Assembly (NCBI RefSeq): GCF_007197885.1
Contig: NZ_VKKG01000003.1
Coordinates: 372,001-436,000 of the forward strand
Length of the DNA stretch: 64,000 nt
From: Tessaracoccus rhinocerotis
GTDB lineage: Bacteria; Actinomycetota; Actinomycetes; Propionibacteriales; Propionibacteriaceae
Direction of reading: 5' to 3'
Position 1 is the stretch's first letter, and each line of letters opens with the position of its first letter. Positions 1 through 64,000 of the stretch are shown one piece after another. A program made the position numbers and the translations under genes. The notes under the pieces are model-generated. The model searched no databases, was not told the origin of the DNA, and saw only the letters and a list, made by a program, of their open reading frames with translations.

Positions 1-176
1 TTGGCGACGCCGGTGAGGGGGTGCGGCCGCTCGACGGCCCGGCCAAGCTTGGGCGCCGGTGGAGTCACGGGCGGTGGGCCGGACTGCGCGCCCGGCGGCG
101 GCCAGTGCTCGGGAGCCTGAGGCGGTGCCCAGTCGTCGGGAGCGGGCGGCGGCCAGGACTCGGAGTCGTGGCTCAT
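1..176 (-). CDS. PH-domain membrane protein, N-terminal part (YdbT-like), cut by window edge
   Basis: The ATG at 176 overlaps the stop of the upstream gene (ATGA) and the frame stays open to the window edge. The visible 58 residues are rich in Pro and Trp (repeats like WPPP), followed by a basic stretch and then RPHPLTGVA. That HPLT-type segment before the first membrane helix is typical of the larger bacterial PH-domain protein that follows a small PH protein in YdbS/YdbT-like pairs. Function is unknown; such pairs are membrane proteins sometimes linked to antimicrobial resistance. Only the N-terminus is visible, so the family call rests mainly on gene order and this motif. Confidence 0.6.
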   Translation of the reverse strand, partial: MSHDSESWPPPAPDDWAPPQAPEHWPPPGAQSGPPPVTPPAPKLGRAVERPHPLTGVA

Positions 177-673
177 CAGATCCCGGCCTGCAGGAGCTCT
201 CCCCGCTCCATCAGCCGGTCGCGCAGGGCTGCTGCGTCCTCCCGGCTGAGACCGGGGATGGTGATCGTTCCGCTGGTGGAGGAGGTCACCAGCTCCACGC
301 TGGCAAGGTCGAACGAGCGCTCGATCGGTCCGGACTGCACGTTCACCAGTTGCATGCGGCCGTAGGGGACGCCGGTCAGCTGGCGCCAGGCCAGGCCGTG
401 GGTGATGTAGATGTCCACGTCGGTCTCGGCGTAGCCCCACCGTCGGGCCGCACGCGGCTGTCGCAGGATCCGCCACAGCCAGATCACCAGCAGCACCGCG
501 AGGACGATCCACCAGGTCGGCCCGGGTGCCCATAGTGCGAGGGGGATCACCACCACAGCGATCAGGATCGGCCACGTGATGAAGATCATCAGCATCTTCA
601 GCTTCAGGTAATTCGGCGAGAGCGCCCGCCACTCGACGCCCGGTGGGCGGAACAGCGGATCAGAGTCGGGCAT
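176..673 (-). CDS. Small PH-domain membrane protein (YdbS-like)
   Basis: About 165 residues. Two adjacent hydrophobic helices lie near residues 30-68 (LMIFITWPILIAVVVIPLAL and a second after GPTW), followed by the soluble bacterial PH domain with GYAETDVDIYITHGLAWRQ, YGRMQLVNVQSGPIERSFDLASVEL and a C-terminal IPGLSREDAAALRDRL. This matches the bPH2 arrangement of YdbS. The start is either ATG 673 or GTG 676; both overlap the stop of the DUF1707 gene, and the stop overlaps the next start, so the three genes look co-transcribed. The role is probably envelope related but cannot be read from sequence. Confidence 0.8.
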   Translation of the reverse strand: MPDSDPLFRPPGVEWRALSPNYLKLKMLMIFITWPILIAVVVIPLALWAPGPTWWIVLAVLLVIWLWRILRQPRAARRWGYAETDVDIYITHGLAWRQLTGVPYGRMQLVNVQSGPIERSFDLASVELVTSSTSGTITIPGLSREDAAALRDRLMERGELLQAGI

Positions 674-1359
674 CACACGAAGTTATCGTACTTGCGGGCC
701 TTCCTGATGCCCGGGCCGAGCACCTTGACGTCGCCCAGGATGGTGGCGCCCTCGATCCGGAGCACGACGCCGTCGTCGGTGGGGATCGCCCCGTCGCACT
801 TGTATTCGCCGATGACGTTGGTGATGTTGCTGACCACGCGCACGCCGGCGGGGATGCGGATGCGGATCTCGCCCAGCACGGCCGTTGCGCGGATGGTGAT
901 CTCGCGCTGCGTGAAGACGGCGTCGACCAGGTCGACGCGGACGTCGCCCAGCACCGAGACCAGCTCGCTGTACGCGGGCATCACGAGGCCCTTCTCGGGA
1001 TGGTAGTTCGAGAGGATGGCGCGGCCGCCGGTGAAGGTGTCGGCCGACGTCGGCGCCCCGATGCGCGGTGGGGGCACGGGGGAGTTGGGATGGTCGTAGG
1101 CGGCGAGGCCTGCGGGCTGCGGCGGCTGCGGCAGCGGCTGGTGCTGCGCCCGCAACTGCCCGGGCTGCGCGCCGGGGATGAGGTCGATGGTGAGGTCGTC
1201 GAGCTCCCCGAAGGTCTTGGCGTTGTAGGCGTTGCTGATGCGCTCGTCATGCTCCTCGAACGTCAGCCGACCGTCCGCGTAGGCGTTGTTCAGGACTCGG
1301 GCCACCAGCTCCCGGTCCTCGTCGGCGCAGCGCAGGTGCGAGAAGGTCTTGGCGTTCAC
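673..1359 (-). CDS. DUF1707 domain protein with C-terminal LiaF-like beta domain
   Basis: The N-terminus HLRCADEDRELVARVLNNAY, then GRLTFEEHDERI and ELDDLTIDL, is the DUF1707 (SHOCT-like) signature of actinobacteria. A proline/glutamine-rich linker leads to a C-terminal region (GDVRVDLVDAVF, ITIRATAVLGEIRIRIPAG, ILGDVKVLG) of short beta repeats like those of LiaF/DUF2154 envelope-stress proteins. No membrane helix is visible. The start is uncertain: GTG 1359 puts DUF1707 at the usual position, while TTG 1392 would add 11 residues; neither has an ideal ribosome binding site. It overlaps the next gene by a few bases, placing it first in an envelope operon with the two PH proteins. Confidence 0.75.
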   Translation of the reverse strand: MNAKTFSHLRCADEDRELVARVLNNAYADGRLTFEEHDERISNAYNAKTFGELDDLTIDLIPGAQPGQLRAQHQPLPQPPQPAGLAAYDHPNSPVPPPRIGAPTSADTFTGGRAILSNYHPEKGLVMPAYSELVSVLGDVRVDLVDAVFTQREITIRATAVLGEIRIRIPAGVRVVSNITNVIGEYKCDGAIPTDDGVVLRIEGATILGDVKVLGPGIRKARKYDNFV

Positions 1360-1421
1360 CCCTCGAGTGTAGGTGGTGGTCGGGGCCGCCAACCCGCCGG
1401 CCGGGGGACTTCAGGGAAGGG

Positions 1422-4187
1422 TCAGGGTTGCGCCGGACGCGTGGCCCTGGCGAGCAGTTCCACGACGTGCACGTAGTCGTTGCCGGTGGCGCGCGTCATC
1501 CCGATCTCGCAGGTCCGGTTCGCCGATGCGTAGGCCGCGTACTCGCGTCGGCCCACCTCCTCGGCCTCCGCCGCCGTCGCCGAGGCGGTCAGCTCCGGGT
1601 GCAGCAGGCCGCGGTCGCCGGCGAAGCCGCAGCAGCCCCACGCCGTCGGGACCGTCACGTCGGGACTGATGAACTCGGCGATCGCCACCATGTGGCCGTC
1701 CAGGCCCAGCTGGTTGGTGGAGCAGGTGGGGTGGAGCACGATCGAGTCGATCGGCGCGGTCACGGTCAGTTGCGGCAGCAGGTGGACGCGCGCGAACTCG
1801 AGGATGTCGACGACGTGGACGTCCTTGACCCGTTCGGCCATCCGTCGCAGGCCCTCGGTGCAGCTCGAGGCGTCGCACACGATGGTGGTGGGTGCCTCCT
1901 CCGTCAGGCGGGAGCGCACCTTGTCCTGCATCACCACCAGGCCCTCGACCAGACCCTTCGACTTCCACGGCGTCCCGCAGCACAGTCCCTCGGCGTCCAT
2001 CAGGCGCACGGGGACGCCGGCGCGGGTGCACAGCTCCTCGAAGGCGCGGTACACGCCCTGGCCCTCGGAGCCGAACATCGTCTGGATGCAGGCGGGGAAG
2101 TAGGCGGCGACGGCGACGTCGCGACCCACCTCCCTGCGCGCGGGGCGTCGTCGGATCCGCTTGCCGCCGGAGGGGAGTCCCGAGTCATAGGAGGGCACGA
2201 CGTCGGCCCCGAGCGCCCTGCGCCCGAGCTTGGTGGCGATCCCCGCGAGCGGGCCGCTGTGCCGGGCCGTGGTCATCGCCTTGCCGCCCAGCTTGGTGAC
2301 CGTCCCCCAGGACTTCGCGGCCGCCTTCCAGGCGCGCTGCTCGCCGGGGGTGGCCTGCTCCTCGCGGAGGCGGCGGACCAGGTCCCCGGTGTTGATGCCC
2401 AGCGGGCAGCTCACCCCGCACATGCCGTCGACGGCGCAGGTCTGGTTGTTGGCGTAGTCGTAGGACTCCGCGACGGCCTCGGCCAGTTCCTCGTCGTCGG
2501 GGTTGGCGGCCAGTTCACGGCGCAGCACGATGCGTTGGCGCGGGGTGAGGGTGAGGTCGCGCGAGGGGCACGCCGGTTCGCAGTAGCCGCACTCGACGCA
2601 CGTGTCCACCTCGGGCTCCACCGTCGGCTGAAGCTTCAGGTGCCGGGTGTGGGCGGCGCGGTCGGTGGTGATCAGGACGCCCGGGTTGAGCATGTTCGTC
2701 GGGTCGAACAGGCTCTTGATCTCGCGCATGATCTCGAACAGCTCGTCGCCGTACTGTTCGTGCACGAACGGCGCCATCACGCGACCGGTGCCGTGCTCCG
2801 CCTTCAGCGTGCCGCCGGCTGCCAGCACCATCCGCACCAGGTCACGCGTGAACCGGCGGAAGCGGCGCAGCGAGGCCGGGTCGTCGAAGTGCTCGTTGAG
2901 CATGAAGTGGAGGTTGCCGTCGCGGGCATGCCCGAAGATGACCGAGGCCTCGTAACCGTGCTTGGCGAAAAGTGCGGTCAGCCGGCGGCAGGTCTCGGCC
3001 AGCCGCTCCACGGGCACGGCGATGTCCTCCAGCAGCGCCGCCGCACCGATCGGGCGGTTGCCGGCGACGGTGGTGTAGAGGCCCTTGCGGATCTTCCAGA
3101 GCGCGGCGCGGGTGGGCCCGTCACCGGTCAGCTCGACGGGCTTCGTCACGGGCAGGGCGGCAAGCAGGTCGGTGGTGGCGGTGACGCGCCCGGCCAGGGC
3201 GTCGGCGGCCTCGTCCTGCATCTCGAGCAGCAGCGCGGTGTGGTCGACGACCTCGAGTTCGCGCAGCTCGGCGGTGGCCTCCGGCAGTTCCTGGGCCACC
3301 CGCAGCGACGTAGCGTCCATCAACTCGATCGCGTCGAAACCCGCCGCGACCAGGGCGGGGAGTGCCTCCGTGGCCGACTCAAGGCTGGGGAACACGGCGA
3401 GGCCGGTGGCGGCGTGCTGCTTCAGCGGCAAGGTCCTGAAGGTCGCGGAGGCGACGAAGGCGAGGGTGCCCTCGCTGCCGATCAGCAGGTGGCGGGCGAT
3501 GTCGATGGGGCGGTGGAAGTCCAGCAGCGCGTTGACGCCGTAGCCCATCGTGTTCTTCATGGCGAACTGCCGCCGCACCTCGGCCTCGGTCTCCGGGTTG
3601 CTGCGGATGCGGCGGCGCAGCATCAGCAGCCCGTTGACCAGCGTCGGCTCGTGGAGCCGCAGGACGATGTCCGCGTCCGGGTCCGAGGTGTCCACGATGC
3701 GGCCGCTGGGCAGCACGAACACCAGCGACTCGAGCGTTGCGTAGGTGTTGTCGCGGGTGCCGCAGAGCATGCCGCTGGAATTGTTCGCCACGACGCCGCC
3801 GATGGTCGCGGCGATCTCGCTGGCCGGGTCGGGCCCCAGCTTGCGCCCGTGCCGGGCGAGCACGGCGTTGACGTGGCGCAGCGTCGCGCCCGGGCCGACG
3901 CGCACACGGGCGCCGTCGTCCAGCACCTCGATCTCGCGGAACTCCTTGCGCGTGTCCACCAGCAGGTCTTCGGTCTGCGCCTGGCCGGAGAGACTCGTGC
4001 CCCCTGAGCGGAACGTGATGTGTCGACGGTTGTGGCGGGCCTCCGCGAACAGCAGTGCGACGTCGCCCGCCGACGACGGCGTGGCGATCTCCTCGGGGAT
4101 CAGGAGGAAATGCGAGGCGTCGTGGGCCTGTGCACGTCTCATCAACGGACTCCGGGTCCGGACGAGGCCTCGCGACTTGGCATTCAC
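1422..4187 (-). CDS. FAD-linked oxidase / Fe-S D-lactate dehydrogenase-type protein
   Basis: About 921 residues. N-terminal PCMH-type FAD-binding domain (TFRSGGTSLSGQ near residue 57, GGVVANNSSGM, IGSEGTLAFV), then the FAD-oxidase C-terminal domain with GHARDGNLHFML and KAEHGTGR, then two ferredoxin-type cysteine clusters (CVECGYCEPACP near 528, CAVDGMCGVSCP near 581), and two CCG motifs (LCCGTPW near 734, WGCCGFAGDRG near 850) of the heterodisulfide-reductase/GlpC type. This fused layout is that of bacterial D-lactate dehydrogenase (Dld-II-like), oxidising D-2-hydroxyacids and passing electrons to quinone at the membrane. Start GTG 4187 is chosen because further upstream the frame runs into the tRNA; ATG 4142 is an alternative. 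Exact substrate cannot be fixed. Confidence 0.85.
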   Translation of the reverse strand: MNAKSRGLVRTRSPLMRRAQAHDASHFLLIPEEIATPSSAGDVALLFAEARHNRRHITFRSGGTSLSGQAQTEDLLVDTRKEFREIEVLDDGARVRVGPGATLRHVNAVLARHGRKLGPDPASEIAATIGGVVANNSSGMLCGTRDNTYATLESLVFVLPSGRIVDTSDPDADIVLRLHEPTLVNGLLMLRRRIRSNPETEAEVRRQFAMKNTMGYGVNALLDFHRPIDIARHLLIGSEGTLAFVASATFRTLPLKQHAATGLAVFPSLESATEALPALVAAGFDAIELMDATSLRVAQELPEATAELRELEVVDHTALLLEMQDEAADALAGRVTATTDLLAALPVTKPVELTGDGPTRAALWKIRKGLYTTVAGNRPIGAAALLEDIAVPVERLAETCRRLTALFAKHGYEASVIFGHARDGNLHFMLNEHFDDPASLRRFRRFTRDLVRMVLAAGGTLKAEHGTGRVMAPFVHEQYGDELFEIMREIKSLFDPTNMLNPGVLITTDRAAHTRHLKLQPTVEPEVDTCVECGYCEPACPSRDLTLTPRQRIVLRRELAANPDDEELAEAVAESYDYANNQTCAVDGMCGVSCPLGINTGDLVRRLREEQATPGEQRAWKAAAKSWGTVTKLGGKAMTTARHSGPLAGIATKLGRRALGADVVPSYDSGLPSGGKRIRRRPARREVGRDVAVAAYFPACIQTMFGSEGQGVYRAFEELCTRAGVPVRLMDAEGLCCGTPWKSKGLVEGLVVMQDKVRSRLTEEAPTTIVCDASSCTEGLRRMAERVKDVHVVDILEFARVHLLPQLTVTAPIDSIVLHPTCSTNQLGLDGHMVAIAEFISPDVTVPTAWGCCGFAGDRGLLHPELTASATAAEAEEVGRREYAAYASANRTCEIGMTRATGNDYVHVVELLARATRPAQP

Positions 4188-4274
4188 TGGGTAAAGGATA
4201 GCGGTCCCCAATTGGTTGGGCGTGCTGAATCGCGCTGTCCGGCCGGGTTCGGCTAAGCTGTCGACGACGCCGTC

Positions 4275-4348
4275 GCGGGCGTAGCTCAATGGTAGAGCGC
4301 CAGCTTCCCAAGCTGGACACGCGGGTTCGATTCCCGTCGCCCGCTCCA
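4275..4348 (+). tRNA. tRNA-Gly (CCC anticodon)
   Basis: A cloverleaf folds by eye: 7-bp acceptor stem GCGGGCG/CGCCCGC, D-arm around GCTCAATGGTAGAGC, anticodon stem CCAGC/GCTGG closing the loop TTCCCAA (anticodon CCC), and T-arm GCGGGTTCGATTCCCGT. Discriminator T and an encoded CCA follow at 4345-4348. Anticodon CCC and the acceptor sequence identify glycine. It stands alone between divergent protein genes. Confidence 0.95.
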
Positions 4349-4399
4349 CTCCGCCCGGCCACCGGGCGCGCGACACCCCCATCACCTAATCTGTGAGCC

Positions 4400-5008
4400 G
4401 TGTCGACCACCGCCCCGCCCCTACCCCCGGCCCCGCCGGAAGCTGCGGCCCGGCCGCGCCCGCGTCGTCGGCTCGTCATCTGGGGTGGGCTGGCTGCCCT
4501 GGTGCTCGTCGCCGTGGGCGTGACATGGCTGCTGGGCGGCTTCGACGGCAAGGCCACCCCGTACCTCGGCCCGCAGGCGGAGTTGGGCGAGAGCATCGAG
4601 ACCCGGTTCTGGGACGTCGAGGTCATCGACGCCTACGTCGAGCCGGGGGAGACGAAGATCAGCGCGAAGCTCAACGTCACCAACAAGACCGAGCGCCACA
4701 CCACACAGCTGACATCCGAGATCGTGCTGATCCGGATCGAGGAGACCGGCGAGGTCCTCGGCACCACGTACTGCGACTTCCACACGCGCACCACCTTCAA
4801 CCCGCTGGTCAGCACCGGTGCGATCTGCCACTTCGACTACGAGTACAACGAGATCACCGACCCTCCCACGGAGGACTTCGCGGCGAGGGTGATCGTGCTG
4901 GACCAGGAGATCCGGGAGAACCTCCTGACCGCTCCGGAGCCGGCGGCGGGTGAGGTTGTCGCGAATGTCCCGATTGAGGTCCGCCACCTCCCGGAGGAGG
5001 AGCAGTGA
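4400..5008 (+). CDS. Membrane-anchored exported protein, unknown family
   Basis: About 202 residues. A Pro/Ala-rich cytoplasmic start and the basic run RPRPRRR precede one hydrophobic helix (LVIWGGLAALVLVAVGVTWLL, residues about 28-48); the rest is extracytoplasmic and beta-rich (KISAKLNVTNKTERHTTQL), with two cysteines (TYCDFH, AICHFDY) that could pair. The pattern resembles DUF4352-like folds, but I do not recognise a named family. It is first of three genes joined by 4-bp overlaps, which suggests translational coupling and a shared envelope complex. Confidence 0.7.
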   Translation: MSTTAPPLPPAPPEAAARPRPRRRLVIWGGLAALVLVAVGVTWLLGGFDGKATPYLGPQAELGESIETRFWDVEVIDAYVEPGETKISAKLNVTNKTERHTTQLTSEIVLIRIEETGEVLGTTYCDFHTRTTFNPLVSTGAICHFDYEYNEITDPPTEDFAARVIVLDQEIRENLLTAPEPAAGEVVANVPIEVRHLPEEEQ

Positions 5009-5562
5009 GGAGGGTCTCGGCGATCGTCGCGGGCGTCTTGAGCCTGCTGCTGGTGGGGCTCGTGCGCACCGCGACGCCGCCGTACACCCCCAGCGAGTAC
5101 GACGTCCTGCCCGACGAGTCCGGCGTGGGCACGCATCCGGACTACGTCGTCGAACAGCGCGGCTTCTGGCTCGCCGACGAGCTCACCCACACCGACGCGT
5201 ACGGCGAGGTGTCCAGGCTCGTCACCGACTACGTGTTCGTGGTCATGCGCGCCCGCGTGACCCCCTTCAACCGGACGCTGCTCTCGACCACGGAACTCGT
5301 CACCCCCGACGGCTACACCTACGCCGCCATCGCGCCCTACCCGTTCCCCACCCTCACCGTGGCACACGTCGGCCAGACGACCACCGTCAACTACCTGTTC
5401 GAGGTGCCCGAGGACAAGGTCGACGGGGCCTTCGTCAGCTTCCACGGCCAGCGCCGCGACGGCATCCAGCCGATGTGGCCGCGCCTGCGCTTCGACGTCG
5501 TCGAGCCCACCGTCGTGGGGTCCTTCGAGGTCCCCGCCAACACCGTGGTGCCGCGACGATGA
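5005..5562 (+). CDS. Small exported protein, unknown family
   Basis: About 185 residues starting at GTG 5005, which overlaps the previous stop (GTGA). A short N-terminal helix (VSAIVAGVLSLLLVGLV) acts as signal or anchor; the remainder is a predicted beta domain (YVFVVMRARVTPFNRTLLST, TTVNYLFEVPEDKVDGAFVSF). No enzyme motif is visible. Overlaps on both sides tie it to its neighbours. It resembles them in layout (N-terminal helix plus single beta domain), so the three may be diverged copies, which is inference. Confidence 0.65.
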   Translation: MRRVSAIVAGVLSLLLVGLVRTATPPYTPSEYDVLPDESGVGTHPDYVVEQRGFWLADELTHTDAYGEVSRLVTDYVFVVMRARVTPFNRTLLSTTELVTPDGYTYAAIAPYPFPTLTVAHVGQTTTVNYLFEVPEDKVDGAFVSFHGQRRDGIQPMWPRLRFDVVEPTVVGSFEVPANTVVPRR

Positions 5563-6131
5563 GCGCCCCCGTGCAGCCGGTGCGGGACCGCGGGCTCTGG
5601 CGCTGGTGGACGGCGCTGGCCGTGCTGGCCTGCACGTTCGCCGTCTTCTCCGTCTCCGTCGGCCAGTTCCTGGTGGAGATGCGCGAGCCCGAGCACCTCG
5701 GTCACAGCACGGTCGGCGAATGGGCCGACCTGTCCGACCACGGCTTCCGGCTGCGTTTCGACGGCCTGGAGCTCCACGACGCCATGCCGTCGGCCTGGGA
5801 CCCGACGCGCTCGGAGTATCCGCCGGACGGGATGCACTACGTCCAGGCCAGGTTCACCGTCGAGGTGCTGGTCGAACAGGACGAGAACATGGGGTGCGAG
5901 TTCAAGCTCTTCAACGCCGACGGCGAGGAGCTGGGCCTGACCGGCATCGGCCTCGCGGGCGCCGAGGGGACGGACTGCCAGCACGGGGAGCAGCGCGAGG
6001 GCATCGGCGTCGGGGACACCTTCGTCTCCCACGAGGTCTTCGTGGTGCCGCGCTCCATGGTGGCCGGTTTCGTCGTGCGGGTGGAGCCCTACTACACCGA
6101 CGACCGGGGTTACTGGACCTTCGGCGAGTGA
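5559..6131 (+). CDS. Membrane-anchored exported protein, unknown family
   Basis: About 190 residues from ATG 5559 (ATGA overlap). A basic N-terminus is followed by one helix (WWTALAVLACTFAVFSVSVG) and an extracytoplasmic domain with YVQARFTVEVL and two cysteines (MGCEFKLF, TDCQHGE) placed much as in the gene at 4400. The domain looks like a DUF4352-type immunoglobulin-like fold. Last of the three-gene overlapping set; it ends one base before the stop of the convergent gene. No function can be assigned. Confidence 0.65.
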   Translation: MSAPVQPVRDRGLWRWWTALAVLACTFAVFSVSVGQFLVEMREPEHLGHSTVGEWADLSDHGFRLRFDGLELHDAMPSAWDPTRSEYPPDGMHYVQARFTVEVLVEQDENMGCEFKLFNADGEELGLTGIGLAGAEGTDCQHGEQREGIGVGDTFVSHEVFVVPRSMVAGFVVRVEPYYTDDRGYWTFGE

Positions 6132-6132
6132 C

Positions 6133-7473
6133 TCACGCCTGCGGCTGGTCGAGCCGTCGGCCCGGCTCGGGTGCGGCCCACTCGGTCTCCCGGCCCTCGT
6201 CGACCAGGCCGGAGGCGTCGGCCAGCCCCCGGTCGAAGGCGGCGGCGTAGAGGCACGTGAGCAGGGAGAGCGCCACCATTTCCCGCAGCGCCTCGAGCCA
6301 GATGAACGAGCGCAGGATGTTGGCCTCGGTGTCCGCGGCGAAGATGCGGAACAGGGCGGTGTGGAACTCCACGACGCCCCAGTTCAGCAGCGCCGTGAGA
6401 ACCAGGTACGAGCCCAGCACGTAGGGGCCGGACTTCCAGACCAGCTTGAACGCGTAGACCAGTGGCAGGTACTTGTCCCGCAGGTCGGCGGTGACGACGT
6501 TGAACAGGCGCCCCAGCGTCGCCATGAAGTCACCGTGGGCCTCCTCGAGCAGCTCGGTGCGTGCCCGGACGTGCTGGCCCAGTAGGTCCCGGGCGCGGAA
6601 CTCGCGCCAGCCGAAGACGATGGCGACGATCGCCAGCCACATCAGCGGCAGCGCGATGCCGTCCCACAGCCCGGGCAGCACGGACCCGTCCAGCCAGATC
6701 GTGAGCTGCTTCAGGGCCTGGGGGAGGGTCATGTCGAACGGGAGCCGGATCTCGGGGAGCTGCTCGAGGAACCTGTACCAGGCGGTCTCCCCCTCGCGCC
6801 AGAACCGTCGCTGCCGGACCCAGATGACGGCCTGCTCGGCGCCGATCAGGATGATGAAGAACGTGGCGAAGGTCCACAGGCCCTCGAGGAAGATCACCGG
6901 CACCCGCCACCACGGTGAGGAACGCTTGCGGAACAATCGCGCCCAGACCATCCGGCCCACCAGCGCGGCCACCCCCATCCCGAGGTAGCTCCAGAACCGG
7001 TCCGGGTTGCGGCTGATCGACCACTCCGTCGCGTTCCACATCGAGCGGATGACGGTGTTCCACAGGAATCCGTCGCGGATCATGCCGTCGATCACGCCCC
7101 AGACCGCGTAGACGGCGAGGACGGGACCGATCGTGAGCACCGCGACGTCGACCCGCCGCTCGTCGGAGAACACCGGCTCCGGAACGTGCTCCAGCTCACC
7201 TCGGCCGCGCTCGCGGATCTGCCGGATGCTGCGGATACCGGGCTTCAGTTCGTGGATGGCGAAGACCACGCCGAGGACGTTGAAGGTGACGCCGACCACG
7301 AACAGGATCGCGCCCAGCGGCGCCCACCGGGTGCCGACCAGCGCCGAGCTCAGCAGGCAGACCGAGTAGAGCAGCCACCCCAGCAGCAGCCAGGTGCCGA
7401 TGCGCGGGAGGTGACGCACCCAGAGCCCGAGCATGGCGCGGGTCAGGGCGAGGAACTCGCGGATCAGGGGCAC
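6133..7473 (-). CDS. Polytopic membrane protein, unknown
   Basis: About 446 residues from a GTG start with a weak GGATG ribosome site. Six to eight hydrophobic segments are visible (WLLLGWLLYSVCLLSSALVG, LGAILFVVGVTFNVLGVVF, VAVLTIGPVLAVYAVWGVI, VIFLEGLWTFATFFIILIG, ALPLMWLAIVAIVFGW, VLGSYLVLTALLNWGVVEF, ALREMVALSLLTCLYAA). No transporter or enzyme signature is recognisable. It converges on the three-gene exported set (1-bp spacing of stops) and is followed by the PemK-like gene on the same strand. Confidence 0.7.
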   Translation of the reverse strand: MPLIREFLALTRAMLGLWVRHLPRIGTWLLLGWLLYSVCLLSSALVGTRWAPLGAILFVVGVTFNVLGVVFAIHELKPGIRSIRQIRERGRGELEHVPEPVFSDERRVDVAVLTIGPVLAVYAVWGVIDGMIRDGFLWNTVIRSMWNATEWSISRNPDRFWSYLGMGVAALVGRMVWARLFRKRSSPWWRVPVIFLEGLWTFATFFIILIGAEQAVIWVRQRRFWREGETAWYRFLEQLPEIRLPFDMTLPQALKQLTIWLDGSVLPGLWDGIALPLMWLAIVAIVFGWREFRARDLLGQHVRARTELLEEAHGDFMATLGRLFNVVTADLRDKYLPLVYAFKLVWKSGPYVLGSYLVLTALLNWGVVEFHTALFRIFAADTEANILRSFIWLEALREMVALSLLTCLYAAAFDRGLADASGLVDEGRETEWAAPEPGRRLDQPQA

Positions 7474-7505
7474 GCCAGCATCCTAAGGGGGCGGGGGTGC
7501 GGGGC

Positions 7506-8057
7506 TCAGTAGTGCTTGAGGACCTCTTGGCGCACGTGGTTGAACGTGCCCTCGTCGAGGATGGCGCCGATGCGTCGCACCTTGTCGGGGTCGATCCGGA
7601 TGATCCGGTTCACGCGCACCTCGCTGGGGCGACCGTGGTTGTCCCACTCGCCGGTGCCGATGTCGGTCCAATACCTGCCCACGGACGCCTCCTGTGCGGC
7701 GTCGCGGTCGTGGTCCTGTGAGGTGACCTGCAGTACGAGCAGCCACTGCCCGTCCCGCCCGATGACCAGCGCGGGGCGGTCCTTGCCCTGCGACGGGTCC
7801 TCCTCGTAGGGGACCCAGGTCCACACCACCTCGCCGGGATCGGCCTCGGCGTCCCTGCGCGGGGCGTAGACGATCTCGGGGCGGCCGGTGAAGTCACCGG
7901 GATACGCGTCGGAGGCCTGCTGGCGACGGTCTTCGCGCCGCTCGTCGCGTCGGTCGTCGTCGCGGCGGCGACCCTTGCGCTGTTGCTGCTTCAGCGCCCG
8001 GGACACCATGTCCTGGACAAGTCGGAGTCCGGCGTTGATCAACTGGTTGCGGGCCAT
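7506..8057 (-). CDS. PemK/MazF-fold domain protein
   Basis: About 183 residues. A basic, low-complexity N-terminal half (KQQQRKGRRRDDDRRDERRE, residues about 23-45) precedes a PemK-like SH3-type barrel: GEVVWTWVPYEEDPSQGKDR, PALVIGRDG, LLVLQVTSQDHDRD, ending in VRVNRIIRIDPDKVRRIGAI. The DxxxGKxRPALVI pattern is typical of MazF/PemK RNases. No antitoxin-sized gene lies beside it, and the long charged N-terminus is unlike classical toxins, so it may be a house-keeping actinobacterial PemK-like protein rather than a toxin. Confidence 0.75.
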   Translation of the reverse strand: MARNQLINAGLRLVQDMVSRALKQQQRKGRRRDDDRRDERREDRRQQASDAYPGDFTGRPEIVYAPRRDAEADPGEVVWTWVPYEEDPSQGKDRPALVIGRDGQWLLVLQVTSQDHDRDAAQEASVGRYWTDIGTGEWDNHGRPSEVRVNRIIRIDPDKVRRIGAILDEGTFNHVRQEVLKHY

Positions 8058-8072
8058 GGCAGCGCAGTCTAC

Positions 8073-8714
8073 TCAGCGGTAGCGCGGCAGCCGGCCGTAG
8101 AAGACCTGCTGCGGACGCCGGTACGCGGGCGGGCGCTTGCCGCGATGCACCTCGAAGCGGCGGAAGAACTCGGTGACCGGAGGCATGAACAGCAGCACGG
8201 CGCCGACGACGGACAGACCGACGGCGACCAGGCCGGGCCAGGCGAACAACAGCGCGACGGCCCCGCTCAGGAGCACCGCCACGGGGCCGGCCCAGCGGCT
8301 CCAGCGCCAGCCGTTCCAAGCCTGGAAGCCGACGGCGCCCGTCGCGCCCGCGACCAGCGCGGCGACGGCGGCCAGAGCGCCCTCCAAGGTCAGGGCGAGC
8401 CACTTGCCGGGCTCCGGTTCCACCCATTGCACGAGCCGTGCCGAGCCCGCGTAGGTCTCCGGATGCACGGCCAGCCACCAGTGGTGGCCGTAGGTGACGG
8501 CGGTGGCTGCCGCCGAAGCAAGGAACGCGACCATGGCGATCAGCACGAGCGCCGGGCGCAGCGGTTCGCCGGTGCGTGGGCTCGGCGGGACCTCGTCGCT
8601 CAGGTGCTGCAACGGCGGCAGCGTGGCGATCTGCTTCGCCGGCTGCCGTGACTGCAGCGGCGGCGGCTGTTGCTGCGGCACCGCCGGCTGTGGCGTGTGT
8701 ACGTCCTGGGTCAT
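8073..8714 (-). CDS. Four-helix membrane protein, unknown
   Basis: About 213 residues. The start at ATG 8714 is fixed by a strong AGGAGGTGAC just upstream. A Gln/Pro-rich N-terminus is followed by hydrophobic segments (LVLIAMVAFLASAAATAVTY, LEGALAAVAALVAGATGAVG, WAGPVAVLLSGAVALLFAW, LVAVGLSVVGAVLLFM), and a basic C-terminal tail. No named family recognised. Just downstream of it on the same strand is the PemK-like gene, 15 bp away. Confidence 0.65.
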   Translation of the reverse strand: MTQDVHTPQPAVPQQQPPPLQSRQPAKQIATLPPLQHLSDEVPPSPRTGEPLRPALVLIAMVAFLASAAATAVTYGHHWWLAVHPETYAGSARLVQWVEPEPGKWLALTLEGALAAVAALVAGATGAVGFQAWNGWRWSRWAGPVAVLLSGAVALLFAWPGLVAVGLSVVGAVLLFMPPVTEFFRRFEVHRGKRPPAYRRPQQVFYGRLPRYR

Positions 8715-8811
8715 GTCACCTCCTGCAGCCGACAGCCTATCCGGTCGTTCGGGCAACGAGACACGGACAAGTGCGCAGCCGCAGCGCGCGATCTGGCCGG
8801 TCCACGTCCAA

Positions 8812-8825
8812 TGTCAGCGCTAACA
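8812..8825. promoter_or_regulatory. LacI-type operator-like palindrome (tentative)
   Basis: TGTCAGCGCTAACA is a near-perfect palindrome (one mismatch) with the central CG common to LacI-family sites. It lies between the divergent membrane-protein gene and the truncated secreted-module gene, with no sugar gene directly adjacent. Seen by eye only; a chance match is possible. Confidence 0.25.
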
Positions 8826-8976
8826 GTCTAGGTTCGGACGAGTCCCCGCTCTTCAACAACGGAGTTCCAGAAATGGCCAGAGCATCAAACGGGTCGGCGA
8901 ATCGGAAGACCCTAGTGACGAACCGTCGGAGGTTCCTTCCGCGACGCCGTCGCCGTCTCCGAGCTCGCAGCCGACC

Positions 8977-9432
8977 GTGGATCCGTCGTCCTCGCCGGCA
9001 CCCACCCTGCCTCCGGGTGATCTCTACACCACGCCGGGCTACCACTCGGTGAATGGTCGTGAGTGGTTCACGCAGTGCGAGCCGTACTCGCAGACGATGC
9101 GGTGCACCACCGACATCTGGGCCACGCAGGTGGTCTTCGAAGGCGGCGCCTACGTCCACAAGCACGGCTGGCACTTCAACAACCTCACCTACCTGCCGCT
9201 GATGACGCGCCAGGCGTGGGTCGGCAACCCCCTGGGAGTGACCGGGACGTGGACGTCGTCGGAGGGCCGCACGTGGCGTACCGAGTGCGACACCCCTGCG
9301 ACGGGCCGCAACGGTTGCCGCAGCTACATCTGGAGCAAGGTGGTCCAGGCTGAGCCGCTGGGCCACGGCCGCTACGACTACCAGCAGCGCTGGGAGTGGG
9401 TGTTCAACAACCTGGTCCGCTTCAAGGCCTGA
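8977..9432 (+). CDS. Four-cysteine secreted-module protein, apparently lacking its 5' end
   Basis: The ~135-residue module (DLYTTPGYHSVNGREW, QCEPYSQTMRC, FNNLTY, WRTECDTPATGRNGCRSY, WVFNNLVRF) is shared with the genes at 41227 and 47963, both of which have a signal peptide just before it. Here GTG 8977 is the first usable start, and it has no ribosome site. The same frame is open back to 8824 and encodes a Ser/Pro/Glu-rich linker (PSEVPSATPSPSPSSQP) typical of a secreted protein, yet contains no start codon. ATG 8873 is in another frame. The native N-terminus therefore looks lost by frameshift or deletion, and the gene may be a pseudogene. Confidence 0.65.
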   Translation: MDPSSSPAPTLPPGDLYTTPGYHSVNGREWFTQCEPYSQTMRCTTDIWATQVVFEGGAYVHKHGWHFNNLTYLPLMTRQAWVGNPLGVTGTWTSSEGRTWRTECDTPATGRNGCRSYIWSKVVQAEPLGHGRYDYQQRWEWVFNNLVRFKA

Positions 9433-9434
9433 GG

Positions 9435-9483
9435 AACGAAGGGGGCGGCCGGGATGCAGTTCGCATCCCGGCCGCCCTTCGTT
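9435..9483. terminator. Bidirectional hairpin terminator between convergent genes
   Basis: A 20-bp stem (AACGAAGG ... CCTTCGTT, core GGCGGCCGGGATG/CATCCCGGCCGCC) closes a CAGTTCG loop; the 5' arm has two extra G. The ends give A-rich/T-rich edges on both strands. It sits exactly between the stop of the gene ending at 9432 and the stop of the solute-binding gene at 9513. Confidence 0.85.
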
Positions 9484-9512
9484 GTGGCTGTTGGCCCGCT
9501 CGGGGCAGGTGG

Positions 9513-10877
9513 TCAGCCGATCTCGTTCTCCAGGTCGGTCTGGGCCTGGTCGAGCGCCTCCTGGACCGGGACGTCATTCTCGTAGATCTCATTGAGGGTG
9601 ACGGTGCGGAACCAGTTGTCGACGGCCGGCAGGTTCGGGTTCGAGAAGGACTCGAAGTGGCCGATGCCGTCCTTGACGGAGTTCAGGACGTCGAACAGGT
9701 TCGTCGTGAAGTACTGGTTGAACTTGTTGTCAGGGTTGTGGGTGACTGCCTCGTCCTCCCAGACGGACATGTTCACCGGGTCGAAGCCAAGGACTTCCCA
9801 GACCGCGACGTTGGCGGGCAGCGAGAGCTTCGCGAAGGCATTGAACTCGGTGGCGAGTTCGAGGTTGGGCGAGGATGCGGACACGGCGGTACCGGTGCCA
9901 CCGCCACCGATGGTCAGGGTGTCGGAGCCCTCGATCTGCGGGGCCGGGGCGATCGCGATCTTGCCGGCCAGGTCGGGCATGTAGTCGACGAACCTGGAGG
10001 TGTACCAGGCCGGGTAGACGATGGCCGCGAAGTCGCCGTTGTTGATGACGCCGTAGGCCTCCTCCGCGTCGGGGCTGCCGCCCGCGATCGTGCTGAGGGC
10101 GCCTGCCTGCTCCATGTCGGCGAGGATCTCCATGGCTTCGACGGACTCGGGGCTGTTCACGGCGACGGCGCCCATGCCGTCATCCTCGAACACCTGTCCA
10201 CCGTTCTGGGCGACCACGAGCGGCTCGACGAACCACACGCCCGTGTTGGCGGTGCCGAAGGACTTGCCCGTCGCGTCGTGGTACTTGACGCCGGCTTCCT
10301 TGAAGTCGTCCCACGTCTTGATCGTGGTGTAGTCGATGCCTTCGGCCTCGAGGAGTTCCTCGTTGTAGAAGGCGACGAACGCACCCACGTGCGTCGGGTA
10401 GCCGTAGATCTTGTCGTTTCGGCTGTACAGGTCGAGGCGGGCCTGGACGACGTCGTCGATGTAGGGTTCCGCGGCGGCGCTCAGGTCCGCCAGGGGCGGG
10501 TTGTCGCCCTTGACGAAGTTGGAGAACTTGTTGACCTCGATGTCGACGAGGTCGGGCATGCCCTCGCCGGCGTTGGCGGCCAGGAGGAGCTTGTCGTGCA
10601 TGTCCTGGTACGGGTAGACGGTGATGTCGAGGTCGATCGCCTTGTCGGGGTTCTCCTCGTTCCACTGGATCGCCATCTCGTCGTAGACGGCTGCGTGGAG
10701 CTCAGCGAAGACCCACATGCTGAGTTTGGTGGCATCCTCTGGCGCCGGGGCGCCGGTCACCACCTCACCCTCGGCGGGCGATGTCTCGCCCGTGGTTGTT
10801 TCGCCCCCGCATGCTGCGAGCGCGGTGATGGATAGGCCGAGTGCAGCGCCTGCGGCTGCCAACCTTCGGATTCTCAT
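9513..10877 (-). CDS. Sugar ABC transporter substrate-binding lipoprotein (family 1)
   Basis: About 454 residues. Lipoprotein signal peptide RRLAAAGAALGLSITALAAC gives the lipobox LAAC, followed by a Thr/Glu-rich tether. The mature part fits family 1 binding proteins (AIQWNEENPDKAIDLDITVY, YGYPTHVGAFVAFYNEELLE, GVWFVEPLVVAQNGG, AIVYPAWYTSR). It would capture a carbohydrate outside the membrane for the two permeases encoded upstream. It is last in the operon, 42 bp after the MalG-type gene, whereas most such operons begin with the binding protein. No ATPase is nearby, so a shared MsiK-like ATPase is probable. Confidence 0.9.
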   Translation of the reverse strand: MRIRRLAAAGAALGLSITALAACGGETTTGETSPAEGEVVTGAPAPEDATKLSMWVFAELHAAVYDEMAIQWNEENPDKAIDLDITVYPYQDMHDKLLLAANAGEGMPDLVDIEVNKFSNFVKGDNPPLADLSAAAEPYIDDVVQARLDLYSRNDKIYGYPTHVGAFVAFYNEELLEAEGIDYTTIKTWDDFKEAGVKYHDATGKSFGTANTGVWFVEPLVVAQNGGQVFEDDGMGAVAVNSPESVEAMEILADMEQAGALSTIAGGSPDAEEAYGVINNGDFAAIVYPAWYTSRFVDYMPDLAGKIAIAPAPQIEGSDTLTIGGGGTGTAVSASSPNLELATEFNAFAKLSLPANVAVWEVLGFDPVNMSVWEDEAVTHNPDNKFNQYFTTNLFDVLNSVKDGIGHFESFSNPNLPAVDNWFRTVTLNEIYENDVPVQEALDQAQTDLENEIG

Positions 10878-10919
10878 GGTCCACTCCTTTGTGTGTGGGT
10901 TTCTTGGTGGGTGTTGCGG

Positions 10920-11816
10920 CTAGCCCTTGAGGGAGCCAGCGGTCATGCCTTCGATGAAGAATCTCTGGAAGGCGAGGAACAGCAGCAGGATCGGGACCAG
11001 CGAGAAGAAGGCGCCGATGATGAGCAGTTCGTAGTTGTTCCCGTACGGGGTGAGCAACGTGTTCAGGCCGATGGGGAGGGTGAACTTCTCGGCCGAGCGC
11101 AGCACGAGCAGCGGCCACAGGAAGTTGTTCCACACCATCATTCCGTTGAGGATTCCCATGGCCGCGAAGGCGGGCTTCGCGATGGGGACGATGATCCGGA
11201 AGAAGATGCCGAACTCGGACACCCCGTCGACGCGGCCGGCCTCGAGGAGCTCGCGTGGGATCCCGATGAAGTACTGGCGGAAGAAGAAGATGGTGACGGC
11301 CGCCGCCAGGAAGGGCAGCACCACGATCCAGTACTGGTCCGCGGCGCCGAACGTGTTCACCTGCACGTAGAGGGGGAGCATGAGCATCTCGAACGGGATC
11401 GTCATCATGATCAGCACGAGGATGAAGCCGAGGTTCTTGCCCCGGAAGTCGTACATCGCGAAACCGTAGGCGACGAAGGAGCTGACGAGCAGGGTTCCGG
11501 CCACCTGCACCACCGTCAGGATCAGGCTGTTCCAGAACCACCGGAAGTAGAGCCCCGAGTCGGTGAAGAGCATCACGTAGTTGTCGAAGCTCAGGTCTGC
11601 AGGATCGACGGCGAAGGAGATGCCGTTTCGGATGATCTCCCCACCGTCCTGGAAGGTGCCGATGACGATGGCGGCGATGGGCACCAGGGAGATGAGTGCG
11701 ATGACGAGGAGGAACACGCCCTGCACGATCGATGCGACGCGGTGGCGCGGCATCTTCCTGAGCACGATCTCCGAGTCCTCGGGCAGCTGTTGGTTCTTGG
11801 CCACTTGTGTGGTCAT
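10920..11816 (-). CDS. Sugar ABC transporter permease, MalG type
   Basis: About 298 residues with six membrane helices (ASIVQGVFLLVIALISLVPI, LILTVVQVAGTLLVSSFVAY, LGFILVLIMMTIPFEMLML and others). The EAA loop reads ELLEAGRVDGVSEFGIFFRI, the contact site for the ATPase. The C-terminus FFIEGMTAGSLKG is the usual MalG-type ending. Start ATG 11816 follows the MalF-type stop by one base. Works with the MalF-type partner to move a sugar across the cytoplasmic membrane. Confidence 0.92.
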   Translation of the reverse strand: MTTQVAKNQQLPEDSEIVLRKMPRHRVASIVQGVFLLVIALISLVPIAAIVIGTFQDGGEIIRNGISFAVDPADLSFDNYVMLFTDSGLYFRWFWNSLILTVVQVAGTLLVSSFVAYGFAMYDFRGKNLGFILVLIMMTIPFEMLMLPLYVQVNTFGAADQYWIVVLPFLAAAVTIFFFRQYFIGIPRELLEAGRVDGVSEFGIFFRIIVPIAKPAFAAMGILNGMMVWNNFLWPLLVLRSAEKFTLPIGLNTLLTPYGNNYELLIIGAFFSLVPILLLFLAFQRFFIEGMTAGSLKG

Positions 11817-11817
11817 G

Positions 11818-12711
11818 TCAGGCCTCCTTCTTGAAGGTGCCGGAAGCCGTGAGTTGCGTGAGGTTGATGGCGAGGACGACCACGAGGAGCACCACGCCCA
11901 CGGCGGAGGCGAAGCCCAAGTCGTTCTCCTGGATCCCCTTGCGGTAGAGGTAGCCGACGATCGTGAGGCCCTGGTTGTTGGGCGAGGAGTTGCCGGCGTA
12001 CAGCATGAAGCTCTCGAGGAACATCGCCAGGCCGCCGTAGACGCTGATCGTGACGACGTAGACGATCGTGGGCTTGATGCCCGGCAGCGTCACGAACAGG
12101 AACTTCTGGAGGGCGCTGGCGCCGTCGATGGACGCGGCCTCGTAGTGCTCCTCGGGGATGGCCTGCAGGCCGGCGAGGAAGTACATGGTGTTGACACCCG
12201 TCCAGCGCCACAGCGCCAGGAGCAGCAGTGCCGCCAGCCCGGTGAGGTCGTTGCGCAGCCACCTGACCGGGCCGAAGCTGAAGAAGTCGGCGATCTGGTT
12301 CATCATGCCGCTCTCGCTCTCGGAGAACATCAGGCGGAAGATGATGCCGGCGACAACGACGGACGTCAGGGCGGGTACGAACAGCGAGGCCTTGAAGAAG
12401 TTCTTCAGCTTGGCGCTGCCGATCCTGGTGTTGATCGCCACTGCGAGCAGCAGCGGGATCGTGACCAGCAGCACGAGCGTGAGCACCATGTACCGGAGGC
12501 TGTTGTACATCGCCTTCCAGAAGACCTGGTCGCGCCAGAGCCGCTCGTAGTTCGCGGTTCCGACGTATGAGGCCTGGCCGTAGAGGACCTCCTGGAAGCT
12601 CATCACGACTGACTGGGCGACCGGGTAGAGCCAGAAGATGACCAGCGTCAGCAGGAACGGTGCGATGAAGAGGTACGGCGCGAGGCGTTTGGAATATAGA
12701 AGCCTCGTCAT
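11818..12711 (-). CDS. Sugar ABC transporter permease, MalF type
   Basis: About 297 residues, six helices (APYLFIAPFLLTLVIFWLYP near the start, YMVLTLVLLVTIPLLLAVAI, VVLLVVVLAINLTQL near the end). The EAA loop is EEHYEAASIDGASALQKFLF. First gene of the importer operon. Upstream of it lies a region with CAATCGTTTG, close to the palindromic operator core of the 27-kb cluster, so a LacI-type repressor may control it (inference). Confidence 0.92.
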   Translation of the reverse strand: MTRLLYSKRLAPYLFIAPFLLTLVIFWLYPVAQSVVMSFQEVLYGQASYVGTANYERLWRDQVFWKAMYNSLRYMVLTLVLLVTIPLLLAVAINTRIGSAKLKNFFKASLFVPALTSVVVAGIIFRLMFSESESGMMNQIADFFSFGPVRWLRNDLTGLAALLLLALWRWTGVNTMYFLAGLQAIPEEHYEAASIDGASALQKFLFVTLPGIKPTIVYVVTISVYGGLAMFLESFMLYAGNSSPNNQGLTIVGYLYRKGIQENDLGFASAVGVVLLVVVLAINLTQLTASGTFKKEA

Positions 12712-13056
12712 GTCATGCCCCTCCTCGGTGCTGGGTCGCTGCCTCGGTGTCAGCGATCGTTGGGCCCTGACTCACACCACTGTGGGTCCAGGTATACGTT
12801 GTAAATTCAGCAATCGTTTGGCTACGAAACGAAAGGCTAACGTGCTGTGATGTTACCGGTCAACCGATTGGGCACGATCGCAGCCAATTCGTTATCAAGT
12901 CAGCTCGCTCGCGCTCCCAGTGGCGCCTGCAGGTTGGACGCCCGTCGGGTTCGCGACCGCCGCAGGAGGGGCCAGAAGCGTTTCGGAGCGGACTTTTTGC
13001 ATCGTCGGAAACCAGGCCGTCAGCGAGTCTGGCGCCTCCGGCCCGGCGACACGGCC
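12712..13056. promoter_or_regulatory. Intergenic control region of the sugar importer
   Basis: No gene seen. It holds CAATCGTTTG (12811-12820), one mismatch from the CAATCGATTG core of the palindrome at 26988, and an imperfect inverted repeat at 12862-12893 (AACCGATTGG and CCAATTCGTT arms around a 12-bp centre containing CGATCG). Both are plausible repressor sites for the operon that begins at 12711. The part near 13056 is simply downstream of the M20 gene. Confidence 0.4.
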
Positions 13057-14253
13057 TCATGTCAGGCGGCCGCGCGCCAGTTCGGCCAGCAGCGCCGCGC
13101 CGTCGGCCACCACGCCGTCGTCGAAGCGGGCGTAGGCGGAGTGGTTGAAGGGCGCGGTGTCCGGGTCGGCGTCCGGAGGAGTGGCCGCCAGGCCGATGAA
13201 GCAGCCGGGCGTCACCTGCAGGATGCGCGAGAAGTCCTCCGCACCGGCCAGGGGCTTGTCCCAGCGGTTGTGGCGTCCGGGGCCGAACAACTCGGCGACG
13301 GTGGCGGCGACGTGGTCCGCCTCGTCGGGGTCGTTGATGGTGACGGGGTACTGCTCCAGCAGGCTGTACTCGGCCTTGACGCCGTGTGCCTGTGCGATGC
13401 CCTCGAACAGTTGGGGGATGCGCTCGAGCAGCTTGGCGTGGGCCTCGTCGGAGAACGTGCGCAGCGTCGCCTCGAGGCGGCCGTCCTCCGGGATGACGTT
13501 GGCGATGGTGCCGGCCTGCAGCAGGCCGGTGGTGACCACCACCGGGTCGTGGATGCTGAACTCACGCGTGACCAGCGCGTTCGTGGCGGTGACCATCTCG
13601 GCCAGCGCCGGGACCGGGTCCTTGCCCAGGTGCGGCGTGGAGCCGTGGGTGCCGGAGCCGACGACGCGGACCCGGGCCACGTCGGAGGACGCCATCACGG
13701 GGCCGGGCTTGGTGGAGAACGTGCCGTGCGGCTCCTGCGAGCTCCACACGTGGATGGCGTAGGCGTGGTCGGGGCGCTGGCCCGCGACGTCGAGCAACCC
13801 CTCCTCGAGCATGTAGCGGCAGCCGTCGACGCCCTCCTCGCCCGGCTGGAACATGAACACGACGTCGCCGGCGAGCTGGTCCTGCACCTCACAGAGGGCG
13901 CGGGCGGCGCCGACGAGGATGCTCATGTGCAGGTCGTGGCCGCAGGCGTGCATGGCGCCGTTGGTGGAGGCGTACTCCAGGCCGGTGGCCTCCTCGACGG
14001 GCAGGGCGTCCATGTCGCCGCGCAGGAGCACGACCGGACGCTTGCCGTCGGTGGGGATCGCCCCGCGCAGCACCGCCACCACGCTCGTGAGGGACTTGCC
14101 CAGCGTGATCTCGAGCGGGAGGTCCTCCAGCGCCTGCAGGATCCGGGCCTGGGTCTGCGGCAGTTGCAGTCCCACCTCCGGGATCTGGTGCAGTTCGCGG
14201 CGCAGGGCCACGAGTTCGGCGTCGATGCTCTTGGCGAAGTCCAGGATGCTCAC
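13057..14253 (-). CDS. M20D-family amidohydrolase (hippurate / N-acyl amino acid hydrolase type)
   Basis: About 398 residues. Family motifs: LRRELHQIPEVGLQ at the N-terminus, LLRGDMDALPVEE, MHACGHDLHMSI (metal ligands Cys/His/Asp), MFQPGEEGVDGCRYMLEEG (catalytic and ligand Glu), and a C-terminal LAGAEDFSRIL. M20D enzymes split N-acyl or amide bonds of small molecules in the cytosol with two metal ions. GTG 14253 with GGATGAG upstream is preferred; ATG 14277 would add eight residues. Downstream of the CoA-transferase gene by 40 bp on the same strand, so co-transcription is possible. Natural substrate unknown. Confidence 0.85.
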   Translation of the reverse strand: MSILDFAKSIDAELVALRRELHQIPEVGLQLPQTQARILQALEDLPLEITLGKSLTSVVAVLRGAIPTDGKRPVVLLRGDMDALPVEEATGLEYASTNGAMHACGHDLHMSILVGAARALCEVQDQLAGDVVFMFQPGEEGVDGCRYMLEEGLLDVAGQRPDHAYAIHVWSSQEPHGTFSTKPGPVMASSDVARVRVVGSGTHGSTPHLGKDPVPALAEMVTATNALVTREFSIHDPVVVTTGLLQAGTIANVIPEDGRLEATLRTFSDEAHAKLLERIPQLFEGIAQAHGVKAEYSLLEQYPVTINDPDEADHVAATVAELFGPGRHNRWDKPLAGAEDFSRILQVTPGCFIGLAATPPDADPDTAPFNHSAYARFDDGVVADGAALLAELARGRLT

Positions 14254-14293
14254 GCCCTCATCCTTACACAGCATCACGCCTCGCCCGGCGTGG

Positions 14294-15808
14294 TCAGGGG
14301 CGCATCGTGCCCGTCTCGAGGAAGCGGACGTGCCAGCCGAGGGCGGAGGCCAGGTCGTGCGGGGTGTGCATGCCGTTGGCCTTCTTCTCGGCGAGCTTCA
14401 CGTACTCCCGCAGCGGCTCCCGGAAGTCTGGGTGGGCGCAGTTGTCGATGATCACCTTGGAGCGCTTGCGGGGCGACAGGCCGCGCAGGTCGGCGATCCC
14501 GTGCTCGGTAATGAACATCGACGTCGAGTGCTCCGAGTGGTCCACGTGGCTGACCATCGGCACGATGCACGAGATGGCTCCGCGCTTGGCCGTCGAGGGG
14601 GTCACGAAGATGGAGTGGTAGGCGTTGCGGGCGAAGTCGGCCGAGCCGCCGATCCCGTTCTGCATCCTGGAGCCCATGATGTGGGTGGAATTCACGTTGC
14701 CGTAGATGTCGGCCTCGATCAGTCCGTTGCACGCGATCACGCCCAGCCGGCGCACCGCCTCGGGGTTGTTGGAGACGTCCTGGGGCCGCAGGATGATCTT
14801 GCTGCGGTAGTCAGCGGCTTCGCGGTTCATCCGCTCCGCGTACTCCGGGCTCAGCGAGAACGCCGTGGCGGAGGCGACGGTCAGCTTGCCGGTGTCGAGC
14901 AGGTCCACCATGCCGTCCTGGATCACCTCGGTGTAGGAGGTGAGGTTCTCGAACGGTCCCTCGGCCAGGCCGGCGAGCACCGCGTTCGCGATGTTGCCGA
15001 CGCCCGACTGCAGGGGCAGCAGGTTCTCCGGCAGCCTGCCCTTGCGCACCTCGTCGCCGAGGAATTCCAGCAGGTAGCCGGCGATCGCCTTCGAGTCGTC
15101 GTCGAGGGGCTTGAAGGGGGTGTTGCGGTCCGCGCTGTTGGTCTCGATGATGCCGACCACCTTGGCGGGGTCGACGTCGAAGACGGGCTGGCCGATGCGG
15201 TCCGACGCGGTGCGGATGGGCAGCGGGACGCGGTGCGGCGGCAGGTTGCCCACGTCGTAGAAGATGTCGTGCATGCCGAGGAGCTCCTCGGACTGCCACT
15301 CGTTGACCTCCAGCACGATGAAGTCGGCCTCGTCGAGGTAGGTGCGGTTCATGCCCACCGACGACGACGGCACCAGCTTGCCGTCCTCCGTGATCGCGGT
15401 GACCTCCACCACTGCCAGGTTGAGCCGCCCGAAGTAGCCGCGCCGCACCTGCTGGCCCATGTGGGACAGGTGGATGTCGAGGTAGTCCGCGTCGCCGGCG
15501 TTGATGGCGCTGCGCATGTCCGGGTCGGACTGGTAGGGGGCGCGGATGCCGACGCCGCCGGTGCGCGCGAGGGCGCCGTCGAGCTCGGGGGCGGTGGAGG
15601 CTCCGGTCAGGACGTTGACGCGGAACGGTTCACCGGCGTCGTGGGCGGCGTTGATCCGCGCGGCGAGCGCGCCGGGGAACTCCTTGGGGTAGCCGGCGCC
15701 CGTGAAGCCGGAGAACCCGATGGTCCAACCGTCCTGCACCAGTGCCGCGGCTTCGCCCGCAGTCATGACCTTGGAACGCAGTGACTCGTTCCGGATGCGA
15801 CCCGACAT
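14294..15808 (-). CDS. Acetyl-CoA hydrolase / succinyl-CoA:acetate CoA-transferase
   Basis: About 504 residues, matching the Cat1/AarC family length. N-terminal GFSGFTGAGYPKEFP, then GASTAPELDGALA, GIRAPYQSDPDMR, YLDIHLSHMGQQVRRG. A Glu near residue 294 in TEVIQDGMVDLLDTGKL is at the position of the catalytic thioester-forming glutamate; GNVNSTHIMGSRMQNGIGGS and ITEHGIADLRGLSPRKR are C-terminal signatures. It moves CoA between succinyl-CoA and acetate or propionate in the cytosol; in propionic-acid bacteria this closes the methylmalonyl-CoA fermentation cycle. Strong AGGAGGAAG ribosome site before ATG 15808. Confidence 0.9.
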   Translation of the reverse strand: MSGRIRNESLRSKVMTAGEAAALVQDGWTIGFSGFTGAGYPKEFPGALAARINAAHDAGEPFRVNVLTGASTAPELDGALARTGGVGIRAPYQSDPDMRSAINAGDADYLDIHLSHMGQQVRRGYFGRLNLAVVEVTAITEDGKLVPSSSVGMNRTYLDEADFIVLEVNEWQSEELLGMHDIFYDVGNLPPHRVPLPIRTASDRIGQPVFDVDPAKVVGIIETNSADRNTPFKPLDDDSKAIAGYLLEFLGDEVRKGRLPENLLPLQSGVGNIANAVLAGLAEGPFENLTSYTEVIQDGMVDLLDTGKLTVASATAFSLSPEYAERMNREAADYRSKIILRPQDVSNNPEAVRRLGVIACNGLIEADIYGNVNSTHIMGSRMQNGIGGSADFARNAYHSIFVTPSTAKRGAISCIVPMVSHVDHSEHSTSMFITEHGIADLRGLSPRKRSKVIIDNCAHPDFREPLREYVKLAEKKANGMHTPHDLASALGWHVRFLETGTMRP

Positions 15809-15881
15809 TCTTCCTCCTGGAATCCGATCTCAGGACCCACAATAGAAAGCCACTGCCACCGGGTTGCAGGGCACCCCCCAT

Positions 15882-16745
15882 TCAGCGCTGGAGGGCGATG
15901 GGTACAATCGCGTCCAGTCTCGGGAAGGCGACGGCGACGTCGGCGCGCTCGGCCGTGATCGGCTTCGCGCAGTAGGCGATCCCGAGTGCCGCCGCGTCCA
16001 GCATGTCCAGGTCGTTCGCGCCGTCGCCGACGCTGACCGTCAGTGCCGGGTCGACGCCATGCGCGGCGGCGAAGCTCGCCAGGTCGCGGGCCTTCTGCGC
16101 CCGGTCCACGACGGTGCCCGTCACGTTCCCGGTGAGCACCTCGACGCCGTCGACCACCTCGGTCTCCAGCACGTTGGCGTTGTGGAAGTCCAGACCCGCC
16201 TCGGCGGCCATCGGGCCCACGAGCTGTGTGAATCCGCCCGAGGTGACACCCACCAGCGCGCCGATCGCGTGCGCCGCGGCCACCATCTCGAGGGCGCCGG
16301 GGGAGAGGGTCATGGCCGGGCCCACGACGTCGAACACCGTGGTGGGGAGCCCCCTGAGGGTGGCGACCCGGGCCCGCAGCGAGGCCTCGAAGTCGAGCTC
16401 GCCGCGCATCGCACGCTCGGTGATCTCGGCCACCTGCGGGCCGCTGCCGGCGTGGGCCGCGAGGAGGTCGACCGCCTCGGTGGTGGTGAAGGTGGAGTCG
16501 ACGTCGCACAGCACCAGCCGCGCCGGTTGCGTCGCGAGCGGGCCGGTGATGACGGCGACTGCCACGTCGCCCGCCGCGGCGCGGAGTTCGGCGCGCAGTG
16601 CGGACGGGTCGGGGTGGTCGCACATGACGGTGATCGAGTGCCACTCGGCGGTCTCGACGGTGGAGCGCTCGCCCGGGTCGGGGACGAGGGCCACCAACTC
16701 GCCGAGGATGGGCGTGGGCGAGACGAATACGACGCGGGTCTGCAT
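15882..16745 (-). CDS. serB: Phosphoserine phosphatase
   Basis: About 288 residues. HAD motifs: DVDSTFTTTEAVDLLA (nucleophile Asp, near residue 80), GVTSGGFTQLVGP (motif II), AQKARDLASF (Lys) and SVGDGANDLDML (motif III, near 238), with the SerB-specific MRGELDFEASLRARVATLRG cap segment. The N-terminal 70 residues resemble the degenerate ACT-like region of SerB. Hydrolyses L-3-phosphoserine, last step of serine synthesis. Start ATG 16745 is chosen because further upstream the frame reads into the dispersed repeat. Confidence 0.92.
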   Translation of the reverse strand: MQTRVVFVSPTPILGELVALVPDPGERSTVETAEWHSITVMCDHPDPSALRAELRAAAGDVAVAVITGPLATQPARLVLCDVDSTFTTTEAVDLLAAHAGSGPQVAEITERAMRGELDFEASLRARVATLRGLPTTVFDVVGPAMTLSPGALEMVAAAHAIGALVGVTSGGFTQLVGPMAAEAGLDFHNANVLETEVVDGVEVLTGNVTGTVVDRAQKARDLASFAAAHGVDPALTVSVGDGANDLDMLDAAALGIAYCAKPITAERADVAVAFPRLDAIVPIALQR

Positions 16746-16782
16746 GGTTGGCAAGGCTATCGGGTCCGGCGCTTCAGTCTGA

Positions 16783-16875
16783 TGGTCGAGTAGGGCGCCC
16801 AGCGCCCGTGTCGAGACCTTGGGTTCTGTGTGGTTAGGTCTCGACACGCTCGCCGGGCGAGCTACTCGACCAACG
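16783..16875. repeat. Dispersed repeat A, head-to-head inverted pair
   Basis: A copy with TGGTCGAGTAGGGCGCC and GTGTCGAGACC ends (16783-16818) faces an inverted copy (AGGTCTCGACACG ... CTACTCGACCAACGGG, about 16836-16875). Together they can form a long hairpin. A further partial CTCGACCAACGGGTGGT follows. The pair fills the gap between the htrA stop and the serB start, both on the minus strand. Confidence 0.85.
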
Positions 16876-16905
16876 GGTGGTCACAGCTGCTCGACCAACG
16901 GGTGG

Positions 16906-18206
16906 TCAGGCGTCGGCTGCGGTCAGCGTCGCCTCGACCTGCGTCTCGGAGCCGTCCCGGATGACGTTGAGCGTCACCGTCTGGCCCACCTCGGAGGCGC
17001 GGATCAGCGCGACCAGCGACTCCGACCCGGTGATCGGGCGGTCGTCGAGGGCGTTGATGATGTCGCCGGGGCGCAGGCCAGCCTCCTCGGCAGGGGAGTC
17101 GGGCACCACCTCGGCGACCTCCGCGCCGAGCTGGTCGGAGTCGCGGACGTCGGCGGCGCTGATGCCGAGCTGGGCGTGCTCGGCGGTGCCGTCGGCCAGC
17201 AGCTGGTCCACCACGTACTCCACCTGCGTGACCGGGATCGCGAAGCCGATGCCGATGTTGCCGGATTCGCTGGAGCCGGACGTCAGCGTCGCGATCGAGC
17301 TGGTGATGCCGACGAGTTCGCCGGCCGCGTTCACCAGCGCACCGCCGGAGTTGCCGGGGTTGATGGCCGCGCTGGTCTGGATGGCGGGGGTGACCACGAC
17401 GCCGTCGCCATAGCTGCTGACTTGTTGGACACGGCCCTGGTGGTCACGGGGCGGTCGAGTGCGGAGACGATGCCGGTGGTGACGGTGTCGGCCAGACCCA
17501 GGGGGTTGCCGACGGCCATCACCGGGTCACCGACCGCGAGGTCGGAGATGTCGGCGTAGTTGATCGTCTGCAGCTCCGACGGCGGCTCGACCAGGCGGAT
17601 GACGGCCAGGTCCGTGGACGGGTCGGTGCCCACGACCTCTGCCTCGTAGGCCTTGGTGCCGATGACGACGGAGATCTCCGTGCCCGCGCCGCCGCCGGCG
17701 ATGACGTGGTTGTTGGTGACGATGTTGCCGGCGGAGTCGAGGATCACGCCCGAGCCTTGGCCGTTGCCGCTCATGCCGGTGACCTGGATGGCCACGACGG
17801 CGTCCGCGACGGCGGCGGCGGTGGCCGCCCAGTCGGGGTTCGACGGGTCGGCCTGGATCACCTGGGGCGCGCCGGCCTCGACGACGGTGCCGCCGCGGTC
17901 GTCGTCGGTCAGGGAGAGCGCCGTGGCCGCGCCGACCGCGCCTGAGCCTCCGACGACGAGGAGCGCGGCTGCCAGCACGCCCGCGACGCTGGAGCGCTTG
18001 CGGGGCTTGGTCGAGAACGCCTGCGCGGCGCCGTAGGGGGCCGAACCGCGGGGCGGCGCCGACGGGCCGCCCAGCTCACGCGGGGTGGTGGGCATGCTGG
18101 GGTGCGGGGTGGGGTAGGAGGTCTGGTCGGCGTACGGCCGGTTGGGGCCGGGCCAGCCCTGGTTGGAGGACTGCTGGAACTGTGGGCCTGGGCTTGCTTG
18201 TGTCAT
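16906..18206 (-). pseudogene. HtrA/DegP-type membrane-anchored serine protease with internal frameshift
   Basis: Two frames together make one protease. The first (from 18206; GGAG 9 bp upstream, GTG/ATG choice also possible at 18215) has a Pro-rich cytoplasmic tail, one helix (SVAGVLAAALLVVGGSGAVG), the His site VTNNHVIAGG, the Asp site STDLAVIRL and GNPLGLADTVTTGIVSALDRP, then runs off into unrelated residues. The second resumes with VVTPAIQTSAAINPGNSGGA (catalytic Ser) and a C-terminal PDZ domain (LGISAADV, PAEEAGLRPGDIINALDDRP). The shift lies near 17400-17440, in GTGTCCAACAAGTCAGCAGC. Either a real inactivation or a sequencing/assembly error. Intact homologues degrade misfolded envelope proteins. 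Confidence 0.85.
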
Positions 18207-18330
18207 GTCGGTCATCTCCTTCTTGCGTGCCCCCCAATTAACCTGCCGAGTCTGTGAGTCGGCTGTGAACTCGCTGAACGCGTTCTGTGGGTTCGGGGGC
18301 CGCCGGAGGGACGGTGGTCACCACGAGTCG

Positions 18331-19107
18331 TCAGACTGTCGTGGGTGGAGCGGCGGCCAGCAGGTGGATGTGCTCGTGGATGGTGCGCCAGACGCCCTCG
18401 TCGCGGACCGGGCGGAAGTGGCCGGGCACGTCGAGGCGCACGTTCAGCGCCCCCTCGAGGTGGGAGCCCTCCGGGATCACCTGGTCCCACGCAGGCGCCA
18501 GCGAGACGATCCGCTCGTTGACGGCCCGTTCCATCGCCAGGGAGACGAGCTGGGTGGAGCCCGGCAGGAACATCCCGAGCGGCGTGCGACGAACGCCCGG
18601 GAGGCGTTGCAGCCGCCCGCCCAGCGAGGATCCGCCGAACGGTGTGGCCACCGTGACCATGCCGACGAACTGCCCCTCGGGACTCGCGGACGCGGTTTCC
18701 CCGCTGTGGGCCTGCCGGCTGAGGGCCATGGCCGCCTTGCCGATCAGGCCGCCCTTGGAGTGGGCGACGATGACGGCCTCGTCGACGCCTCGCTCCCGGA
18801 GCACGTCCCGACACCGCTCGGCCGAGCGGGCGACGTCGGCCAGGTTCCAGCCGAGGGTCTCGACGTAGTGGACCGGGTGGCCGAGTTCCCCGAACCAGTT
18901 GCCCATCGGAGCCAGGTAGGTCCAGGGCTCGAGGATGCCGGGGAGGATGACGACCGGGATCTCGGCGCAGCCGGGGTCTCCGTCCCCGACGACGGGTACG
19001 CGTGGCCGGACCCGTCGCCACAGGGCCCCGGCCAGGTCTGTCCCGGCCACGAGCCAGTCGGCCGCGGCGGCCCTGGTCCGTGCCAGCCGCCTCCTGCGCC
19101 GGGTCAC
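18331..19107 (-). CDS. Alpha/beta hydrolase, lipase/esterase-like
   Basis: About 258 residues from GTG 19107, which overlaps the preceding stop (GTGA). VVILPGILEPWTYLAPMGNW supplies the oxyanion region, VIVAHSKGGLIGKAAM the nucleophile elbow (AHSKG, Ser), VTVATPFGGSS the following strand, and HEHIHLLAA near the end a candidate catalytic His. It resembles bacterial triacylglycerol-lipase-type or PGAP1-like hydrolases. No signal peptide is evident, only a basic N-terminus. Co-transcribed with the hydrolase upstream. Substrate unknown. Confidence 0.8.
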   Translation of the reverse strand: MTRRRRRLARTRAAAADWLVAGTDLAGALWRRVRPRVPVVGDGDPGCAEIPVVILPGILEPWTYLAPMGNWFGELGHPVHYVETLGWNLADVARSAERCRDVLRERGVDEAVIVAHSKGGLIGKAAMALSRQAHSGETASASPEGQFVGMVTVATPFGGSSLGGRLQRLPGVRRTPLGMFLPGSTQLVSLAMERAVNERIVSLAPAWDQVIPEGSHLEGALNVRLDVPGHFRPVRDEGVWRTIHEHIHLLAAAPPTTV

Positions 19108-19883
19108 CCGTCGCTCCGATCGGCGAGGCGGAGGATCGCGGCTGTCACCAGCCCGGGGTGGGTGACCATCACCTGGTGCGAGGCTCCCTCGACGACCTCG
19201 ACGCTGACGTCGCCACCGGCCCGCCGCCGCAGTTCCTCGAGCCATGGGGACGGCGCCAGCCGGTCACGGCTACCGGCCACGAGCAGGATCGGTGCGACGA
19301 CGTCGCGGATCCGCTCCTCGGAGCGGTAGGCGAGCATCGGCGGGATGGTGGCCAGCAACATCCGTGGCCCGCACCTCAGCCAGCCGAGGATCGACGGCGC
19401 CACCGAGGCGGGCGTCTCACGCAGGACCGATTGGACGAATCGGAGCAGCACCACCGGCAGCCGCCGCTCGGCGGAGTTGACGATGGGGCCCACCAGCACG
19501 GCCGAGCTCGCGGCCGAGGCCTTGCGCGCGAGCGTCTCGATGACCACCTGGCAGCCCATCGAGTGGCCGGTCAACACCGCGTTGGCGAGCCCCAACTCCT
19601 CGAGCGTCTCCTCCAGCACCATCGCGAACTGGGAGATCCGCAGTGCGCTCTCGGGCTTGTCGGTGCCGCCGAAGCCGGGCAGGTCGACGGCGATGACCCG
19701 ACCGTGCGGCGCGAGCTCGTCGGCGAGGTTGCGGTAGTAGAGGGACGAGACCCCGAGCCCGTGCACCAGCACGAAGGTGCGGGCCGCGGGGTCGCCGTGG
19801 GGGTCCGAGTCCAGGATCCCCAGCTCGAGGCCGCGGATCCGGATCGTCGAGTCCGCGAACTCGGTGGCGGGCAGGTCCGGCAA
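19104..19883 (-). CDS. Alpha/beta hydrolase
   Basis: About 260 residues from TTG 19883, two bases after the methyltransferase stop; the frame further upstream overlaps that gene. Fold motifs: FVLVHGLGVSSLYYRN (oxyanion), VIAVDLPGFGGTDKPE, VLTGHSMGCQVVIET (nucleophile Ser in GHSMG), ILLVAGSRDRLAP (acid Asp) and VEGASHQVMVTHPG (His), a complete triad. Likely a cytosolic esterase or related hydrolase with an unknown small substrate. It sits second in a tight three-gene run. Confidence 0.85.
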   Translation of the reverse strand: MPDLPATEFADSTIRIRGLELGILDSDPHGDPAARTFVLVHGLGVSSLYYRNLADELAPHGRVIAVDLPGFGGTDKPESALRISQFAMVLEETLEELGLANAVLTGHSMGCQVVIETLARKASAASSAVLVGPIVNSAERRLPVVLLRFVQSVLRETPASVAPSILGWLRCGPRMLLATIPPMLAYRSEERIRDVVAPILLVAGSRDRLAPSPWLEELRRRAGGDVSVEVVEGASHQVMVTHPGLVTAAILRLADRSDG

Positions 19884-19885
19884 GG

Positions 19886-20860
19886 TCAGCTGCCCTGGTT
19901 CTCCGAGACCACGACGGTGTAGGCGCGGTCCTGCGCGACGACGCGGGTGGGGCCGACGTGCTCGTTCAGGAACCGGCGGTATGGCAGGTGCGAGTTGTAG
20001 ACGCACCACAACTGGCCGCCCGGCCGCAGCACCCGCCGGGCCGCGCGGAACATGTCCAGGGTGTCGGTGGAGTCCTTGGTGGTGCCCTGGTGGAAGGGCG
20101 GGTTGGTGACGATGGCGTCGAGGGCGGCGTCGGCGTAGTCGTCGATGCCGGCCACCCAGGTGGCGTGGACGTCGACGTCGTTGGCCTTGGCCGTCTCGAG
20201 GGTCGCGGCGACGGCGGACCAGGAGACGTCACGGGCCTCCACCTCGAGGCCGAGCCGGGCGAGGAAGGCTGCGATGACGCCGTTGCCTGAGCCGAAGTCG
20301 AGGACGCGCGGGCCGTCGACTGCGAGGTTGTCGAGCAGCAGGCGGGTGCCGGCGTCGAGCTTGGTGCCGGAGAAGGTGGAGCCGTGGGCGACGATGGTGA
20401 GGTCGAGCACCTCGTTGTGGCGTGCCTTGGGCCAGTCCGTCGGCAGGTTGGCCGGGCCCCATGCACGCAGTGCGCGTGACTTCTTGTGGCCCCGTGTGGC
20501 GTTGACGGCGGTGAAGTGCTTGCCGAGGACCTCGTTCATGGACTTGCTCATGTGCTTGACGCGGCCGCCGGTGATGAAGGTGACGTCCTGCGCACCCTGG
20601 ATACTCGCGGCCTGCTGGTCCAGCGCGGCGAGCGACTTGGGCAGGTGCCCCCAGGCGAGGTCGACGCCGGCCAGGTCCTCGGGGTGCTCCACCAGGAGGT
20701 CCTCGTCCACGAGCTCTGCGTCACGGACGTCGTCGCACCACACCCGCACGTCCGCGGCGATCTCCAGCGCACGTTCCACCAGCCCGGGTGCATCGATGAC
20801 GGCGATGGCCGAGGCCTGGTCTGGGGTTTCGCGGAGGATCAGCTCGTCGATTTGGTCCAT
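19886..20860 (-). CDS. RsmC/RlmG-like class I SAM methyltransferase (rRNA guanine-N2 type)
   Basis: About 324 residues in two methyltransferase-like halves as in RsmC/RlmG. The N-terminal half lacks clear SAM motifs; the C-terminal half has FSGTKLDAGTRLLLDNL, VLDFGSGNGVIAAFLA (SAM glycine loop) and the catalytic DAIVTNPPFHQGT (NPPF of exocyclic amino methylation). GGQLWCVYNSHLPYR closes the domain. It probably methylates a guanine in 16S or 23S rRNA; which one cannot be told. First of a run with two hydrolases; divergent from the phosphatase gene. Confidence 0.85.
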   Translation of the reverse strand: MDQIDELILRETPDQASAIAVIDAPGLVERALEIAADVRVWCDDVRDAELVDEDLLVEHPEDLAGVDLAWGHLPKSLAALDQQAASIQGAQDVTFITGGRVKHMSKSMNEVLGKHFTAVNATRGHKKSRALRAWGPANLPTDWPKARHNEVLDLTIVAHGSTFSGTKLDAGTRLLLDNLAVDGPRVLDFGSGNGVIAAFLARLGLEVEARDVSWSAVAATLETAKANDVDVHATWVAGIDDYADAALDAIVTNPPFHQGTTKDSTDTLDMFRAARRVLRPGGQLWCVYNSHLPYRRFLNEHVGPTRVVAQDRAYTVVVSENQGS

Positions 20861-20956
20861 TGCACGATGTTCTCACGGAATCGAAACCAGCACGGATACG
20901 TGCTGCTCGGGCGGGGGCTGGCAGTATCGTTGCCTCGCGACGACGAGGAGGTGTCC

Positions 20957-21802
20957 GTGGAACGGCCGACGGAGTTCTTCGACGCGTACCTCTTCGACCT
21001 GGACGCGACCATCTTCCTGGGCGACGAACTCCTGCCCGGTGCCGCGCGACTCGTCACGGAGCTGCGCCGACGCGGCATCCCGGTCCGGTTCCTGTCCAAC
21101 AACGCCACTCGGGCGCCGTCGCAGTACGCCGACAAGCTGACCCGGCTGGGGCTGCCCACCGACGTCGCAGACATCGCGAACACCGTCGCCACCATGACCG
21201 GATGGCTGCTGGCGAACCACCCCGGCGAGGTGGTGTTCCCGATCGCTGAACAGCCTCTCGTCGATGCGCTCCGGGAGGCGGGGATCGCCATCAGCGAGGA
21301 CCCGGGGGAGATCGACGTCGTCGTGGCCTCCTACGACCGCGGCTTCGACTACCGCAAGCTCCAGATCGCCTTCGACGCCATCTGGTTCCACGAGCGCGCC
21401 ATCCTGGTGGCCACCAACCCGGACCGGTTCTGCCCATTCCCCGGCGGCCGGGGGGAGCCGGACTGTGCGGCCATCGTCGCGGCCATCGAGGCGTGTACGG
21501 GAACCAAGTGCGTGCAGACAGTCGGCAAGCCCGACCCGAGCATGGTGACCCAGGCGTTGCGCGGCCTCGACGTCGACCCGGCCCGCTGCCTGATGGTGGG
21601 CGACCGGTTGTCCACCGACATCCAGATGGCCGTGCGCGCAGGGATGCCGTCGGCCTTGACGCTCACGGGCGATTCCGACCTCGACGACGTCGCAGCTGCG
21701 GCCGAGGCCGACCGACCCACCTGGGTGCTGCGGCGCATCGACCACCTCGTTCCCGCCGCCGTCTGGGCCGAGCTCGGCTGGGGCGACGACTCGTCGGACT
21801 GA
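20957..21802 (+). CDS. HAD-superfamily IIA phosphatase, NagD-like
   Basis: About 281 residues. Start GTG 20957 is 6 bp after GAGGAGG; GTG 20951 is possible but lies on the ribosome site. Motif I YLFDLDATIFLGDELLPGA, motif II VRFLSNNATRAPSQYADKL, C2B cap region, Lys in VGKPDPSMVTQAL and motif III CLMVGDRLSTDIQMAVRAGM. Enzymes of this class remove phosphate from sugar phosphates, nucleotides or phosphoglycolate in the cytosol. Motif I is DLDAT rather than the usual DLDGT, a minor variant. Exact substrate unknown. Confidence 0.87.
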   Translation: MERPTEFFDAYLFDLDATIFLGDELLPGAARLVTELRRRGIPVRFLSNNATRAPSQYADKLTRLGLPTDVADIANTVATMTGWLLANHPGEVVFPIAEQPLVDALREAGIAISEDPGEIDVVVASYDRGFDYRKLQIAFDAIWFHERAILVATNPDRFCPFPGGRGEPDCAAIVAAIEACTGTKCVQTVGKPDPSMVTQALRGLDVDPARCLMVGDRLSTDIQMAVRAGMPSALTLTGDSDLDDVAAAAEADRPTWVLRRIDHLVPAAVWAELGWGDDSSD

Positions 21803-21892
21803 GACCAGCGCCCGTGTCAACCATTCGGTTGATGCGCGGTTCACCCCTGCCGACGATGTGTACCCGGGGCGGGCGCTGGTGGAGTTGGTGGC

Positions 21893-23992
21893 ATGGCAAA
21901 TCCTCGTGCTCGCATTCGTTTCGCTGACGGGTTGACCTCGCGCCGTGGCGCGTGGGTGGCCCTCGGCCTGGCCCTGGTGGCCATGGTGAGCCTGTTCGGT
22001 TTGTTCAGCGGCGTCGAGGCTCCGCAGCGCACCGCCCATGCCCCGGTGGCCTCGGAGTCGCACCGGGTCGATGAACTGCTCGCGACGTTCCCCGACGCCG
22101 AAGCGCAGTCGATGTTGGTGGTCGCCTCGCGAGCGGATTCCGCAACGCTGGGCGAGGCTGACGTCGCGTCGCTGGAGGGGCTGCTGCCCGTACTGGGCGC
22201 CTCCACCGGAACCGAGGCGAACGGCCCGTTGGTCAGTGAGGACGGGGCCGCCGCCGTCATCGTCGTCCCGGTCAGGCTCGGCGGGGACGGGACGGAGACG
22301 GCCCGGATTGTCGAGGAGTTGCGGGCTGACATCGCGGCCAGCGCGCCGGCCGACCTCGTGCTGCACGTCACCGGCGGCCCGGTCTTCGGGGCCGACGTCG
22401 CCTCGGCCTTCAAGGGGGCCGACGTCACGCTCCTGCTGGTCACGATCGCGATCGTGGCCGTCCTTCTGATCGTCACCTACCGCTCGCCGGTGCTGTGGCT
22501 GATCCCGCTGGTGGTGGTCGCGCTGGCCGACGGGCTCGCGGGTCGGCTGACCGCCGCCGCCGGTTCCGCCTGGGGCCTGGAGTTCGACGCCGGAATCATC
22601 AGCGTGCTGGTCTTCGGCGCCGGCACGAACTACGCGCTGCTGCTGATCTCGCGCTACCGCGAGGAGTTGCTGCGGGAGGCCGACCACCGCGTCGCGCTGA
22701 GCAGGGCGTGGCGCAAGACCGTCCCCGCGATCCTGGCGTCGAACGTCACGGTGGTCGTGGCGCTGCTGACGCTCGTCCTGGCAGCGATCCCGATGACCCG
22801 CGGGCTGGGCATCCCGGCCGCGCTGGGTCTGCTGGTGGCGCTGGTGGCCGTGCTGTTCGCGCTGCCGCCGCTGCTGGCCGTGTTCGGGCGCAGGGTCTTC
22901 TGGCCGTTCGTCCCGCGCCCCGGCGCAACCGGTGGCCAGGGCCGGGGCTGGCGCACCGTCGCCGCGCACGTGGTGCGTCGACCCCTGATGAGCCTGTTGG
23001 CGGCGCTCACGCTGCTGGGCGTCATGGCGATGGGCCTGATCGGGACGACGGTCGGGCTGGACCAGCTCGAGAAGTTCCGCGTGGAGTCCGAGTCCGCCGT
23101 CGGCCTCGAGGTGCTCTCCGAGCACTTCCCGCCCGGCGAGGCGCAGCCCATCCTCATCGTCACCAACGGCGAGTACACCGACGACGTGGTGGCGGCTGCG
23201 ACCGGCGTCGACGGCGTCGTGCGCGCCCACCCCACCGGCGCCACCGCCGACGGCGAACTGACGCGCGTCATGGTGACCAGCGAGTACGTCCCGAGCACCG
23301 CGGAGAGCCTGCAGCAGATCCAGCAGTTGCGCGACGCCGTGCACGCCGTCGCGGGGGCCGACGCCCTGGTGGGTGGCGCCGTCGCCGAGGACTTGGACGC
23401 ACGGGTCGGCAGCGAGCAGGACCTGTGGCTAGTCGCTCCACTGGTGCTGGCCGTGTGCTTCGTCGTCCTGGTGTTGCTCCTGCGATCGATCGTCGCACCG
23501 GTGCTGCTGCTCGCGGTGAACGTCGCGAGCGCTGTCGCCGCGATCGGGGCGGGTGCGTTCCTCAGTCGCATCCTGTTCGACCAGCCCGCACTGGACCTGC
23601 AGGTGCCGCTGCTCGCGTTCCTGTTCCTGGTGGCGTTGGGGATCGACTACACGATCTTCCTGGTGCACCGCGCCCGCGCAGAGGCCGAGTACCTGGGCAC
23701 CCGCGCCGGGATGGTGGAGGCGGTGGCCCACACCGGCAGCGTCATCACCAGCGCCGGAGTTGTGCTGGCCGCCGTGTTCGCCGCGCTGGGCGTGCTGCCG
23801 CTGGTCACCCTCAGCCAGCTCGGCTTGATCGTGGGCCTGGGTGTGATCGTGGACACGCTGGTGGTTCGCACGGTGATCGTCCCGGCGGTCTTCAGCCTGG
23901 TAGGCGACCGCATCTGGTGGCCGGGGCGCCTCAGGTCGCGCATCGGTGATGCGAACGTCGACTCTCGAGAGCCCGCCGCAGCCGAGCGCTGA
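21893..23992 (+). CDS. MMPL-family RND-type exporter
   Basis: About 699 residues. Two homologous halves of one helix plus a periplasmic loop plus five helices. The first half carries GAGTNYALLLISRYREELL near residue 242, the second ALGIDYTIFLVHRARAE near 582; the GxxxDY aspartate that relays protons is Asn in the first and intact in the second. Actinobacterial MMPL proteins move lipids, siderophores or drugs across the membrane by proton antiport. It is alone on its strand apart from the small DUF2871 gene 44 bp later, so its cargo cannot be deduced. Confidence 0.9.
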   Translation: MANPRARIRFADGLTSRRGAWVALGLALVAMVSLFGLFSGVEAPQRTAHAPVASESHRVDELLATFPDAEAQSMLVVASRADSATLGEADVASLEGLLPVLGASTGTEANGPLVSEDGAAAVIVVPVRLGGDGTETARIVEELRADIAASAPADLVLHVTGGPVFGADVASAFKGADVTLLLVTIAIVAVLLIVTYRSPVLWLIPLVVVALADGLAGRLTAAAGSAWGLEFDAGIISVLVFGAGTNYALLLISRYREELLREADHRVALSRAWRKTVPAILASNVTVVVALLTLVLAAIPMTRGLGIPAALGLLVALVAVLFALPPLLAVFGRRVFWPFVPRPGATGGQGRGWRTVAAHVVRRPLMSLLAALTLLGVMAMGLIGTTVGLDQLEKFRVESESAVGLEVLSEHFPPGEAQPILIVTNGEYTDDVVAAATGVDGVVRAHPTGATADGELTRVMVTSEYVPSTAESLQQIQQLRDAVHAVAGADALVGGAVAEDLDARVGSEQDLWLVAPLVLAVCFVVLVLLLRSIVAPVLLLAVNVASAVAAIGAGAFLSRILFDQPALDLQVPLLAFLFLVALGIDYTIFLVHRARAEAEYLGTRAGMVEAVAHTGSVITSAGVVLAAVFAALGVLPLVTLSQLGLIVGLGVIVDTLVVRTVIVPAVFSLVGDRIWWPGRLRSRIGDANVDSREPAAAER

Positions 23993-24036
23993 GCCTCCCG
24001 CCCCAAGAACCAACACAACGCGGAAAGAAGACCCAT

Positions 24037-24480
24037 ATGAAGAAGCTGTTCCACGCATCGTTCGCCTACATGCTCGTGGGCGTCGCCTCCGGCCTGTTCT
24101 ACCGGGAGTTCACCAAGCTCAACGAGTTCCCCGAGGGGGAGTTCACCCAGCTGGGGCTGGCGCACACCCACCTGCTGACCCTCGGGTTCATCGTGCTCCT
24201 GATCGTTCTGGCGCTTGAGAAGGTGTTCGACATCTCCGCCAGCCGGAAACTGTTCAACTGGTTCTTCGGCCTGTACAACGCGGGAGTGGTCCTGACCGCC
24301 GGGATGCTCATGGTGCATGGATCACTCACCGTCCTGGGTGAGGAGTCGAACAAGATGATTGCCGGGATCGCCGGACTCGGCCACATGCTCATCACCGCGG
24401 GCATGATCGTGTTCTTCCTGGCGCTGCGGCGGGCCGTCCTGCGGCACTCCGAGGCCCGGGAACCCGCTCCGGTCCACTGA
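24037..24480 (+). CDS. DUF2871 membrane protein
   Basis: About 147 residues, four helices (FAYMLVGVASGLFYREF, LLTLGFIVLLIVLALEKVFD, LYNAGVVLTAGMLMVHG, MLITAGMIVFFLALRRAV) with conserved histidines (GLAHTHLLTLG, GLGHMLITAG) that suggest heme or metal contact, as in other small DUF2871 proteins of Gram-positive bacteria. AAAGAAG precedes the ATG. Function unknown. Confidence 0.85.
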   Translation: MKKLFHASFAYMLVGVASGLFYREFTKLNEFPEGEFTQLGLAHTHLLTLGFIVLLIVLALEKVFDISASRKLFNWFFGLYNAGVVLTAGMLMVHGSLTVLGEESNKMIAGIAGLGHMLITAGMIVFFLALRRAVLRHSEAREPAPVH

Positions 24481-24505
24481 TCCGATCCGATGGGTGGCCG
24501 GGCTC

Positions 24506-24615
24506 CCGGTGGAGCGGACAGCACCGGAGACGGAGCCGTGCGCTCCACCGGCCCCGGTGGGCGAGGTGCGTGGAGCGGACAGCACCGGAGACGGAGCCGT
24601 GCGCTCCGCCGGTGT
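24506..24615. repeat. Hairpin repeat B, two copies
   Basis: Copy one, 24506-24551, has inverted ends CCGGTGGAGCG / CGCTCCACCGG around GACAGCACCGGAGACGGAGC. Copy two, about 24566-24612, repeats the sequence with small changes, and the linker between them (GGCCCCGGTGGGCGAGGTGC) is also conserved in the pair at 26684. Lies between the DUF2871 gene and the histidine kinase start. Confidence 0.85.
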
Positions 24616-24715
24616 TGACTGCGCCCGGTCGACGTCGTTGCCAACGGAAGGCATGGTGGGTACGGATGCGGTGGCCAAGGCGCCTCGAGCGGCGCGGATC
24701 TGGGAGTGTGACAGC

Positions 24716-25969
24716 ATGAGTCTTGTGAGCTCACCGCTTTCGCACGCTGGGCAGACCCGGGGTGCATCGGCGCAGAACACCGTCCGGGCGATGGAGCTCG
24801 GCCAGCACGTCATGGCGGCCTCCCTGACCTCGGTCGGGGTCGTCCGTGCGATCGGGATGGGAACAGAGGCCGCGGCGGCCATCATCGCGGGCGTGGCGGT
24901 CGGCACTTGGCACGTGGCAGGGGTGATCCTGCCGTCGAGGTCGCCCACGAGCCGCAGCGTCGTCGGATGGCTCATCGGTTTCGCCCTGGTCTGGGCCGCG
25001 GCCGTCGCGGTGTCGGCTGAGTTCGTCTGGTTGTCGTTCCTGCTGTGGCTGTTGGCCGGGCACCTCCTGCCGCTGAGGTGGGGGTTGGCTTTCTCGGGCG
25101 TCGTGTTCGGGGTCGTGGTGGCTGCGCCGATCCTGCACTACCAGACATCCAGCTACGCGGACGTGTTCGGGCCGTTGATCGGTGGTGTTTTCGCCTTCGG
25201 GATCTCCCGCGGCTACCTCCAGTTGCTCCACGACGCAGCGGAGCGGGAGCGACTCGTGGCGTCCCTCACCAAGGCCCATGAGGAGACGTCCGAGCTGCAG
25301 GACGAGCTCGCCCTGGCCCAGCGGCACTCGGGGGCGATCGCCGAACGCACCCGAATCTCGCGCGACATCCATGACACGATCGCCCAGTCCTTGTCCTCCA
25401 TCCGCCTGGTCTCCCACGCGGAAGCCGCCCGGACGAGTGACCCCGTCGCCGCCCGTACTCTCGGTCAGGTCGAGGCGCTCGCCGGGGATGGCCTCGCCGA
25501 TGTGCGCAGGATCATCTCCGCCCTTGCGCCGGCCGAGTTGGAGGACGACGCACTCGCCTCGGCGCTGCGGCGCATGCTGGAGCGGGTCAGCAAGGAGACC
25601 GGACTCCAAACTGAACTCCACGTGGATGACACGCTGCCGATCCTGCCGACCGACGTCGAGGTCGCGCTGCTGCGAACCGCGCAGTCCGCGGTGGGTAACG
25701 TCCGGCAGCACGCATCCGCGACCCGCATCGACATGAGCCTCATCGACGCGGACGACTCCGTCAGGTTGGACATCGTCGACGATGGGATCGGGTTCGACGT
25801 CACGGCGTGGGAGCAGGCGGGCGACGCGTCGTCCAGCTATGGGCTGTGGTTCATGCGCTCCCGCCTGCGTGAACTTGGCGGGGGCCTCGACATCGAGAGC
25901 GCGGCCGGCGAGGGCAGCGCCGTCTCGGCCCACCTGCCCATCCACCGAACGAGCCAGGAGAATCCATGA
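24716..25969 (+). CDS. NarL-type sensor histidine kinase
   Basis: About 417 residues; ATG 24716 follows GGGAG by 9 bp, while the longer frame would start inside repeat B. Four to six N-terminal helices form a membrane sensor with little outside the membrane (VGWLIGFALVWAAAVAVSAE, FVWLSFLLWLLAGHLLPL, GLAFSGVVFGVVVAAPIL). A coiled linker leads to the HisKA_3 box ERTRISRDIHDTIAQSLSSI (phospho-His near 218) and HATPase motifs (VGNVRQHASATRI, DIVDDGIGFDV, YGLWFMRSRLRELGGGL). The stimulus is unknown. It overlaps the response regulator start (ATGA). Confidence 0.92.
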   Translation: MSLVSSPLSHAGQTRGASAQNTVRAMELGQHVMAASLTSVGVVRAIGMGTEAAAAIIAGVAVGTWHVAGVILPSRSPTSRSVVGWLIGFALVWAAAVAVSAEFVWLSFLLWLLAGHLLPLRWGLAFSGVVFGVVVAAPILHYQTSSYADVFGPLIGGVFAFGISRGYLQLLHDAAERERLVASLTKAHEETSELQDELALAQRHSGAIAERTRISRDIHDTIAQSLSSIRLVSHAEAARTSDPVAARTLGQVEALAGDGLADVRRIISALAPAELEDDALASALRRMLERVSKETGLQTELHVDDTLPILPTDVEVALLRTAQSAVGNVRQHASATRIDMSLIDADDSVRLDIVDDGIGFDVTAWEQAGDASSSYGLWFMRSRLRELGGGLDIESAAGEGSAVSAHLPIHRTSQENP

Positions 25970-26586
25970 CCGCGTCCGTTCTGGTCGTCGACGACCACCC
26001 CGTGGTTCGCAGCGGGCTCCGTGCGGTCATCGACGCCGACGAGGCGCTGGAGGTCGTCGGGGAGGCCGCCACGGGGGAGGAGGCGATCAAACTCGCCGCC
26101 CACCTGAGACCCGACGTGGTCCTGTGCGACCTGCGTCTGGGTTCCGGTATCGACGGCATCGAGACCACCGCAGCCCTGCGGGCGCTCGACCCGGCCCCGG
26201 CAGTCCTCATCCTCACAACCTTCGACAGGGATGCCGAGATCCTGGGCGCCATCGAGGCCGGCGCTGCCGGCTACCTGTTGAAGGACCTCGCCCCGGAGAT
26301 GATCGTCGAGGGCATTCGGCGTGCGGCGACGGGGGACATCGTCCTCGCGCCCGATCTGGCCACCCGCGTGCTGCGAGGAATGCGGAACCCGCTGCCCAAG
26401 CTGACAGCGCGGGAGGTTGAGGTGCTCAGACTGCTCGCCACCGGCGCCACGAACCGGGAGATCTCACGCTCCCTGTTCGTGACCGAGGCGACCGTCAAGA
26501 GCCACTTGAACCACATCTTCACGAAGCTCGGGGTCGACAGTCGTTCCCGAGCCGTCGCCCACGCGCAGGAGACCGGCCTCATCTGA
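25966..26586 (+). CDS. LuxR/NarL-family response regulator
   Basis: 206 residues. Receiver domain with acidic pair D9-D10, phospho-acceptor D55 (VVLCDLRLG) and K106 (YLLKDLAPE); then a GerE helix-turn-helix LTAREVEVLRLLATGATNRE with ATVKSHLNHIFTKLGV. Partner of the overlapping kinase. No nearby target operon is apparent; repeat B copies follow it at once, so its targets lie elsewhere or are its own operon. Confidence 0.93.
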   Translation: MTASVLVVDDHPVVRSGLRAVIDADEALEVVGEAATGEEAIKLAAHLRPDVVLCDLRLGSGIDGIETTAALRALDPAPAVLILTTFDRDAEILGAIEAGAAGYLLKDLAPEMIVEGIRRAATGDIVLAPDLATRVLRGMRNPLPKLTAREVEVLRLLATGATNREISRSLFVTEATVKSHLNHIFTKLGVDSRSRAVAHAQETGLI

Positions 26587-26683
26587 GATGGTCACCTGAG
26601 CCGGGTCACGATCGCCGACGTCGACGTCGGGGGCGTCCAAGGGGCCGCCCGCGGAGGACCTGACCTCACCCGGGCTGGACGTG

Positions 26684-26790
26684 CGTGGAGCGGACAGCAC
26701 CGCAGACGGAGCCGTGCGCTCCAGCGGCCCCGGCGGGGGAGGTGCGTGGAGCAGACAGCACCGGAGACGGAGCCGTGCGCTCCACCGGGA
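26684..26790. repeat. Hairpin repeat B, two further copies
   Basis: Two copies (about 26685-26727 and 26742-26788) of the GTGGAGCGGACAGCACCG...GCCGTGCGCTCC element seen at 24506, with the same linker pattern. They follow the response regulator, so the two-component pair is bracketed by repeat B doublets. Confidence 0.85.
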
Positions 26791-26950
26791 TTGTGGGCGC
26801 CCCGTTCGATCCGGCATCAGTCCAAGTGGTCCCCGTGGCGGCCGTGACGCCAGGCGCGAGCGCCCCGCCGTTGCCGGGTGCCCAAGCAGGGGTTACCGGG
26901 GCGACCGATGCGCAATCGTTGCCTCTAGGGGAAATACTTCGGATTGACCG

Positions 26951-26980
26951 TTGACATCCCACCGTGTGGCTGCCTAGAGT
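26951..26980 (+). promoter_or_regulatory. Sigma-70-type promoter of the catabolic cluster
   Basis: TTGACA at 26951-26956 and TAGAGT at 26975-26980 are 18 bp apart, the best promoter-like pair seen in the window, 75 bp before the first gene of the cluster and just upstream of a perfect palindrome. Confidence 0.7.
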
Positions 26981-26987
26981 TTGTGGC

Positions 26988-27003
26988 GCGCAATCGATTG
27001 CGC
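26988..27003. promoter_or_regulatory. Perfect 16-bp palindrome, probable LacI operator
   Basis: GCGCAATCGATTGCGC is fully self-complementary with a central CG step, the hallmark of LacI-family operators. It begins 8 bp after the -10 box, where a bound repressor would block initiation. The LacI gene at 34347 in the same cluster is the natural candidate regulator (inference). Confidence 0.75.
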
Positions 27004-27054
27004 AGCGGACGCCGAAGTTCGCCAACCGTCGGATGGTCGTCAAAGGAGAACACC

Positions 27055-28224
27055 ATGGACCGAGTAATGATCCCTGCCCATGAGTACGCGGAGCGAGCCA
27101 AGCGGGCAGGTGAATTGATGCGGCAGCAGGGGCTGGACGCCCTGCTGCTCAACGGCAATGAGGCGGACTACGCCAACACTCGCTACTTCAGCGGGTTCTG
27201 GCCCGTCTTCGAGCGGGCCGGCGTCCTGCTCAACCCCGACGGCAAGGGGGCGCTCCTCGTCGGGCCCGAGTCGGACCTCTTCGCCAAGGACACCGGTCAC
27301 ATCGACGACGTGTTCGCCATGGCGGAGTACCGCGAGTCCGCCGACCCCGCCTACCCGCACCTCAAGCTCCCGAAGTTCGGCGACGTCTTCAAGCACCTCG
27401 GCGTCACCGGTGACAACCTGCGAATCGGCGTCGCCTCCGTGCTCGACACCAACGTCGTCGTCTGGCAGGCGCTCCAGGAGGCCTTCCCGAATGCCGAGCT
27501 CGTGGACGCCCGCGACATCATGGTGGCCCTGCGCTCGGTCAAGTCCGACGCCGAGGTGGCCTGCCTGAAGGAGGCCGGCCGCATCACCGACCTGGCCATC
27601 AAGGACGTCGTCGCCGCCATCCGCCCGGGGATCACTGAGCTCCAGCTCGTCGGCGTGGCCCAGAAGTCCATGTACGAGAACGGCGCGGAGTACGAGGGCC
27701 TGCCGCAGTACTGCTTCAGCCAGGCCAGCACCCGGCACGCCATCTCCCGCTCCTCCTACCGCACGATCTCCAAGGGAGACATCGTCCAGCTCAACCTCTC
27801 GGCGGCCGTCGACGGCTACAGCCCCGCGGTGGGCATCCCGGTGTCCGTCGGCAAGCTCGAGGGCGAGAAGAGGGACATCGTCGACTTCATCCTCGAGATG
27901 CACATGTGGACCGAGGCCGAGCTCCGCGCCGGTCGGGTCTCCGGCGAGATCGCCCGCGACTACGAGCAGAAGTTCCTCGACGCCGGACGCAAGGACGCCT
28001 ACGTCTACGGGCCCTGCCACGGCCTGGGCCTGACCGAGGTGGAGGCCCCCTGGATGGAGACCACCTCCGAGTACGAGCTGAAGCCGAACATGACCTTCCA
28101 GGTCGACACGTTCGGGATCGGCTCCGACTTCGGTGTCCGCTGGGAGAAGCCCGTCGTCATCCGCGAAGGCGGCGTCGACTTCCTCGCCGACCAGATCGGC
28201 CACATCTACGAGCTCGACTTCTGA
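27055..28224 (+). CDS. M24-fold (creatinase / aminopeptidase P-like) hydrolase with lost metal ligands
   Basis: About 389 residues, AAAGGAG before ATG 27055. N-terminal creatinase-type domain (LLLNGNEADYANTRYFSGFW) and C-terminal pita-bread domain. Where metal-dependent M24 peptidases have two Asp, this has DIVQLNLSAAVDGYSPAVGI (Asn and Pro/Ala instead); HGLGLTEVEAP keeps the His, the next ligand Glu is Asp (FQVDTFG), and VRWEKPVVI keeps the last Glu. Creatinase, which is metal free, shows a similar LN...GY pattern. So a non-peptidase C-N or related hydrolysis of a small molecule is likelier than prolidase activity. First gene after the palindromic operator. Substrate unknown. Confidence 0.8.
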   Translation: MDRVMIPAHEYAERAKRAGELMRQQGLDALLLNGNEADYANTRYFSGFWPVFERAGVLLNPDGKGALLVGPESDLFAKDTGHIDDVFAMAEYRESADPAYPHLKLPKFGDVFKHLGVTGDNLRIGVASVLDTNVVVWQALQEAFPNAELVDARDIMVALRSVKSDAEVACLKEAGRITDLAIKDVVAAIRPGITELQLVGVAQKSMYENGAEYEGLPQYCFSQASTRHAISRSSYRTISKGDIVQLNLSAAVDGYSPAVGIPVSVGKLEGEKRDIVDFILEMHMWTEAELRAGRVSGEIARDYEQKFLDAGRKDAYVYGPCHGLGLTEVEAPWMETTSEYELKPNMTFQVDTFGIGSDFGVRWEKPVVIREGGVDFLADQIGHIYELDF

Positions 28225-28230
28225 CCCGCA

Positions 28231-28258
28231 GGGGCGCGGCCGCCGTCGGCCGCGCCCC
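28231..28258 (+). terminator. GC hairpin after the M24 gene
   Basis: Perfect 11-bp stem GGGGCGCGGCC / GGCCGCGCCCC with a 6-nt loop, 6 bp after the stop. No clear T-run, so it may attenuate, or protect the 3' end of the first message, rather than fully stop transcription. Confidence 0.55.
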
Positions 28259-28417
28259 TCCCACCCATCCGTACTGAGATTGCCACTCGAGGGGATCCCC
28301 CGACCCACGAGTCCCGCGCCCCCTTTCAAGACGTCGACGCACCGTTGCGCCGACGCCCCACGCGGCCCGGAGAGCCCTCCGGACCCGATGTCGAACAACC
28401 GGAAATGGAGCAAGAAA

Positions 28418-29503
28418 ATGCGAATCAAGACAGGAGCAGTGGCAGCCCTGCTGTCGGCGGCCATGATGCTGGTGGGATGCTCGGGTGCCACGGAGGACCC
28501 GTTGGCCGCGGAGACCACCGGGGGTGGCGAGGCCACCCAGAACGAGGGCGGCGGCGACGAGGGCCACGTCTTCGGCGAGGACGAGACCCTGATCGGCGGC
28601 AGCATCTTCACCCTGCAGTACGCCTGGTTCCTCGGCGCCCAGGAGGGCATGGAGCAATGGGGCGAGGAGCACCCCGAAGCGAACGTGAAGTTCCAGTTCG
28701 AGGACTCCCAGCAGGACATCCAGACCAACATCGAGAACCTGGAGAACCTCGTCTCGGCCGGCGCCAAGGGCATCGTCGTCTTCCCGACGGACGCCAAGGC
28801 GATCATCCCCACGATGGTGGACCTCCACAGCCGCACCGGGACGCAGTTCGTCGTCGGTGACTACCCGCAGCAGCCCGACGACCCGGCCGACGCCGTCTGG
28901 AACACCTTCGTCGGACACGACATGACCGCGCTCGGCGAGGCCGCCGGCCAGGTGGCCGTCGACTACCTCGACACGCTCGGCAAGGACGATCCGACACTGC
29001 TGTTCATCACCGTCCCCACGTCCGGCCAGGTGAGCGCTGACCGCTTCAACGGCTTCAGCGACGTCGTGACCGCCGCCTACCCGAACGCGACCATCCTGGA
29101 GGAGGGCGACTCCGGAGCCGCCGACCGCAACTCCGCGCAGAGCCTGATGGAGAACGTCCTCCAGCGCGAGGCGACGATCGACGTCGTGGCCGGCCACAAC
29201 GACGCCGAGGTGATCGGCGCCTACAACGCCGCCGTCGGTGCGGGCCGCGACGGCGAGATGAAGTTCATCGGCATCGCCGGTGACAAGGAAGTCCTCCAGT
29301 ACATCCAGGACGGCAACGAGTCCTGGATCGGCGAGGTGCTGCAGGATCCCGTGGTCCTCGGGTACACCGCCATGGACGCACTGTGGAAGTCGATGGCCGA
29401 AGGCGAGGAACTGCCCGAGACCTATGACCTGCCGGCACCCGAGGCCATCACCCCGGACAACATCGGCGAGTACGACTGGCAGAACTGGACCTGGCTCGGC
29501 TGA
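28418..29503 (+). CDS. Sugar-type ABC substrate-binding lipoprotein (RbsB/rhizopine-like)
   Basis: About 361 residues. ATG 28418 has GGAG 7 bp upstream; ATG 28388 would add ten residues. Signal peptide RIKTGAVAALLSAAMMLVGC with lipobox LVGC, then a Gly/Glu-rich tether. The mature part is a two-lobed periplasmic-binding-protein-like domain (FLGAQEGMEQWGEEHPEANV, GIVVFPTDAKAIIPTM, FVGHDMTALGEAAGQVAVDY, VVAGHNDAEVIGAYNAAVGA) of the ribose/rhizopine class. Supplies ligand to the RbsA/RbsC-type pair encoded downstream. The hairpin after it could raise its message level relative to the membrane components. Confidence 0.9.
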   Translation: MRIKTGAVAALLSAAMMLVGCSGATEDPLAAETTGGGEATQNEGGGDEGHVFGEDETLIGGSIFTLQYAWFLGAQEGMEQWGEEHPEANVKFQFEDSQQDIQTNIENLENLVSAGAKGIVVFPTDAKAIIPTMVDLHSRTGTQFVVGDYPQQPDDPADAVWNTFVGHDMTALGEAAGQVAVDYLDTLGKDDPTLLFITVPTSGQVSADRFNGFSDVVTAAYPNATILEEGDSGAADRNSAQSLMENVLQREATIDVVAGHNDAEVIGAYNAAVGAGRDGEMKFIGIAGDKEVLQYIQDGNESWIGEVLQDPVVLGYTAMDALWKSMAEGEELPETYDLPAPEAITPDNIGEYDWQNWTWLG

Positions 29504-29517
29504 GCCCCTCCAATCCT

Positions 29518-29552
29518 GGTTGGGCGGGCGTTCCCCCGGCGCCCGCCCAACC
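29518..29552 (+). terminator. Intercistronic hairpin after the binding-protein gene
   Basis: 13-bp perfect stem GGTTGGGCGGGCG / CGCCCGCCCAACC with a 9-nt loop between the binding-protein stop and the next start. No T-run. Typical position for partial termination or mRNA stabilisation in ABC operons. Confidence 0.55.
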
Positions 29553-29581
29553 GGCCCACTGACCCGGAAGGTTGACCAAAG

Positions 29582-31714
29582 ATGATCCGCACCCTCCCCG
29601 AGCCCAAGCAGCTCACAGAAGGCGGGACGCTGACCCGCTCCTTCACCCACCTGCGTGCCGAGGTCGAGGCCATCGGCGACGTTCCCGCCGAGGAGGTGCG
29701 CGAACTCGCGGCCCTGCGATTCTGGAACTTCCCGGCAATCCTCACCGACGACACGGGCGCCGATCCCTTCCCGCTGCGCATCCGTGAGGGCGACGGCGGC
29801 GCGGCCGACGTCGAGAAGCCGGACCTGTTCGCCGAGCAGGGCTACGTCCTGGAGGTCGACGCCGCGGGCGCAACTCTGCACGCCCGGGCCCGCGACGGCC
29901 TGGTCAACGGGCTCACCACGCTCAAGCAGCTGATCTCCGAGCAGGAGGCCGCGGGCGGGACGGGTGCGTTCCGAATCCCCACCTGCCGCATCGTCGACCA
30001 CCCCTCGATCCCGGTGCGCGCGGTCGCACCCACCTTCAGCTGGTACGCCGGCTACGGCCGCATCGGCTTCGACATGCAGCTGTGGGGCTTCGACGAGTGG
30101 GAGCAGTTCCTGCACCAGTGCGTGGACCAGAAGGTCAACCAGCTCAACATGGTGATGTACGGCTACTGGCCCTTCGAGTTCCCCGAGTACCCGGAGACCA
30201 CCTTCAGCAACATCCCCGTGCAGGTGTGGAACCAGGAGAACGGCCGCTTCATCGACGTCGCCTACTCCCACCCGAACGTGGTGGACAACTACCTGCCGCG
30301 GTTCCTCGAGCTCGCCCACCGGATGGGCGTGAAGGTGCTTGCCTACGTGGGCCTCAACTCCTACAACGGAGGCTGGAGCATCGCGCACCCGGAGAAGCGG
30401 ATGGTGCCGCCGGAGGGCTCGGACTTCCTCAACGACTTCGACTCCGTCTGCCTGTCCGACGAGGAGTCCGTGGACTACATCCTCGCCTCGATGCGGCGGA
30501 TCGCCGAGCTCGGCTTCGACGGCTACACCCTCGAGGAGTCCGAGGAGGGCTTCTGGTTCTGCAACTGCGAGCGCTGCACCGAGCGCTGGGGCCGGCACGC
30601 GTCGTCGCCCGGGGAGGCGAAGCACCAGGCCAACACGGAGCTGCTGATGCGGATCCGCGAGGAGGTGCGCGCCGTCAACCCCGAGGTCATCATCGGCATC
30701 CGCGCCTACCGCCAGCCACCCTTGGAGAAGGACCCGGCCTGGCTGCAGGCCACCGCCGACGCGCTGCCCGACGACGTCGTCCTGTTCTGGGCGCCCGCCC
30801 TCTACGTCCCCCCAACCGAGTTCGAGAAGTGGGTGGCCGCGTTCGGCAAGGAGCGGATCTGGGGCCGGGACTCCGAGTCCAACTCCATCACCTCGACGAT
30901 GGGGCGGCTCTACCGGACGTTCGAGTCCAACATGGTCCGCTACGACGACGAGCCCAACGTGCAGGTGATCGAGCGCGACATCGAGCAGCACATCAGCAGC
31001 GTCGAGGCGGACGTGCACGGCATCAACGGCTACATCTTCGAGTGGTTCGGACTGTTCCTGCACCTGTTCGCGCACGGCAACTACGGCTGGGGCTCGCGGA
31101 TGGACCAGGACGAGTTCTTCGAGCGCGTCGGCGCCACCACCTTCGGCGACGAGCTCGGCGCGCGCGTGCTGCGTGTGATGCGCAGCATCCTGACCATCCA
31201 CGAGTCCCAGATCCCGCTGTACACGACACCGTTCCCGTTCCAGTCGAACAAGATGACCGACGCCGACATCCCGCGGATCGGGCAGGCGATCGCCGACCAC
31301 GACGCGTTGCTGGCCGAGATCCGTGCGATCCGCGACGAGCTCGACGCGCACCCCCGGTTCCGGTTCTGGTCCAAGCACTTCGACCGGCTCGAGAACGCCG
31401 AGCGCCGCAACCGCGTGATCTACGACCTGGTGCTGGCGGCGCTCGCCTACGAGCGCGAGTCCGACCCCGCACGCAAGGACGCCCTCCTCGACGAGGTCCT
31501 GCACCACAACGAGCGGGACTTCGCCATCGCGAAGGAGATGTTCTTCGACGTCAACCCCGTCGGCTGGACCGGCGTCAGGAGCTGCATGATGCCGTACCAC
31601 GAGATGAAGCGGCTGATCCACAACATCCGACACCCCCAGAGCCCGGATGACGACATCATCTGCTCCGGCATCGAGGCCCTCGGCTGGCTGTGGCTGGCCG
31701 AGAAGGAGTCCTGA
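29582..31714 (+). CDS. Cytosolic glycoside-hydrolase-like protein (GH20-type N-terminal domain, DUF4838-like TIM barrel)
   Basis: About 710 residues, no signal peptide. The N-terminal 130 residues look like the small alpha/beta domain preceding GH20/GH84-type barrels (YVLEVDAAGATLHARARDGL, VNGLTTLKQLI). The barrel part has FSWYAGYGRIGFD, VDQKVNQLNMVMYGYWPF, MGVKVLAYVGLNS, then FDGYTLEESEEGFWFCNCER followed by CTERWG; the acidic cluster EESEEG is a candidate active site and CxxC resembles DUF4838 proteins. I infer intracellular cleavage of an imported glycoside. The stop overlaps the ATPase start (TGATG). Not an assigned GH family as far as I can tell. Confidence 0.7.
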   Translation: MIRTLPEPKQLTEGGTLTRSFTHLRAEVEAIGDVPAEEVRELAALRFWNFPAILTDDTGADPFPLRIREGDGGAADVEKPDLFAEQGYVLEVDAAGATLHARARDGLVNGLTTLKQLISEQEAAGGTGAFRIPTCRIVDHPSIPVRAVAPTFSWYAGYGRIGFDMQLWGFDEWEQFLHQCVDQKVNQLNMVMYGYWPFEFPEYPETTFSNIPVQVWNQENGRFIDVAYSHPNVVDNYLPRFLELAHRMGVKVLAYVGLNSYNGGWSIAHPEKRMVPPEGSDFLNDFDSVCLSDEESVDYILASMRRIAELGFDGYTLEESEEGFWFCNCERCTERWGRHASSPGEAKHQANTELLMRIREEVRAVNPEVIIGIRAYRQPPLEKDPAWLQATADALPDDVVLFWAPALYVPPTEFEKWVAAFGKERIWGRDSESNSITSTMGRLYRTFESNMVRYDDEPNVQVIERDIEQHISSVEADVHGINGYIFEWFGLFLHLFAHGNYGWGSRMDQDEFFERVGATTFGDELGARVLRVMRSILTIHESQIPLYTTPFPFQSNKMTDADIPRIGQAIADHDALLAEIRAIRDELDAHPRFRFWSKHFDRLENAERRNRVIYDLVLAALAYERESDPARKDALLDEVLHHNERDFAIAKEMFFDVNPVGWTGVRSCMMPYHEMKRLIHNIRHPQSPDDDIICSGIEALGWLWLAEKES

Positions 31715-33261
31715 TGAGCATTGCCACACCCGCCCGAGAAGAGGAGCGCAGCATGGACGACGAGACCGCCGACGCGCCGCTGGTGGAGGTTCGGGGAGCC
31801 GTCATGGAGTTCCCCGGCGTGGTCGCACTGAACGACGTCGCCTTCGACCTGCGGCCCGGTGAATGCCACGCCCTCGTCGGCGAGAACGGCGCCGGCAAGT
31901 CCACGCTGGCCAAGGCGATCGCCGGCGAGAACACCCTGACGAGGGGCGAGATCCTCGTGAACGGCGAACCCATCCCGAGGGGCTACGACTCGCGCGCCTC
32001 GCAGCACCTCGGCATCGCCGTCGTGCACCAGGAGTTCCAGCTCATGGACGAGCTCACCGCGCTCGAGAACATCTACATGGGCCACCACGAGAAGCGGGGC
32101 CCGTTCATCGACCGGCGCGCCCAGCGGGTACGGGCCCGGGAACTCCTCGACTACCTGGGCGTCGACATCCACCTCGACGTCCCGGTCAAGTACCTCCGGA
32201 CCGCCGAGAAGCAGCTGGTCCAGTTGGCCCGGGCGCTCTCGCAGGACGCCCGGACGATCATCCTGGACGAGCTCACCGCGGTGCTGCCGGAGAACGACGT
32301 CGAGAACATCTTCCGCATCGTCAACCTGCTGCGCGCCGACGGCAAGGGCATCATCTACGTCTCGCACCGGCTCGACGAGATCTTCGAGGTCTGCGACCGC
32401 TACACCGTCCTGCGCGACGGACGCCACGTGAAGACCGGCGACGTCGCGACCCTCACCAAGCCGGAGCTGGTGGAGTACATCGCGGGCCGCCAGCTCAGCC
32501 AGGTGTTCCCCGAGATCAGCGAGCCCCAGGACGAGGTCGTGCTGCAGGTGGAGGGCCTCACCAGCGACGCGTTCACCGACGTCGACCTCACCGTCCGCCG
32601 CGGCGAGGTGGTCGGGATCGCGGGCCTGGTGGGCGCCGGCAAGACCGAACTGCTGCGTGCCATCTTCGGCGACTACAAGATCAAGTCCGGCACCATCTCC
32701 GTCAACGGCCGGCGGGTGTCCATGACGTCGCCGCGAAAGGCGATCGCGAACGGCCTCGGGTTCATCCCCGACGAGCGCAAGCGGCTCGGCCTGAACAACG
32801 CCCTGGACGTTCGCAAGAACACCACGTTGCCGTCGATGCGCAAGTTCCGGAAGTGGGGCGTGTTCATGGACGACCGCGCCGAACTGAAGCAGTCCTACGA
32901 GACCCTCGACACGCTCCAGCTGCGCTACAGCTCGCTGTGGCAGACCACGACGAAGCTCTCCGGCGGCAACCAGCAGAAGATCGTGATCGCCAAGTGGCTG
33001 ATCGCCGACACCGAGATCTTCCTGATGGACGAGCCCACCCGCGGCATCGACGTCGGGGCCAAGTCCGAGATCTACAAGCTCATCACCGCGCTCACCGCCA
33101 GGGGCAAGTCAGTGCTGCTGGTCTCACCCGAGATCGAGGAACTCCTCGGCCTCGCGAACCGCATCTACGTCCTCTACGAGGGCCGCATCCGCGACGAGTT
33201 CGCGGGAGAGCGCAAGAACCAGTCCGAAATCATGACCAGCCTGTTGGGAGCCGAGAAGTGA
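31714..33261 (+). CDS. Sugar ABC transporter ATPase, RbsA type
   Basis: About 515 residues, two ATPase halves. First: Walker A ENGAGKST near 57, TAEKQLVQLARALSQ as the relaxed signature, Walker B TIILDELTAVL, YVSHRLDEIFE. Second: GLVGAGKTE near 303, LSGGNQQKIVIAKWL, EIFLMDEPTRGIDVGAKSEI. The half-degenerate pattern is usual for RbsA/MglA proteins. AGAAGGAG precedes ATG 31714. Drives import together with the permease whose GTG start overlaps its stop. Confidence 0.94.
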   Translation: MSIATPAREEERSMDDETADAPLVEVRGAVMEFPGVVALNDVAFDLRPGECHALVGENGAGKSTLAKAIAGENTLTRGEILVNGEPIPRGYDSRASQHLGIAVVHQEFQLMDELTALENIYMGHHEKRGPFIDRRAQRVRARELLDYLGVDIHLDVPVKYLRTAEKQLVQLARALSQDARTIILDELTAVLPENDVENIFRIVNLLRADGKGIIYVSHRLDEIFEVCDRYTVLRDGRHVKTGDVATLTKPELVEYIAGRQLSQVFPEISEPQDEVVLQVEGLTSDAFTDVDLTVRRGEVVGIAGLVGAGKTELLRAIFGDYKIKSGTISVNGRRVSMTSPRKAIANGLGFIPDERKRLGLNNALDVRKNTTLPSMRKFRKWGVFMDDRAELKQSYETLDTLQLRYSSLWQTTTKLSGGNQQKIVIAKWLIADTEIFLMDEPTRGIDVGAKSEIYKLITALTARGKSVLLVSPEIEELLGLANRIYVLYEGRIRDEFAGERKNQSEIMTSLLGAEK

Positions 33262-34244
33262 GCACCGCAACCGCAACATCCACCTACGCCGCCAAGGCCA
33301 CTCGCTTCTCCGGCGGCCTGCGGGCCTTCGTGAACGAGTGGATGATCCTGTTCCTGTTCCTGGCACTGTTCGCGATCTGCGCGATCACGATCGACCGCTT
33401 CCTGGAACTGGGCAACCTGATGAACATCGCCCGGCAGATCTCCTTCCTGGCGATCGTCGCGCTGGGGCAGTTCTTCGTGATCCTCACCGCCGAGCTGGAC
33501 CTTTCGATCGGCTCGAGCATCGGCCTGCAGTCGGTGCTGCTGGCCGGGTTCGTGGCCAACTCCGGCTTCTCCGTCTGGGCGGCGCTCGCCCTGGTGCTGG
33601 TGACCGCCGTCGTGATCGGGGTGGTCAACGGGCTGCTGGTCATCCACGGCAACGTGCCGTCGTTCATCGCCACGCTCGTGACGATGAACGTGCTCACGGG
33701 CATCGCGTTCCTGTACTCCCGGGGCCTGCCAATCAGCGGCCTGCCCAGCTGGCTGAACTACCTCGGCATGGGCTACTTCTACTCGATCCCCGTGCCCGTC
33801 TACCTCATGATCATCGTCACCGTCTTCTGCTACGTGTTCACCATGCACACCGAGCTGGGGCGCAGCTTCTTCGCCGTCGGCGGCAACAAGGAGGCCGCCC
33901 GCCTCTCCGGCATAAACGTGAAGTTCATCGGCGTGCTCGCCTTCGTGCTGTGCTCGCTGCTGGCCACCATCGGTTCCATCGGCCTGACGGCCCGCACGAT
34001 GTCCGGTTCCGCGACGCTCGGTGACGCCATGCTGTTCGACGTCATGACCGTGGTCGTCCTGGGCGGCACCTCCCTGTTCGGCGGCAAGGGCAACGTGCTC
34101 GGGGTCGTCCTGGCGGCGTTCCTCACCGGCGTCATCTCCAACGCGATGGTGCTGATGAGCATCGACACCTACTTCCAGTGGATCGTCAAGGGCGCCATCC
34201 TCATCACGGTGGTCCTGATCGACGTCAACTCGAAGCGGAAGTGA
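33258..34244 (+). CDS. Sugar ABC transporter permease, RbsC type
   Basis: About 328 residues from GTG 33258 (GTGA overlap). Eight or more helices (WMILFLFLALFAICAITI, FLAIVALGQFFVILTAELDL, SIGSSIGLQSVLLAGFV). LTAELDLSIGS, GNVPSFIATLVTMNV, GRSFFAVGGNKEAARLSGIN and FDVMTVVVLGGTSLFGGKGN are BPD_transp_2 (RbsC/XylH) signatures. Forms the membrane channel of the cluster's importer. Confidence 0.94.
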   Translation: MSTATATSTYAAKATRFSGGLRAFVNEWMILFLFLALFAICAITIDRFLELGNLMNIARQISFLAIVALGQFFVILTAELDLSIGSSIGLQSVLLAGFVANSGFSVWAALALVLVTAVVIGVVNGLLVIHGNVPSFIATLVTMNVLTGIAFLYSRGLPISGLPSWLNYLGMGYFYSIPVPVYLMIIVTVFCYVFTMHTELGRSFFAVGGNKEAARLSGINVKFIGVLAFVLCSLLATIGSIGLTARTMSGSATLGDAMLFDVMTVVVLGGTSLFGGKGNVLGVVLAAFLTGVISNAMVLMSIDTYFQWIVKGAILITVVLIDVNSKRK

Positions 34245-34346
34245 CCGTGCGCGCGCACCCGCGGTGGTCCATCAGGGCGCCCGGGGCCCACATGGAGTCG
34301 CCGCCCTTGCCAGAGGGTACGTTCGTGCCGTGGAGGAGGTGGGGTC

Positions 34347-35333
34347 ATGACAACGCTGCGTGACATCGCCCAGGAACTGGGGATCGCGGAGTCGACGGTC
34401 TCCCGCGTCCTCAACAACAAGGGCCGGGTGGGCGAGGTCACCAAGCAGAAGGTGCTGGCCTACGTCGACAAGGTCCAGTACCACCCCAACCAGATGGCCA
34501 AGTCGCTGAAGATGCAGTCGGCGCACTCGCTCGGCGTGGTGGTGCCCGACATCAGCAACGAGTTCTACGCGCTCCTGTTCAAGGAGATAGACCGACTGAT
34601 CAGCGTCGAGGGGTACACGCCCATCCTCTTCGACATAGGGGACGACGTCGAGCGCGAGGAGGCCTTCCTGGCCCAGCTGCGTTCCCACACCGTCGACGGC
34701 CTGGTGGTGGCCACCTCCGGCAGCGACGCCTACCGGGGCCTGCCCGAGTCGACCATGCGCAGGATCGTGTTCGTCGACAACCTGCCGCACGGTGACCCCG
34801 AGTGCAGCTACGTCGGCGCCGACAACGTGAAGTCCTCCTACGCGCTGACCCAGCACCTCGTCGAGCGGGGCCACACCCGGATCGCGACCGTGGTGGGTCC
34901 GGCGGGGGAGTCGTCGGCACTGGAGCGCCTCGAGGGGATGCAGCAGTGCCTGGCGGACAACGACCTCTCACTGCCTGCCGACTGGATCGCACGCACCAAC
35001 TTCCAGTACGCCGACGGCTACGCCAAGGCGACGGCGCTGCTGGATCGCGACGACCCTCCCACCGCGATCATCGCCCAGAACAACGTGCTGGCCTACGCCA
35101 CCATCCGTGTGGCCAGGTCGCGGGAGATGCAGGTCCCGCGCGACCTCGCCGTCGCCTGCTTCGACCACCTGGACGCCTACGGCTTCATGCGGCCCGTGAT
35201 CACCAGCATGGTGCAACCGCTGGACCAGATCGCCGCCAAGGCGTGGGAACTGCTGCAGGCCGGAATCGCCGGCGAGCACCCGCACACGCTGCACCGCTTC
35301 GACGCGAGCTTCCAACTGGGCGAGACCACCTGA
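34347..35333 (+). CDS. LacI-family transcriptional regulator
   Basis: About 328 residues. N-terminal LacI helix-turn-helix and hinge: TTLRDIAQELGIAESTVSRV, LNNKGRVGEVTKQKV, YHPNQMAKSLKM. Ligand domain of the type I binding-protein fold (LGVVVPDISNEFYALLFKEI, DGLVVATSGSD, VGADNVKSSYALTQHLVERG, IAQNNVLAYATI). Starts 102 bp after the permease gene with GGAGGTGGGGTC upstream. Probably represses the cluster through the palindrome at 26988 and is released by the imported compound or a product (inference). Confidence 0.93.
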   Translation: MTTLRDIAQELGIAESTVSRVLNNKGRVGEVTKQKVLAYVDKVQYHPNQMAKSLKMQSAHSLGVVVPDISNEFYALLFKEIDRLISVEGYTPILFDIGDDVEREEAFLAQLRSHTVDGLVVATSGSDAYRGLPESTMRRIVFVDNLPHGDPECSYVGADNVKSSYALTQHLVERGHTRIATVVGPAGESSALERLEGMQQCLADNDLSLPADWIARTNFQYADGYAKATALLDRDDPPTAIIAQNNVLAYATIRVARSREMQVPRDLAVACFDHLDAYGFMRPVITSMVQPLDQIAAKAWELLQAGIAGEHPHTLHRFDASFQLGETT

Positions 35334-35352
35334 CGTAAGTACACCCACCCCC

Positions 35353-35611
35353 GTTGGTCGAGTAGGGCGCCGACCGACACCCGCAACCGTTGGTCGAGTC
35401 GGGCGCCCCGCGCCCGTGTCGAGACCTCCGCGATCACAACTCCATCCCCCGTTGGTCGAGTAGGGCGCCCGGCGCCCGTGTCGAGACCTCCGCGATCACA
35501 ACTCCATCCCCGTTGGTCGAGTAGGGCGCCCGGCGCCCGTGTCGAGACCTCCGCGATCACAACTCCATCCCCGTTGGTCGAGTAGGGCGCCCGGCGCCCG
35601 TGTCGAGACCA
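35353..35611. repeat. Tandem array of dispersed repeat A (period about 61 bp)
   Basis: Five copies, the first truncated, of GTTGGTCGAGTAGGGCGCC followed by GTGTCGAGACC. The last three are separated by an identical spacer (TCCGCGATCACAACTCCATC), giving near-perfect 61-bp units. The array fills the gap between the LacI gene and the deacetylase gene. Spacers are the same, so this is not CRISPR. Confidence 0.9.
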
Positions 35612-35636
35612 CCGCCCCGACCCGAAAGTGAGAACC

Positions 35637-36548
35637 ATGAACCAGAACCCAATCACCGTCGTAATCGGCATCGACATGGAGACTGACGTCGGCAGCTTCA
35701 CCCCCTACTACGAAGGTCTCCGGGGCGGTACGCCGCTGCTGCTGGACCTGTTCGACGAGCTCGACGTGACCACGACCTTCCTGTTCACCGGCGAGGCTGC
35801 CCGCGACAACCCGGAGGTGGCCAGGGAGTGCCTGGACCGGGGCCATGAGGTGGGCTCGCACTCCTACCAGCACGAGACCGTCGGCGACCCGCTGTTCGAC
35901 CTGCCCGGCACCAAGCCGATCCTCCCGCACGAGGTGTACCCGCGGATCGAGTTGAACACCAAGCTCGTCGAGGAGGCCACCGGGATCCGACCCGTCTCCT
36001 TCCGCTGCCCGCGACTGTGGGGATCCACGGAAGTGGTCAATGCGCTGGAGGAGCTCGGCTACGTCGCCGACCTCACCTACCCGATGTACTACTACCGCGA
36101 GCAGTTCGCCCCCTACCACCCGGACCCCGAGGACTGGACCAAGCAGGGGGACTCCAAGGTCCTCGAGATCCCCAACTTCGCGGACATGGTCATGGAGTCC
36201 AACGATCCGGGTCTCGAGCGCGACCGCGACCAGTGGCCCCTGTTCCGCACCAAGGGCGGGCAGTACATGCTGGAACGCTCGCTGGCGTTCCACGAGTTCT
36301 GCGGTGAGAAGGGCATCGACACCTTCCTGTGCTTCTACATCCACCCCTGGGAGTTCTGGCCGATGGAGCCGAGCTACAACTTCGGCGAGGCCACCGTCAT
36401 CCCCGAGGAGTTCATCACCAAGAACACTGGGCCAGCCGCCATCGAGGAGATGCGCATCCTCATCCAGGGCCTGAAGGACGCAGGTGCGGTCTTCATGCAG
36501 TCCAAGGACGTCCCAGCTCTCCTGCAGGAGCGGGGCGTGAACTCATGA
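35637..36548 (+). CDS. Polysaccharide-deacetylase-fold (NodB/PuuE-like) protein
   Basis: About 303 residues, no signal peptide, so cytosolic. NodB motifs: VVIGIDMETD (D13 and the metal Asp/Glu region, variant of TFDDG), DRGHEVGSHSYQHE (zinc H75 and H79), ATGIRPVSFRCPRLWGS (motif 3), HPWEFWP near the end. The layout is closer to the PuuE/allantoinase-like intracellular branch than to cell-wall deacetylases. Hydrolysis of an amide or N-acyl group on a small molecule is likely. The stop overlaps the start of the ASRT gene. GTG 35628 is an alternative start. Only repeat A separates it from the LacI gene, so it may belong to that regulon. Confidence 0.8.
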   Translation: MNQNPITVVIGIDMETDVGSFTPYYEGLRGGTPLLLDLFDELDVTTTFLFTGEAARDNPEVARECLDRGHEVGSHSYQHETVGDPLFDLPGTKPILPHEVYPRIELNTKLVEEATGIRPVSFRCPRLWGSTEVVNALEELGYVADLTYPMYYYREQFAPYHPDPEDWTKQGDSKVLEIPNFADMVMESNDPGLERDRDQWPLFRTKGGQYMLERSLAFHEFCGEKGIDTFLCFYIHPWEFWPMEPSYNFGEATVIPEEFITKNTGPAAIEEMRILIQGLKDAGAVFMQSKDVPALLQERGVNS

Positions 36549-36904
36549 CCGGTCGCAAGGTTTGGTTCTTCCCCGACGCGGAGCTCCCGCCCCCGGGCGA
36601 CGGCGAGATCCAGGGCCACGAGTCGGTCATCATCCTCAACCCCAACCCGCAGCCTGCGAAGGTCGAGATCACCCTCTACTGGACCACGGGGGAACCGGAC
36701 AGGTTCACCGTCGAGGTTGAGCCGGAGGCGGTCCGCTGCCTGCGGACGAACGTGCTCTCCGACATGGGTGGCCACGACATCCCGCTCGAGGTGCAGTACG
36801 CCATCGGGTTGTCCTCGGACGTGGGCGTCGTCGCGCAGTACGGGCGCCTCGACGTCCGCCAACCCAACATGGCGTTCTACTCGACCCCCGGCTACTGGGA
36901 GTAG
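36545..36904 (+). CDS. ASRT-superfamily (sensory rhodopsin transducer-like) protein
   Basis: 119 residues starting at ATG 36545 (ATGA overlap). Matches the Anabaena sensory rhodopsin transducer pattern: KVWFFPDAELPPPG, GHESVIILNPNPQPAKVEIT, LYWTTGEPDRFTVEVEPEAV, an SDVGVVAQYGRLDVRQPN core and a terminal MAFYSTPGYWE. There is no rhodopsin here. The superfamily has been proposed to bind small molecules such as sugars, and members often sit in sugar-use operons. Coupled to the deacetylase, it may bind the same ligand or act as its accessory subunit. Confidence 0.8.
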   Translation: MTGRKVWFFPDAELPPPGDGEIQGHESVIILNPNPQPAKVEITLYWTTGEPDRFTVEVEPEAVRCLRTNVLSDMGGHDIPLEVQYAIGLSSDVGVVAQYGRLDVRQPNMAFYSTPGYWE

Positions 36905-36923
36905 CAGCCGGGAGCCGGCGTCG

Positions 36924-38018
36924 TCAGTCCAGCGCGAGCACCTGCTCGATCAGCTCCAGCCGGCGGGCGGAGTCGGCGTCGGAGAGGAAGTCGATCTCGA
37001 AGCTCATCTCGACGCTGCCCATGCCCGGGATCTCGCGCACCATGCCGTCGCGCTCGGCGGCGAGGAAGCCGCGGTGGTGGGCGGTCGAGGGCAGGCAGAA
37101 GCCAGCGGCCTGCTCGTCCCCGGTGTTGGAGATCCAGCGGATGGCGTGGGGCAGGTGTTCGGTTTCGTAGCTGACCGACGCGGCGCGCCCGTCCGGGCGT
37201 ACCTGCAGGAAGTGGGCCCAGCCGTCGTCGTCGGAGACGGGCGTCAGCACGGCGCAGTACTCCGGCACCACCGGCTGCGACTCGTGGAGGGTGTCGCCGG
37301 CGCCCAGGTCGGTCTCGATCCGGGCGGTGTACTCGGCGGTCTCGGTGTCCTGGCCGGGGTCGGGTGCGAGCTCGAAGTGGTCGGCGTCCATGGGGACCGT
37401 CTGGGCCAGGCGGGCGCCGTCGAAGATGGGCCAGTTCACGTGGCAGAGGTAGGAGTACCGGAACGGGTTGGTGCGCTGGTTGCTGATGCGGACGTCGAGG
37501 TCGAGGGCCGTGCCGCCGGGGCGGAGGGCGAGGAACGGCTCGAACACTACGTCGATACCGTGGCTCACGCGGTGCCGGAAGCTGCCGGTGATGCCCACCC
37601 ACGAGCCCTCCGGGCCGTCGCCCAGCAGCAGCTCCGCCTCGTCGAAGCGACCGTTCGGCAGCTCGCCGTGGTGCGCGTGGGTGTCCTCAGCGGAGGGGTG
37701 CCCGATCCCGGTCAGGCCGCAGTGCAGCAGGAAGCCGCCGTAGGTCTCACCGAAGGTGGTGGAGGCGGCGGGCTCCTCGAAGTGGGTGACCATCGTGAGC
37801 GGCTCGCCGTCGACGGTGTAGCGCCAGACCTGCTGCCCGCGGAACGGGAGCACCACCACCTCGACGCGGTCCGTGGTGATGCGAACGGCCTCGACTCCGG
37901 AGTCGTAACGGAAGGTGCTGACGACGGCGTCGTTGGTGCTCACGATCACCCGCTCGGCGTCGGAGAACATCGAGGGGTGCAGGTGGACCGCGGAGGTGGG
38001 TACGTAGTCAGGGCGCAT
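36924..38018 (-). CDS. DUF4432 protein, aldose-1-epimerase-like fold
   Basis: About 364 residues. Galactose-mutarotase-type beta sandwich with conserved pieces seen in DUF4432: VVLPFRGQQVWRYTVDGEPL, YGGFLLHCGLTGIGHPSAED, HAHHGELPNGRFDEAELLLG, FRYSYLCHVNWPIFDGARL, HLPHAIRWISNTGD. Invariant His residues (CGLTGIGHP, HAHHGE) fit a sugar active site. Convergent with the ASRT gene, stops 19 bp apart. Probably interconverts anomers, or otherwise handles sugars, in the same catabolic setting. Confidence 0.8.
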   Translation of the reverse strand: MRPDYVPTSAVHLHPSMFSDAERVIVSTNDAVVSTFRYDSGVEAVRITTDRVEVVVLPFRGQQVWRYTVDGEPLTMVTHFEEPAASTTFGETYGGFLLHCGLTGIGHPSAEDTHAHHGELPNGRFDEAELLLGDGPEGSWVGITGSFRHRVSHGIDVVFEPFLALRPGGTALDLDVRISNQRTNPFRYSYLCHVNWPIFDGARLAQTVPMDADHFELAPDPGQDTETAEYTARIETDLGAGDTLHESQPVVPEYCAVLTPVSDDDGWAHFLQVRPDGRAASVSYETEHLPHAIRWISNTGDEQAAGFCLPSTAHHRGFLAAERDGMVREIPGMGSVEMSFEIDFLSDADSARRLELIEQVLALD

Positions 38019-38217
38019 TTCAGGGGCTCCTTCGCCGGATCTGAGGGTGCCTCCATGCTAGCGGTGGCCCGCCAGGACCCTTGGAATGACCCCATCGCGC
38101 GTAGAATCGTGCGTCACGAGTCGAGAAGCTGGCTCCCCTTCCGAGGGCGTGCATCGTCTGCGCGTCCGCGGTCCATCGGGATGCCAGCGCTGGTGTCCCA
38201 TCCAGAAGAGGTGGAGC

Positions 38218-39408
38218 ATGCGGCGTTTCGGAGTTGAGGAAGAGTTTCTCGTGGTGGAGGCGGACAGCCTCACCATGGTCCCGCTTGGCGAGGACATCGC
38301 AGTGCAGCACCGTCGGATGGGGCCCCGCGACATCTCCGGGGCGGGAGTCGCGCGGGGACTGCTCGATCGGTGGGCGGCGAGGTCGCAGCACGAGCTCGAG
38401 CCGGAACTGCACCAGGAGCAGCTGGAGGTCGCGGGACCCCCGGTGCTGACGTTCGGTGCCCAGCTCGACTCGATCCGCATGGGTCGGGCGCTGGCGGATG
38501 CCGCCGCTCGGGAGAGCGGGGCCCGCGTCGTCGCGCTGGCCTCTCCCGTCTGGCGGCAGGAGCCGCATCTCACCCACGGCGACCGCGCGCGTGAGATCGG
38601 CTGCGACTTCGGGCTCCTCGCTGCCGAGCAGTTGAGCTGCGGAACCCACGTCCACGTGGAGGTGGCCTCCCGGCAGGAGGGCGTCCAGGTGCTGGATCGG
38701 ATCCGGCCCTGGCTTCACGTACTGCTCGCGCTCAGCGCCAACTCGCCGTTCTGGTACGGCCAGGACTCGGACTTCGCGAGTTTCCGCTACCAGTCCTGGA
38801 GCCGCTGGCCCACGGCCGGCCCGTCGGACGTGCTGGGCTCTGTCCTGGCCTACGACTGCCGCACCCGCGCCCTCCTCCGGGCGGGGGCAGCGACCGACAC
38901 GGGCATGCTCTACTTCGACGCGCGGCTGTCAGACCACTGCCCGACGGTGGAGGTCAGGATCGCCGACGTCTGCCCGGACGCCCGTCACACGGCCGGCATC
39001 GCGGCGCTGACCCGGGCGCTCGTGGCGACGGCCGCCCGGCAGTGGGCACTGGGGGAGGCCCCGTCGCAGGCGAGCACCGCGCAGCTGCGCGCCTGGGCGT
39101 GGCACGCGGCGCGGCACGGCCTCGGCGAGACACTCGGCACCCCGCACGGCGGCGCCCAGCTCCCCGCGCCGGAGGTGGTCTCGCAGCTGCTGGACCTCGT
39201 CATGCCCGACCTCATCGACGCCGGCGACGCGGACGACGTGACGCAGGTGGTGGCAGACATCGTCGACACCGGCAGTGGCGCCACCGCCCAACGCGCGGCC
39301 TTCGCCGCCCGCCGGGAACTGCGCGACGTCGTCGCCGCGGCACTGCGGCTCACCCACGGTGAGCGGCCGCCGGACGAGCCGTCGTCGCTCGGGCGCCTGA
39401 GCGCCTGA
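38218..39408 (+). CDS. Carboxylate-amine ligase, YbdK / glutamate-cysteine ligase type 2
   Basis: About 396 residues. GCS2 motifs: RRFGVEEEFLVVEADSL at the N-terminus (ATP/metal Glu cluster), LLAAEQLSCGTHVHVEVAS, LLALSANSPFWYGQDSDFAS, FRYQSWSRWPTAGP, YFDARLSDHCPTVEVRIADV. AAGAGGTGGAGC precedes ATG 38218. Family members join glutamate to cysteine or an amine with ATP in the cytosol; in actinobacteria YbdK-type proteins are common and their product is often unproven. Confidence 0.88.
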   Translation: MRRFGVEEEFLVVEADSLTMVPLGEDIAVQHRRMGPRDISGAGVARGLLDRWAARSQHELEPELHQEQLEVAGPPVLTFGAQLDSIRMGRALADAAARESGARVVALASPVWRQEPHLTHGDRAREIGCDFGLLAAEQLSCGTHVHVEVASRQEGVQVLDRIRPWLHVLLALSANSPFWYGQDSDFASFRYQSWSRWPTAGPSDVLGSVLAYDCRTRALLRAGAATDTGMLYFDARLSDHCPTVEVRIADVCPDARHTAGIAALTRALVATAARQWALGEAPSQASTAQLRAWAWHAARHGLGETLGTPHGGAQLPAPEVVSQLLDLVMPDLIDAGDADDVTQVVADIVDTGSGATAQRAAFAARRELRDVVAAALRLTHGERPPDEPSSLGRLSA

Positions 39409-39410
39409 AG

Positions 39411-40148
39411 TCAGCCGCGGCGTCGCTCCAGCGGGAGCCGGCGCGTCTCGATGACCTCTTCGGCGATGTCGGAGATGCGCCGGTTGGTGCTCTGGCTGGC
39501 GATCCGCAGGAGCGAGAAGGCGTCCTCGCTGTCGACGTCGTGCGCCGACATCAGCACGCCCATCGCCATGGCGATGCCGCGGTTGGTGCGCAGCGCCTTC
39601 TCCAGCTGCTCGCTGCGGTCGCGGGTGATCACGGTGGAGATGCCAAGGGCGGCGTAGGTGGCGAGCACGGTTGTCATGGGGTGCGAGCTCGCGTCGAACG
39701 CCCCGACCTCGTCGGAATAGAGGTTGAGGCCGGCGGTGGAGCGCTCGTCGTCGAGCAGGTGCAGCGGGTGGGAGTAGATGCTGCGCACACCCAGCTCAGC
39801 CGTGGGCCCCGAGTAGCCGGGCCAGCGCGTCTCCTCCCGCAGGTCCTTGACGACGATGATGCGCTCGCTCGTGATGGCCTCGAGGCAGGGGCCGGTGCGG
39901 GCCTCGTACTGGATCTGGTCGACGCGCTTGGCCAGTTCGTCGGAGGCGACCAGGGAACGGAAGCGGTCCTTCTCCTGGACTGTGATGGAGCACCAGCGCG
40001 CACCCGGCACCATCGCGATCGCAGCCGCGGCTACGGCCTGGGCCATGGGCTCGTCGCCAGCAGCTCGGAGACGGGCGTTGAGGTCCTGCAACTGGGCCGC
40101 CACGTCGTCGAGCGAGGGAGTGGTGCTGTCATGTTCAGCGCTGGGCAT
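39411..40148 (-). CDS. GAF-ANTAR regulatory protein
   Basis: About 245 residues. GAF domain over residues 25-160 (ARWCSITVQEKDRFRSLVAS, YEARTGPCLEAITSERIIVV, SIYSHPLHLLDDERSTAGLN) and C-terminal ANTAR (RTNRGIAMAMGVLMSAHDVD, EDAFSLLRIASQSTNRRISD). ANTAR binds paired RNA hexaloops to cause antitermination; the GAF part would sense a small molecule or redox state. ATG 40148 chosen; the codon before it is TTG. It ends 2 bp from the convergent ligase gene. Confidence 0.92.
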   Translation of the reverse strand: MPSAEHDSTTPSLDDVAAQLQDLNARLRAAGDEPMAQAVAAAAIAMVPGARWCSITVQEKDRFRSLVASDELAKRVDQIQYEARTGPCLEAITSERIIVVKDLREETRWPGYSGPTAELGVRSIYSHPLHLLDDERSTAGLNLYSDEVGAFDASSHPMTTVLATYAALGISTVITRDRSEQLEKALRTNRGIAMAMGVLMSAHDVDSEDAFSLLRIASQSTNRRISDIAEEVIETRRLPLERRRG

Positions 40149-40399
40149 CAATCCCTGCCTTCTCCACCGCGGGTCGCAGTGGCGTACCTCGAGGTCCGTG
40201 TGACACCCGAGCCCATGAGCCTACGCCGGGAGGGTCTCGGCATGGTCGCTTCGCTCCCTTCTCGACCAGCGGGAAGGGGCGGGGCGGATTGTCAACCCGC
40301 TGATATCGCGACCGGGAACCAGAATGAACTGTTTCAAAGGTGCCGCGCGAAGAGTTCCCGGTCGAAGTATCAGCGGGGCGGCGAGGTGACCGACCTCGG
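40149..40399. other. Intergenic stretch, nothing recognised
   Basis: Between the GAF-ANTAR start and the transaldolase stop I see no gene, clear terminator, RNA or copy of either repeat family. It presumably carries the promoter of the GAF-ANTAR gene. Confidence 0.5.
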
Positions 40400-41098
40400 T
40401 CAGCGGACGTCGAGCATGAAGCCCTCGAAGTCTGCCACCGCCTTTGCGGTGAGGTCGTCGGTGAACAGGTCGTCGAGGACGTTGGGGGAGACGGTGAAGG
40501 TCCGCACGCCGATGTCGGTGAGCGTGACAAGGTGTTTGGCCGACTTGATGGACGCGGCCATGATCATCGGCCCGGACCCGTCCTGGGGGATGGCGCGCAC
40601 CATGTGCTCGATCTCCTCCGTGCCGTCGAGGCCTGCGCGGAACATCCGGTTGAAGTAGGGAGCGATGTACTTCACGCCCAGAGCCGACCCGATCAGGGCC
40701 TGCTTGGCGGAGTAGACCGCCGTGAGCAGGACGGGGATGTCCTGGTCGCGCAGCCGTGAGATGGTCTGCGCACCGGTGACGGTGCAGGGCACCTTGATGG
40801 TCGCTCCGGGAGCGATCTCGCGGATCTCCATCGCGGAGCGATACTGCTCGTCGGTGGTCTCGCCCCAAGCCTGGAAGCAGACCTCACGTGCGCCCGCGGC
40901 CCGTGCCCACGTGTAGATCGACTCGATGTCGGAGATCTTCTGACCCGCCTCGCGCATCAGCTGCGGGTTGGTGGTCAGGCCGGAGAACATACCGATCTGC
41001 AGCCACGGCTCGGCGGCGGAGCGGTCGGCCGAGTCGATGAAGAAGCGGATGTCGCTGCCCTGTGCTGGACGCGAGTTGTCCCATGGTGTGGCGTTCAT
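40400..41098 (-). CDS. Transaldolase-family / fructose-6-phosphate aldolase-like protein
   Basis: 232 residues, the short TalC/FSA type. DIRFFIDSADRSAAEPWL (D22), MFSGLTTNPQLMREAG, GATIKVPCTVTGAQT (Schiff-base K102), QALIGSALGVKYIAPYFNRM and MAASIKSAKHLVTLTDIGV. Class I aldolase or transaldolase transferring a three-carbon unit between sugar phosphates in the cytosol. FSA and small transaldolase cannot be told apart by eye. About 250 bp without a gene separate it from the GAF-ANTAR start. Confidence 0.85.
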   Translation of the reverse strand: MNATPWDNSRPAQGSDIRFFIDSADRSAAEPWLQIGMFSGLTTNPQLMREAGQKISDIESIYTWARAAGAREVCFQAWGETTDEQYRSAMEIREIAPGATIKVPCTVTGAQTISRLRDQDIPVLLTAVYSAKQALIGSALGVKYIAPYFNRMFRAGLDGTEEIEHMVRAIPQDGSGPMIMAASIKSAKHLVTLTDIGVRTFTVSPNVLDDLFTDDLTAKAVADFEGFMLDVR

Positions 41099-41226
41099 GA
41101 CCTCGTTCTACCACCGGTCTCGCGCCCGGCGTGGCGGGTCCGCTCACATCGAGCACCTGCCCAGATCCACCGATGAGCCCGGATCTTGCGCCGTAGGAAA
41201 CGCCGCCCTTTGGCGTCGGCCCCGAG

Positions 41227-42594
41227 CTACGGCCAGATGTCGATCACGCAGCCGCGGTCGTGCAGTGGCTTCAGCACCGCGCGATTGTTCACCGGGTTGC
41301 CCTGCAGCCAGAGCTCCTCCAGCTTCGGCAGGTTCTGCAGCCCGTCGACGCTGCGGATCTGGTTCCCGTGCAGGTACAGGAACATCAACCGGGGCAGCTT
41401 CGTGAGGCCAGCGACGGTGGTCAGCCTGTTGTCGTGCAGGTTCAGGTACTCCAGCCCGGTCAGCCGCGCGAACCCGGAGGCGTCGGCCACGGCGTTCTCG
41501 CCGAGGTCGACGGTGGTGAGCCTGGTGGAGGCGATGATGCCCCTGACGTCGGAGACCCGGTTCGCCTCGAGCAGCAGTCGGTCGAGCGCGGGCAGCGAGC
41601 CGGTGACCCCGGTGTAGGCGTTTCGGGAGAGGTTGAGCTCGGTCAAGGTCCGGGGCAGGGTGTTGAGGTCGAGGTTGCCGGCGAGCTTGTTGGCCCACGC
41701 GTCCAGCGCCTCGAGCGCCGGCGTCGCGGTGAGGCCGACCAGGGAAGTCAGCGCGTTGGCGCTGACGTCGAGCCAGGTCAGGTTCGGCAGCGTCGGCAGG
41801 CCGGAGAGGGTGGTCAGCGCGTTGTCGTTGAGGCTCAGCGACTCGAGCGTCGGCAGGCTCGGCAACCCCTTCAGGCTCGTCAGGGCGTTGTCCATCAGGC
41901 TCAGGTCCCCCAGCGCTGGCATGGCGGGCATGCCCTGCAGAGTCTTGACGCCGCGCGAGTCGCACCACAGCGCCTTGATCGCCGCCAGACTGCCGTACTC
42001 CACCATCGCCTCCGCGACGCAACCGCGCAGAGCGGGGTCGACGATGCGGTCCAGCTCGTCGGTCGAGCGCGGCGGCGCCGGCGTGAAGCGCACGATGCTG
42101 TTGAACACCCACTTGCGCACGCTGCGGTAGGCGGTGGCCCCGCGCGGGGTCCGGAAGGCCTCGATGACGCTGGAGAACGTGTAGCTGCGGCAGCCGTTGC
42201 CGCCCGTCTTGGCGGTGTCGCACTCGGTGCGCCACTGGCGACCGTCGTCGCCCGTCCACTGCGCAGTGCCGCGCACGGCGCCGTCCGCGCCCAGCGGGTT
42301 CCTGCGCCACAGGGAGCGCGGCGACGCGGCGTAGGTCAGGTTGTTGAAGGTCCAGTCGGTGGTGCTCTGGTAGCGGCCGTCGACGTACTTGATCGTGGTG
42401 GCCTTGATCTCGGTCCAGCATCGTCGGGTGGAGGAGTACGGCTCGCAGTGCGTGCGCCACTCGCGTCCGTTGACCAGGTGCGTGCCGTCGGTGGTGTAGA
42501 GGTCCTCCTCCGCGGCAGCCGGTTGCGGGGCCACGGCGAGGGGGAGCAGCACCAGCGCTGTCAGCGCAGCGATCAGGAAGCGCTGGATGCGCAT
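41227..42594 (-). CDS. Secreted four-cysteine-module protein with leucine-rich repeats
   Basis: About 455 residues. Signal peptide RFLIAALTALVLLPLAVAPQ cleaved near AAAEE. Then the module shared with the genes at 8977 and 47963 (DLYTTDGTHLVNGREW, HCEPYSSTRRC, FNNLTYAASPRSLW, WRTECDTAKTGGNGCRSY, WVFNSIVRF; residues about 30-170). The C-terminal half is an internalin-type LRR array of about nine 20-22-residue repeats (LESLSLNDNALTTLSGLPTL, LEYLNLHDNRLTTVAGLTKL). Extracellular; probably surface binding. GGGAGG precedes ATG 42594. Confidence 0.85.
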   Translation of the reverse strand: MRIQRFLIAALTALVLLPLAVAPQPAAAEEDLYTTDGTHLVNGREWRTHCEPYSSTRRCWTEIKATTIKYVDGRYQSTTDWTFNNLTYAASPRSLWRRNPLGADGAVRGTAQWTGDDGRQWRTECDTAKTGGNGCRSYTFSSVIEAFRTPRGATAYRSVRKWVFNSIVRFTPAPPRSTDELDRIVDPALRGCVAEAMVEYGSLAAIKALWCDSRGVKTLQGMPAMPALGDLSLMDNALTSLKGLPSLPTLESLSLNDNALTTLSGLPTLPNLTWLDVSANALTSLVGLTATPALEALDAWANKLAGNLDLNTLPRTLTELNLSRNAYTGVTGSLPALDRLLLEANRVSDVRGIIASTRLTTVDLGENAVADASGFARLTGLEYLNLHDNRLTTVAGLTKLPRLMFLYLHGNQIRSVDGLQNLPKLEELWLQGNPVNNRAVLKPLHDRGCVIDIWP

Positions 42595-42704
42595 TTGGCC
42601 TCCCGGGGAAGTGCTCTCGCGAGCGTCGGCGTGGGGCCGACACTACCCCCGGGTCGGGGCGATCCCGGGAGGGGGAGGGTTACACGCCGAGGGGGTCTGG
42701 GGAG

Positions 42705-42840
42705 GGGTCTCGACACGGCCGCTCGTTCCTCGCGGCCTACTCGACCAGCGGGGGCGGGGTCCTTCGGGGCTCGTTCCTCGCGGCCTACTCGACCAGCGGG
42801 GGCGGGGTCCTTCGGGGCTCGTTCCTCGCACCTCGGGGCC
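42705..42840. repeat. Dispersed repeat A variant, inverted, with partial copies
   Basis: GGTCTCGACACGG, then a different centre (GGCCGCTCGTTCCTCGCGGC), then TACTCGACCAGCGGG (42705-42753). The latter half repeats at about 42767-42801 and in part again to 42835. The ends match repeat A on the other strand while the middle differs, so it is a subtype. No gene in 42595-42903. Confidence 0.75.
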
Positions 42841-42849
42841 ACCAAAGGG

Positions 42850-42887
42850 CCGACGCCCACCGAGCGGGGGATCTCAGTGGGCGTCGG
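42850..42887 (-). terminator. Hairpin terminator downstream of the SDR gene region
   Basis: 11-bp perfect stem CCGACGCCCAC / GTGGGCGTCGG around a 16-nt loop, 17 bp beyond the SDR stop on the minus strand. No marked T-run; it would also separate the SDR gene from the LRR gene downstream. Confidence 0.7.
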
Positions 42888-42903
42888 GGCTTTGGGGAGT
42901 GGG

Positions 42904-43836
42904 TCAGGGCGTCGGTGTGCCGCCGTTGACGTTGAGGGTCTCGCCGAGCACGTAGCTCGACTCCGGCGAGGCCAGGAACACGTACGCGGGGGCCAGTTCC
43001 GTCGGCTGTCCGGCCCGGCCGAGGGCCGTGTTCTTGCCGAACTCGGGCAGCTTGTCCTTCGGCTGTCCGTCGCTGACCTGCAGGGGCGTCCAGAACGGCC
43101 CGGGCGCGACGGCGTTGACGCGGATGCCGCGCTCGGCCACCTGCTGGGCCAGGCCCTTGGTGAAGTTGTTGATCGCAGCCTTGGTGGCGGCGTAGTCCAG
43201 CAGCGTCGGCGAGGGGTTGTACGCCTGGATCGAAGTGGTGTTGATGATGGCGGCGCCCGGCGGCAAGTGCTTCAGCGCCGCCTTGGTGACGCGGAACATC
43301 GCGACGATGTTGACGTCGAACGTCTCGGTGATCTGGTCGTCGCTGATGTCCTCGAGGTTGCCCACCGCGATCTGCTTGCCTGCGTTGTTGACCAGGATGT
43401 CCAGCCCTCCCAGCTCGGCGACGGCCTTGTCCGGCAGTGAGGCGCAGAACGCGGCGTCGGCGAGGTCACCGGGGATGAGTGCGCACTTGCGGCCGTCGCG
43501 CTCGATGACGCCCTTGACCCACTGCGCGTCCTCCTCCTCGGCGGGCAGGTAGTTGAGGGCGACGTCGGCACCCTCGCGGGCGTAGGCGATGGCGACGGCG
43601 GCGCCGATCCCCGAGTCTCCGCCGGTGATCAGGGCCTTGCGCCCCTCGAGCCTGCCGGTGCCGCGGTAGGAGTACTCGCCGCGGTCGGTCTTTGGGGTGA
43701 GTTCGGCGTCGAGGCCCGGCTCGGGCTGGTCCTGCTTCGGGGGCTCGATCACCGGGTAGCGCTTGGCAGGGTGCTGCATGACGAGCTGGTCCGTGGTTTC
43801 CCGGGCCGCGTCGTCGTTCTGCTTTGAGTCAGTCAT
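42904..43836 (-). CDS. Short-chain dehydrogenase, YghA/GSP39 type
   Basis: 310 residues. The 60-residue N-terminal extension (QHPAKRYPVIEPPKQDQPEP) typical of the general-stress SDR group precedes the Rossmann domain: TGGDSGIG at 71-78, NNAG at 150-153, Tyr215 and Lys219 in DYAATKAAI, RVNAVAPGPFWTPL. NAD(P)H-dependent oxidoreductase, cytosolic, probably stress related. Same strand as the alcohol dehydrogenase but 58 bp away. Confidence 0.9.
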   Translation of the reverse strand: MTDSKQNDDAARETTDQLVMQHPAKRYPVIEPPKQDQPEPGLDAELTPKTDRGEYSYRGTGRLEGRKALITGGDSGIGAAVAIAYAREGADVALNYLPAEEEDAQWVKGVIERDGRKCALIPGDLADAAFCASLPDKAVAELGGLDILVNNAGKQIAVGNLEDISDDQITETFDVNIVAMFRVTKAALKHLPPGAAIINTTSIQAYNPSPTLLDYAATKAAINNFTKGLAQQVAERGIRVNAVAPGPFWTPLQVSDGQPKDKLPEFGKNTALGRAGQPTELAPAYVFLASPESSYVLGETLNVNGGTPTP

Positions 43837-43894
43837 TTTCTACCTCCTCAGTTCGTTGGTCCACGCTACCCGGGCGGGAGCGTGGGACAAGGGC

Positions 43895-45082
43895 TCACTT
43901 GTCGGGATGGAGGACGACCTTGATGCAGCCGTCGGTCTTCTTCTGGAACATGTCGTAGGCCCGCGGTGCCTCGGTCAGGGGCAGGTGGTGGGTGACGAGG
44001 TCGTCGACGCCGAACGGGTCGTGGTCGAGCAGCACCTGGAGCAGCTCGTCGGTCCACCGCTGCACGTGGCACTGGCCCATGCGCAGCGTGATGCCCTTGT
44101 CGAACATGTCGAGCATGGGCATCGGGTCGACGGCGCCGCCGTAGACCCCGGACAGGGACACGGTGCCGCCGCGGCGGACGGAGGCGAGCGCGGTGTGCAG
44201 CGCGTCGAGCCGGTCGATCCCGGCGTGCTCCATGGCGGCCTTGGCGATCGGCTTGGGTAGCCGGGTGGCCGCGCCGATCACGGCGCCCGCGACGGGGTTG
44301 CCGTGCGCCTCCATGCCGACGGCGTCGACGACGCAGTCGGGTCCGCGGCCAGCGGTGAGGTCGTGCAGGGCGGCGGGCACGTCGTCGCAGTCATCGAGGT
44401 CGATGGTCTCGGCGCCGAGGCTGAGGGCCCGCTCGAGGCGTTCGGGCACGCGGTCGACGGCGAGCACCCGGCCGGCGCCCTGCCGCAGCGCGCTGGTCAC
44501 CACGAGCTGGCCGACCGGGCCGAGGCCCAGGACGGCGATGGTGCCGCCCGGTTCGAGGCCCGCGAACTTCACGGCCTGCCACGCGGTGGGCAGGATGTCG
44601 GACAGGAACAGGAACCGCTGGTCGGGCATCTCGTGGGGGACCTTGACGGGCCCGAAGTCTGCGTGGGGGACGCGCACGAACTCGGCCTGCCCGCCGGGCA
44701 GCTGCCCGTAGAGCTGGGTGTAGCCGAACAGGGTGGCGCCCTTGCCCTGCGACGTGACCTGCGTGGTCTCGCACTGGGCGAACAGCCCGCGGGCGCACAT
44801 CCAGCAGCGGCCGCAGGAGACGGTGAACGGGACGACCACGCGGTCGCCCGGGGAGATGTGCGTCACGTTGGCGCCGACCTCCCGCACGATCCCCATGAAC
44901 TCGTGCCCGATGATGTCGCCGGGCGTCAGGAAGGGCGCGAGGACCTTGTAGAGGTGCAGGTCGGAGCCGCAGATCGCCGTCGAGGTGACCTCGACGATCG
45001 CGTCGGTCGGTTCTTTGATCTTGGGCTCGGGCACGTCCTCGACCGTCACGGTCTCTATGCCCTGCCAGGTCACAGCCTTCAT
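43895..45082 (-). CDS. Zinc-dependent alcohol dehydrogenase
   Basis: About 395 residues from ATG 45082 behind AGGAGGT. Catalytic zinc ligands in STAICGSDLHLY and GDIIGHEFMGIVREVG; structural-zinc cysteines in SCGRCWMCARGLFAQC; Rossmann loop VLGLGPVGQLVV; substrate region AVGMEAHGNPVAG. Belongs to the glutathione-independent formaldehyde dehydrogenase-like MDR group; oxidises an alcohol or aldehyde adduct with NAD. Substrate unknown. Confidence 0.9.
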   Translation of the reverse strand: MKAVTWQGIETVTVEDVPEPKIKEPTDAIVEVTSTAICGSDLHLYKVLAPFLTPGDIIGHEFMGIVREVGANVTHISPGDRVVVPFTVSCGRCWMCARGLFAQCETTQVTSQGKGATLFGYTQLYGQLPGGQAEFVRVPHADFGPVKVPHEMPDQRFLFLSDILPTAWQAVKFAGLEPGGTIAVLGLGPVGQLVVTSALRQGAGRVLAVDRVPERLERALSLGAETIDLDDCDDVPAALHDLTAGRGPDCVVDAVGMEAHGNPVAGAVIGAATRLPKPIAKAAMEHAGIDRLDALHTALASVRRGGTVSLSGVYGGAVDPMPMLDMFDKGITLRMGQCHVQRWTDELLQVLLDHDPFGVDDLVTHHLPLTEAPRAYDMFQKKTDGCIKVVLHPDK

Positions 45083-45207
45083 CGGTGTTACCTCCTGGGG
45101 ACACACAATCACGGCGAGGGTTCAACCGACCGAATAGCTGCCCCGGAGCAGCGATTCAGGTTCCGCGAAGCCCCGGCAGTGGCCGGGTTCCGGGGTTATG
45201 GTGAGGA

Positions 45208-46686
45208 ATGGAATCCCTGTGGCAGGACACCCATCAGTTGGAAGCGTCCCCGGACGAACTCTCGCCCGGGGACCACTACGACACCGTCGTCGCTGGCGCC
45301 GGACTCACGGGCCTCACGACTGCGGTGCTGCTGGCCAGGTCGGGGCAACGCGTGGCCGTCCTGGAGGCTCGACGGATCGGCGCCGTAACCACCGGCGGCA
45401 CCACCGGGAAGGTGTCCCTCCTGCAGGGCACCGTCCTGAGCGAGATCCGGCGGTTCCACTCCGACGACGTGCTGCGGGCCTACGTCGAGGCCAACCGCGA
45501 GGGCCAGGCCTGGCTGCGGCACTTCCTCGAGCAGAACGGCGTCGACGTCCAGGAACGCACCGCCTACACCTACGCGACCACGCCCGAGGGCCACCAGCAG
45601 CTGCGCGACGAACTGGCCGCCGCCCGCATCGCCGGCCTCGGCGCGCGCTGGGCCCCGCAGACCGAACTCCCGTTCGCAGTCCACGGCGCCCTCGAACTGA
45701 CCGGCCAGGCACAGATCCACTCGATGGAGGCGCTCGGGGCCCTGGTGCGGGAGCTCCGCGAACGCGACGGGATGATCTTCGAGGGCGTCCGGCTGACCGA
45801 CGCCGACAGCAGCTCGCCGGTGAGGATCGAGACCACCGGCGGCAAGCTCACCGCCGACAACCTGGTGCTGGCCACCGGGACGCCCGTGCTCGACCGCGGC
45901 GGGTACTTCGCCAAGCTGCTGCCCCTGCGCTCGTACCTGCTGGCGTTCCGCGTTCCGGGGGAGGTGCCGCAGGGGATGTACCTGTCCGTGGACAAGCCCA
46001 GCCGGAGCCTCCGCCTCGCCGACGTCGAGGGCGGCCAGCGGCTGCTCGTGGGCGGCAACGGGCACATCGTCGGACGGGGCGGCTCCACACGCCGTCGGGT
46101 CGAGGACCTCACCCACTGGACCCAGCGGAACTTCCCGGGCGCGCAGCGTACGCACGCGTGGTCGGCGCAGGACTACCGCACGCTCAACCGCGTCCCCTTC
46201 GTCGGCAAGCTGCCCCGCGGCGGCGGCCACATCTGGCTTGCCACCGGGTTCAACAAGTGGGGCCTGTCGAACGCCGTCGCCGCTGCGCTGAACCTCTCCG
46301 GTCAGATCCTCGGCGGCCACATGGAGTGGGCCGATACGCTCGGCCGACGCGTCACCAAGCCAGCCGGCGCGCTCGAGGCGCTGCGGACCAACAGTTCGGT
46401 GGCCGTCCACCTGGCCGGCGGCTGGCTGAAGGGCCTGGCAAACCCGGCTGACCCGCCGGTCGGCGGCGGGGACGTCGGTCGGCAGGGGGCCAAGCTGGTG
46501 GCGTCGACCACCTCCGGCGGGAAGGCGTGCCACGTCTCCGGAGTGTGCACGCACCTGGGCGGAGTGGTGGCTTGGAACGACGCCGAGCAGAGCTGGGACT
46601 GCCCGCTGCACGGGTCGCGGTTCGCGCCCGACGGCGCCGTCCTCGAGGGCCCTGCGACGATGCCGCTGCAGAACCTCGATACCTGA
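45208..46686 (+). CDS. FAD-dependent oxidoreductase with C-terminal Rieske domain
   Basis: About 492 residues. DadA/glycine-oxidase-like FAD domain (TVVAGAGLTGLTTAVLLARS, VLEARRIGAVTTGGTTGKVS, YRTLNRVPFVGKLPRGGGHI, WLATGFNKWGLSNAVAAALN), ending in a Rieske 2Fe-2S domain with CTHLGG and CPLHGSRF ligands. Such fusions are cytosolic amine or amino-acid dehydrogenase-like proteins of unknown substrate. ATG 45208 follows GTGAGGA. Divergent from the alcohol dehydrogenase. Confidence 0.9.
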   Translation: MESLWQDTHQLEASPDELSPGDHYDTVVAGAGLTGLTTAVLLARSGQRVAVLEARRIGAVTTGGTTGKVSLLQGTVLSEIRRFHSDDVLRAYVEANREGQAWLRHFLEQNGVDVQERTAYTYATTPEGHQQLRDELAAARIAGLGARWAPQTELPFAVHGALELTGQAQIHSMEALGALVRELRERDGMIFEGVRLTDADSSSPVRIETTGGKLTADNLVLATGTPVLDRGGYFAKLLPLRSYLLAFRVPGEVPQGMYLSVDKPSRSLRLADVEGGQRLLVGGNGHIVGRGGSTRRRVEDLTHWTQRNFPGAQRTHAWSAQDYRTLNRVPFVGKLPRGGGHIWLATGFNKWGLSNAVAAALNLSGQILGGHMEWADTLGRRVTKPAGALEALRTNSSVAVHLAGGWLKGLANPADPPVGGGDVGRQGAKLVASTTSGGKACHVSGVCTHLGGVVAWNDAEQSWDCPLHGSRFAPDGAVLEGPATMPLQNLDT

Positions 46687-46804
46687 CGGCCCGGCCAGGG
46701 GAGCCGATACTGTCTGTCCATCGGAGCCGGGATCCTTCGGTTCGAAACAAGCTTGGGTGTTCGTGCGCTGTGGGCTCGAACGGTGGCGTTGAAAGGACTG
46801 CGGG

Positions 46805-47740
46805 ATGCGCGAACAGCACGTGGGTGTCGTCTGGAATCCGTCGAAGAAGATCACCCGGGAGGAACTCGAGGCGGCACTCCCGGACTCGGCGAACCTCAGG
46901 ATCTCCTGGTACGAGACCAGCGAGGACGACCCTGGCCGCGGGGCCACGCAGCAGGCACTCGACGGGGGAGCCGACGTCGTGCTCGCGGTCGGCGGCGACG
47001 GCACCGTCAGGGCAGTGGCCGAGCATCTGGCTGCAGTGGAGTCGTCGGCCGAACTAGGGATCATCCCGCTCGGGACCGGCAACCTCCTCGCCCGAAACCT
47101 CGACATCCCGATCGACGACGTGCCCGCCGCCTTCGCCCGCGCTCTCGAGGGCGAGGCGGAGCCGATCGACATCGGATGGGTGGAGCTCACCGTCGACGGC
47201 GAGTCGCGGCGGCACGCGTTCGCGGTGATGGCAGGTCTGGGAATCGACGCGCACATGATCTCCGAGACCAAGGACGAACTGAAGGACAGGGCCGGCTGGT
47301 TGGCCTACGTCGAGTCCCTGGGTCGAGCCATCCCGGCCAGCGAGGTGATCGGAATGACCCTCACCGCTGGCGGGTCAGACCCGGTCGAGGAGCAGGCGCA
47401 CACCCTGCTGGTCGGAAACTGCGGCACGTTGGTGGGCGGTGTGAACCTCATGCCGGACGCGGATCCGTCAGACGGCGAACTCGACGTCCTGGTCCTGAGT
47501 GCCGATGGCCTGGGCGGCTGGCTGGACACGCTGCGAAACATGGCGTGGGACAACGGACTCAAGCGGCTCCTCAGGCCCGATGCCACCGCAGACAGCAGCA
47601 CCAGCACCACGCACAGCCGCGTGACGAACCTCAAGGTCGAGCTCGTCGAGCCGCGTTTGGTCGAGATCGACGGCGACGAGCTGGGCGAGACCGCCGAGAT
47701 GGTGATCAACATCCAGCCGGGAGCCATCCGCGTCCGCTGA
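46805..47740 (+). CDS. Diacylglycerol/lipid kinase catalytic-domain protein
   Basis: About 311 residues. HVGVVWNPSKKI, ATP loop VLAVGGDGTVRAVAEHL (GGDGT 63-67), IIPLGTGNLLARNLDIP, and the C-terminal VEIDGDELGET with the metal-site Glu/Asp. Family members (DgkB, BmrU, YegS) phosphorylate diacylglycerol or related lipids at the membrane. AAGGA is 9 bp before ATG 46805. Alone on its strand between the Rieske gene and repeat A copies. Confidence 0.88.
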   Translation: MREQHVGVVWNPSKKITREELEAALPDSANLRISWYETSEDDPGRGATQQALDGGADVVLAVGGDGTVRAVAEHLAAVESSAELGIIPLGTGNLLARNLDIPIDDVPAAFARALEGEAEPIDIGWVELTVDGESRRHAFAVMAGLGIDAHMISETKDELKDRAGWLAYVESLGRAIPASEVIGMTLTAGGSDPVEEQAHTLLVGNCGTLVGGVNLMPDADPSDGELDVLVLSADGLGGWLDTLRNMAWDNGLKRLLRPDATADSSTSTTHSRVTNLKVELVEPRLVEIDGDELGETAEMVINIQPGAIRVR

Positions 47741-47743
47741 CTC

Positions 47744-47893
47744 CCGTTGATCGAGTAGGGCGCCCGGCGCCCGTGTCGAGGCCACCCCGGACTCGCCGAC
47801 GCCACCGTGCGCGACTCCGCCGGCCGGGTGGTGGCGGCCGCGTTGCCCCGCTCCCGTTGATCGAGTAGGGCGCCCGGCGCCCGTGTCGAGATC
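47744..47893. repeat. Dispersed repeat A, two direct copies
   Basis: CCGTTGATCGAGTAGGGCGC followed by CGGCGCCCGTGTCGAG at about 47744-47782 and again at 47852-47893, 108 bp apart. GTTGATCG replaces GTTGGTCG of the other loci. Lies between the lipid kinase gene and the secreted-module gene. Confidence 0.85.
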
Positions 47894-47962
47894 ACTCCTG
47901 CACCCACACCCCCTGCCACACTAGGCTCGGCGCACGACCCGTCCCCCACGGAGAGAACGAGA

Positions 47963-49645
47963 ATGCGCAGACTGCGGTTGCTGGTCCCGGTACTGGTGGC
48001 GCTGGTGCTGGCGCCTTTGACGCTCGTGGCGCCACAGGCGAGTGCCGACGTGGACATCTACACCACGCCGGGCTACCACGACGTCAACGGCCGCCGCTGG
48101 CACACGGAGTGCGAGCCGTACTCGCAGACGAGGCGTTGCACCACGAAGATCTGGGCCACCCAGGTCTCGCAGGTGGGCGGGCGGTTCGTGCAGGCCAACG
48201 ACTGGGTCTTCAACAACCTCACCTATGCCGCGTCGGACCGCAGCCTGTGGAGTACCAACCCGCTCGCCGCCAACGGCGTCCCCAACGGCACGGCGTCGTG
48301 GACGGCGGCCGACGGGCGCAAGTGGCGCACCGAGTGCGACACCCCGGCCACGGGCCGCAACGGCTGCCGCTCCTACGTCGAGGCGCGTGTGATCGAGTCG
48401 TACACCAACCGCAACGGCACTCGCGGCTACCAGTGGACCACGAAGTGGATCTTCAACAACATCGTCCGCTTCCACCCGGGCTCGGCGGCCGCGTTCCCGA
48501 CGGCCCCGCCGATGAAGCAGGCGCCGGCGTTCCTCAAGGGTCGCCGCCACTTCACCCTCGGCACGCTCGTCACCCAAGCCAGCACCGGATCGCAGTCCCG
48601 GGGCATCGGCCGGATCTCCAACATCGAGCTCGACCCGGGCGGCAAGCTCGGCACGTTCACGGAGCGCTACTGGGCCTACACCTTCGACATGGCCGTCGAG
48701 AGTGACTACGGCCAGTTCCGCGCCTCCATCCCCAACCTGCCCACCGGCTGCCTGCAGGGTGACAAGGACGTCACCGACCGTCGCGCCCTCAGCCTGCCCG
48801 CCCTGCGCTCCGGCGCGTGCGACGTCCGCACCGCGCGCTCGTTCCTGGCTGCCCCGACCGTGCGGCACGGCACCTACGAGGCGCTCTCGGGCAACCGCAT
48901 CAAGCTCTACTGGCGCGGCACCCACGTCACCGAGACGTTCCTCGACGCGACGGCGCCCGGCCAGTCCTACAGCGAGCTGCGCCTGACCGCGCACGCGCAC
49001 CCGAACGCCGTCGACGCCATCGGCTTCATGCTCGGCTCCACCCAGCCCCGGGGCGCCGGCCGCTCGCTGGTGCCCGAGATCAGCCAGCCGGTGTGGCAGC
49101 CGCCGCGCTCGGTGAACCCGAACGTCGTGTCCCAGTCGCAGTTCCCCTACAGCGCGGGCGGCGCGGACAAGACGATGTGGTTCCAGAGCGTCGGCAAGCA
49201 GAACCTGCAGGCGGCGCGGCAGGCGTTCCAGTTCGAGCACTACACCCAGGCCGGGGGCAGCAGCGGCTGCATCGTGACGCCGCCCGCCACCCGCGGATCG
49301 TCCAGCAACTACTGGCACTCCTACATGTGCCCGCTGGCCACCGACGGCAAGATGGTGTGGCACCACATGGTGGGGGCGCTGGTGGCCGACGGCAACGGCC
49401 TGTGCCCCGCCTACGAAGAGGGCAGCGACGCGCAGGCGCACTGGGCCCGCTGCCTGGCGGCGGCGCCGAGGGCCAGGGACTACACCATCCCCGCCCGCGG
49501 CGGCGGCCACGTGTTCGAGGCGCTGCAGGCGGTCGACGACAACAACCGGCTGGTCGGCATCATCGGCCTGGAGACGAGCCTCTACTCGCACAAGGCGTCG
49601 TCGCAGTCCCAGCTCGGGTTGTTCGCGACGGTTCGGGGCAACTGA
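47963..49645 (+). CDS. Secreted four-cysteine-module protein with unknown 370-residue C-terminal domain
   Basis: About 560 residues. Signal peptide LRLLVPVLVALVLAPLTLVA, cleavage near QASAD. The shared module follows (DIYTTPGYHDVNGRRW, ECEPYSQTRRC, FNNLTYAASDRSLW, WRTECDTPATGRNGCRSY, WIFNNIVRF). The C-terminal domain has cysteines in possible pairs (GCLQGDK, GACDVRT, GCIVTPP, YMCPLATDG, LCPAYEEG, RCLAAAP) and aromatic motifs such as WHHMVGALVADGNG and HVFEALQAVDDNNRLVG; I recognise no enzyme family. Extracellular. Neighbouring repeat A is upstream. Confidence 0.8.
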   Translation: MRRLRLLVPVLVALVLAPLTLVAPQASADVDIYTTPGYHDVNGRRWHTECEPYSQTRRCTTKIWATQVSQVGGRFVQANDWVFNNLTYAASDRSLWSTNPLAANGVPNGTASWTAADGRKWRTECDTPATGRNGCRSYVEARVIESYTNRNGTRGYQWTTKWIFNNIVRFHPGSAAAFPTAPPMKQAPAFLKGRRHFTLGTLVTQASTGSQSRGIGRISNIELDPGGKLGTFTERYWAYTFDMAVESDYGQFRASIPNLPTGCLQGDKDVTDRRALSLPALRSGACDVRTARSFLAAPTVRHGTYEALSGNRIKLYWRGTHVTETFLDATAPGQSYSELRLTAHAHPNAVDAIGFMLGSTQPRGAGRSLVPEISQPVWQPPRSVNPNVVSQSQFPYSAGGADKTMWFQSVGKQNLQAARQAFQFEHYTQAGGSSGCIVTPPATRGSSSNYWHSYMCPLATDGKMVWHHMVGALVADGNGLCPAYEEGSDAQAHWARCLAAAPRARDYTIPARGGGHVFEALQAVDDNNRLVGIIGLETSLYSHKASSQSQLGLFATVRGN

Positions 49646-49649
49646 CCGC

Positions 49650-50390
49650 TCACACGTAGCGGCGGGCCGCGGCGACGGCCTGCGCCCCGTAGCCGCTGCC
49701 GAACAGGTTGGCGTGCACCAGCAGCGGCCACACCTGGTGGAGCTCAATCAGGTCCTCCCAGCCCGACGGCAGCTCCGCGGCCTCGGCGTGGGCGGCGTGG
49801 ATCCGTCCCAGGTGGTGGCAGCCGAACAGGGCGAGCATCGCGAGGTCGGTGACGGGGTGGCCGCCGTGGGCGGCGGGGTCGATGACGACGGCGCCGTCGT
49901 CGGTCCAGATCACGTTGCCGGCCCACAGGTCGCCGTGGATGCGGGCGGGTGGGCGGTCGTCGTCGAAGTCCCCGGCCGCGAGCCGCTCGGCCAGCGCCGA
50001 CATCACCGCGCGGCCGCCGTCGGGCAGGGGAGCGGTCCTGGCGAACGGTTCGATCAGCTGATGGGCCGCGTACTCCCCGAAGGTGCGGTGCGGCCGCATC
50101 GGCAGGCCCATCGAGCCGATCGTCAGGCTCTCCCCGCACTCGGGCGGCGGGCTGCCGAAGGAGGGCGCCCCGGCGGCGTGGGTCGCTGCGAGCGCCCGGC
50201 CGAAGTCCTCGGCCTCCGCGACGGTGGGGGAGCGGGGATGGAGCCGCTCCAGCACCAGGGCGTCGGGACGCTCCTCGAGCACCCCGACCACGCGGACGCC
50301 GTCGGCCGCGGCCAGCCAGCGCAGACCGGCGGCCTCGACGGCCAGCGCCCACTCGCGGTCGGGCTCGGCCCGCTTGATGAACGTCTCCAT
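49650..50390 (-). CDS. Fructosamine kinase family protein
   Basis: About 246 residues from ATG 50390 (GAGGGG 8 bp upstream; ATG 50396 also possible). FN3K/aminoglycoside-phosphotransferase fold: TFIKRAEP, VLVLERLHP-type hinge (DALVLERLHP), ARIHGDLWAGNVIWTDDGAV (catalytic Asp loop), VIDPAAHGGHPVTDLAMLAL (metal Asp), FYQVWP-like ending HQVWPLLVHANLFG. Phosphorylates ketoamine (glycated) lysines or free fructosamines to trigger deglycation in the cytosol. Starts 10 bp after the DUF4143 stop. Confidence 0.9.
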   Translation of the reverse strand: METFIKRAEPDREWALAVEAAGLRWLAAADGVRVVGVLEERPDALVLERLHPRSPTVAEAEDFGRALAATHAAGAPSFGSPPPECGESLTIGSMGLPMRPHRTFGEYAAHQLIEPFARTAPLPDGGRAVMSALAERLAAGDFDDDRPPARIHGDLWAGNVIWTDDGAVVIDPAAHGGHPVTDLAMLALFGCHHLGRIHAAHAEAAELPSGWEDLIELHQVWPLLVHANLFGSGYGAQAVAAARRYV

Positions 50391-50400
50391 GTGCATCCCC

Positions 50401-51645
50401 TCAGGGTCCCAACAGTCCGAGCGGGACCACGGCGACGCCGTCGGGTCGCCGGTAGGCGGACGTCCCCGTGGTGAGGACGACGAGGTCGACGACGTCGTCC
50501 GGCAACTGGTCGCGCAGCCAGAGCAGGTGTCTGACGTCGGCGTCGTCTACTGTGGCGGACAGTCTGACCTCGATCCCGATCACTTGTCCGTCAGTGCCCT
50601 CAACGACCAGGTCGATCTCCCTGTCCCCGCGGTTGGTGCGAAGGTGTCCCACGCGTGCTTGACTGCGCTGCGCGGCCACGCGGACGGACAGGGTGGCGAG
50701 CGACTCGAAGAGCGGGCCCGCCATGCCCGCCCCTCGTGGCCCCAGCAGGCCCGCCGTCGTGAGGTTCAGCAGCCGTGAAGCCAGTGCCGGGTCGGCGAGC
50801 TGGTGCTTGGGTGCTTGCTGGAGCTGGGTGAACTGGCTGCGGGAATGGCTCCAGCCCGGCACCGGGTCCAGCAACCAAAGCTGGCTCAGGTGGTCCCTGT
50901 AGGCGATCGTCGTGGTCTTCGCCGGTCGTGAGCCGTCTCCGGCCGTTGTCATGTCCAGGATTCGGGAGTACGACGTGGTGGTCGACGAGGCTGCCGCATA
51001 CGCCCCCAGCCAGCGACGAAGCGTCTCGGGCCGACGAACCGAGTACCCCTGTTCCGGCAGGTCGTGGTCGACGATCCGGGCGAGGTAGGAGTCGAGCTGG
51101 GCCACCCGAAGGCGTTCCGGGGACGAAAGTACTCCGGGAAACCCGCTGCAGGTGATCGCGTCGATGTAGTCCCGGAGGCCCAAGGAACAGGTGCCGCCCA
51201 CGCTCTCGCTGCCATCGAGGAGCGCTTGCAGGCTGACCGTCGGAACCGTGATCCCCCGTTCGTGGATGGCCATGGGCCGCATCCTCAGGGAGAGAATCCG
51301 CCCGGCGCCGCTGTGCGTGGTCACGCCCTGCACGGGACTGGCGCTCCCTGTCAGGAGGAACCTGCCCGGGGGAGCGCCCTGATCCACGTGCCGCCGGACG
51401 GTGTCCCAGACTTGGGGCAGGCGTTGCCATTCATCGAGCAGGAGGGTTCCTGCAGTGGCGGTCTGGAAGGAGGGATCGGCCTGCGCGAGTGCGCGCTGGT
51501 GCGGATCGTCCAGGAACCACAAGGCGTCTGCGCGACGTGCGGCGGTGCCGGTCTTGCCGACACCTTTTGGTCCGTCGAGCGCCACGGCGGGGGCAACCGC
51601 CATCAACTCGTCGAGTTCGAGATCGACGGTGCGCGCGAGATACAT
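50401..51645 (-). CDS. AAA-type ATP-binding protein, DUF4143 family
   Basis: 414 residues. N-terminal AAA_14: Walker A DGPKGVGKTG (25-33), Walker B TLLLDEWQRL (D71, E72), sensor FLLTGSASP. C-terminal DUF4143 with RRWLGAYAAASSTTTSYSRI, YRDHLSQLWLLDPVPGW, an HQLADPALASRLL stretch, and GDREIDLVVEGTDGQVIGIE, whose D-E-E pattern resembles a PD-(D/E)XK nuclease-like core. These proteins are frequent in accessory DNA and may be toxin or defence related. A 23-bp tandem repeat lies directly upstream. Confidence 0.87.
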   Translation of the reverse strand: MYLARTVDLELDELMAVAPAVALDGPKGVGKTGTAARRADALWFLDDPHQRALAQADPSFQTATAGTLLLDEWQRLPQVWDTVRRHVDQGAPPGRFLLTGSASPVQGVTTHSGAGRILSLRMRPMAIHERGITVPTVSLQALLDGSESVGGTCSLGLRDYIDAITCSGFPGVLSSPERLRVAQLDSYLARIVDHDLPEQGYSVRRPETLRRWLGAYAAASSTTTSYSRILDMTTAGDGSRPAKTTTIAYRDHLSQLWLLDPVPGWSHSRSQFTQLQQAPKHQLADPALASRLLNLTTAGLLGPRGAGMAGPLFESLATLSVRVAAQRSQARVGHLRTNRGDREIDLVVEGTDGQVIGIEVRLSATVDDADVRHLLWLRDQLPDDVVDLVVLTTGTSAYRRPDGVAVVPLGLLGP

Positions 51646-51647
51646 GC

Positions 51648-51714
51648 CGCTACGCTACTGCTACTCGCATCGCTACGCTACCTCTACTCGGAGCGTTACG
51701 CTACCTTTGCTCGG
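51648..51714. repeat. Three tandem 23-bp repeats before the DUF4143 gene
   Basis: Units at 51648-51670, 51671-51693 and 51694-51714 share CGCTACGCTACC followed by TCTACTCG, diverging slightly. The first unit starts inside the ribosome-binding region, 3 bp from the ATG of the minus-strand gene, so the array covers its leader and likely its promoter. Confidence 0.8.
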
Positions 51715-51740
51715 ACCCATTGAGAACGGTCGCGGGACAG

Positions 51741-51887
51741 TCAGTCCGACGGTGCTGGCGGCTCGAGATGCTCGGGGTCGTCCTGCGGCTCGGGGTTGCC
51801 GAGCGGCGTGGGATCCACCGGCTCCTCGGAGGTCTCGGGAGTGACGGGACTTTCCGGGCCTACGGGATGGTCGGGGGACTCGGTCAT
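51741..51887 (-). CDS. Small acidic proline-rich protein (48 aa)
   Basis: Short frame with a consensus AGGAGGTGCC just before ATG 51887. The product is rich in Pro, Glu, Asp and Ser (TESPDHPVGPESPVTPETSE, NPEPQDDPEHLEPP) and has no Lys or Arg. No family recognised; likely unstructured. Credible as a real small gene because of the strong ribosome site and its biased composition, but it could be spurious. Confidence 0.5.
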   Translation of the reverse strand: MTESPDHPVGPESPVTPETSEEPVDPTPLGNPEPQDDPEHLEPPAPSD

Positions 51888-51979
51888 GGCACCTCCTGGT
51901 GTGGGTACTACCGATGATCCACTGTGGCTGACAGCATCGGGGCTGTTTCGGCCAAGTTATGGCACGACCTCGACGGGCG

Positions 51980-52836
51980 CTACCCCTTCACCCCTCCCGC
52001 CGAGAGGCCCTTGATGAAGTACTTCTGACCGAACGCGAACAGCAGCAGCATCGGCAGGGTGACCACCAGTGCGGTGACCATCACGTACTGGTAGTCGCCG
52101 TGCCCGCCGTTGGTGGGTGAGTACTTCGCCATGGCGTAGTTGATGCCCAGCGGCACTGTGTAGTTCTCGGTCGAGCCGAAGTTCAGGTAGATCAGGGAAC
52201 CGGTGAAGTTGTTCCACGACGCCTGGAACTCGAACAGGAACACGATGATCGCGCTCGGGATGGTGAGCGGGAACGCGATCCGCCAGAACAGGCCCCAGTA
52301 GCTGCACCCGTCCACGCGGGCGGCCTCGAACAGCTCCCGCGGCACACCCATGTAGAACTGCCGCATCAGGAAGATGTAGAACGCCGACCCGAACAGCGCA
52401 CACCGCCCCACAGCGGCACGTTGGTGCCGAGGAACCCGAAGAACTTCCAGATCAGGTAGTTCGGCACCAGGGTGACGGCGCCGGGCAGCATCATCGTCGC
52501 CAGCACCAGCCCGAACAGGATCCCCCGGCCGGGGAACCGGAAGTAGGCGAACCCGAACGCCACCGCCGACGACGCCAGCGTCATCAGCGTCGCCCCGGCC
52601 AGCGCGATGAAGATGGAGTTGCCCAGCCAGTTCAGCAGCGGCAGCTGGTCCCACACCTCCACGTAGTTGCCCGGGGAGAAGGTGTTGGGGATCAGCTGGT
52701 TGTCGAAGACCTCGCCGCGCGGCTTCAGGCTGGCGCTGACCAGCCACACCAGCGGGTACATGAACACCACCGCCAGCGCCAGCAGCACCACCCAGCGCAG
52801 CGCCTCGCTGACGATTCCACCCGCCCGCCAGTTCAC
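51980..52836 (-). pseudogene. MalG-type sugar ABC permease, frameshifted
   Basis: The N-terminal half starts at GTG 52836 (GTGA overlap with the MalF-type gene): WVVLLALAVVFMYPLVWLVS, VFDNQLIPNTFSPGNYVEVW, FGFLGTNVPLWGG, then drifts into non-homologous residues. The other frame resumes with ALFGSAFYIFLMRQFYMGVP, the EAA loop ELFEAARVDGCSYWGLFWRI, and the standard end KYFIKGLSAGGVKG. The break is near 52395-52412, in TGGGGCGGTGTGCGCTG. Each half alone cannot form a six-helix permease. Sequencing error is possible, but the binding-protein gene of the same operon is also broken. Confidence 0.85.
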
Positions 52837-53846
52837 GATCCCTCCCCGGACTCGTAGTGGACGAACCGGCGCCCCACCAGGAACTGCACCAGCGTGATCA
52901 GCAGGATGATCGCGAACAGCAGCCACGCCATCGCCGCCGCCAAGCCGAAGTTGAACTGCTGGAACGCCTGTTGGTACAGGTAGATGCCGTAGAACAGAGC
53001 GGCCTCCGGCGCCGACGAGTCAGCGCCGTCGCGGTAGAACAACAGGTAGGCCTGGTCGAAGACCTGCAGCGACGCGATCGTCAGCGTGATCACGAGGAAG
53101 AAGATGGTCGGCGAGATCATCGGCAGCGTGATCTTGGTGAAGCGGCGCAGCGGGCCGGCGCCGTCGATGGCCGCCGACTCGTAGAGCTCCTCCGGCACCG
53201 CCTGCAGCGCCGCCAGCAGGATGACCGCGGACCCGGCCACCGCCCACACGGACATGATGACGATCGACGGCTTCACCCAGTTCGGGTCCAGCAACCACTG
53301 CGGCCCCTGGATGCCGATGGCGTCGAGGAACTTGTTGATGGCGCCCTGGTTGCCGTTGAGCAGCAGCAGGAACACCGCCGCGGTGGCGACGGCGGGCGTC
53401 ATCTTGGGCAGGTAGTAGATCACCCGGAACAGGCCCGCGCCGCGCCGCACCGAGTTCAGCAGCAGCGCCATCAGCAGCGCCATCGCCAGCTCGAGCGGCA
53501 CGGCCATCACGGCGAACGTGAACGTGTTGCCCAGGCTCATCAGCACCCGCGGGTTCTCGACGAGCTGCACGAAGTTCTCCCCGCCCACCGGGTCCATGGT
53601 GTTGGTGGCCAGGTCGTAGTCGGTGAACGACAGCACCAGGCTGTAGCTCATCGAGATCACCGTGAAGATCAGGAACCCGATGATCCAAGGACTGATGAAC
53701 AACAGCCCGGCGACCGTCTCGCGCCGGTTGCGGTTGCTCTTGCGCCCACGGCCGGACCCCGCCGCTGCGTCCAGCTCACGGACCGCTTCGGCGGCGACGG
53801 CCGGGCGCCGGGACGCAGCCGCCCCGGCGCCCCGCACGGTCGTCAA
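52833..53846 (-). CDS. Sugar ABC transporter permease, MalF type
   Basis: About 337 residues; TTG 53846 overlaps the binding-protein stop and has GGAAGG 6 bp upstream, with GTG 53837 as alternative. Ala-rich start, then six helices (ETVAGLLFISPWIIGFLIFT, LGNTFTFAVMAVPLELAMAL and others). EAA loop EELYESAAIDGAGPLRRFTK. It appears intact, but both partners in the operon are damaged, so function is doubtful unless a paralogue supplies them. Confidence 0.88.
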   Translation of the reverse strand: MTTVRGAGAAASRRPAVAAEAVRELDAAAGSGRGRKSNRNRRETVAGLLFISPWIIGFLIFTVISMSYSLVLSFTDYDLATNTMDPVGGENFVQLVENPRVLMSLGNTFTFAVMAVPLELAMALLMALLLNSVRRGAGLFRVIYYLPKMTPAVATAAVFLLLLNGNQGAINKFLDAIGIQGPQWLLDPNWVKPSIVIMSVWAVAGSAVILLAALQAVPEELYESAAIDGAGPLRRFTKITLPMISPTIFFLVITLTIASLQVFDQAYLLFYRDGADSSAPEAALFYGIYLYQQAFQQFNFGLAAAMAWLLFAIILLITLVQFLVGRRFVHYESGEGS

Positions 53847-54436
53847 CTCAGGCCTTCCCACTCCCGCATGGCTGTCGCCTGCGCCTCGGCCAGGGCGTCC
53901 TCGACCGACTTCTCCCCGCTGAGCGCCACCCCGACCGCGTTCTTCAACGCGTCGTTGATCTGCTGCCCGACGGGCGAGGAGCCGACGGTGCGGGCGTCGG
54001 CCAGCGAGTCGTAGGCGGCGTTGATCATCTGGTCGAAGCCGTCGTTGCCGGTGGGCACGACGTGCGCGTCGCGGACCGCCTGGTCGGCCGCGGGCGAGCC
54101 GGTGAACAGGCCGGTGTTGATGGAGTCGTTCTCCTCGACGGTGGCGGCGCGGGCGTCGCCGGCGGCCTCCCAGGCCTCGAGGCTGGTGACGGCGGTGATG
54201 AACTTGCAGGCCGCCACCGGGTTGGCCGCCCCGGCGGGGATGGCGAAGGCGGTGCCGCCGGCCATGGCGAAAGCGTTGCCCTCGACGTCCTTGATCGGCT
54301 GTGCGCTGACCTCGATCTGGTCCTTGGTGTTGGACAGCACGTTGATGTACCACTGGGCCCACGTCGCGGCGCCCACCTGGTCGTTCACGTACTGGTTGCC
54401 GTCCCCTGGCGGCTCGCCGTCGAGCCGCGTAGGAGG
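53843..54436 (-). pseudogene. C-terminal fragment of a sugar ABC substrate-binding protein
   Basis: An open stretch of about 198 codons, bounded upstream by an in-frame stop at 54437-54439. It encodes only the C-terminal half of a family 1 binding protein (YVNDQVGAATWAQWYINVLS, EGNAFAMAGGTAFAIPAGAA, NPVAACKFITAVTSLEAWEA, QQINDALKNAVGVALSGEKS). No signal peptide or N-lobe exists; sequence right of about 54430 is unrelated and less GC-rich. The gene has been beheaded, probably by deletion or recombination. Confidence 0.85.
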
Positions 54437-54656
54437 TCACAGTACGTCGGAGGTGGGCCGGAATCTCCTATTTGTGGTTATCTTCTCCGCCCCAAGTGGG
54501 CGCCACCACACGCGCACCTGCACAGAGCGCTGACCATAGGAATATTGGGCACTCGCCGGTGCCGCCCCATTCGCCGCGAGAGATTCGCACAATCGCTTGA
54601 AAGTGGACCACCGGAGGGCCATGGTGGTCTCTACCGGAGCAGAAAGGATGGAATCC

Positions 54657-55073
54657 ATGACTGCAACCGTTGCAGATTCGATGACCGCCAACCCGAGGAC
54701 CATCGGGGCGCACCAGAGTGTGCGGGAAGCGGCCGAGTTGATGAAAGCCCACGACATCGGAGACCTCGTCGTCGTCGACGGCGACGCGGTGGTCGGCATC
54801 GTCACGGACAGGGATATCGTCGTGCGGTGCCTGGCCGAGGGAGGAAGCGGCGACGACGAGATCGGCAGGGCGTGCAGCCCCGACGTCGTGACCGTCGAGT
54901 CCGACTCCCACGTGGCCGAGGCCGTCACCCTGATGCGCGACAATGCGGTGCGCCGCGTCCCCGTGACCGAGGGCGGCAGGCTGGTCGGGATCGTCTCCAT
55001 CGGCGACCTCGCCGTCGACCACGACCCGACCTCCGCGCTCGCTGACATCTCCGCCGAGCCCGCAAACACCTGA
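54657..55073 (+). CDS. CBS-domain pair protein
   Basis: About 138 residues; ATG 54657 has AAAGG 9 bp upstream, ATG 54648 is possible. Two CBS motifs: VADSMTANPRTIGAHQSVRE with DGDAVVGIVTDRDIVVRCLA, and DVVTVESDSHVAEAVTLMRD with GGRLVGIVSIGDLAVDHDP. Stand-alone CBS proteins bind adenine nucleotides or NAD and act as energy or stress sensors. Followed 50 bp later by the PRC-barrel gene. Confidence 0.92.
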   Translation: MTATVADSMTANPRTIGAHQSVREAAELMKAHDIGDLVVVDGDAVVGIVTDRDIVVRCLAEGGSGDDEIGRACSPDVVTVESDSHVAEAVTLMRDNAVRRVPVTEGGRLVGIVSIGDLAVDHDPTSALADISAEPANT

Positions 55074-55123
55074 CCCATCCCCACTCCGACCACAGGTCGG
55101 CCCCCAAGAAGGAGGAGTTAGAG

Positions 55124-55510
55124 ATGAACGCAACAGACTGGGATCCGTGGAACTACCCCGAGTCCGTCACCCGCGACATCGGTGCCACCGGCATGGTGGG
55201 ATACAAGGTCCACGCCACCGACGGCGACATCGGCAAGGTCGACGAGGCCAACGAGGAGACGGGAAACTCCCAGATCGTCGTCGACACCGGGCCGTGGATC
55301 TTCGGCCGAAGGGTCATCCTCCCCGCCGGCGTGATCGAACGGGTGGACGACAAGGCCGAGGAGGTCTACGTGGCGCTCACCAAGGAGCAGATCAAGGCCT
55401 CCCCTGAACTGGAGAACACCACCCCCGACGACCCCGACTACCGCAACAAGCTGGGCACTTACTACGGGGACGTGTACCGCGACCGCCTCGGCGGTCCAGG
55501 CGTCCTCTGA
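55124..55510 (+). CDS. PRC-barrel domain protein
   Basis: 128 residues, strong AAGGAGGAG site. WNYPESVTRDIGATGMVGYK then VHATDGDIGKVDEANEETGN and VVDTGPWIFGRRVILPAGVI and VYVALTKEQIKASPELENTT form the barrel typical of actinobacterial stress-linked PRC proteins (also found in RimM and photosynthetic reaction centres). Role unknown; the flanking CBS genes suggest a stress module. Confidence 0.88.
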   Translation: MNATDWDPWNYPESVTRDIGATGMVGYKVHATDGDIGKVDEANEETGNSQIVVDTGPWIFGRRVILPAGVIERVDDKAEEVYVALTKEQIKASPELENTTPDDPDYRNKLGTYYGDVYRDRLGGPGVL

Positions 55511-55583
55511 CACAGCCTTCCAAGACTGAGAGGGGCTCCAGAGATGGGGTCCCTCTCAGCCCCATCCCCAAATCGGGGCCCCC

Positions 55584-55826
55584 GTCGGTCGAGTAGGGCG
55601 AGGAGCCCGTGTCGAGACCATTCGGGCGGGCTCTCACCGTCCCGCTGGTCGAGTAGGGCCTGCCTCTCTCGTTGGTCGAGTGGGCGTGTCTCTCTCGTTG
55701 GTCGAGTAGGGCGCCCAGCGCCCGTGTCGAGACCATCCGGCCGGGCCTCGCTGGTCGAGTAGGGCGCCCAGCGCTCGGCCCTCGCCCGCTGGTCGAGTAG
55801 GGCGCCCAGCGCCCGTGTCGAGACCT
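55584..55826. repeat. Cluster of about six dispersed repeat A copies
   Basis: Starts of TGGTCGAGTAGGGC-type units occur at about 55584, 55644, 55671, 55697, 55750 and 55789; several are truncated and only three (near 55584, 55697 and 55789) run through GTGTCGAGACC. All are in the same orientation. The stretch 55511-55881 holds no gene. Confidence 0.85.
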
Positions 55827-55881
55827 CCAAAAACTCAACCCCCATTCCCACAACAACAACATTTACAGCGAGGTTGATGTC

Positions 55882-56418
55882 ATGCGTGTGGCTGTAGCTG
55901 AGTTCATCAGCGCAAACCCGGTCACCATCAGGGCGGCGCAAAGTGCGCGCGCCGCCGCGAAGCTGATGCGCGACCGGAAAACGGAGTTCCTGATAGTCCT
56001 CGACGGCGAGGACGTACTCGGAGTGATCACCGCCCAGGACCTGGCGGTACGGGTCATGGCGGAGAACGGGGCGGGGCACATGCGCATCGACGCGATCTGC
56101 ACCCGCGACCCACTAGTCGCGTCCCCTACCGATCCGCTGGTCGACGTGCTGGACCGGATGCGTGAGCGCGACGTCGGTGCCGTCCCGATCGTGGAGGACG
56201 GACGTCTCGTGGGCGTGTTCTCCATCGACGATCTCGGCACGGTTCGCGACCGCCCCGACGCGGCACCTGCGACGCCGGCCCCCTCGGCGGACGCGGCTCC
56301 GCAGCCAGTCGTCGTCTCGGCGATGCTGCCTGGAAACGTCCGGACCCTGCCGACGGCCAAGAATTTGCCTGTAGCGAAATCCGCACCGTCCCCGCCGCGC
56401 ACTGACGCTTCGGCCTGA
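55882..56418 (+). CDS. CBS-domain pair protein with Pro/Ala-rich tail
   Basis: 178 residues. CBS units VAEFISANPVTIRAAQSARA / DGEDVLGVITAQDLAVRVMA and DPLVASPTDPLVDVLDRMRE / EDGRLVGVFSIDDLGTVRD. After residue 125 a low-complexity tail rich in Ala, Pro and Ser (AAPATPAPSADAAPQPVV) ends the protein. Related to the CBS protein at 54657, so the two may be duplicates now separated by the PRC gene and repeats. GAGG precedes ATG 55882. Confidence 0.88.
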   Translation: MRVAVAEFISANPVTIRAAQSARAAAKLMRDRKTEFLIVLDGEDVLGVITAQDLAVRVMAENGAGHMRIDAICTRDPLVASPTDPLVDVLDRMRERDVGAVPIVEDGRLVGVFSIDDLGTVRDRPDAAPATPAPSADAAPQPVVVSAMLPGNVRTLPTAKNLPVAKSAPSPPRTDASA

Positions 56419-56541
56419 TGCGTTAACTGGCAGCCACTTCGCGCCACGTGAGGTGGATGGCCTATATTCGAGCGCGTGTGCACGGTCACATGGGGGACTC
56501 GGTCGCTGCCAATAACGGACCGGGTCGACTCTGTCGCCGTT

Positions 56542-56571
56542 TTGTTCTTCCAGACATTCAGACCCTATGGT
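56542..56571 (+). promoter_or_regulatory. Possible promoter of the polysaccharide locus
   Basis: TTGTTC at 56542-56547 and TATGGT at 56566-56571 are spaced 18 bp, about 50 bp before the first gene of the locus. Moderate match only. Confidence 0.35.
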
Positions 56572-56619
56572 GCACTCGGTCGCCTAACATCGAGTACTCT
56601 ACCACGGGGGAACAACCAC

Positions 56620-58509
56620 ATGGGCTCGCGCCCCACGAAGGAACGGAACACAAGGGCTTTGGGTGTTGGGACTCGGATGGCCACGGCAGCACTTGGGCTG
56701 CCGTCCTTCGCGCGCCGGATCCTGCTCGTCGGCTGGGACTGCGCGTCCTGGATGGCCGCGATGGGGTTCTACATCCTGGTCCGCTTCGGCCTGAACGCTC
56801 AACGTGCCCCGTGGGGCTGGGTGGCGCTCTACCTCGTCGGCGCGATCGCGATCCAGGTGGCACTGGGCCTGCTGACGCATGTCTACCGCGGCCGCAGCCA
56901 GGTGGGCAGCTTCAGCGATGCGGCCGCGATGGGTGGCTTGGTGTTCGCAGCCGCCGTGCCTTTCGGGCTGGCACTGGTGCTCAGCACCAACACGTTCCCG
57001 AACTCCATGGCCTTCCTGCTGCCGCCGCTGGCGCTGACCATCATGGCCGCAGGCCGCTGGGTGTTCCGGGCGCTCGTCCTCGCCCAGTGGCAGCGCGTCG
57101 ACGGCAACGTCCGCACCCTCGTCTACGGCGCCGGGTACGCGGGGCACAAGGTGGCCAAGCTGGTGGCCCGCGCCGACGACCCCCACTACAACATCGTCGG
57201 CTTCCTCGACGACGACCTCTCCAAGCGCTTCCTGCGGATCGGCAGGCACCGGGTGCTGGGCACCGGCGCGGACCTCGCCGACGTCGCCCGCTCCACCGGT
57301 GCACAGACCGTCATCGTCGCGATGACCCACCCGGACCCCCAGCTGCTGCAGCGGGTCTCGGATGACTGCGCCGAGGCTGACCTCGAGTTGGTGGTGGTGC
57401 CAACGGTGCGGGAGATGATCGGCGGCCGGATCTCGCTGGACACGCTGCGCGAGTTCAAGGTGGAGGACCTCCTGGGCCGACGCCCCATCCACACTGACCT
57501 GGAGTCCATCGCCGACTACGTGGCCGGCAAGGTGGTGCTGGTCACTGGGGCAGGCGGCTCCATCGGCTCCGAGCTTGCCAGGCAGGTGCACAAGCTCGGT
57601 CCCTCCAAGCTGGTGCTGCTGGACCGCGACGAGTCCGCCCTCCACTCTGTCCAGCTCTCCCTCTACGGCGTGGGGCTGCTGGACACCGACGACATGGTCC
57701 TGTGCGACATCCGCGACGAGGCCGCCCTGGCCAAGGTGTTCGAGTCCCACCGGCCCGACGTCGTGTTCCACGCCGCGGCGCTGAAGCACCTCCCCATGCT
57801 GGAGCGGTTCCCTGAGGAGGGGTGGAAGACCAACGTGCTGGGCAGCCTCAACGTGCTTCGCTGCGCTCAGGCCGTGGGCGTGACCAACTTCGTCAACATC
57901 TCCACGGACAAGGCCGCCGACGCCTCGAGCGTGCTGGGACGCACCAAACGCGTCGCGGAGCGGCTGACCGCCTGGCACGCGCAGGAACTGGGGCTCCCGT
58001 ACGTGTCGGTGCGCTTCGGCAACGTCCTGGGGTCCCGCGGCTCCGTGCTGCACACGTTCCGCACCCAGATCGAGCGCGGCGGACCCTTGACCGTCACCGA
58101 CCCCGAGGTCACGCGCTACTTCATGACCATCCCAGAGGCCTGCGAGCTGGTGCTGCAGGCGGGTGCCATCGGCAACCCCGGCGACGTGGCGGTCCTGGAC
58201 ATGGGGGAACCGATCAAGATCGTCGACGTCGCCGAGCGCCTGATCGCAGAGTCCGGCAAGGACATCGAGGTCAGCTTCACGGGACTCCGCCCGGGGGAGA
58301 AGCTGCACGAGGTGCTGTTCAGCGACCTCGAGACCGATGCGCAGAGGGTCCACCCGCTCATCAGCCAAGTCCGCGTGGCCCCGCTCAGCCCTCCCTCGGT
58401 GCCAGTCCAGCGACCCACTACGGTGACCGTCGACGAGCTGCTTGCCTTCAGGAATTTGGCTGAATCCGCTGGGGCCCCTACCCCGGATAGTGAAAGTATG
58501 GCTGTATGA
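56620..58509 (+). CDS. Membrane-bound UDP-sugar 4,6-dehydratase, WbpM/PglF type
   Basis: About 629 residues. Four N-terminal helices (MAAMGFYILVRFGLN, VALYLVGAIAIQVALGLLTH, GGLVFAAAVPFGLALVLSTN, SMAFLLPPLALTIMAAGRWV), a first Rossmann-like domain (TLVYGAGYAGHKVAKLVARA) and the catalytic SDR domain with VLVTGAGGSIGSELARQV near 309, FHAAALKHLPMLERFPEE, NFVNISTDKAADASSVLGRT near 426 and FGNVLGSRGSVLHTFRTQIE. The catalytic Tyr of ordinary SDRs is replaced, as in this group. Converts UDP-GlcNAc to the 4-keto-6-deoxy sugar. First gene of the locus; ATG chosen for fit with helix start. Confidence 0.9.
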   Translation: MGSRPTKERNTRALGVGTRMATAALGLPSFARRILLVGWDCASWMAAMGFYILVRFGLNAQRAPWGWVALYLVGAIAIQVALGLLTHVYRGRSQVGSFSDAAAMGGLVFAAAVPFGLALVLSTNTFPNSMAFLLPPLALTIMAAGRWVFRALVLAQWQRVDGNVRTLVYGAGYAGHKVAKLVARADDPHYNIVGFLDDDLSKRFLRIGRHRVLGTGADLADVARSTGAQTVIVAMTHPDPQLLQRVSDDCAEADLELVVVPTVREMIGGRISLDTLREFKVEDLLGRRPIHTDLESIADYVAGKVVLVTGAGGSIGSELARQVHKLGPSKLVLLDRDESALHSVQLSLYGVGLLDTDDMVLCDIRDEAALAKVFESHRPDVVFHAAALKHLPMLERFPEEGWKTNVLGSLNVLRCAQAVGVTNFVNISTDKAADASSVLGRTKRVAERLTAWHAQELGLPYVSVRFGNVLGSRGSVLHTFRTQIERGGPLTVTDPEVTRYFMTIPEACELVLQAGAIGNPGDVAVLDMGEPIKIVDVAERLIAESGKDIEVSFTGLRPGEKLHEVLFSDLETDAQRVHPLISQVRVAPLSPPSVPVQRPTTVTVDELLAFRNLAESAGAPTPDSESMAV

Positions 58510-58540
58510 CTTGGGGCAATGGGCGGATGGGGTGCTGCGT

Positions 58541-59551
58541 GTGAGTCCGCTCGGCTGGTTCGCCGTGGCTCTGACCGCCGCAGTGGCGCTGTGCAGCCCA
58601 TTTGTCATGAACAAGCTTCTGGTGCGCGCAGGGGTGGTGGACGTTCCGAACGAAAGGTCGTCCCACGTCCGGACAACGATTCGCGGTGGGGGAGCGGCCC
58701 AGTTGTTGGCGTTGCTCGTTGGAGGTTCCATCGCCGCCGTCGGCCTCAAGGATCCTGACAGACTTCTCGTGCTGATGGCACTCGGGAGTGCCTGTGCGGT
58801 TGGTGTGCTGGGGATGGCGGAGGACGCCAAGGGTGTGTCCATCAAAGTGCGCGCAGGTGTGCAATTGATCGTCGGGTCAGTCCTCGGGGTGCTGGCCACT
58901 CAGGTTCTTGGCAGTTCCTGGTGGTGGCTGCCGGCCATGGCCGTGGCTTTCGCTGCCTATGTGAACTTTGCAAACTTCATGGACGGGATCAATGGGATCT
59001 CTGGCCTGCACGGCTTCGTTGTGGGCTCGACCTATGCCTTCCTGGGATTCATCCTCGAGTTGCCGTGGCTCGTTGCAAGCGGTGCTCTGGTTGCTGTCGC
59101 CTTCCTGGCTTTCCTTCCTTGGAACTTCACGCCACCGGGTGTTTTCCTCGGGGACGTCGGGAGCTACCTCCTTGGCGGTGCTATCGCCGGCATCGCAGTC
59201 CTCGCTGTCGTGTCGGGTGCCCCGATGCTCGCTGTAGTCGCACCTGTATCCATCTACCTCGCGGACACGGTGACAGCTGTCGCGCGTCGGGTTCTGAAGG
59301 GTGAACGCTGGTTCGAGCCGCACAGGGGGCACGTGTACCAGCGACTCGTGGATGGTGGTCAGTCCCACGTGAAGATCGCCGTTGCTGTTGCGCTGTTCTC
59401 ACTTGCTGCCGGCGCCGTCGGCTTGGCTTCCGCGGCCGGGATCGTTACGGTCCCTGCGGCCGCATGGGTCATCGTCCTCGCTCTGGTCGCGATTTACCTT
59501 GGCATGCCCCGACTCGCGCGATTCACTTCACGAGAGGGCGCCAAGGCATGA
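58541..59551 (+). CDS. Polyprenyl-phosphate HexNAc-1-phosphate transferase, WecA/WbpL type
   Basis: About 336 residues, ten or so helices. MraY/WecA family motifs: NERSSHVRTTIRGGGAAQLL, VNFANFMDGINGISGLHGFV (Asp-rich catalytic site near 146), FLPWNFTPPGVFLGDVGSYL, WFEPHRGHVYQRLVDGGQSH. GTG 58541 follows GGATGGGG; GTG 58532 is possible. Starts the repeat unit by adding a sugar phosphate to undecaprenyl phosphate in the membrane. The position between WbpM- and WbpV-like genes suggests a WbpL-like preference for the 6-deoxy sugar. Confidence 0.9.
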   Translation: MSPLGWFAVALTAAVALCSPFVMNKLLVRAGVVDVPNERSSHVRTTIRGGGAAQLLALLVGGSIAAVGLKDPDRLLVLMALGSACAVGVLGMAEDAKGVSIKVRAGVQLIVGSVLGVLATQVLGSSWWWLPAMAVAFAAYVNFANFMDGINGISGLHGFVVGSTYAFLGFILELPWLVASGALVAVAFLAFLPWNFTPPGVFLGDVGSYLLGGAIAGIAVLAVVSGAPMLAVVAPVSIYLADTVTAVARRVLKGERWFEPHRGHVYQRLVDGGQSHVKIAVAVALFSLAAGAVGLASAAGIVTVPAAAWVIVLALVAIYLGMPRLARFTSREGAKA

Positions 59552-60504
59552 GGATTCTGGTAACTGGCGCCACGGGGTTCGTTGGAAGACACCTCGTGAG
59601 GGCGTTGGCTCATGATCACGAGGTGATTGCCGTTGCGCGTCGGCCCGTAGAGGTGCCAGGGGCCGACGAAGTGCTGACTGTGCCCAGCATCGACTCGGCA
59701 ACCGACTGGAGTGGCCTCCTGGAGGATGTCGAGATGGTGGTGCATCTCGCGGCTCGGGTCCATGTCATGCAGGAGACTTCCGATGAGCCGTTGGAAGCCT
59801 TCCGGGAGATCAACGTTCGTGGTACCCGGCGATTGGCGAAGGCCTGCGTGGATCAGGGTGTCCGACGGTTGGTGTTCCTCAGCTCCATAAAGGTGAATGG
59901 AGAGGTCACCCAGGGGTCCCCCTTCAGGGCGGGCGACGACCCAGCGCCGGTTGACCCGTACGGGGTTTCCAAGCTCGAAGCCGAGCAGGCCCTCGCCGAG
60001 GTCGCTGCGGGAACGCGACTCGAGGTCGTCGTCCTGCGACCAACTGTCATCTACGGGGCCGGCGTGAAGGGCAACGTTCAGCGCCTCATGCGTCTCATCG
60101 AGACGCGGATTCCGATTCCTTTGGGGGCCGTTCGGAACGCGCGCTCGATGCTTTCGATCGGCAACCTGATCACATGGATCACCGAGAGCATCCGCGCGGA
60201 TGACGTGCCAGGGTCGGTGGTGCTGGTTGCAGACCCGGAGCCAGTCTCCACCCCAAGTCTGATTCGAGCCCTTGCTGAGGGCATGGGGTACCGAACGTTC
60301 CAGATCCCGGTTCCGATTGCGCTACTGAATCTTGCCGGCAGGCTTGTGGGCCAGTCTCCCGCATTGCAGAGGCTCACTGGGGATCTCGTCGTGGAGCCGA
60401 CGACCGGAGCGTTCCCCCAGGTCGGCAGCAAACTCAAGAGTCCCAGGGGTGAGCTCGTATCTCTCGGGAAGAGCTCCCGTAACGCCAGCGGGAGTGTCGA
60501 ATGA
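59548..60504 (+). CDS. NAD-dependent epimerase/reductase, WbpV-like
   Basis: 318 residues from ATG 59548 (ATGA overlap). Extended SDR: MRILVTGATGFVGRHLVRAL, VVHLAARVHVMQETSDEPLE, FLSSIKVNGEVTQGSPF, DPYGVSKLEAEQALAEVA (Tyr/Lys pair near 137-141), VVLRPTVIYGAGVKGNVQRL. The VHVM...NGE pattern is characteristic of WbpV/RmlD-like reductases reducing UDP-4-keto-6-deoxy-GlcNAc. Likely gives UDP-QuiNAc or UDP-FucNAc for the transferase encoded just upstream. Confidence 0.83.
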   Translation: MRILVTGATGFVGRHLVRALAHDHEVIAVARRPVEVPGADEVLTVPSIDSATDWSGLLEDVEMVVHLAARVHVMQETSDEPLEAFREINVRGTRRLAKACVDQGVRRLVFLSSIKVNGEVTQGSPFRAGDDPAPVDPYGVSKLEAEQALAEVAAGTRLEVVVLRPTVIYGAGVKGNVQRLMRLIETRIPIPLGAVRNARSMLSIGNLITWITESIRADDVPGSVVLVADPEPVSTPSLIRALAEGMGYRTFQIPVPIALLNLAGRLVGQSPALQRLTGDLVVEPTTGAFPQVGSKLKSPRGELVSLGKSSRNASGSVE

Positions 60505-61754
60505 AGGTTCTGATCCTGAGTCAGTACTACCCCCCTGAGGGACTCCATATACCCGCGACCGTTGCGCGCGGCCTCGCGGACCGGGGGCACGACGTGCGTG
60601 TGGTCACGGGATACCCCAATTACCCTGAGGGTCGTATCTATGACGGTTACTCTCAGAAGTTGCGAAGCCATGAGAGCGACGGTGGAGTCGAAGTCATGCG
60701 CGTTCCCCTGTGGATCGACCATTCGCAGAGTGCTTTCAAGCGCATTCTGAACTATACGACCTTCGCCCTGTCAGCTGCCACCACGCGCAGCTTTGCTCGG
60801 GGGGCCGACGTCATCTATGTCTATGCGACGCAGATGACCCCTTCGCTGGGTCCTTGGCTCTGGCGGATGACGGGCGGTGCCCCTTATGTGCTCCACGTGC
60901 AGGATCTGTGGCCGGACTCCATCACCGGCTCGTCGTTGGTGAGGAAGGGGTTCGCGGCCAAGGTGATCGAGTCCCTGCTCAATCCGTGGCTAGTGAGCCT
61001 CTATCGTCGGTCAGCCGCCGTGATCGGTATAGCCCCCACCATGGTGAAGACGCTCGTCGAACGTGGATCCGCCTCGGACCGCACCCATCTTGTTTACAAC
61101 TGGGCCGTTGAGAGCGCGGCTGAAGAGCCCAAGGGCCTCCTGAAGGGAGCCGACCCGGGACGCGGTACCACTCGCGTCATCTACGGTGGCAACGTGGGCG
61201 ACATGCAAGACCTCGTAACAGCGGTTGAAGCGGTGCACGCAGCCCGGGACTCAGGGGTGCATCTGACGATCGTTGGTGACGGCGTCGCCCTTCCCCAAGT
61301 TAGAGCAGCAGCAGAGAGGCTTGGCGCCACGAACATCGAGTTCCAGGGGCGGGTACCCCGCGAGCAGATGGCGGACCTGTACGAGAGGTCTGATTACGCC
61401 CTGGTCACACTCAGGGATCTGCCGGTGTTCAGGGGAACCATCCCGTCAAAGCTGCAAGCTTCACTGGCTCATGCCCTGCCTGTCATAACGACGGTGCAGG
61501 GGGACGTGCGGACGTTCGTCGAAGACCAGGAACTGGGGTTCACCGCTGACGCGGAGAGTGTCACTTCCCTCGAATCGGCCCTCCGTCAGGCGGCTCGCAC
61601 GGGGGCCGACGACCAGAAGGGCATGGCTCGACGCGCCTGGGGTGCGTACGTGAGCCGCTTCTCACGCGAATCCGGTGTTACTGCTGTGGAGGGCATCCTC
61701 CAGAGTGTCGTGGCCTCGAAGGACACAGAAGGGATGATGGATGCAGGCGCTTGA
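60501..61754 (+). CDS. GT4 glycosyltransferase, WbuB-like
   Basis: About 417 residues (ATGA overlap). N-terminal LSQYYPPEGLHIPATVARGL, YPNYPEGRIYDGYSQKL, VLHVQDLWPDSITGSSLVRK; C-terminal nucleotide-sugar domain VIYGGNVGDMQDLVTAVEAV, YERSDYALVTLRDLPVFRGT, IPSKLQASLAHALPVI with GDVRTFVEDQELGFTADAES. GT-B, retaining. WbuB-type members add L-FucNAc to an undecaprenyl-linked amino sugar; the adjacent L-FucNAc synthesis genes support this. Overlaps the next gene by 14 bp. Confidence 0.87.
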   Translation: MKVLILSQYYPPEGLHIPATVARGLADRGHDVRVVTGYPNYPEGRIYDGYSQKLRSHESDGGVEVMRVPLWIDHSQSAFKRILNYTTFALSAATTRSFARGADVIYVYATQMTPSLGPWLWRMTGGAPYVLHVQDLWPDSITGSSLVRKGFAAKVIESLLNPWLVSLYRRSAAVIGIAPTMVKTLVERGSASDRTHLVYNWAVESAAEEPKGLLKGADPGRGTTRVIYGGNVGDMQDLVTAVEAVHAARDSGVHLTIVGDGVALPQVRAAAERLGATNIEFQGRVPREQMADLYERSDYALVTLRDLPVFRGTIPSKLQASLAHALPVITTVQGDVRTFVEDQELGFTADAESVTSLESALRQAARTGADDQKGMARRAWGAYVSRFSRESGVTAVEGILQSVVASKDTEGMMDAGA

Positions 61755-62766
61755 TGGTTCGGTAGTTGCCATTACCGGTGGGACTGGCTCCTTTGGGTCG
61801 ACCATGGCCGGACACCTGTTGGGTAGGGGAGTCAGGCAGGTAAACATCCTCAGCCGTGACGAGGCCAAGCAGGATGACATGCGTCGCCGTTTCACGGATG
61901 AGCGACTCCGCTTCTTCTTGGGTGATGTCAGGGACGCGGCCAGTGTCTCGCCGGCGATGCGTGACGTTGATTTCGTGTTCCATGCCGCGGCTCTGAAGCA
62001 AGTTCCGTCGTGCGAGTTCTTCCCGCACCAGGCCGTTCTCACCAATGTGACCGGGAGCGACAACGTCATCAGGGAGGCAGCCAGAGCTGGCGTTCGGTCG
62101 CTCGTCTGTCTGAGCACCGACAAGGCTGTCTACCCCGTCAACGCCATGGGAATGTCCAAGGCTCTGATGGAGAAGACCGCCCAAGCGTTCGCCCGGAACT
62201 ACCCGGAGTCGGAGATGACCGTGTCGATCACCCGGTACGGAAACGTTATGTACTCACGTGGCTCGGTGATCCCCATGTTCGTCAAGCAGATCCAAAGTGG
62301 TCAGCCTCTTACCTTGACCGAGCCGAAGATGACTCGCTTCTTGATGTCCTTGGCAGATTCCGTGGATCTCGTGGACCATGCGTTCACCCACGCGCAGCCT
62401 GGTGACCTCTTCATCAAGAAGGCTCCGGCCTCCACGGTGGAGGTGTTGGCCCGAGCTGTCGCGAGCCTCTTGGGTGACGAGGACCCAGACCTACGAGTGA
62501 TCGGCATTCGCCACGGCGAGAAGATGCACGAGACCCTGTTGAGCAGCGAGGAGATCGTAAAGGCCTCAGACGAGGGAGACTACTTCCGCGTCCCGTTAGA
62601 TGCTCGTTCGCTCCAGTACGAGTTGTACTTCGAGGAGGGAGAGACGAGGATCTCCCGCAGCGATGACTACACCTCTGCGAACACCAGGCAACTCACAGTT
62701 GAAGACACCAAGGAACTGCTCCTGCAGCTCCCGGAGGTCCAAGCGCTGCTTGGCCAAGCCACGTGA
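61741..62766 (+). CDS. capE: UDP-GlcNAc 4,6-dehydratase/5-epimerase (CapE/FnlA/WbjB)
   Basis: 341 residues. ITGGTGSFGSTMAGHLL, SRDEAKQDDMRRRF, FHAAALKQVPSCEFFPHQAV, LSTDKAVYPVNAMGMSKALM (Met in place of the catalytic Tyr, as in this family), ITRYGNVMYSRGSVIPMFVK, RHGEKMHETLLSSEE. Soluble; inverts C-5 and dehydrates UDP-GlcNAc, first step toward UDP-N-acetyl-L-fucosamine. Immediately followed by CapF and CapG. Confidence 0.93.
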   Translation: MQALDGSVVAITGGTGSFGSTMAGHLLGRGVRQVNILSRDEAKQDDMRRRFTDERLRFFLGDVRDAASVSPAMRDVDFVFHAAALKQVPSCEFFPHQAVLTNVTGSDNVIREAARAGVRSLVCLSTDKAVYPVNAMGMSKALMEKTAQAFARNYPESEMTVSITRYGNVMYSRGSVIPMFVKQIQSGQPLTLTEPKMTRFLMSLADSVDLVDHAFTHAQPGDLFIKKAPASTVEVLARAVASLLGDEDPDLRVIGIRHGEKMHETLLSSEEIVKASDEGDYFRVPLDARSLQYELYFEEGETRISRSDDYTSANTRQLTVEDTKELLLQLPEVQALLGQAT

Positions 62767-63884
62767 CTACCTCAGGAGCCAGCGGTCCGACCGGATCGGT
62801 TGCAATGACTGGCCGCGGGGGTTTCCTGGGCTGGCATACCCGTGCTGCGCTGCGAGAGACCGGAACCGACACGACCGCGATCGCAGTTGGGGAGCAGTTC
62901 GAGGCCGAAACGGCAGTTGGCGCCCTGAACGGGGCCACTCGGCTCATTCACATTGCGGGCGTCAACCGGGCTACTCCGGATCAGGTCAGTGCCGGCAACA
63001 TCCAGTTCGCGGAACAGGTCTCCGAGGCACTCAGGCGAGCGCCTGAGCCGCCACCGGTCGTGGTCTATGCCAACTCCACCCAGACAGGAAACGGCACCCC
63101 ATACGGTGAGGCCAAGGCAAGGGCAGGAGAGATCCTGGCGTTGGCCTCTCAAGAGGTCGGAGCCCAGTTCTTGGATCTCCGCCTGCCGAACCTCTTCGGC
63201 GAGCATGGGCGTCCCTTCTACAACGCCGTTACCGCAACGTTCTGTCATATCTTGAGTACGGGAGGCGAGCCTCGGGTAGACCAAGACAAGGAACTCACCC
63301 TTCTCCACGCCCAGAACGCAGCAGATCTTCTTACCGGCGCGACCACTCCCGAGGAGCAGGGGAACCTCGAAGTGACTAAGAGCGTCTCTGGACTCCTCGG
63401 AAGGCTGCGGGAGCTGGCCTCGGTCTATGATCGTGGTGAGATGCCTGACCTCGCTGACGAGTTCGATCGAGATCTTTTCAACACCTACCGGTCCTACACC
63501 ATCGAGACACGGACCCCGATCACGTTGACCCGTCATGCTGATCCACGGGGATCGTTCTTCGAAGTCGTGCGGAGCCATGGTGGGACAGGTCAATCGGCCT
63601 TCTCCACTACTGTCCCGGGCATCAGCCGGGGGGACCACTTCCATCGTCGCAAGGTTGAGCGCTTCACCGTCCTCGCTGGTCAGGCGGTGATCTCGTTGCG
63701 GAAACTGTTCACCGATGAGGTTCTGAACTTCACCGTCGCCGGCGACGCCCCCGTGGCCGTCGACATGCCCACCATGTGGGCGCACAGGATCACGAACACC
63801 GGAACGGCGGACCTGTTCACCTCGTTCTGGACCAACGATCTGTTTGATCCATCCAAACCAGACACCATTAGTGAGGTCGTATAG
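62763..63884 (+). CDS. capF: UDP-sugar reductase CapF (FnlB/WbjC) with cupin domain
   Basis: About 373 residues from GTG 62763 (GTGA overlap). N-terminal SDR-like half (VAMTGRGGFLGWHTRAALRE, LIHIAGVNRATPDQVSAGNI, PYGEAKARAGEIL, LRLPNLFGEHGRPFYNAVTA) and C-terminal cupin (RHADPRGSFFEVVRSHGGTG, GISRGDHFHRRKVERFTVLA, the zinc-type His pair, MWAHRITNTG). Bifunctional: cupin epimerises C-3, SDR half reduces C-4, giving UDP-N-acetyl-L-talosamine. Second step of UDP-L-FucNAc synthesis. Confidence 0.92.
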   Translation: MTTSGASGPTGSVAMTGRGGFLGWHTRAALRETGTDTTAIAVGEQFEAETAVGALNGATRLIHIAGVNRATPDQVSAGNIQFAEQVSEALRRAPEPPPVVVYANSTQTGNGTPYGEAKARAGEILALASQEVGAQFLDLRLPNLFGEHGRPFYNAVTATFCHILSTGGEPRVDQDKELTLLHAQNAADLLTGATTPEEQGNLEVTKSVSGLLGRLRELASVYDRGEMPDLADEFDRDLFNTYRSYTIETRTPITLTRHADPRGSFFEVVRSHGGTGQSAFSTTVPGISRGDHFHRRKVERFTVLAGQAVISLRKLFTDEVLNFTVAGDAPVAVDMPTMWAHRITNTGTADLFTSFWTNDLFDPSKPDTISEVV

Positions 63885-63886
63885 CC

Positions 63887-64000
63887 ATGGCAGGGAGACT
63901 GAAGGTTGTGACGGTCGTCGGGACGCGGCCCGAGATCATCCGTCTGTCCAGGATCATCGCGGCTCTCGAGGAGCACACGGACCACGTCCTGGTCCACACC
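63887..64000 (+). CDS. capG: UDP-GlcNAc 2-epimerase family (CapG/FnlC/WbjD), N-terminal part, cut by window edge
   Basis: 38 residues visible: MAGRLKVVTVVGTRPEIIRL then SRIIAALEEHTDHVLVHT. VVGTRPEIIRLS is the universal start of WecB-type 2-epimerases. Directly after CapF (2 bp), so CapG, which converts UDP-L-TalNAc to UDP-L-FucNAc, is the natural call. Confidence 0.85.
   Translation, partial: MAGRLKVVTVVGTRPEIIRLSRIIAALEEHTDHVLVHT

Follow-up and report, generated by a model that had tools for sequence, protein, structure and literature searches.

The stretch of Tessaracoccus rhinocerotis DNA that we analysed (64,000 nucleotides, hereafter the window) contains a cluster in which a promoter-like site and a palindrome are followed by genes for an M24 hydrolase, a binding protein, a glycosidase-like protein referred to here as GHx, an ABC ATPase, a permease, a LacI-family regulator (34347..35333, plus strand; Pfam), a NodB-fold protein and an ASRT protein, with a DUF4432 gene convergent to them. 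All the gene families named in the initial annotation are present, and each exceeds its Pfam cut-off: Creatinase_N plus Peptidase_M24, Peripla_BP_4, Glyco_hydro_20b, ABC_tran, BPD_transp_2, LacI plus Peripla_BP_3, Polysacc_deac_1, ASRT, and DUF4432. The run of codirectional genes extends from M24 to ASRT; the DUF4432 gene (36924..38018; Pfam), which that annotation had counted in the run, lies on the minus strand. Within the run, the ATG of the ATPase overlaps the stop codon of GHx, the GTG start of the permease overlaps that of the ATPase, and the ASRT start overlaps that of the NodB gene.

The sigma-70-like promoter (TTGACA-18-TAGAGT, 26951..26980, plus strand) is the sole promoter-like site in positions 26500-38500, and a perfect 16-bp palindrome (26988..27003) lies just 3' of its -10 box. 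By pattern alone, this pair of elements is unexceptional: one promoter-like site was observed versus 0.7 in shuffled sequences; the palindrome, at up to three mismatches, has one match in the window, and at least one match occurred in 44 of 100 shuffles. What does set the pair apart is its conservation, since both promoter boxes align in four Tessaracoccus genomes with small changes and the palindrome in front of M24 is preserved to a similar degree in these four; in addition, at up to two mismatches the palindrome is present as a single copy in the 3.55-Mb genome. Its degenerate form has one match in the genome versus four for the backwards control. Direct reading of the Actinomyces culturomici locus (L021) revealed similar sites upstream of M24. 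The palindrome is likely the operator of the cluster's LacI protein.

With respect to the genomic setting, the GC content is 65-68% over the cluster versus 67-72% around it, a dip so slight that composition is no proof of foreign origin. Searches of the loci L007-L009 (20 kb each) with the upstream kinase/regulator and downstream ligase of the window gave no match; consequently, the cluster seems to be placed differently between genomes. No tRNA gene was found in positions 20000-45000 of the window, and PADLOC returned no match for five of the cluster proteins. In plasmid records, there was no GHx relative at an E-value of 1e-5 and no relative of the window M24 at 1e-20, and the M24 of L083, used as a query, retrieved only Xaa-Pro peptidases (26-27%, five records).

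The first gene (27055..28224, plus strand; Pfam, alignments) encodes an M24 protein with the pita-bread fold, previously described as metal-free-looking. The alignments bear this out: the residues of the window protein aligned with the prolidase metal-binding Asp pair are N and A, and both Asp ligands are absent in all 18 rows. In this respect, the protein is of the creatinase/DoeA type, as creatinase and DoeA also lack these two ligands. It scores 48 bits against the equivalog model ectoine_eutD, whose cut-off is 613, and the 12 NCBIfam families listed include no creatinase model.

GHx (29582..31714, plus strand) comprises a GH20b domain, a middle region that by eye resembles a TIM barrel, and a conserved tail. 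Its description as a cytosolic glycosidase-like protein stands as regards the GH20b domain, which scores 37.8 bits against the Pfam cut-off of 26.1 and is matched by 40 of 41 GHx relatives at E ≤ 1; the barrel falls below every Pfam cut-off. Matches to PDB profiles are likewise with the N-terminal domains of GH84/GH20. Beyond this shared domain, the likeness to the GH20, GH84, and GH163 hexosaminidases includes matches to DUF4838, the GH163 domain, by 18 of the 41 GHx members at E ≤ 1 (best 8e-7), the window protein not among them. The window GHx differs from these enzymes in that none of the catalytic models (GH20, GH84, DUF4838) matches it, inspection by eye reveals no signal peptide, and an EESEE motif is followed by a CxCxxC sequence that is invariant in 41 GHx rows. 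Candidates for a GH20/84-like pair of acids at barrel strand 4 are E318 and E319. Profile comparison did not support assigning GHx to GH163/DUF4838 (hhalign probability of 0.3 with a DUF4838 alignment of 10 Paenibacillus/Cohnella rows). A GH84 search of 10 genomes gave no matches and its control was equally silent, making it uninformative.

The uptake genes encode a CUT2 sugar-type lipoprotein binding protein (28418..29503, plus strand; Pfam Peripla_BP_4, sequence, alignment of 25), whose start at 28418 has a GGAG ribosome site (alternative start, 28388); an ATPase with two ABC domains (31714..33261, plus strand; Pfam, NCBIfam sugar importer ATPases); and a BPD_transp_2 permease (33258..34244, plus strand; Pfam). 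Together, they constitute the RbsABC-type (CUT2) importer that the initial annotation had recognised, and no NCBIfam equivalog cut-off for any named sugar was reached.

Three additional Tessaracoccus genomes carry the eight genes in unchanged order (60-88% identity), and all three also have DUF4432, which has a different position in L020 and is split in L009. Using GHx as the query, we identified 44 loci in Actinomycetota, Clostridia, Bacilli, Spirochaetes, and proteobacterial records, with M24 and the importer ATPase each present in 36 and ASRT in 33. This linkage is far above chance, and the co-occurrence of the same families in other genera and phyla, for which the initial annotation had proposed a search, upholds its view that these genes, a LacI gene among them, form a single unit for uptake and breakdown; no paper joining these families was found in the open-access library, in agreement with an undescribed gene set. 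Homologous loci without the linkage, which had been named as counter-evidence, do exist in part: of the 44 loci, L035, L047, and L060 have no M24, ASRT or partner hydrolase near GHx. In L035, L060, and L030, which have no M24 beside GHx, M24 is found elsewhere in the genome with ASRT, and RhaM, the creatininase family, MlrC or DUF4432 is nearby; the 1.7-Mb genome of L047 has no M24 match.

M24-ASRT modules without GHx were also identified (L080-L083, L085, and L086), showing that a glycosidic bond is unnecessary for the module. These modules, along with a second large CUT2 ATPase and a second permease in 8 of the 44 GHx loci, could indicate that GHx belongs to one sugar pathway and the M24-ASRT-hydrolase module to another, the two being independent, often adjacent and with no common substrate. 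We consider this very unlikely, since both gene sets are interleaved, in changing order, in three phyla, starts and stops overlap in the window, and the second importer can be read as one that would import the deglycosylated product. Sugar kinases, an isomerase-like gene, and an aminotransferase gene lie near GHx in L041 alone, and no downstream enzyme that would reveal the fate of the product recurs among the selected neighbours scanned.

The NodB-fold (CE4-like) hydrolase (35637..36548, plus strand; Pfam; no signal peptide by eye) has the conserved residues D, HxxxH, RxP, and HPWE. The CE4 motifs (motif 1 Asp, HxxxH, and RxP) are invariant in its relatives (D13, H75/H79, and R123/P125 in 13 rows), and no NCBIfam equivalog cut-off was reached. 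Among the 44 GHx loci, 14 have NodB, 13 have a creatininase-family protein, and 10 have MlrC/M81, but no locus has two of them; approximately 10 overlaps are expected under independent placement, and zero overlaps occurred in none of 100,000 shuffles, a comparison uncorrected for kinship. On a tree built quickly from 41 GHx rows, the hydrolase type changes at least six times. Three unrelated hydrolases thus swap in one slot across phyla, and active-site motifs are conserved in the creatininase-type rows as in the NodB rows. Amide hydrolysis is the usual chemistry of all three folds. The apparent replacement of NodB by two other C-N hydrolase folds fits, and strengthens, the earlier suggestion of an amide-type bond in the ligand.

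It is important to consider that creatininase-fold enzymes are not all amidases: IolN is a C-C hydrolase of inositol breakdown, and one creatininase-type protein that we tested scores 61 bits against the IolN model (cut-off 245) beside 68 bits against the creatininase model (cut-off 235). The same uptake unit could therefore serve a pathway in which M24 and the interchangeable hydrolases act, like IolN, on an oxidised sugar or inositol and hydrolyse a lactone or a C-C bond. To our knowledge, M24 proteins do not perform C-C hydrolysis, the three alternating folds usually act on amides, and no oxidoreductase family recurs in other loci among the neighbours annotated, although an SDR oxidoreductase lies near GHx in 4 of the 44 loci and a Gfo/Idh oxidoreductase in L060. 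The CUT2 importer and the RhaM mutarotases point to sugar chemistry, and ASRT is otherwise a sugar-operon protein in the excerpted text of PMC2739507. Overall, we regard a lactone or C-C bond as rather unlikely.

The scavenging of glycopeptides or cell-wall fragments is also unlikely in our assessment. GHx would then be a hexosaminidase, as its GH20b and GH84-like N-terminal domain might suggest, NodB a deacetylase, and M24 and MlrC real peptidases, in keeping with their families (M24 and M81); in addition, an M20 deacylase adjoins GHx in two loci (L044 and L046) and is a neighbour of M24 in 7 of the 26 M24 loci from Actinomycetota. However, the importer belongs to the monosaccharide (CUT2) type, mutarotases do not suit peptides, and the M24 proteins, unlike the aligned Xaa-Pro peptidases, have lost their Asp ligands in every row.

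The binding protein provides further information on the ligand. Defined by a score above 300 bits, the window type is kept in 13 of the 14 NodB loci and 12 of the 13 creatininase loci, and the 24 other aligned rows are 53-78% identical to the window protein; on this sequence evidence, NodB and creatininase loci probably take the same ligand. The exception among the latter is L044, and 9 of the 10 MlrC loci have another binding protein, so these loci may take another ligand.

DUF4432, which we take to be mutarotase-like in fold and activity (galactose mutarotase), has no PDB sequence relative; in L008, its gene is codirectional with and directly 3' of ASRT. RhaM is present in 13 and DUF4432 in 10 of the 44 GHx loci, and the two never occur together. 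ASRT (36545..36904, plus strand; Pfam, PDB 1nc7 and 2ii7, alignment, sequence) is a predicted small-molecule (sugar) binding protein. With respect to the SHEshChhN signature given in PMC2739507, H25, E26, and N32 are invariant in 18 rows, and the window protein has I in place of the Cys. As in the sugar operons of De Souza et al. 2009, ASRT adjoins a monosaccharide ABC transporter; the partners of intracellular ASRT named in the accessible sections of that report include an isomerase, an aldolase, a kinase, an amylase, and others, but not M24, a GH20b protein, NodB, creatininase or MlrC (PMC2739507).

Two known systems resemble the cluster in part. Creatinine degradation shares the combination of the creatininase family with a metal-poor M24, present in 12 of the 13 creatininase-type loci (L030 has no M24 in its stretch); it differs in that the creatininase-type protein tested is below the model cut-off, a sugar-type importer and GHx are present here, and the window has NodB instead of creatininase. 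The ectoine genes doeAB (eutDE) unite in one catabolic cluster a C-N-acting, creatinase-like M24 hydrolase, DoeA, and a deacetylase, DoeB, which acts after it, and are a precedent for such a pair (PMC3187862, in the portion available). In contrast, the window M24 is far below the DoeA model cut-off, DoeB belongs to the M14 family rather than to NodB, creatininase or MlrC, and the available portion of that report does not name a sugar importer, GHx, ASRT or mutarotase for doe (PMC3187862).

We propose, with a probability of about 55%, that the cluster serves the LacI-controlled catabolism of a glycoside with a C-N bond in its aglycone or amino sugar. Without ligand, LacI would occupy the palindrome immediately 3' of the -10 box, blocking transcription of the genes, which would be co-transcribed. 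The lipoprotein, together with the CUT2 ATPase and permease, would take up the intact conjugate; cytosolic GHx, with its hexosaminidase N-terminal domain, would cut the glycosidic bond; and the mutarotase (DUF4432 here, RhaM elsewhere) would accelerate the interconversion of anomers of the released sugar. The C-N bond of the remaining part would be lost in two hydrolytic steps, one by the metal-dependent amidohydrolase (NodB-fold here, creatininase-family or MlrC-family elsewhere) and the other by the metal-poor M24, much as creatininase and creatinase, or ectoine hydrolase and deacetylase, act in pairs. ASRT would sense an intermediate. N-acyl amino sugars, aminocyclitols, ureides, and Amadori-type conjugates were considered as ligand classes, and the evidence favours none of them.

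More tentatively, and at somewhat less than even odds, the cluster could belong, as its deglycosylating branch, to a wider system not yet described, in which a fixed core of metal-poor M24 and ASRT is joined by one of three unrelated amidohydrolases at the same step, a common nitrogen-containing glycoside is degraded in many anaerobes and some actinobacteria, and GHx represents a new glycoside hydrolase family. The binding protein retains more than 50% identity across Actinomycetota, Clostridia, Bacilli, and Spirochaetes. This degree of conservation suggests that the import of one defined compound, for which no name was found, pays off in many habitats. The alternation of three unrelated hydrolases in one slot gives strong genetic leverage on the question of which bond is cleaved; GHx could be the founding member of a glycoside hydrolase family, and for ASRT a metabolic role outside rhodopsin would emerge.

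The segment at 26951-38018 of the window, from a 3.55-Mb genome, contains nine genes, preceded by a promoter-like pair and a perfect palindrome. Eight of the genes lie on the plus strand and are identified by Pfam, in order, as M24 (creatinase-like), binding protein, GHx (29582-31714; 710 residues with a GH20b domain), ABC ATPase, permease, LacI, NodB-fold hydrolase and ASRT (a predicted small-molecule, sugar-binding protein), with a DUF4432 gene convergent to them. Start and stop codons overlap in sequence at the GHx/ATPase, ATPase/permease and NodB/ASRT junctions, a pattern as in co-transcribed genes. No signal peptide was seen by eye in the cluster enzymes, and the binding protein contains a lipobox-like VGC. 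A 61-bp tandem array of 3.7 copies (35387-35615) separates the LacI and NodB genes and looks like a later insertion, because this gap measures only about 60 and 40 bases in the Tessaracoccus loci L007 and L008, respectively; units with TGGTCGAGTAGGGCG recur at 55646-55713, and other arrays lie at 16860-16908 and 42721-42829. Two similar imperfect hairpins 5' of the cluster (26686-26723 and 26746-26785) probably belong to a repeat dispersed in the genome.

The order of the eight plus-strand genes is the same in three further Tessaracoccus genomes (L007-L009), at 60-88% identity. The DUF4432 gene is codirectional and immediately 3' of ASRT in L008; in L020, a longer stretch of the L007 genome, it is convergent at a distance of about 3 kb; in L009 (554-3215) its homolog consists of two pieces about 1.7 kb apart, perhaps an interrupted gene. 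Sequence queries with the genes that flank the cluster in the window (histidine kinase, response regulator, ligase) gave no match in L007-L009. Of 293 genomes sampled from the order, 4 have GHx; all 4 belong to this genus, at least 20 other members of which in that sample gave no match. Among 396 genomes sampled from the phylum GHx occurs in 5, namely that of the window and four from one distant family; the cluster is therefore an accessory unit.

5' of M24, all four Tessaracoccus genomes carry TTGACA or TTGACG, a box resembling TAGAGT, TAACGT or TAAGGT, and a palindrome that fits GCRCAAWCGWTTGYGC. The copy in the window is the only one in its genome at two or fewer mismatches. As a bare pattern the palindrome is not in excess: 44 of 100 window shuffles reach one match at three mismatches, and its degenerate form matches the genome once, versus four times for the backwards control. 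Among 158 fetched loci this degenerate form occurs in only six stretches, all spanning the M24 upstream region of the window's genome, L007/L020, L008 or L009. The cluster's LacI protein is the candidate to bind this site. In Actinomyces culturomici (L021), direct reading places CGCAATCGATTACC and GTAATCGATTGCC ahead of the M24 gene. Regulators of about 750 residues, in which a LacI protein is fused to a solute-binding domain of the extracellular type (SBP_bac_8, SBP_bac_1; one protein scanned), adjoin the cluster in Clostridia and Spirochaetes; they comprise L022 (6378-8636) and nine proteins like it from other loci.

Using nine aligned GHx proteins (A1) as query against named records, we fetched 44 GHx loci, five of which duplicate L007 and L016-L019. 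Their hosts include Tessaracoccus, Actinomyces, Actinomycetota MAGs, many Clostridia, Paenibacillus, Cohnella, Pseudogracilibacillus and Spirochaetes, together with two proteobacterial records and one without a named phylum. Neighbours were counted by tblastn and by HMMs run unfiltered in all six frames; being built from the tblastn hits, the HMMs serve as a sensitivity check and not as independent evidence. M24 accompanies GHx in 36 of the 44 loci and ASRT in 33 (HMM), an ATPase of at least 400 residues in 36, and by tblastn the binding protein in 37, the permease in 36 and a LacI-type gene in 34, all lower bounds since several loci are short contigs. In eight loci (L022, L023, L025, L026, L034, L043, L044 and L062) a second importer is represented by a large ATPase and a permease, in L039 by an ATPase alone.

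The hydrolase position is occupied by NodB in 14 of the 44 loci, by a creatininase-family protein in 13 and by an MlrC/M81 protein in 10, Pfam confirming representatives of each type. No locus held two of them by tblastn or HMM, against about 10 overlaps expected under independent placement, and zero was reached in none of 100,000 shuffles, a test that ignores kinship. Seven loci (L035, L036, L041, L047, L052, L060 and L063) lack all three within their own stretches; on the L041 contig, GHx is about 10-12 kb away from M24 and a gene of the creatininase type (L087). A quickly built GHx tree implies at least six changes of hydrolase type. Its 41 rows comprise the window, L007-L009 and 37 of the 44 loci; L020, which repeats L007, was not entered separately, and L032, L035, L040, L045, L061 and L063 were omitted because of frame problems, near-duplication or truncation. 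Of the tree's 38 inner branches, 9 are open, and the branches of four rows are long. RhaM (13 loci) and DUF4432 (10 loci) likewise never coincide, a weak result (2.7 expected, chance of zero 0.03, computed with nine DUF4432 loci). In one actinobacterial family, M24 genes of this subfamily adjoin an M20 deacylase (L141, L142, L143, L146, L152, L153 and L158), a possible fourth partner hydrolase.

The binding protein was classed as window-type above 300 bits. This type is present in 13 of 14 NodB loci (the exception being the short L046), in 12 of 13 creatininase loci (the exception being L044), and in L036 and L063. Twenty-four aligned rows (12 NodB, 10 creatininase, L036 and L063; L020, L037 and L045 left out) are 53-78% identical to the window's protein, with W64, D142, H161, D162, R203, N255 and Q303 invariant. 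NodB and creatininase loci therefore probably share one ligand although their hydrolases differ. Nine of the ten MlrC loci have a different, L048-like binding protein (60-100%), and the window query matches four of these nine at 26-30%; such loci may take a different ligand.

Active-site residues were examined by alignment. In M24, N and A stand opposite the prolidase ligands D and D, while H322, E330 and E364 are retained and invariant in 18 rows, a pattern known from creatinase and ectoine hydrolase. NodB keeps D13, H75, H79, R123, P125 and H236-E239 in 13 rows, and the creatininase family keeps E29, H31, D40, H112, E115 and E192 in 15 (12 of 13 loci, the two-piece L043 being left out, plus L087 and two from GHx-free modules). 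DoeA, the ectoine hydrolase, is described as resembling creatinase (PMC3187862). At E≤1, 40 of 41 GHx members match GH20b, and 18 and 15 match DUF4838 and GHL6, both weakly; PDB profile matches to GH84 and GH20 enzymes come from their N-terminal domain, and an EESEE and a CxCxxC stretch C-terminal to GFDG are invariant. DUF4838 is annotated as GH163 (PMC9870897), and GH163 includes an enzyme releasing LacNAc antennae at GlcNAc-Man bonds (PMC10154615).

M24 and ASRT also occur without GHx. M24-family matches at 1e-20 were found in 7 of 8 genomes whose GHx loci seem incomplete; the top match in the L050 genome scores weakly, at 172 bits, and could belong to an ordinary M24. Modules without GHx (L080-L083, L085 and L086) combine the strong M24 genes with ASRT, RhaM, creatininase or MlrC, and CUT2 importers, not every module being complete in all parts; we infer that GHx with its importer forms an additional way in for a glycosylated form. 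In L081 (9319-17803) one cluster unites ASRT, a CUT2 importer and three M24 genes. URO-D family proteins, which are often corrinoid methyltransferases, lie in or beside some modules (L080, 11103-12149; L082, 8842-9882; L032, 13238-14473; L044, 3198-4334), a hint that some anaerobes use a methylated substrate. Of the 396 Actinomycetota genomes, 31 have ASRT and 15 have the M24 subfamily (E 1e-70); the window's genome is one of the 15, and the other 14 belong to a single family. Six of 30 ASRT loci fetched from these genomes have M24 within about 1.5 kb, the window's own M24 lying farther away; ASRT therefore has further partners, in line with the published account.

These comparisons show a conserved unit of predicted import and hydrolysis, which is very likely inducible judging from its sequence. 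C-N cleavage is argued for because the three alternating folds share amide hydrolysis, beside a metal-poor M24, and a sugar conjugate as substrate because GHx, mutarotases, a CUT2 importer and ASRT are present. In the open-access library searched with these family names, no paper joining them was found. The cluster is a novel form of the well-known sugar ABC catabolic operon.
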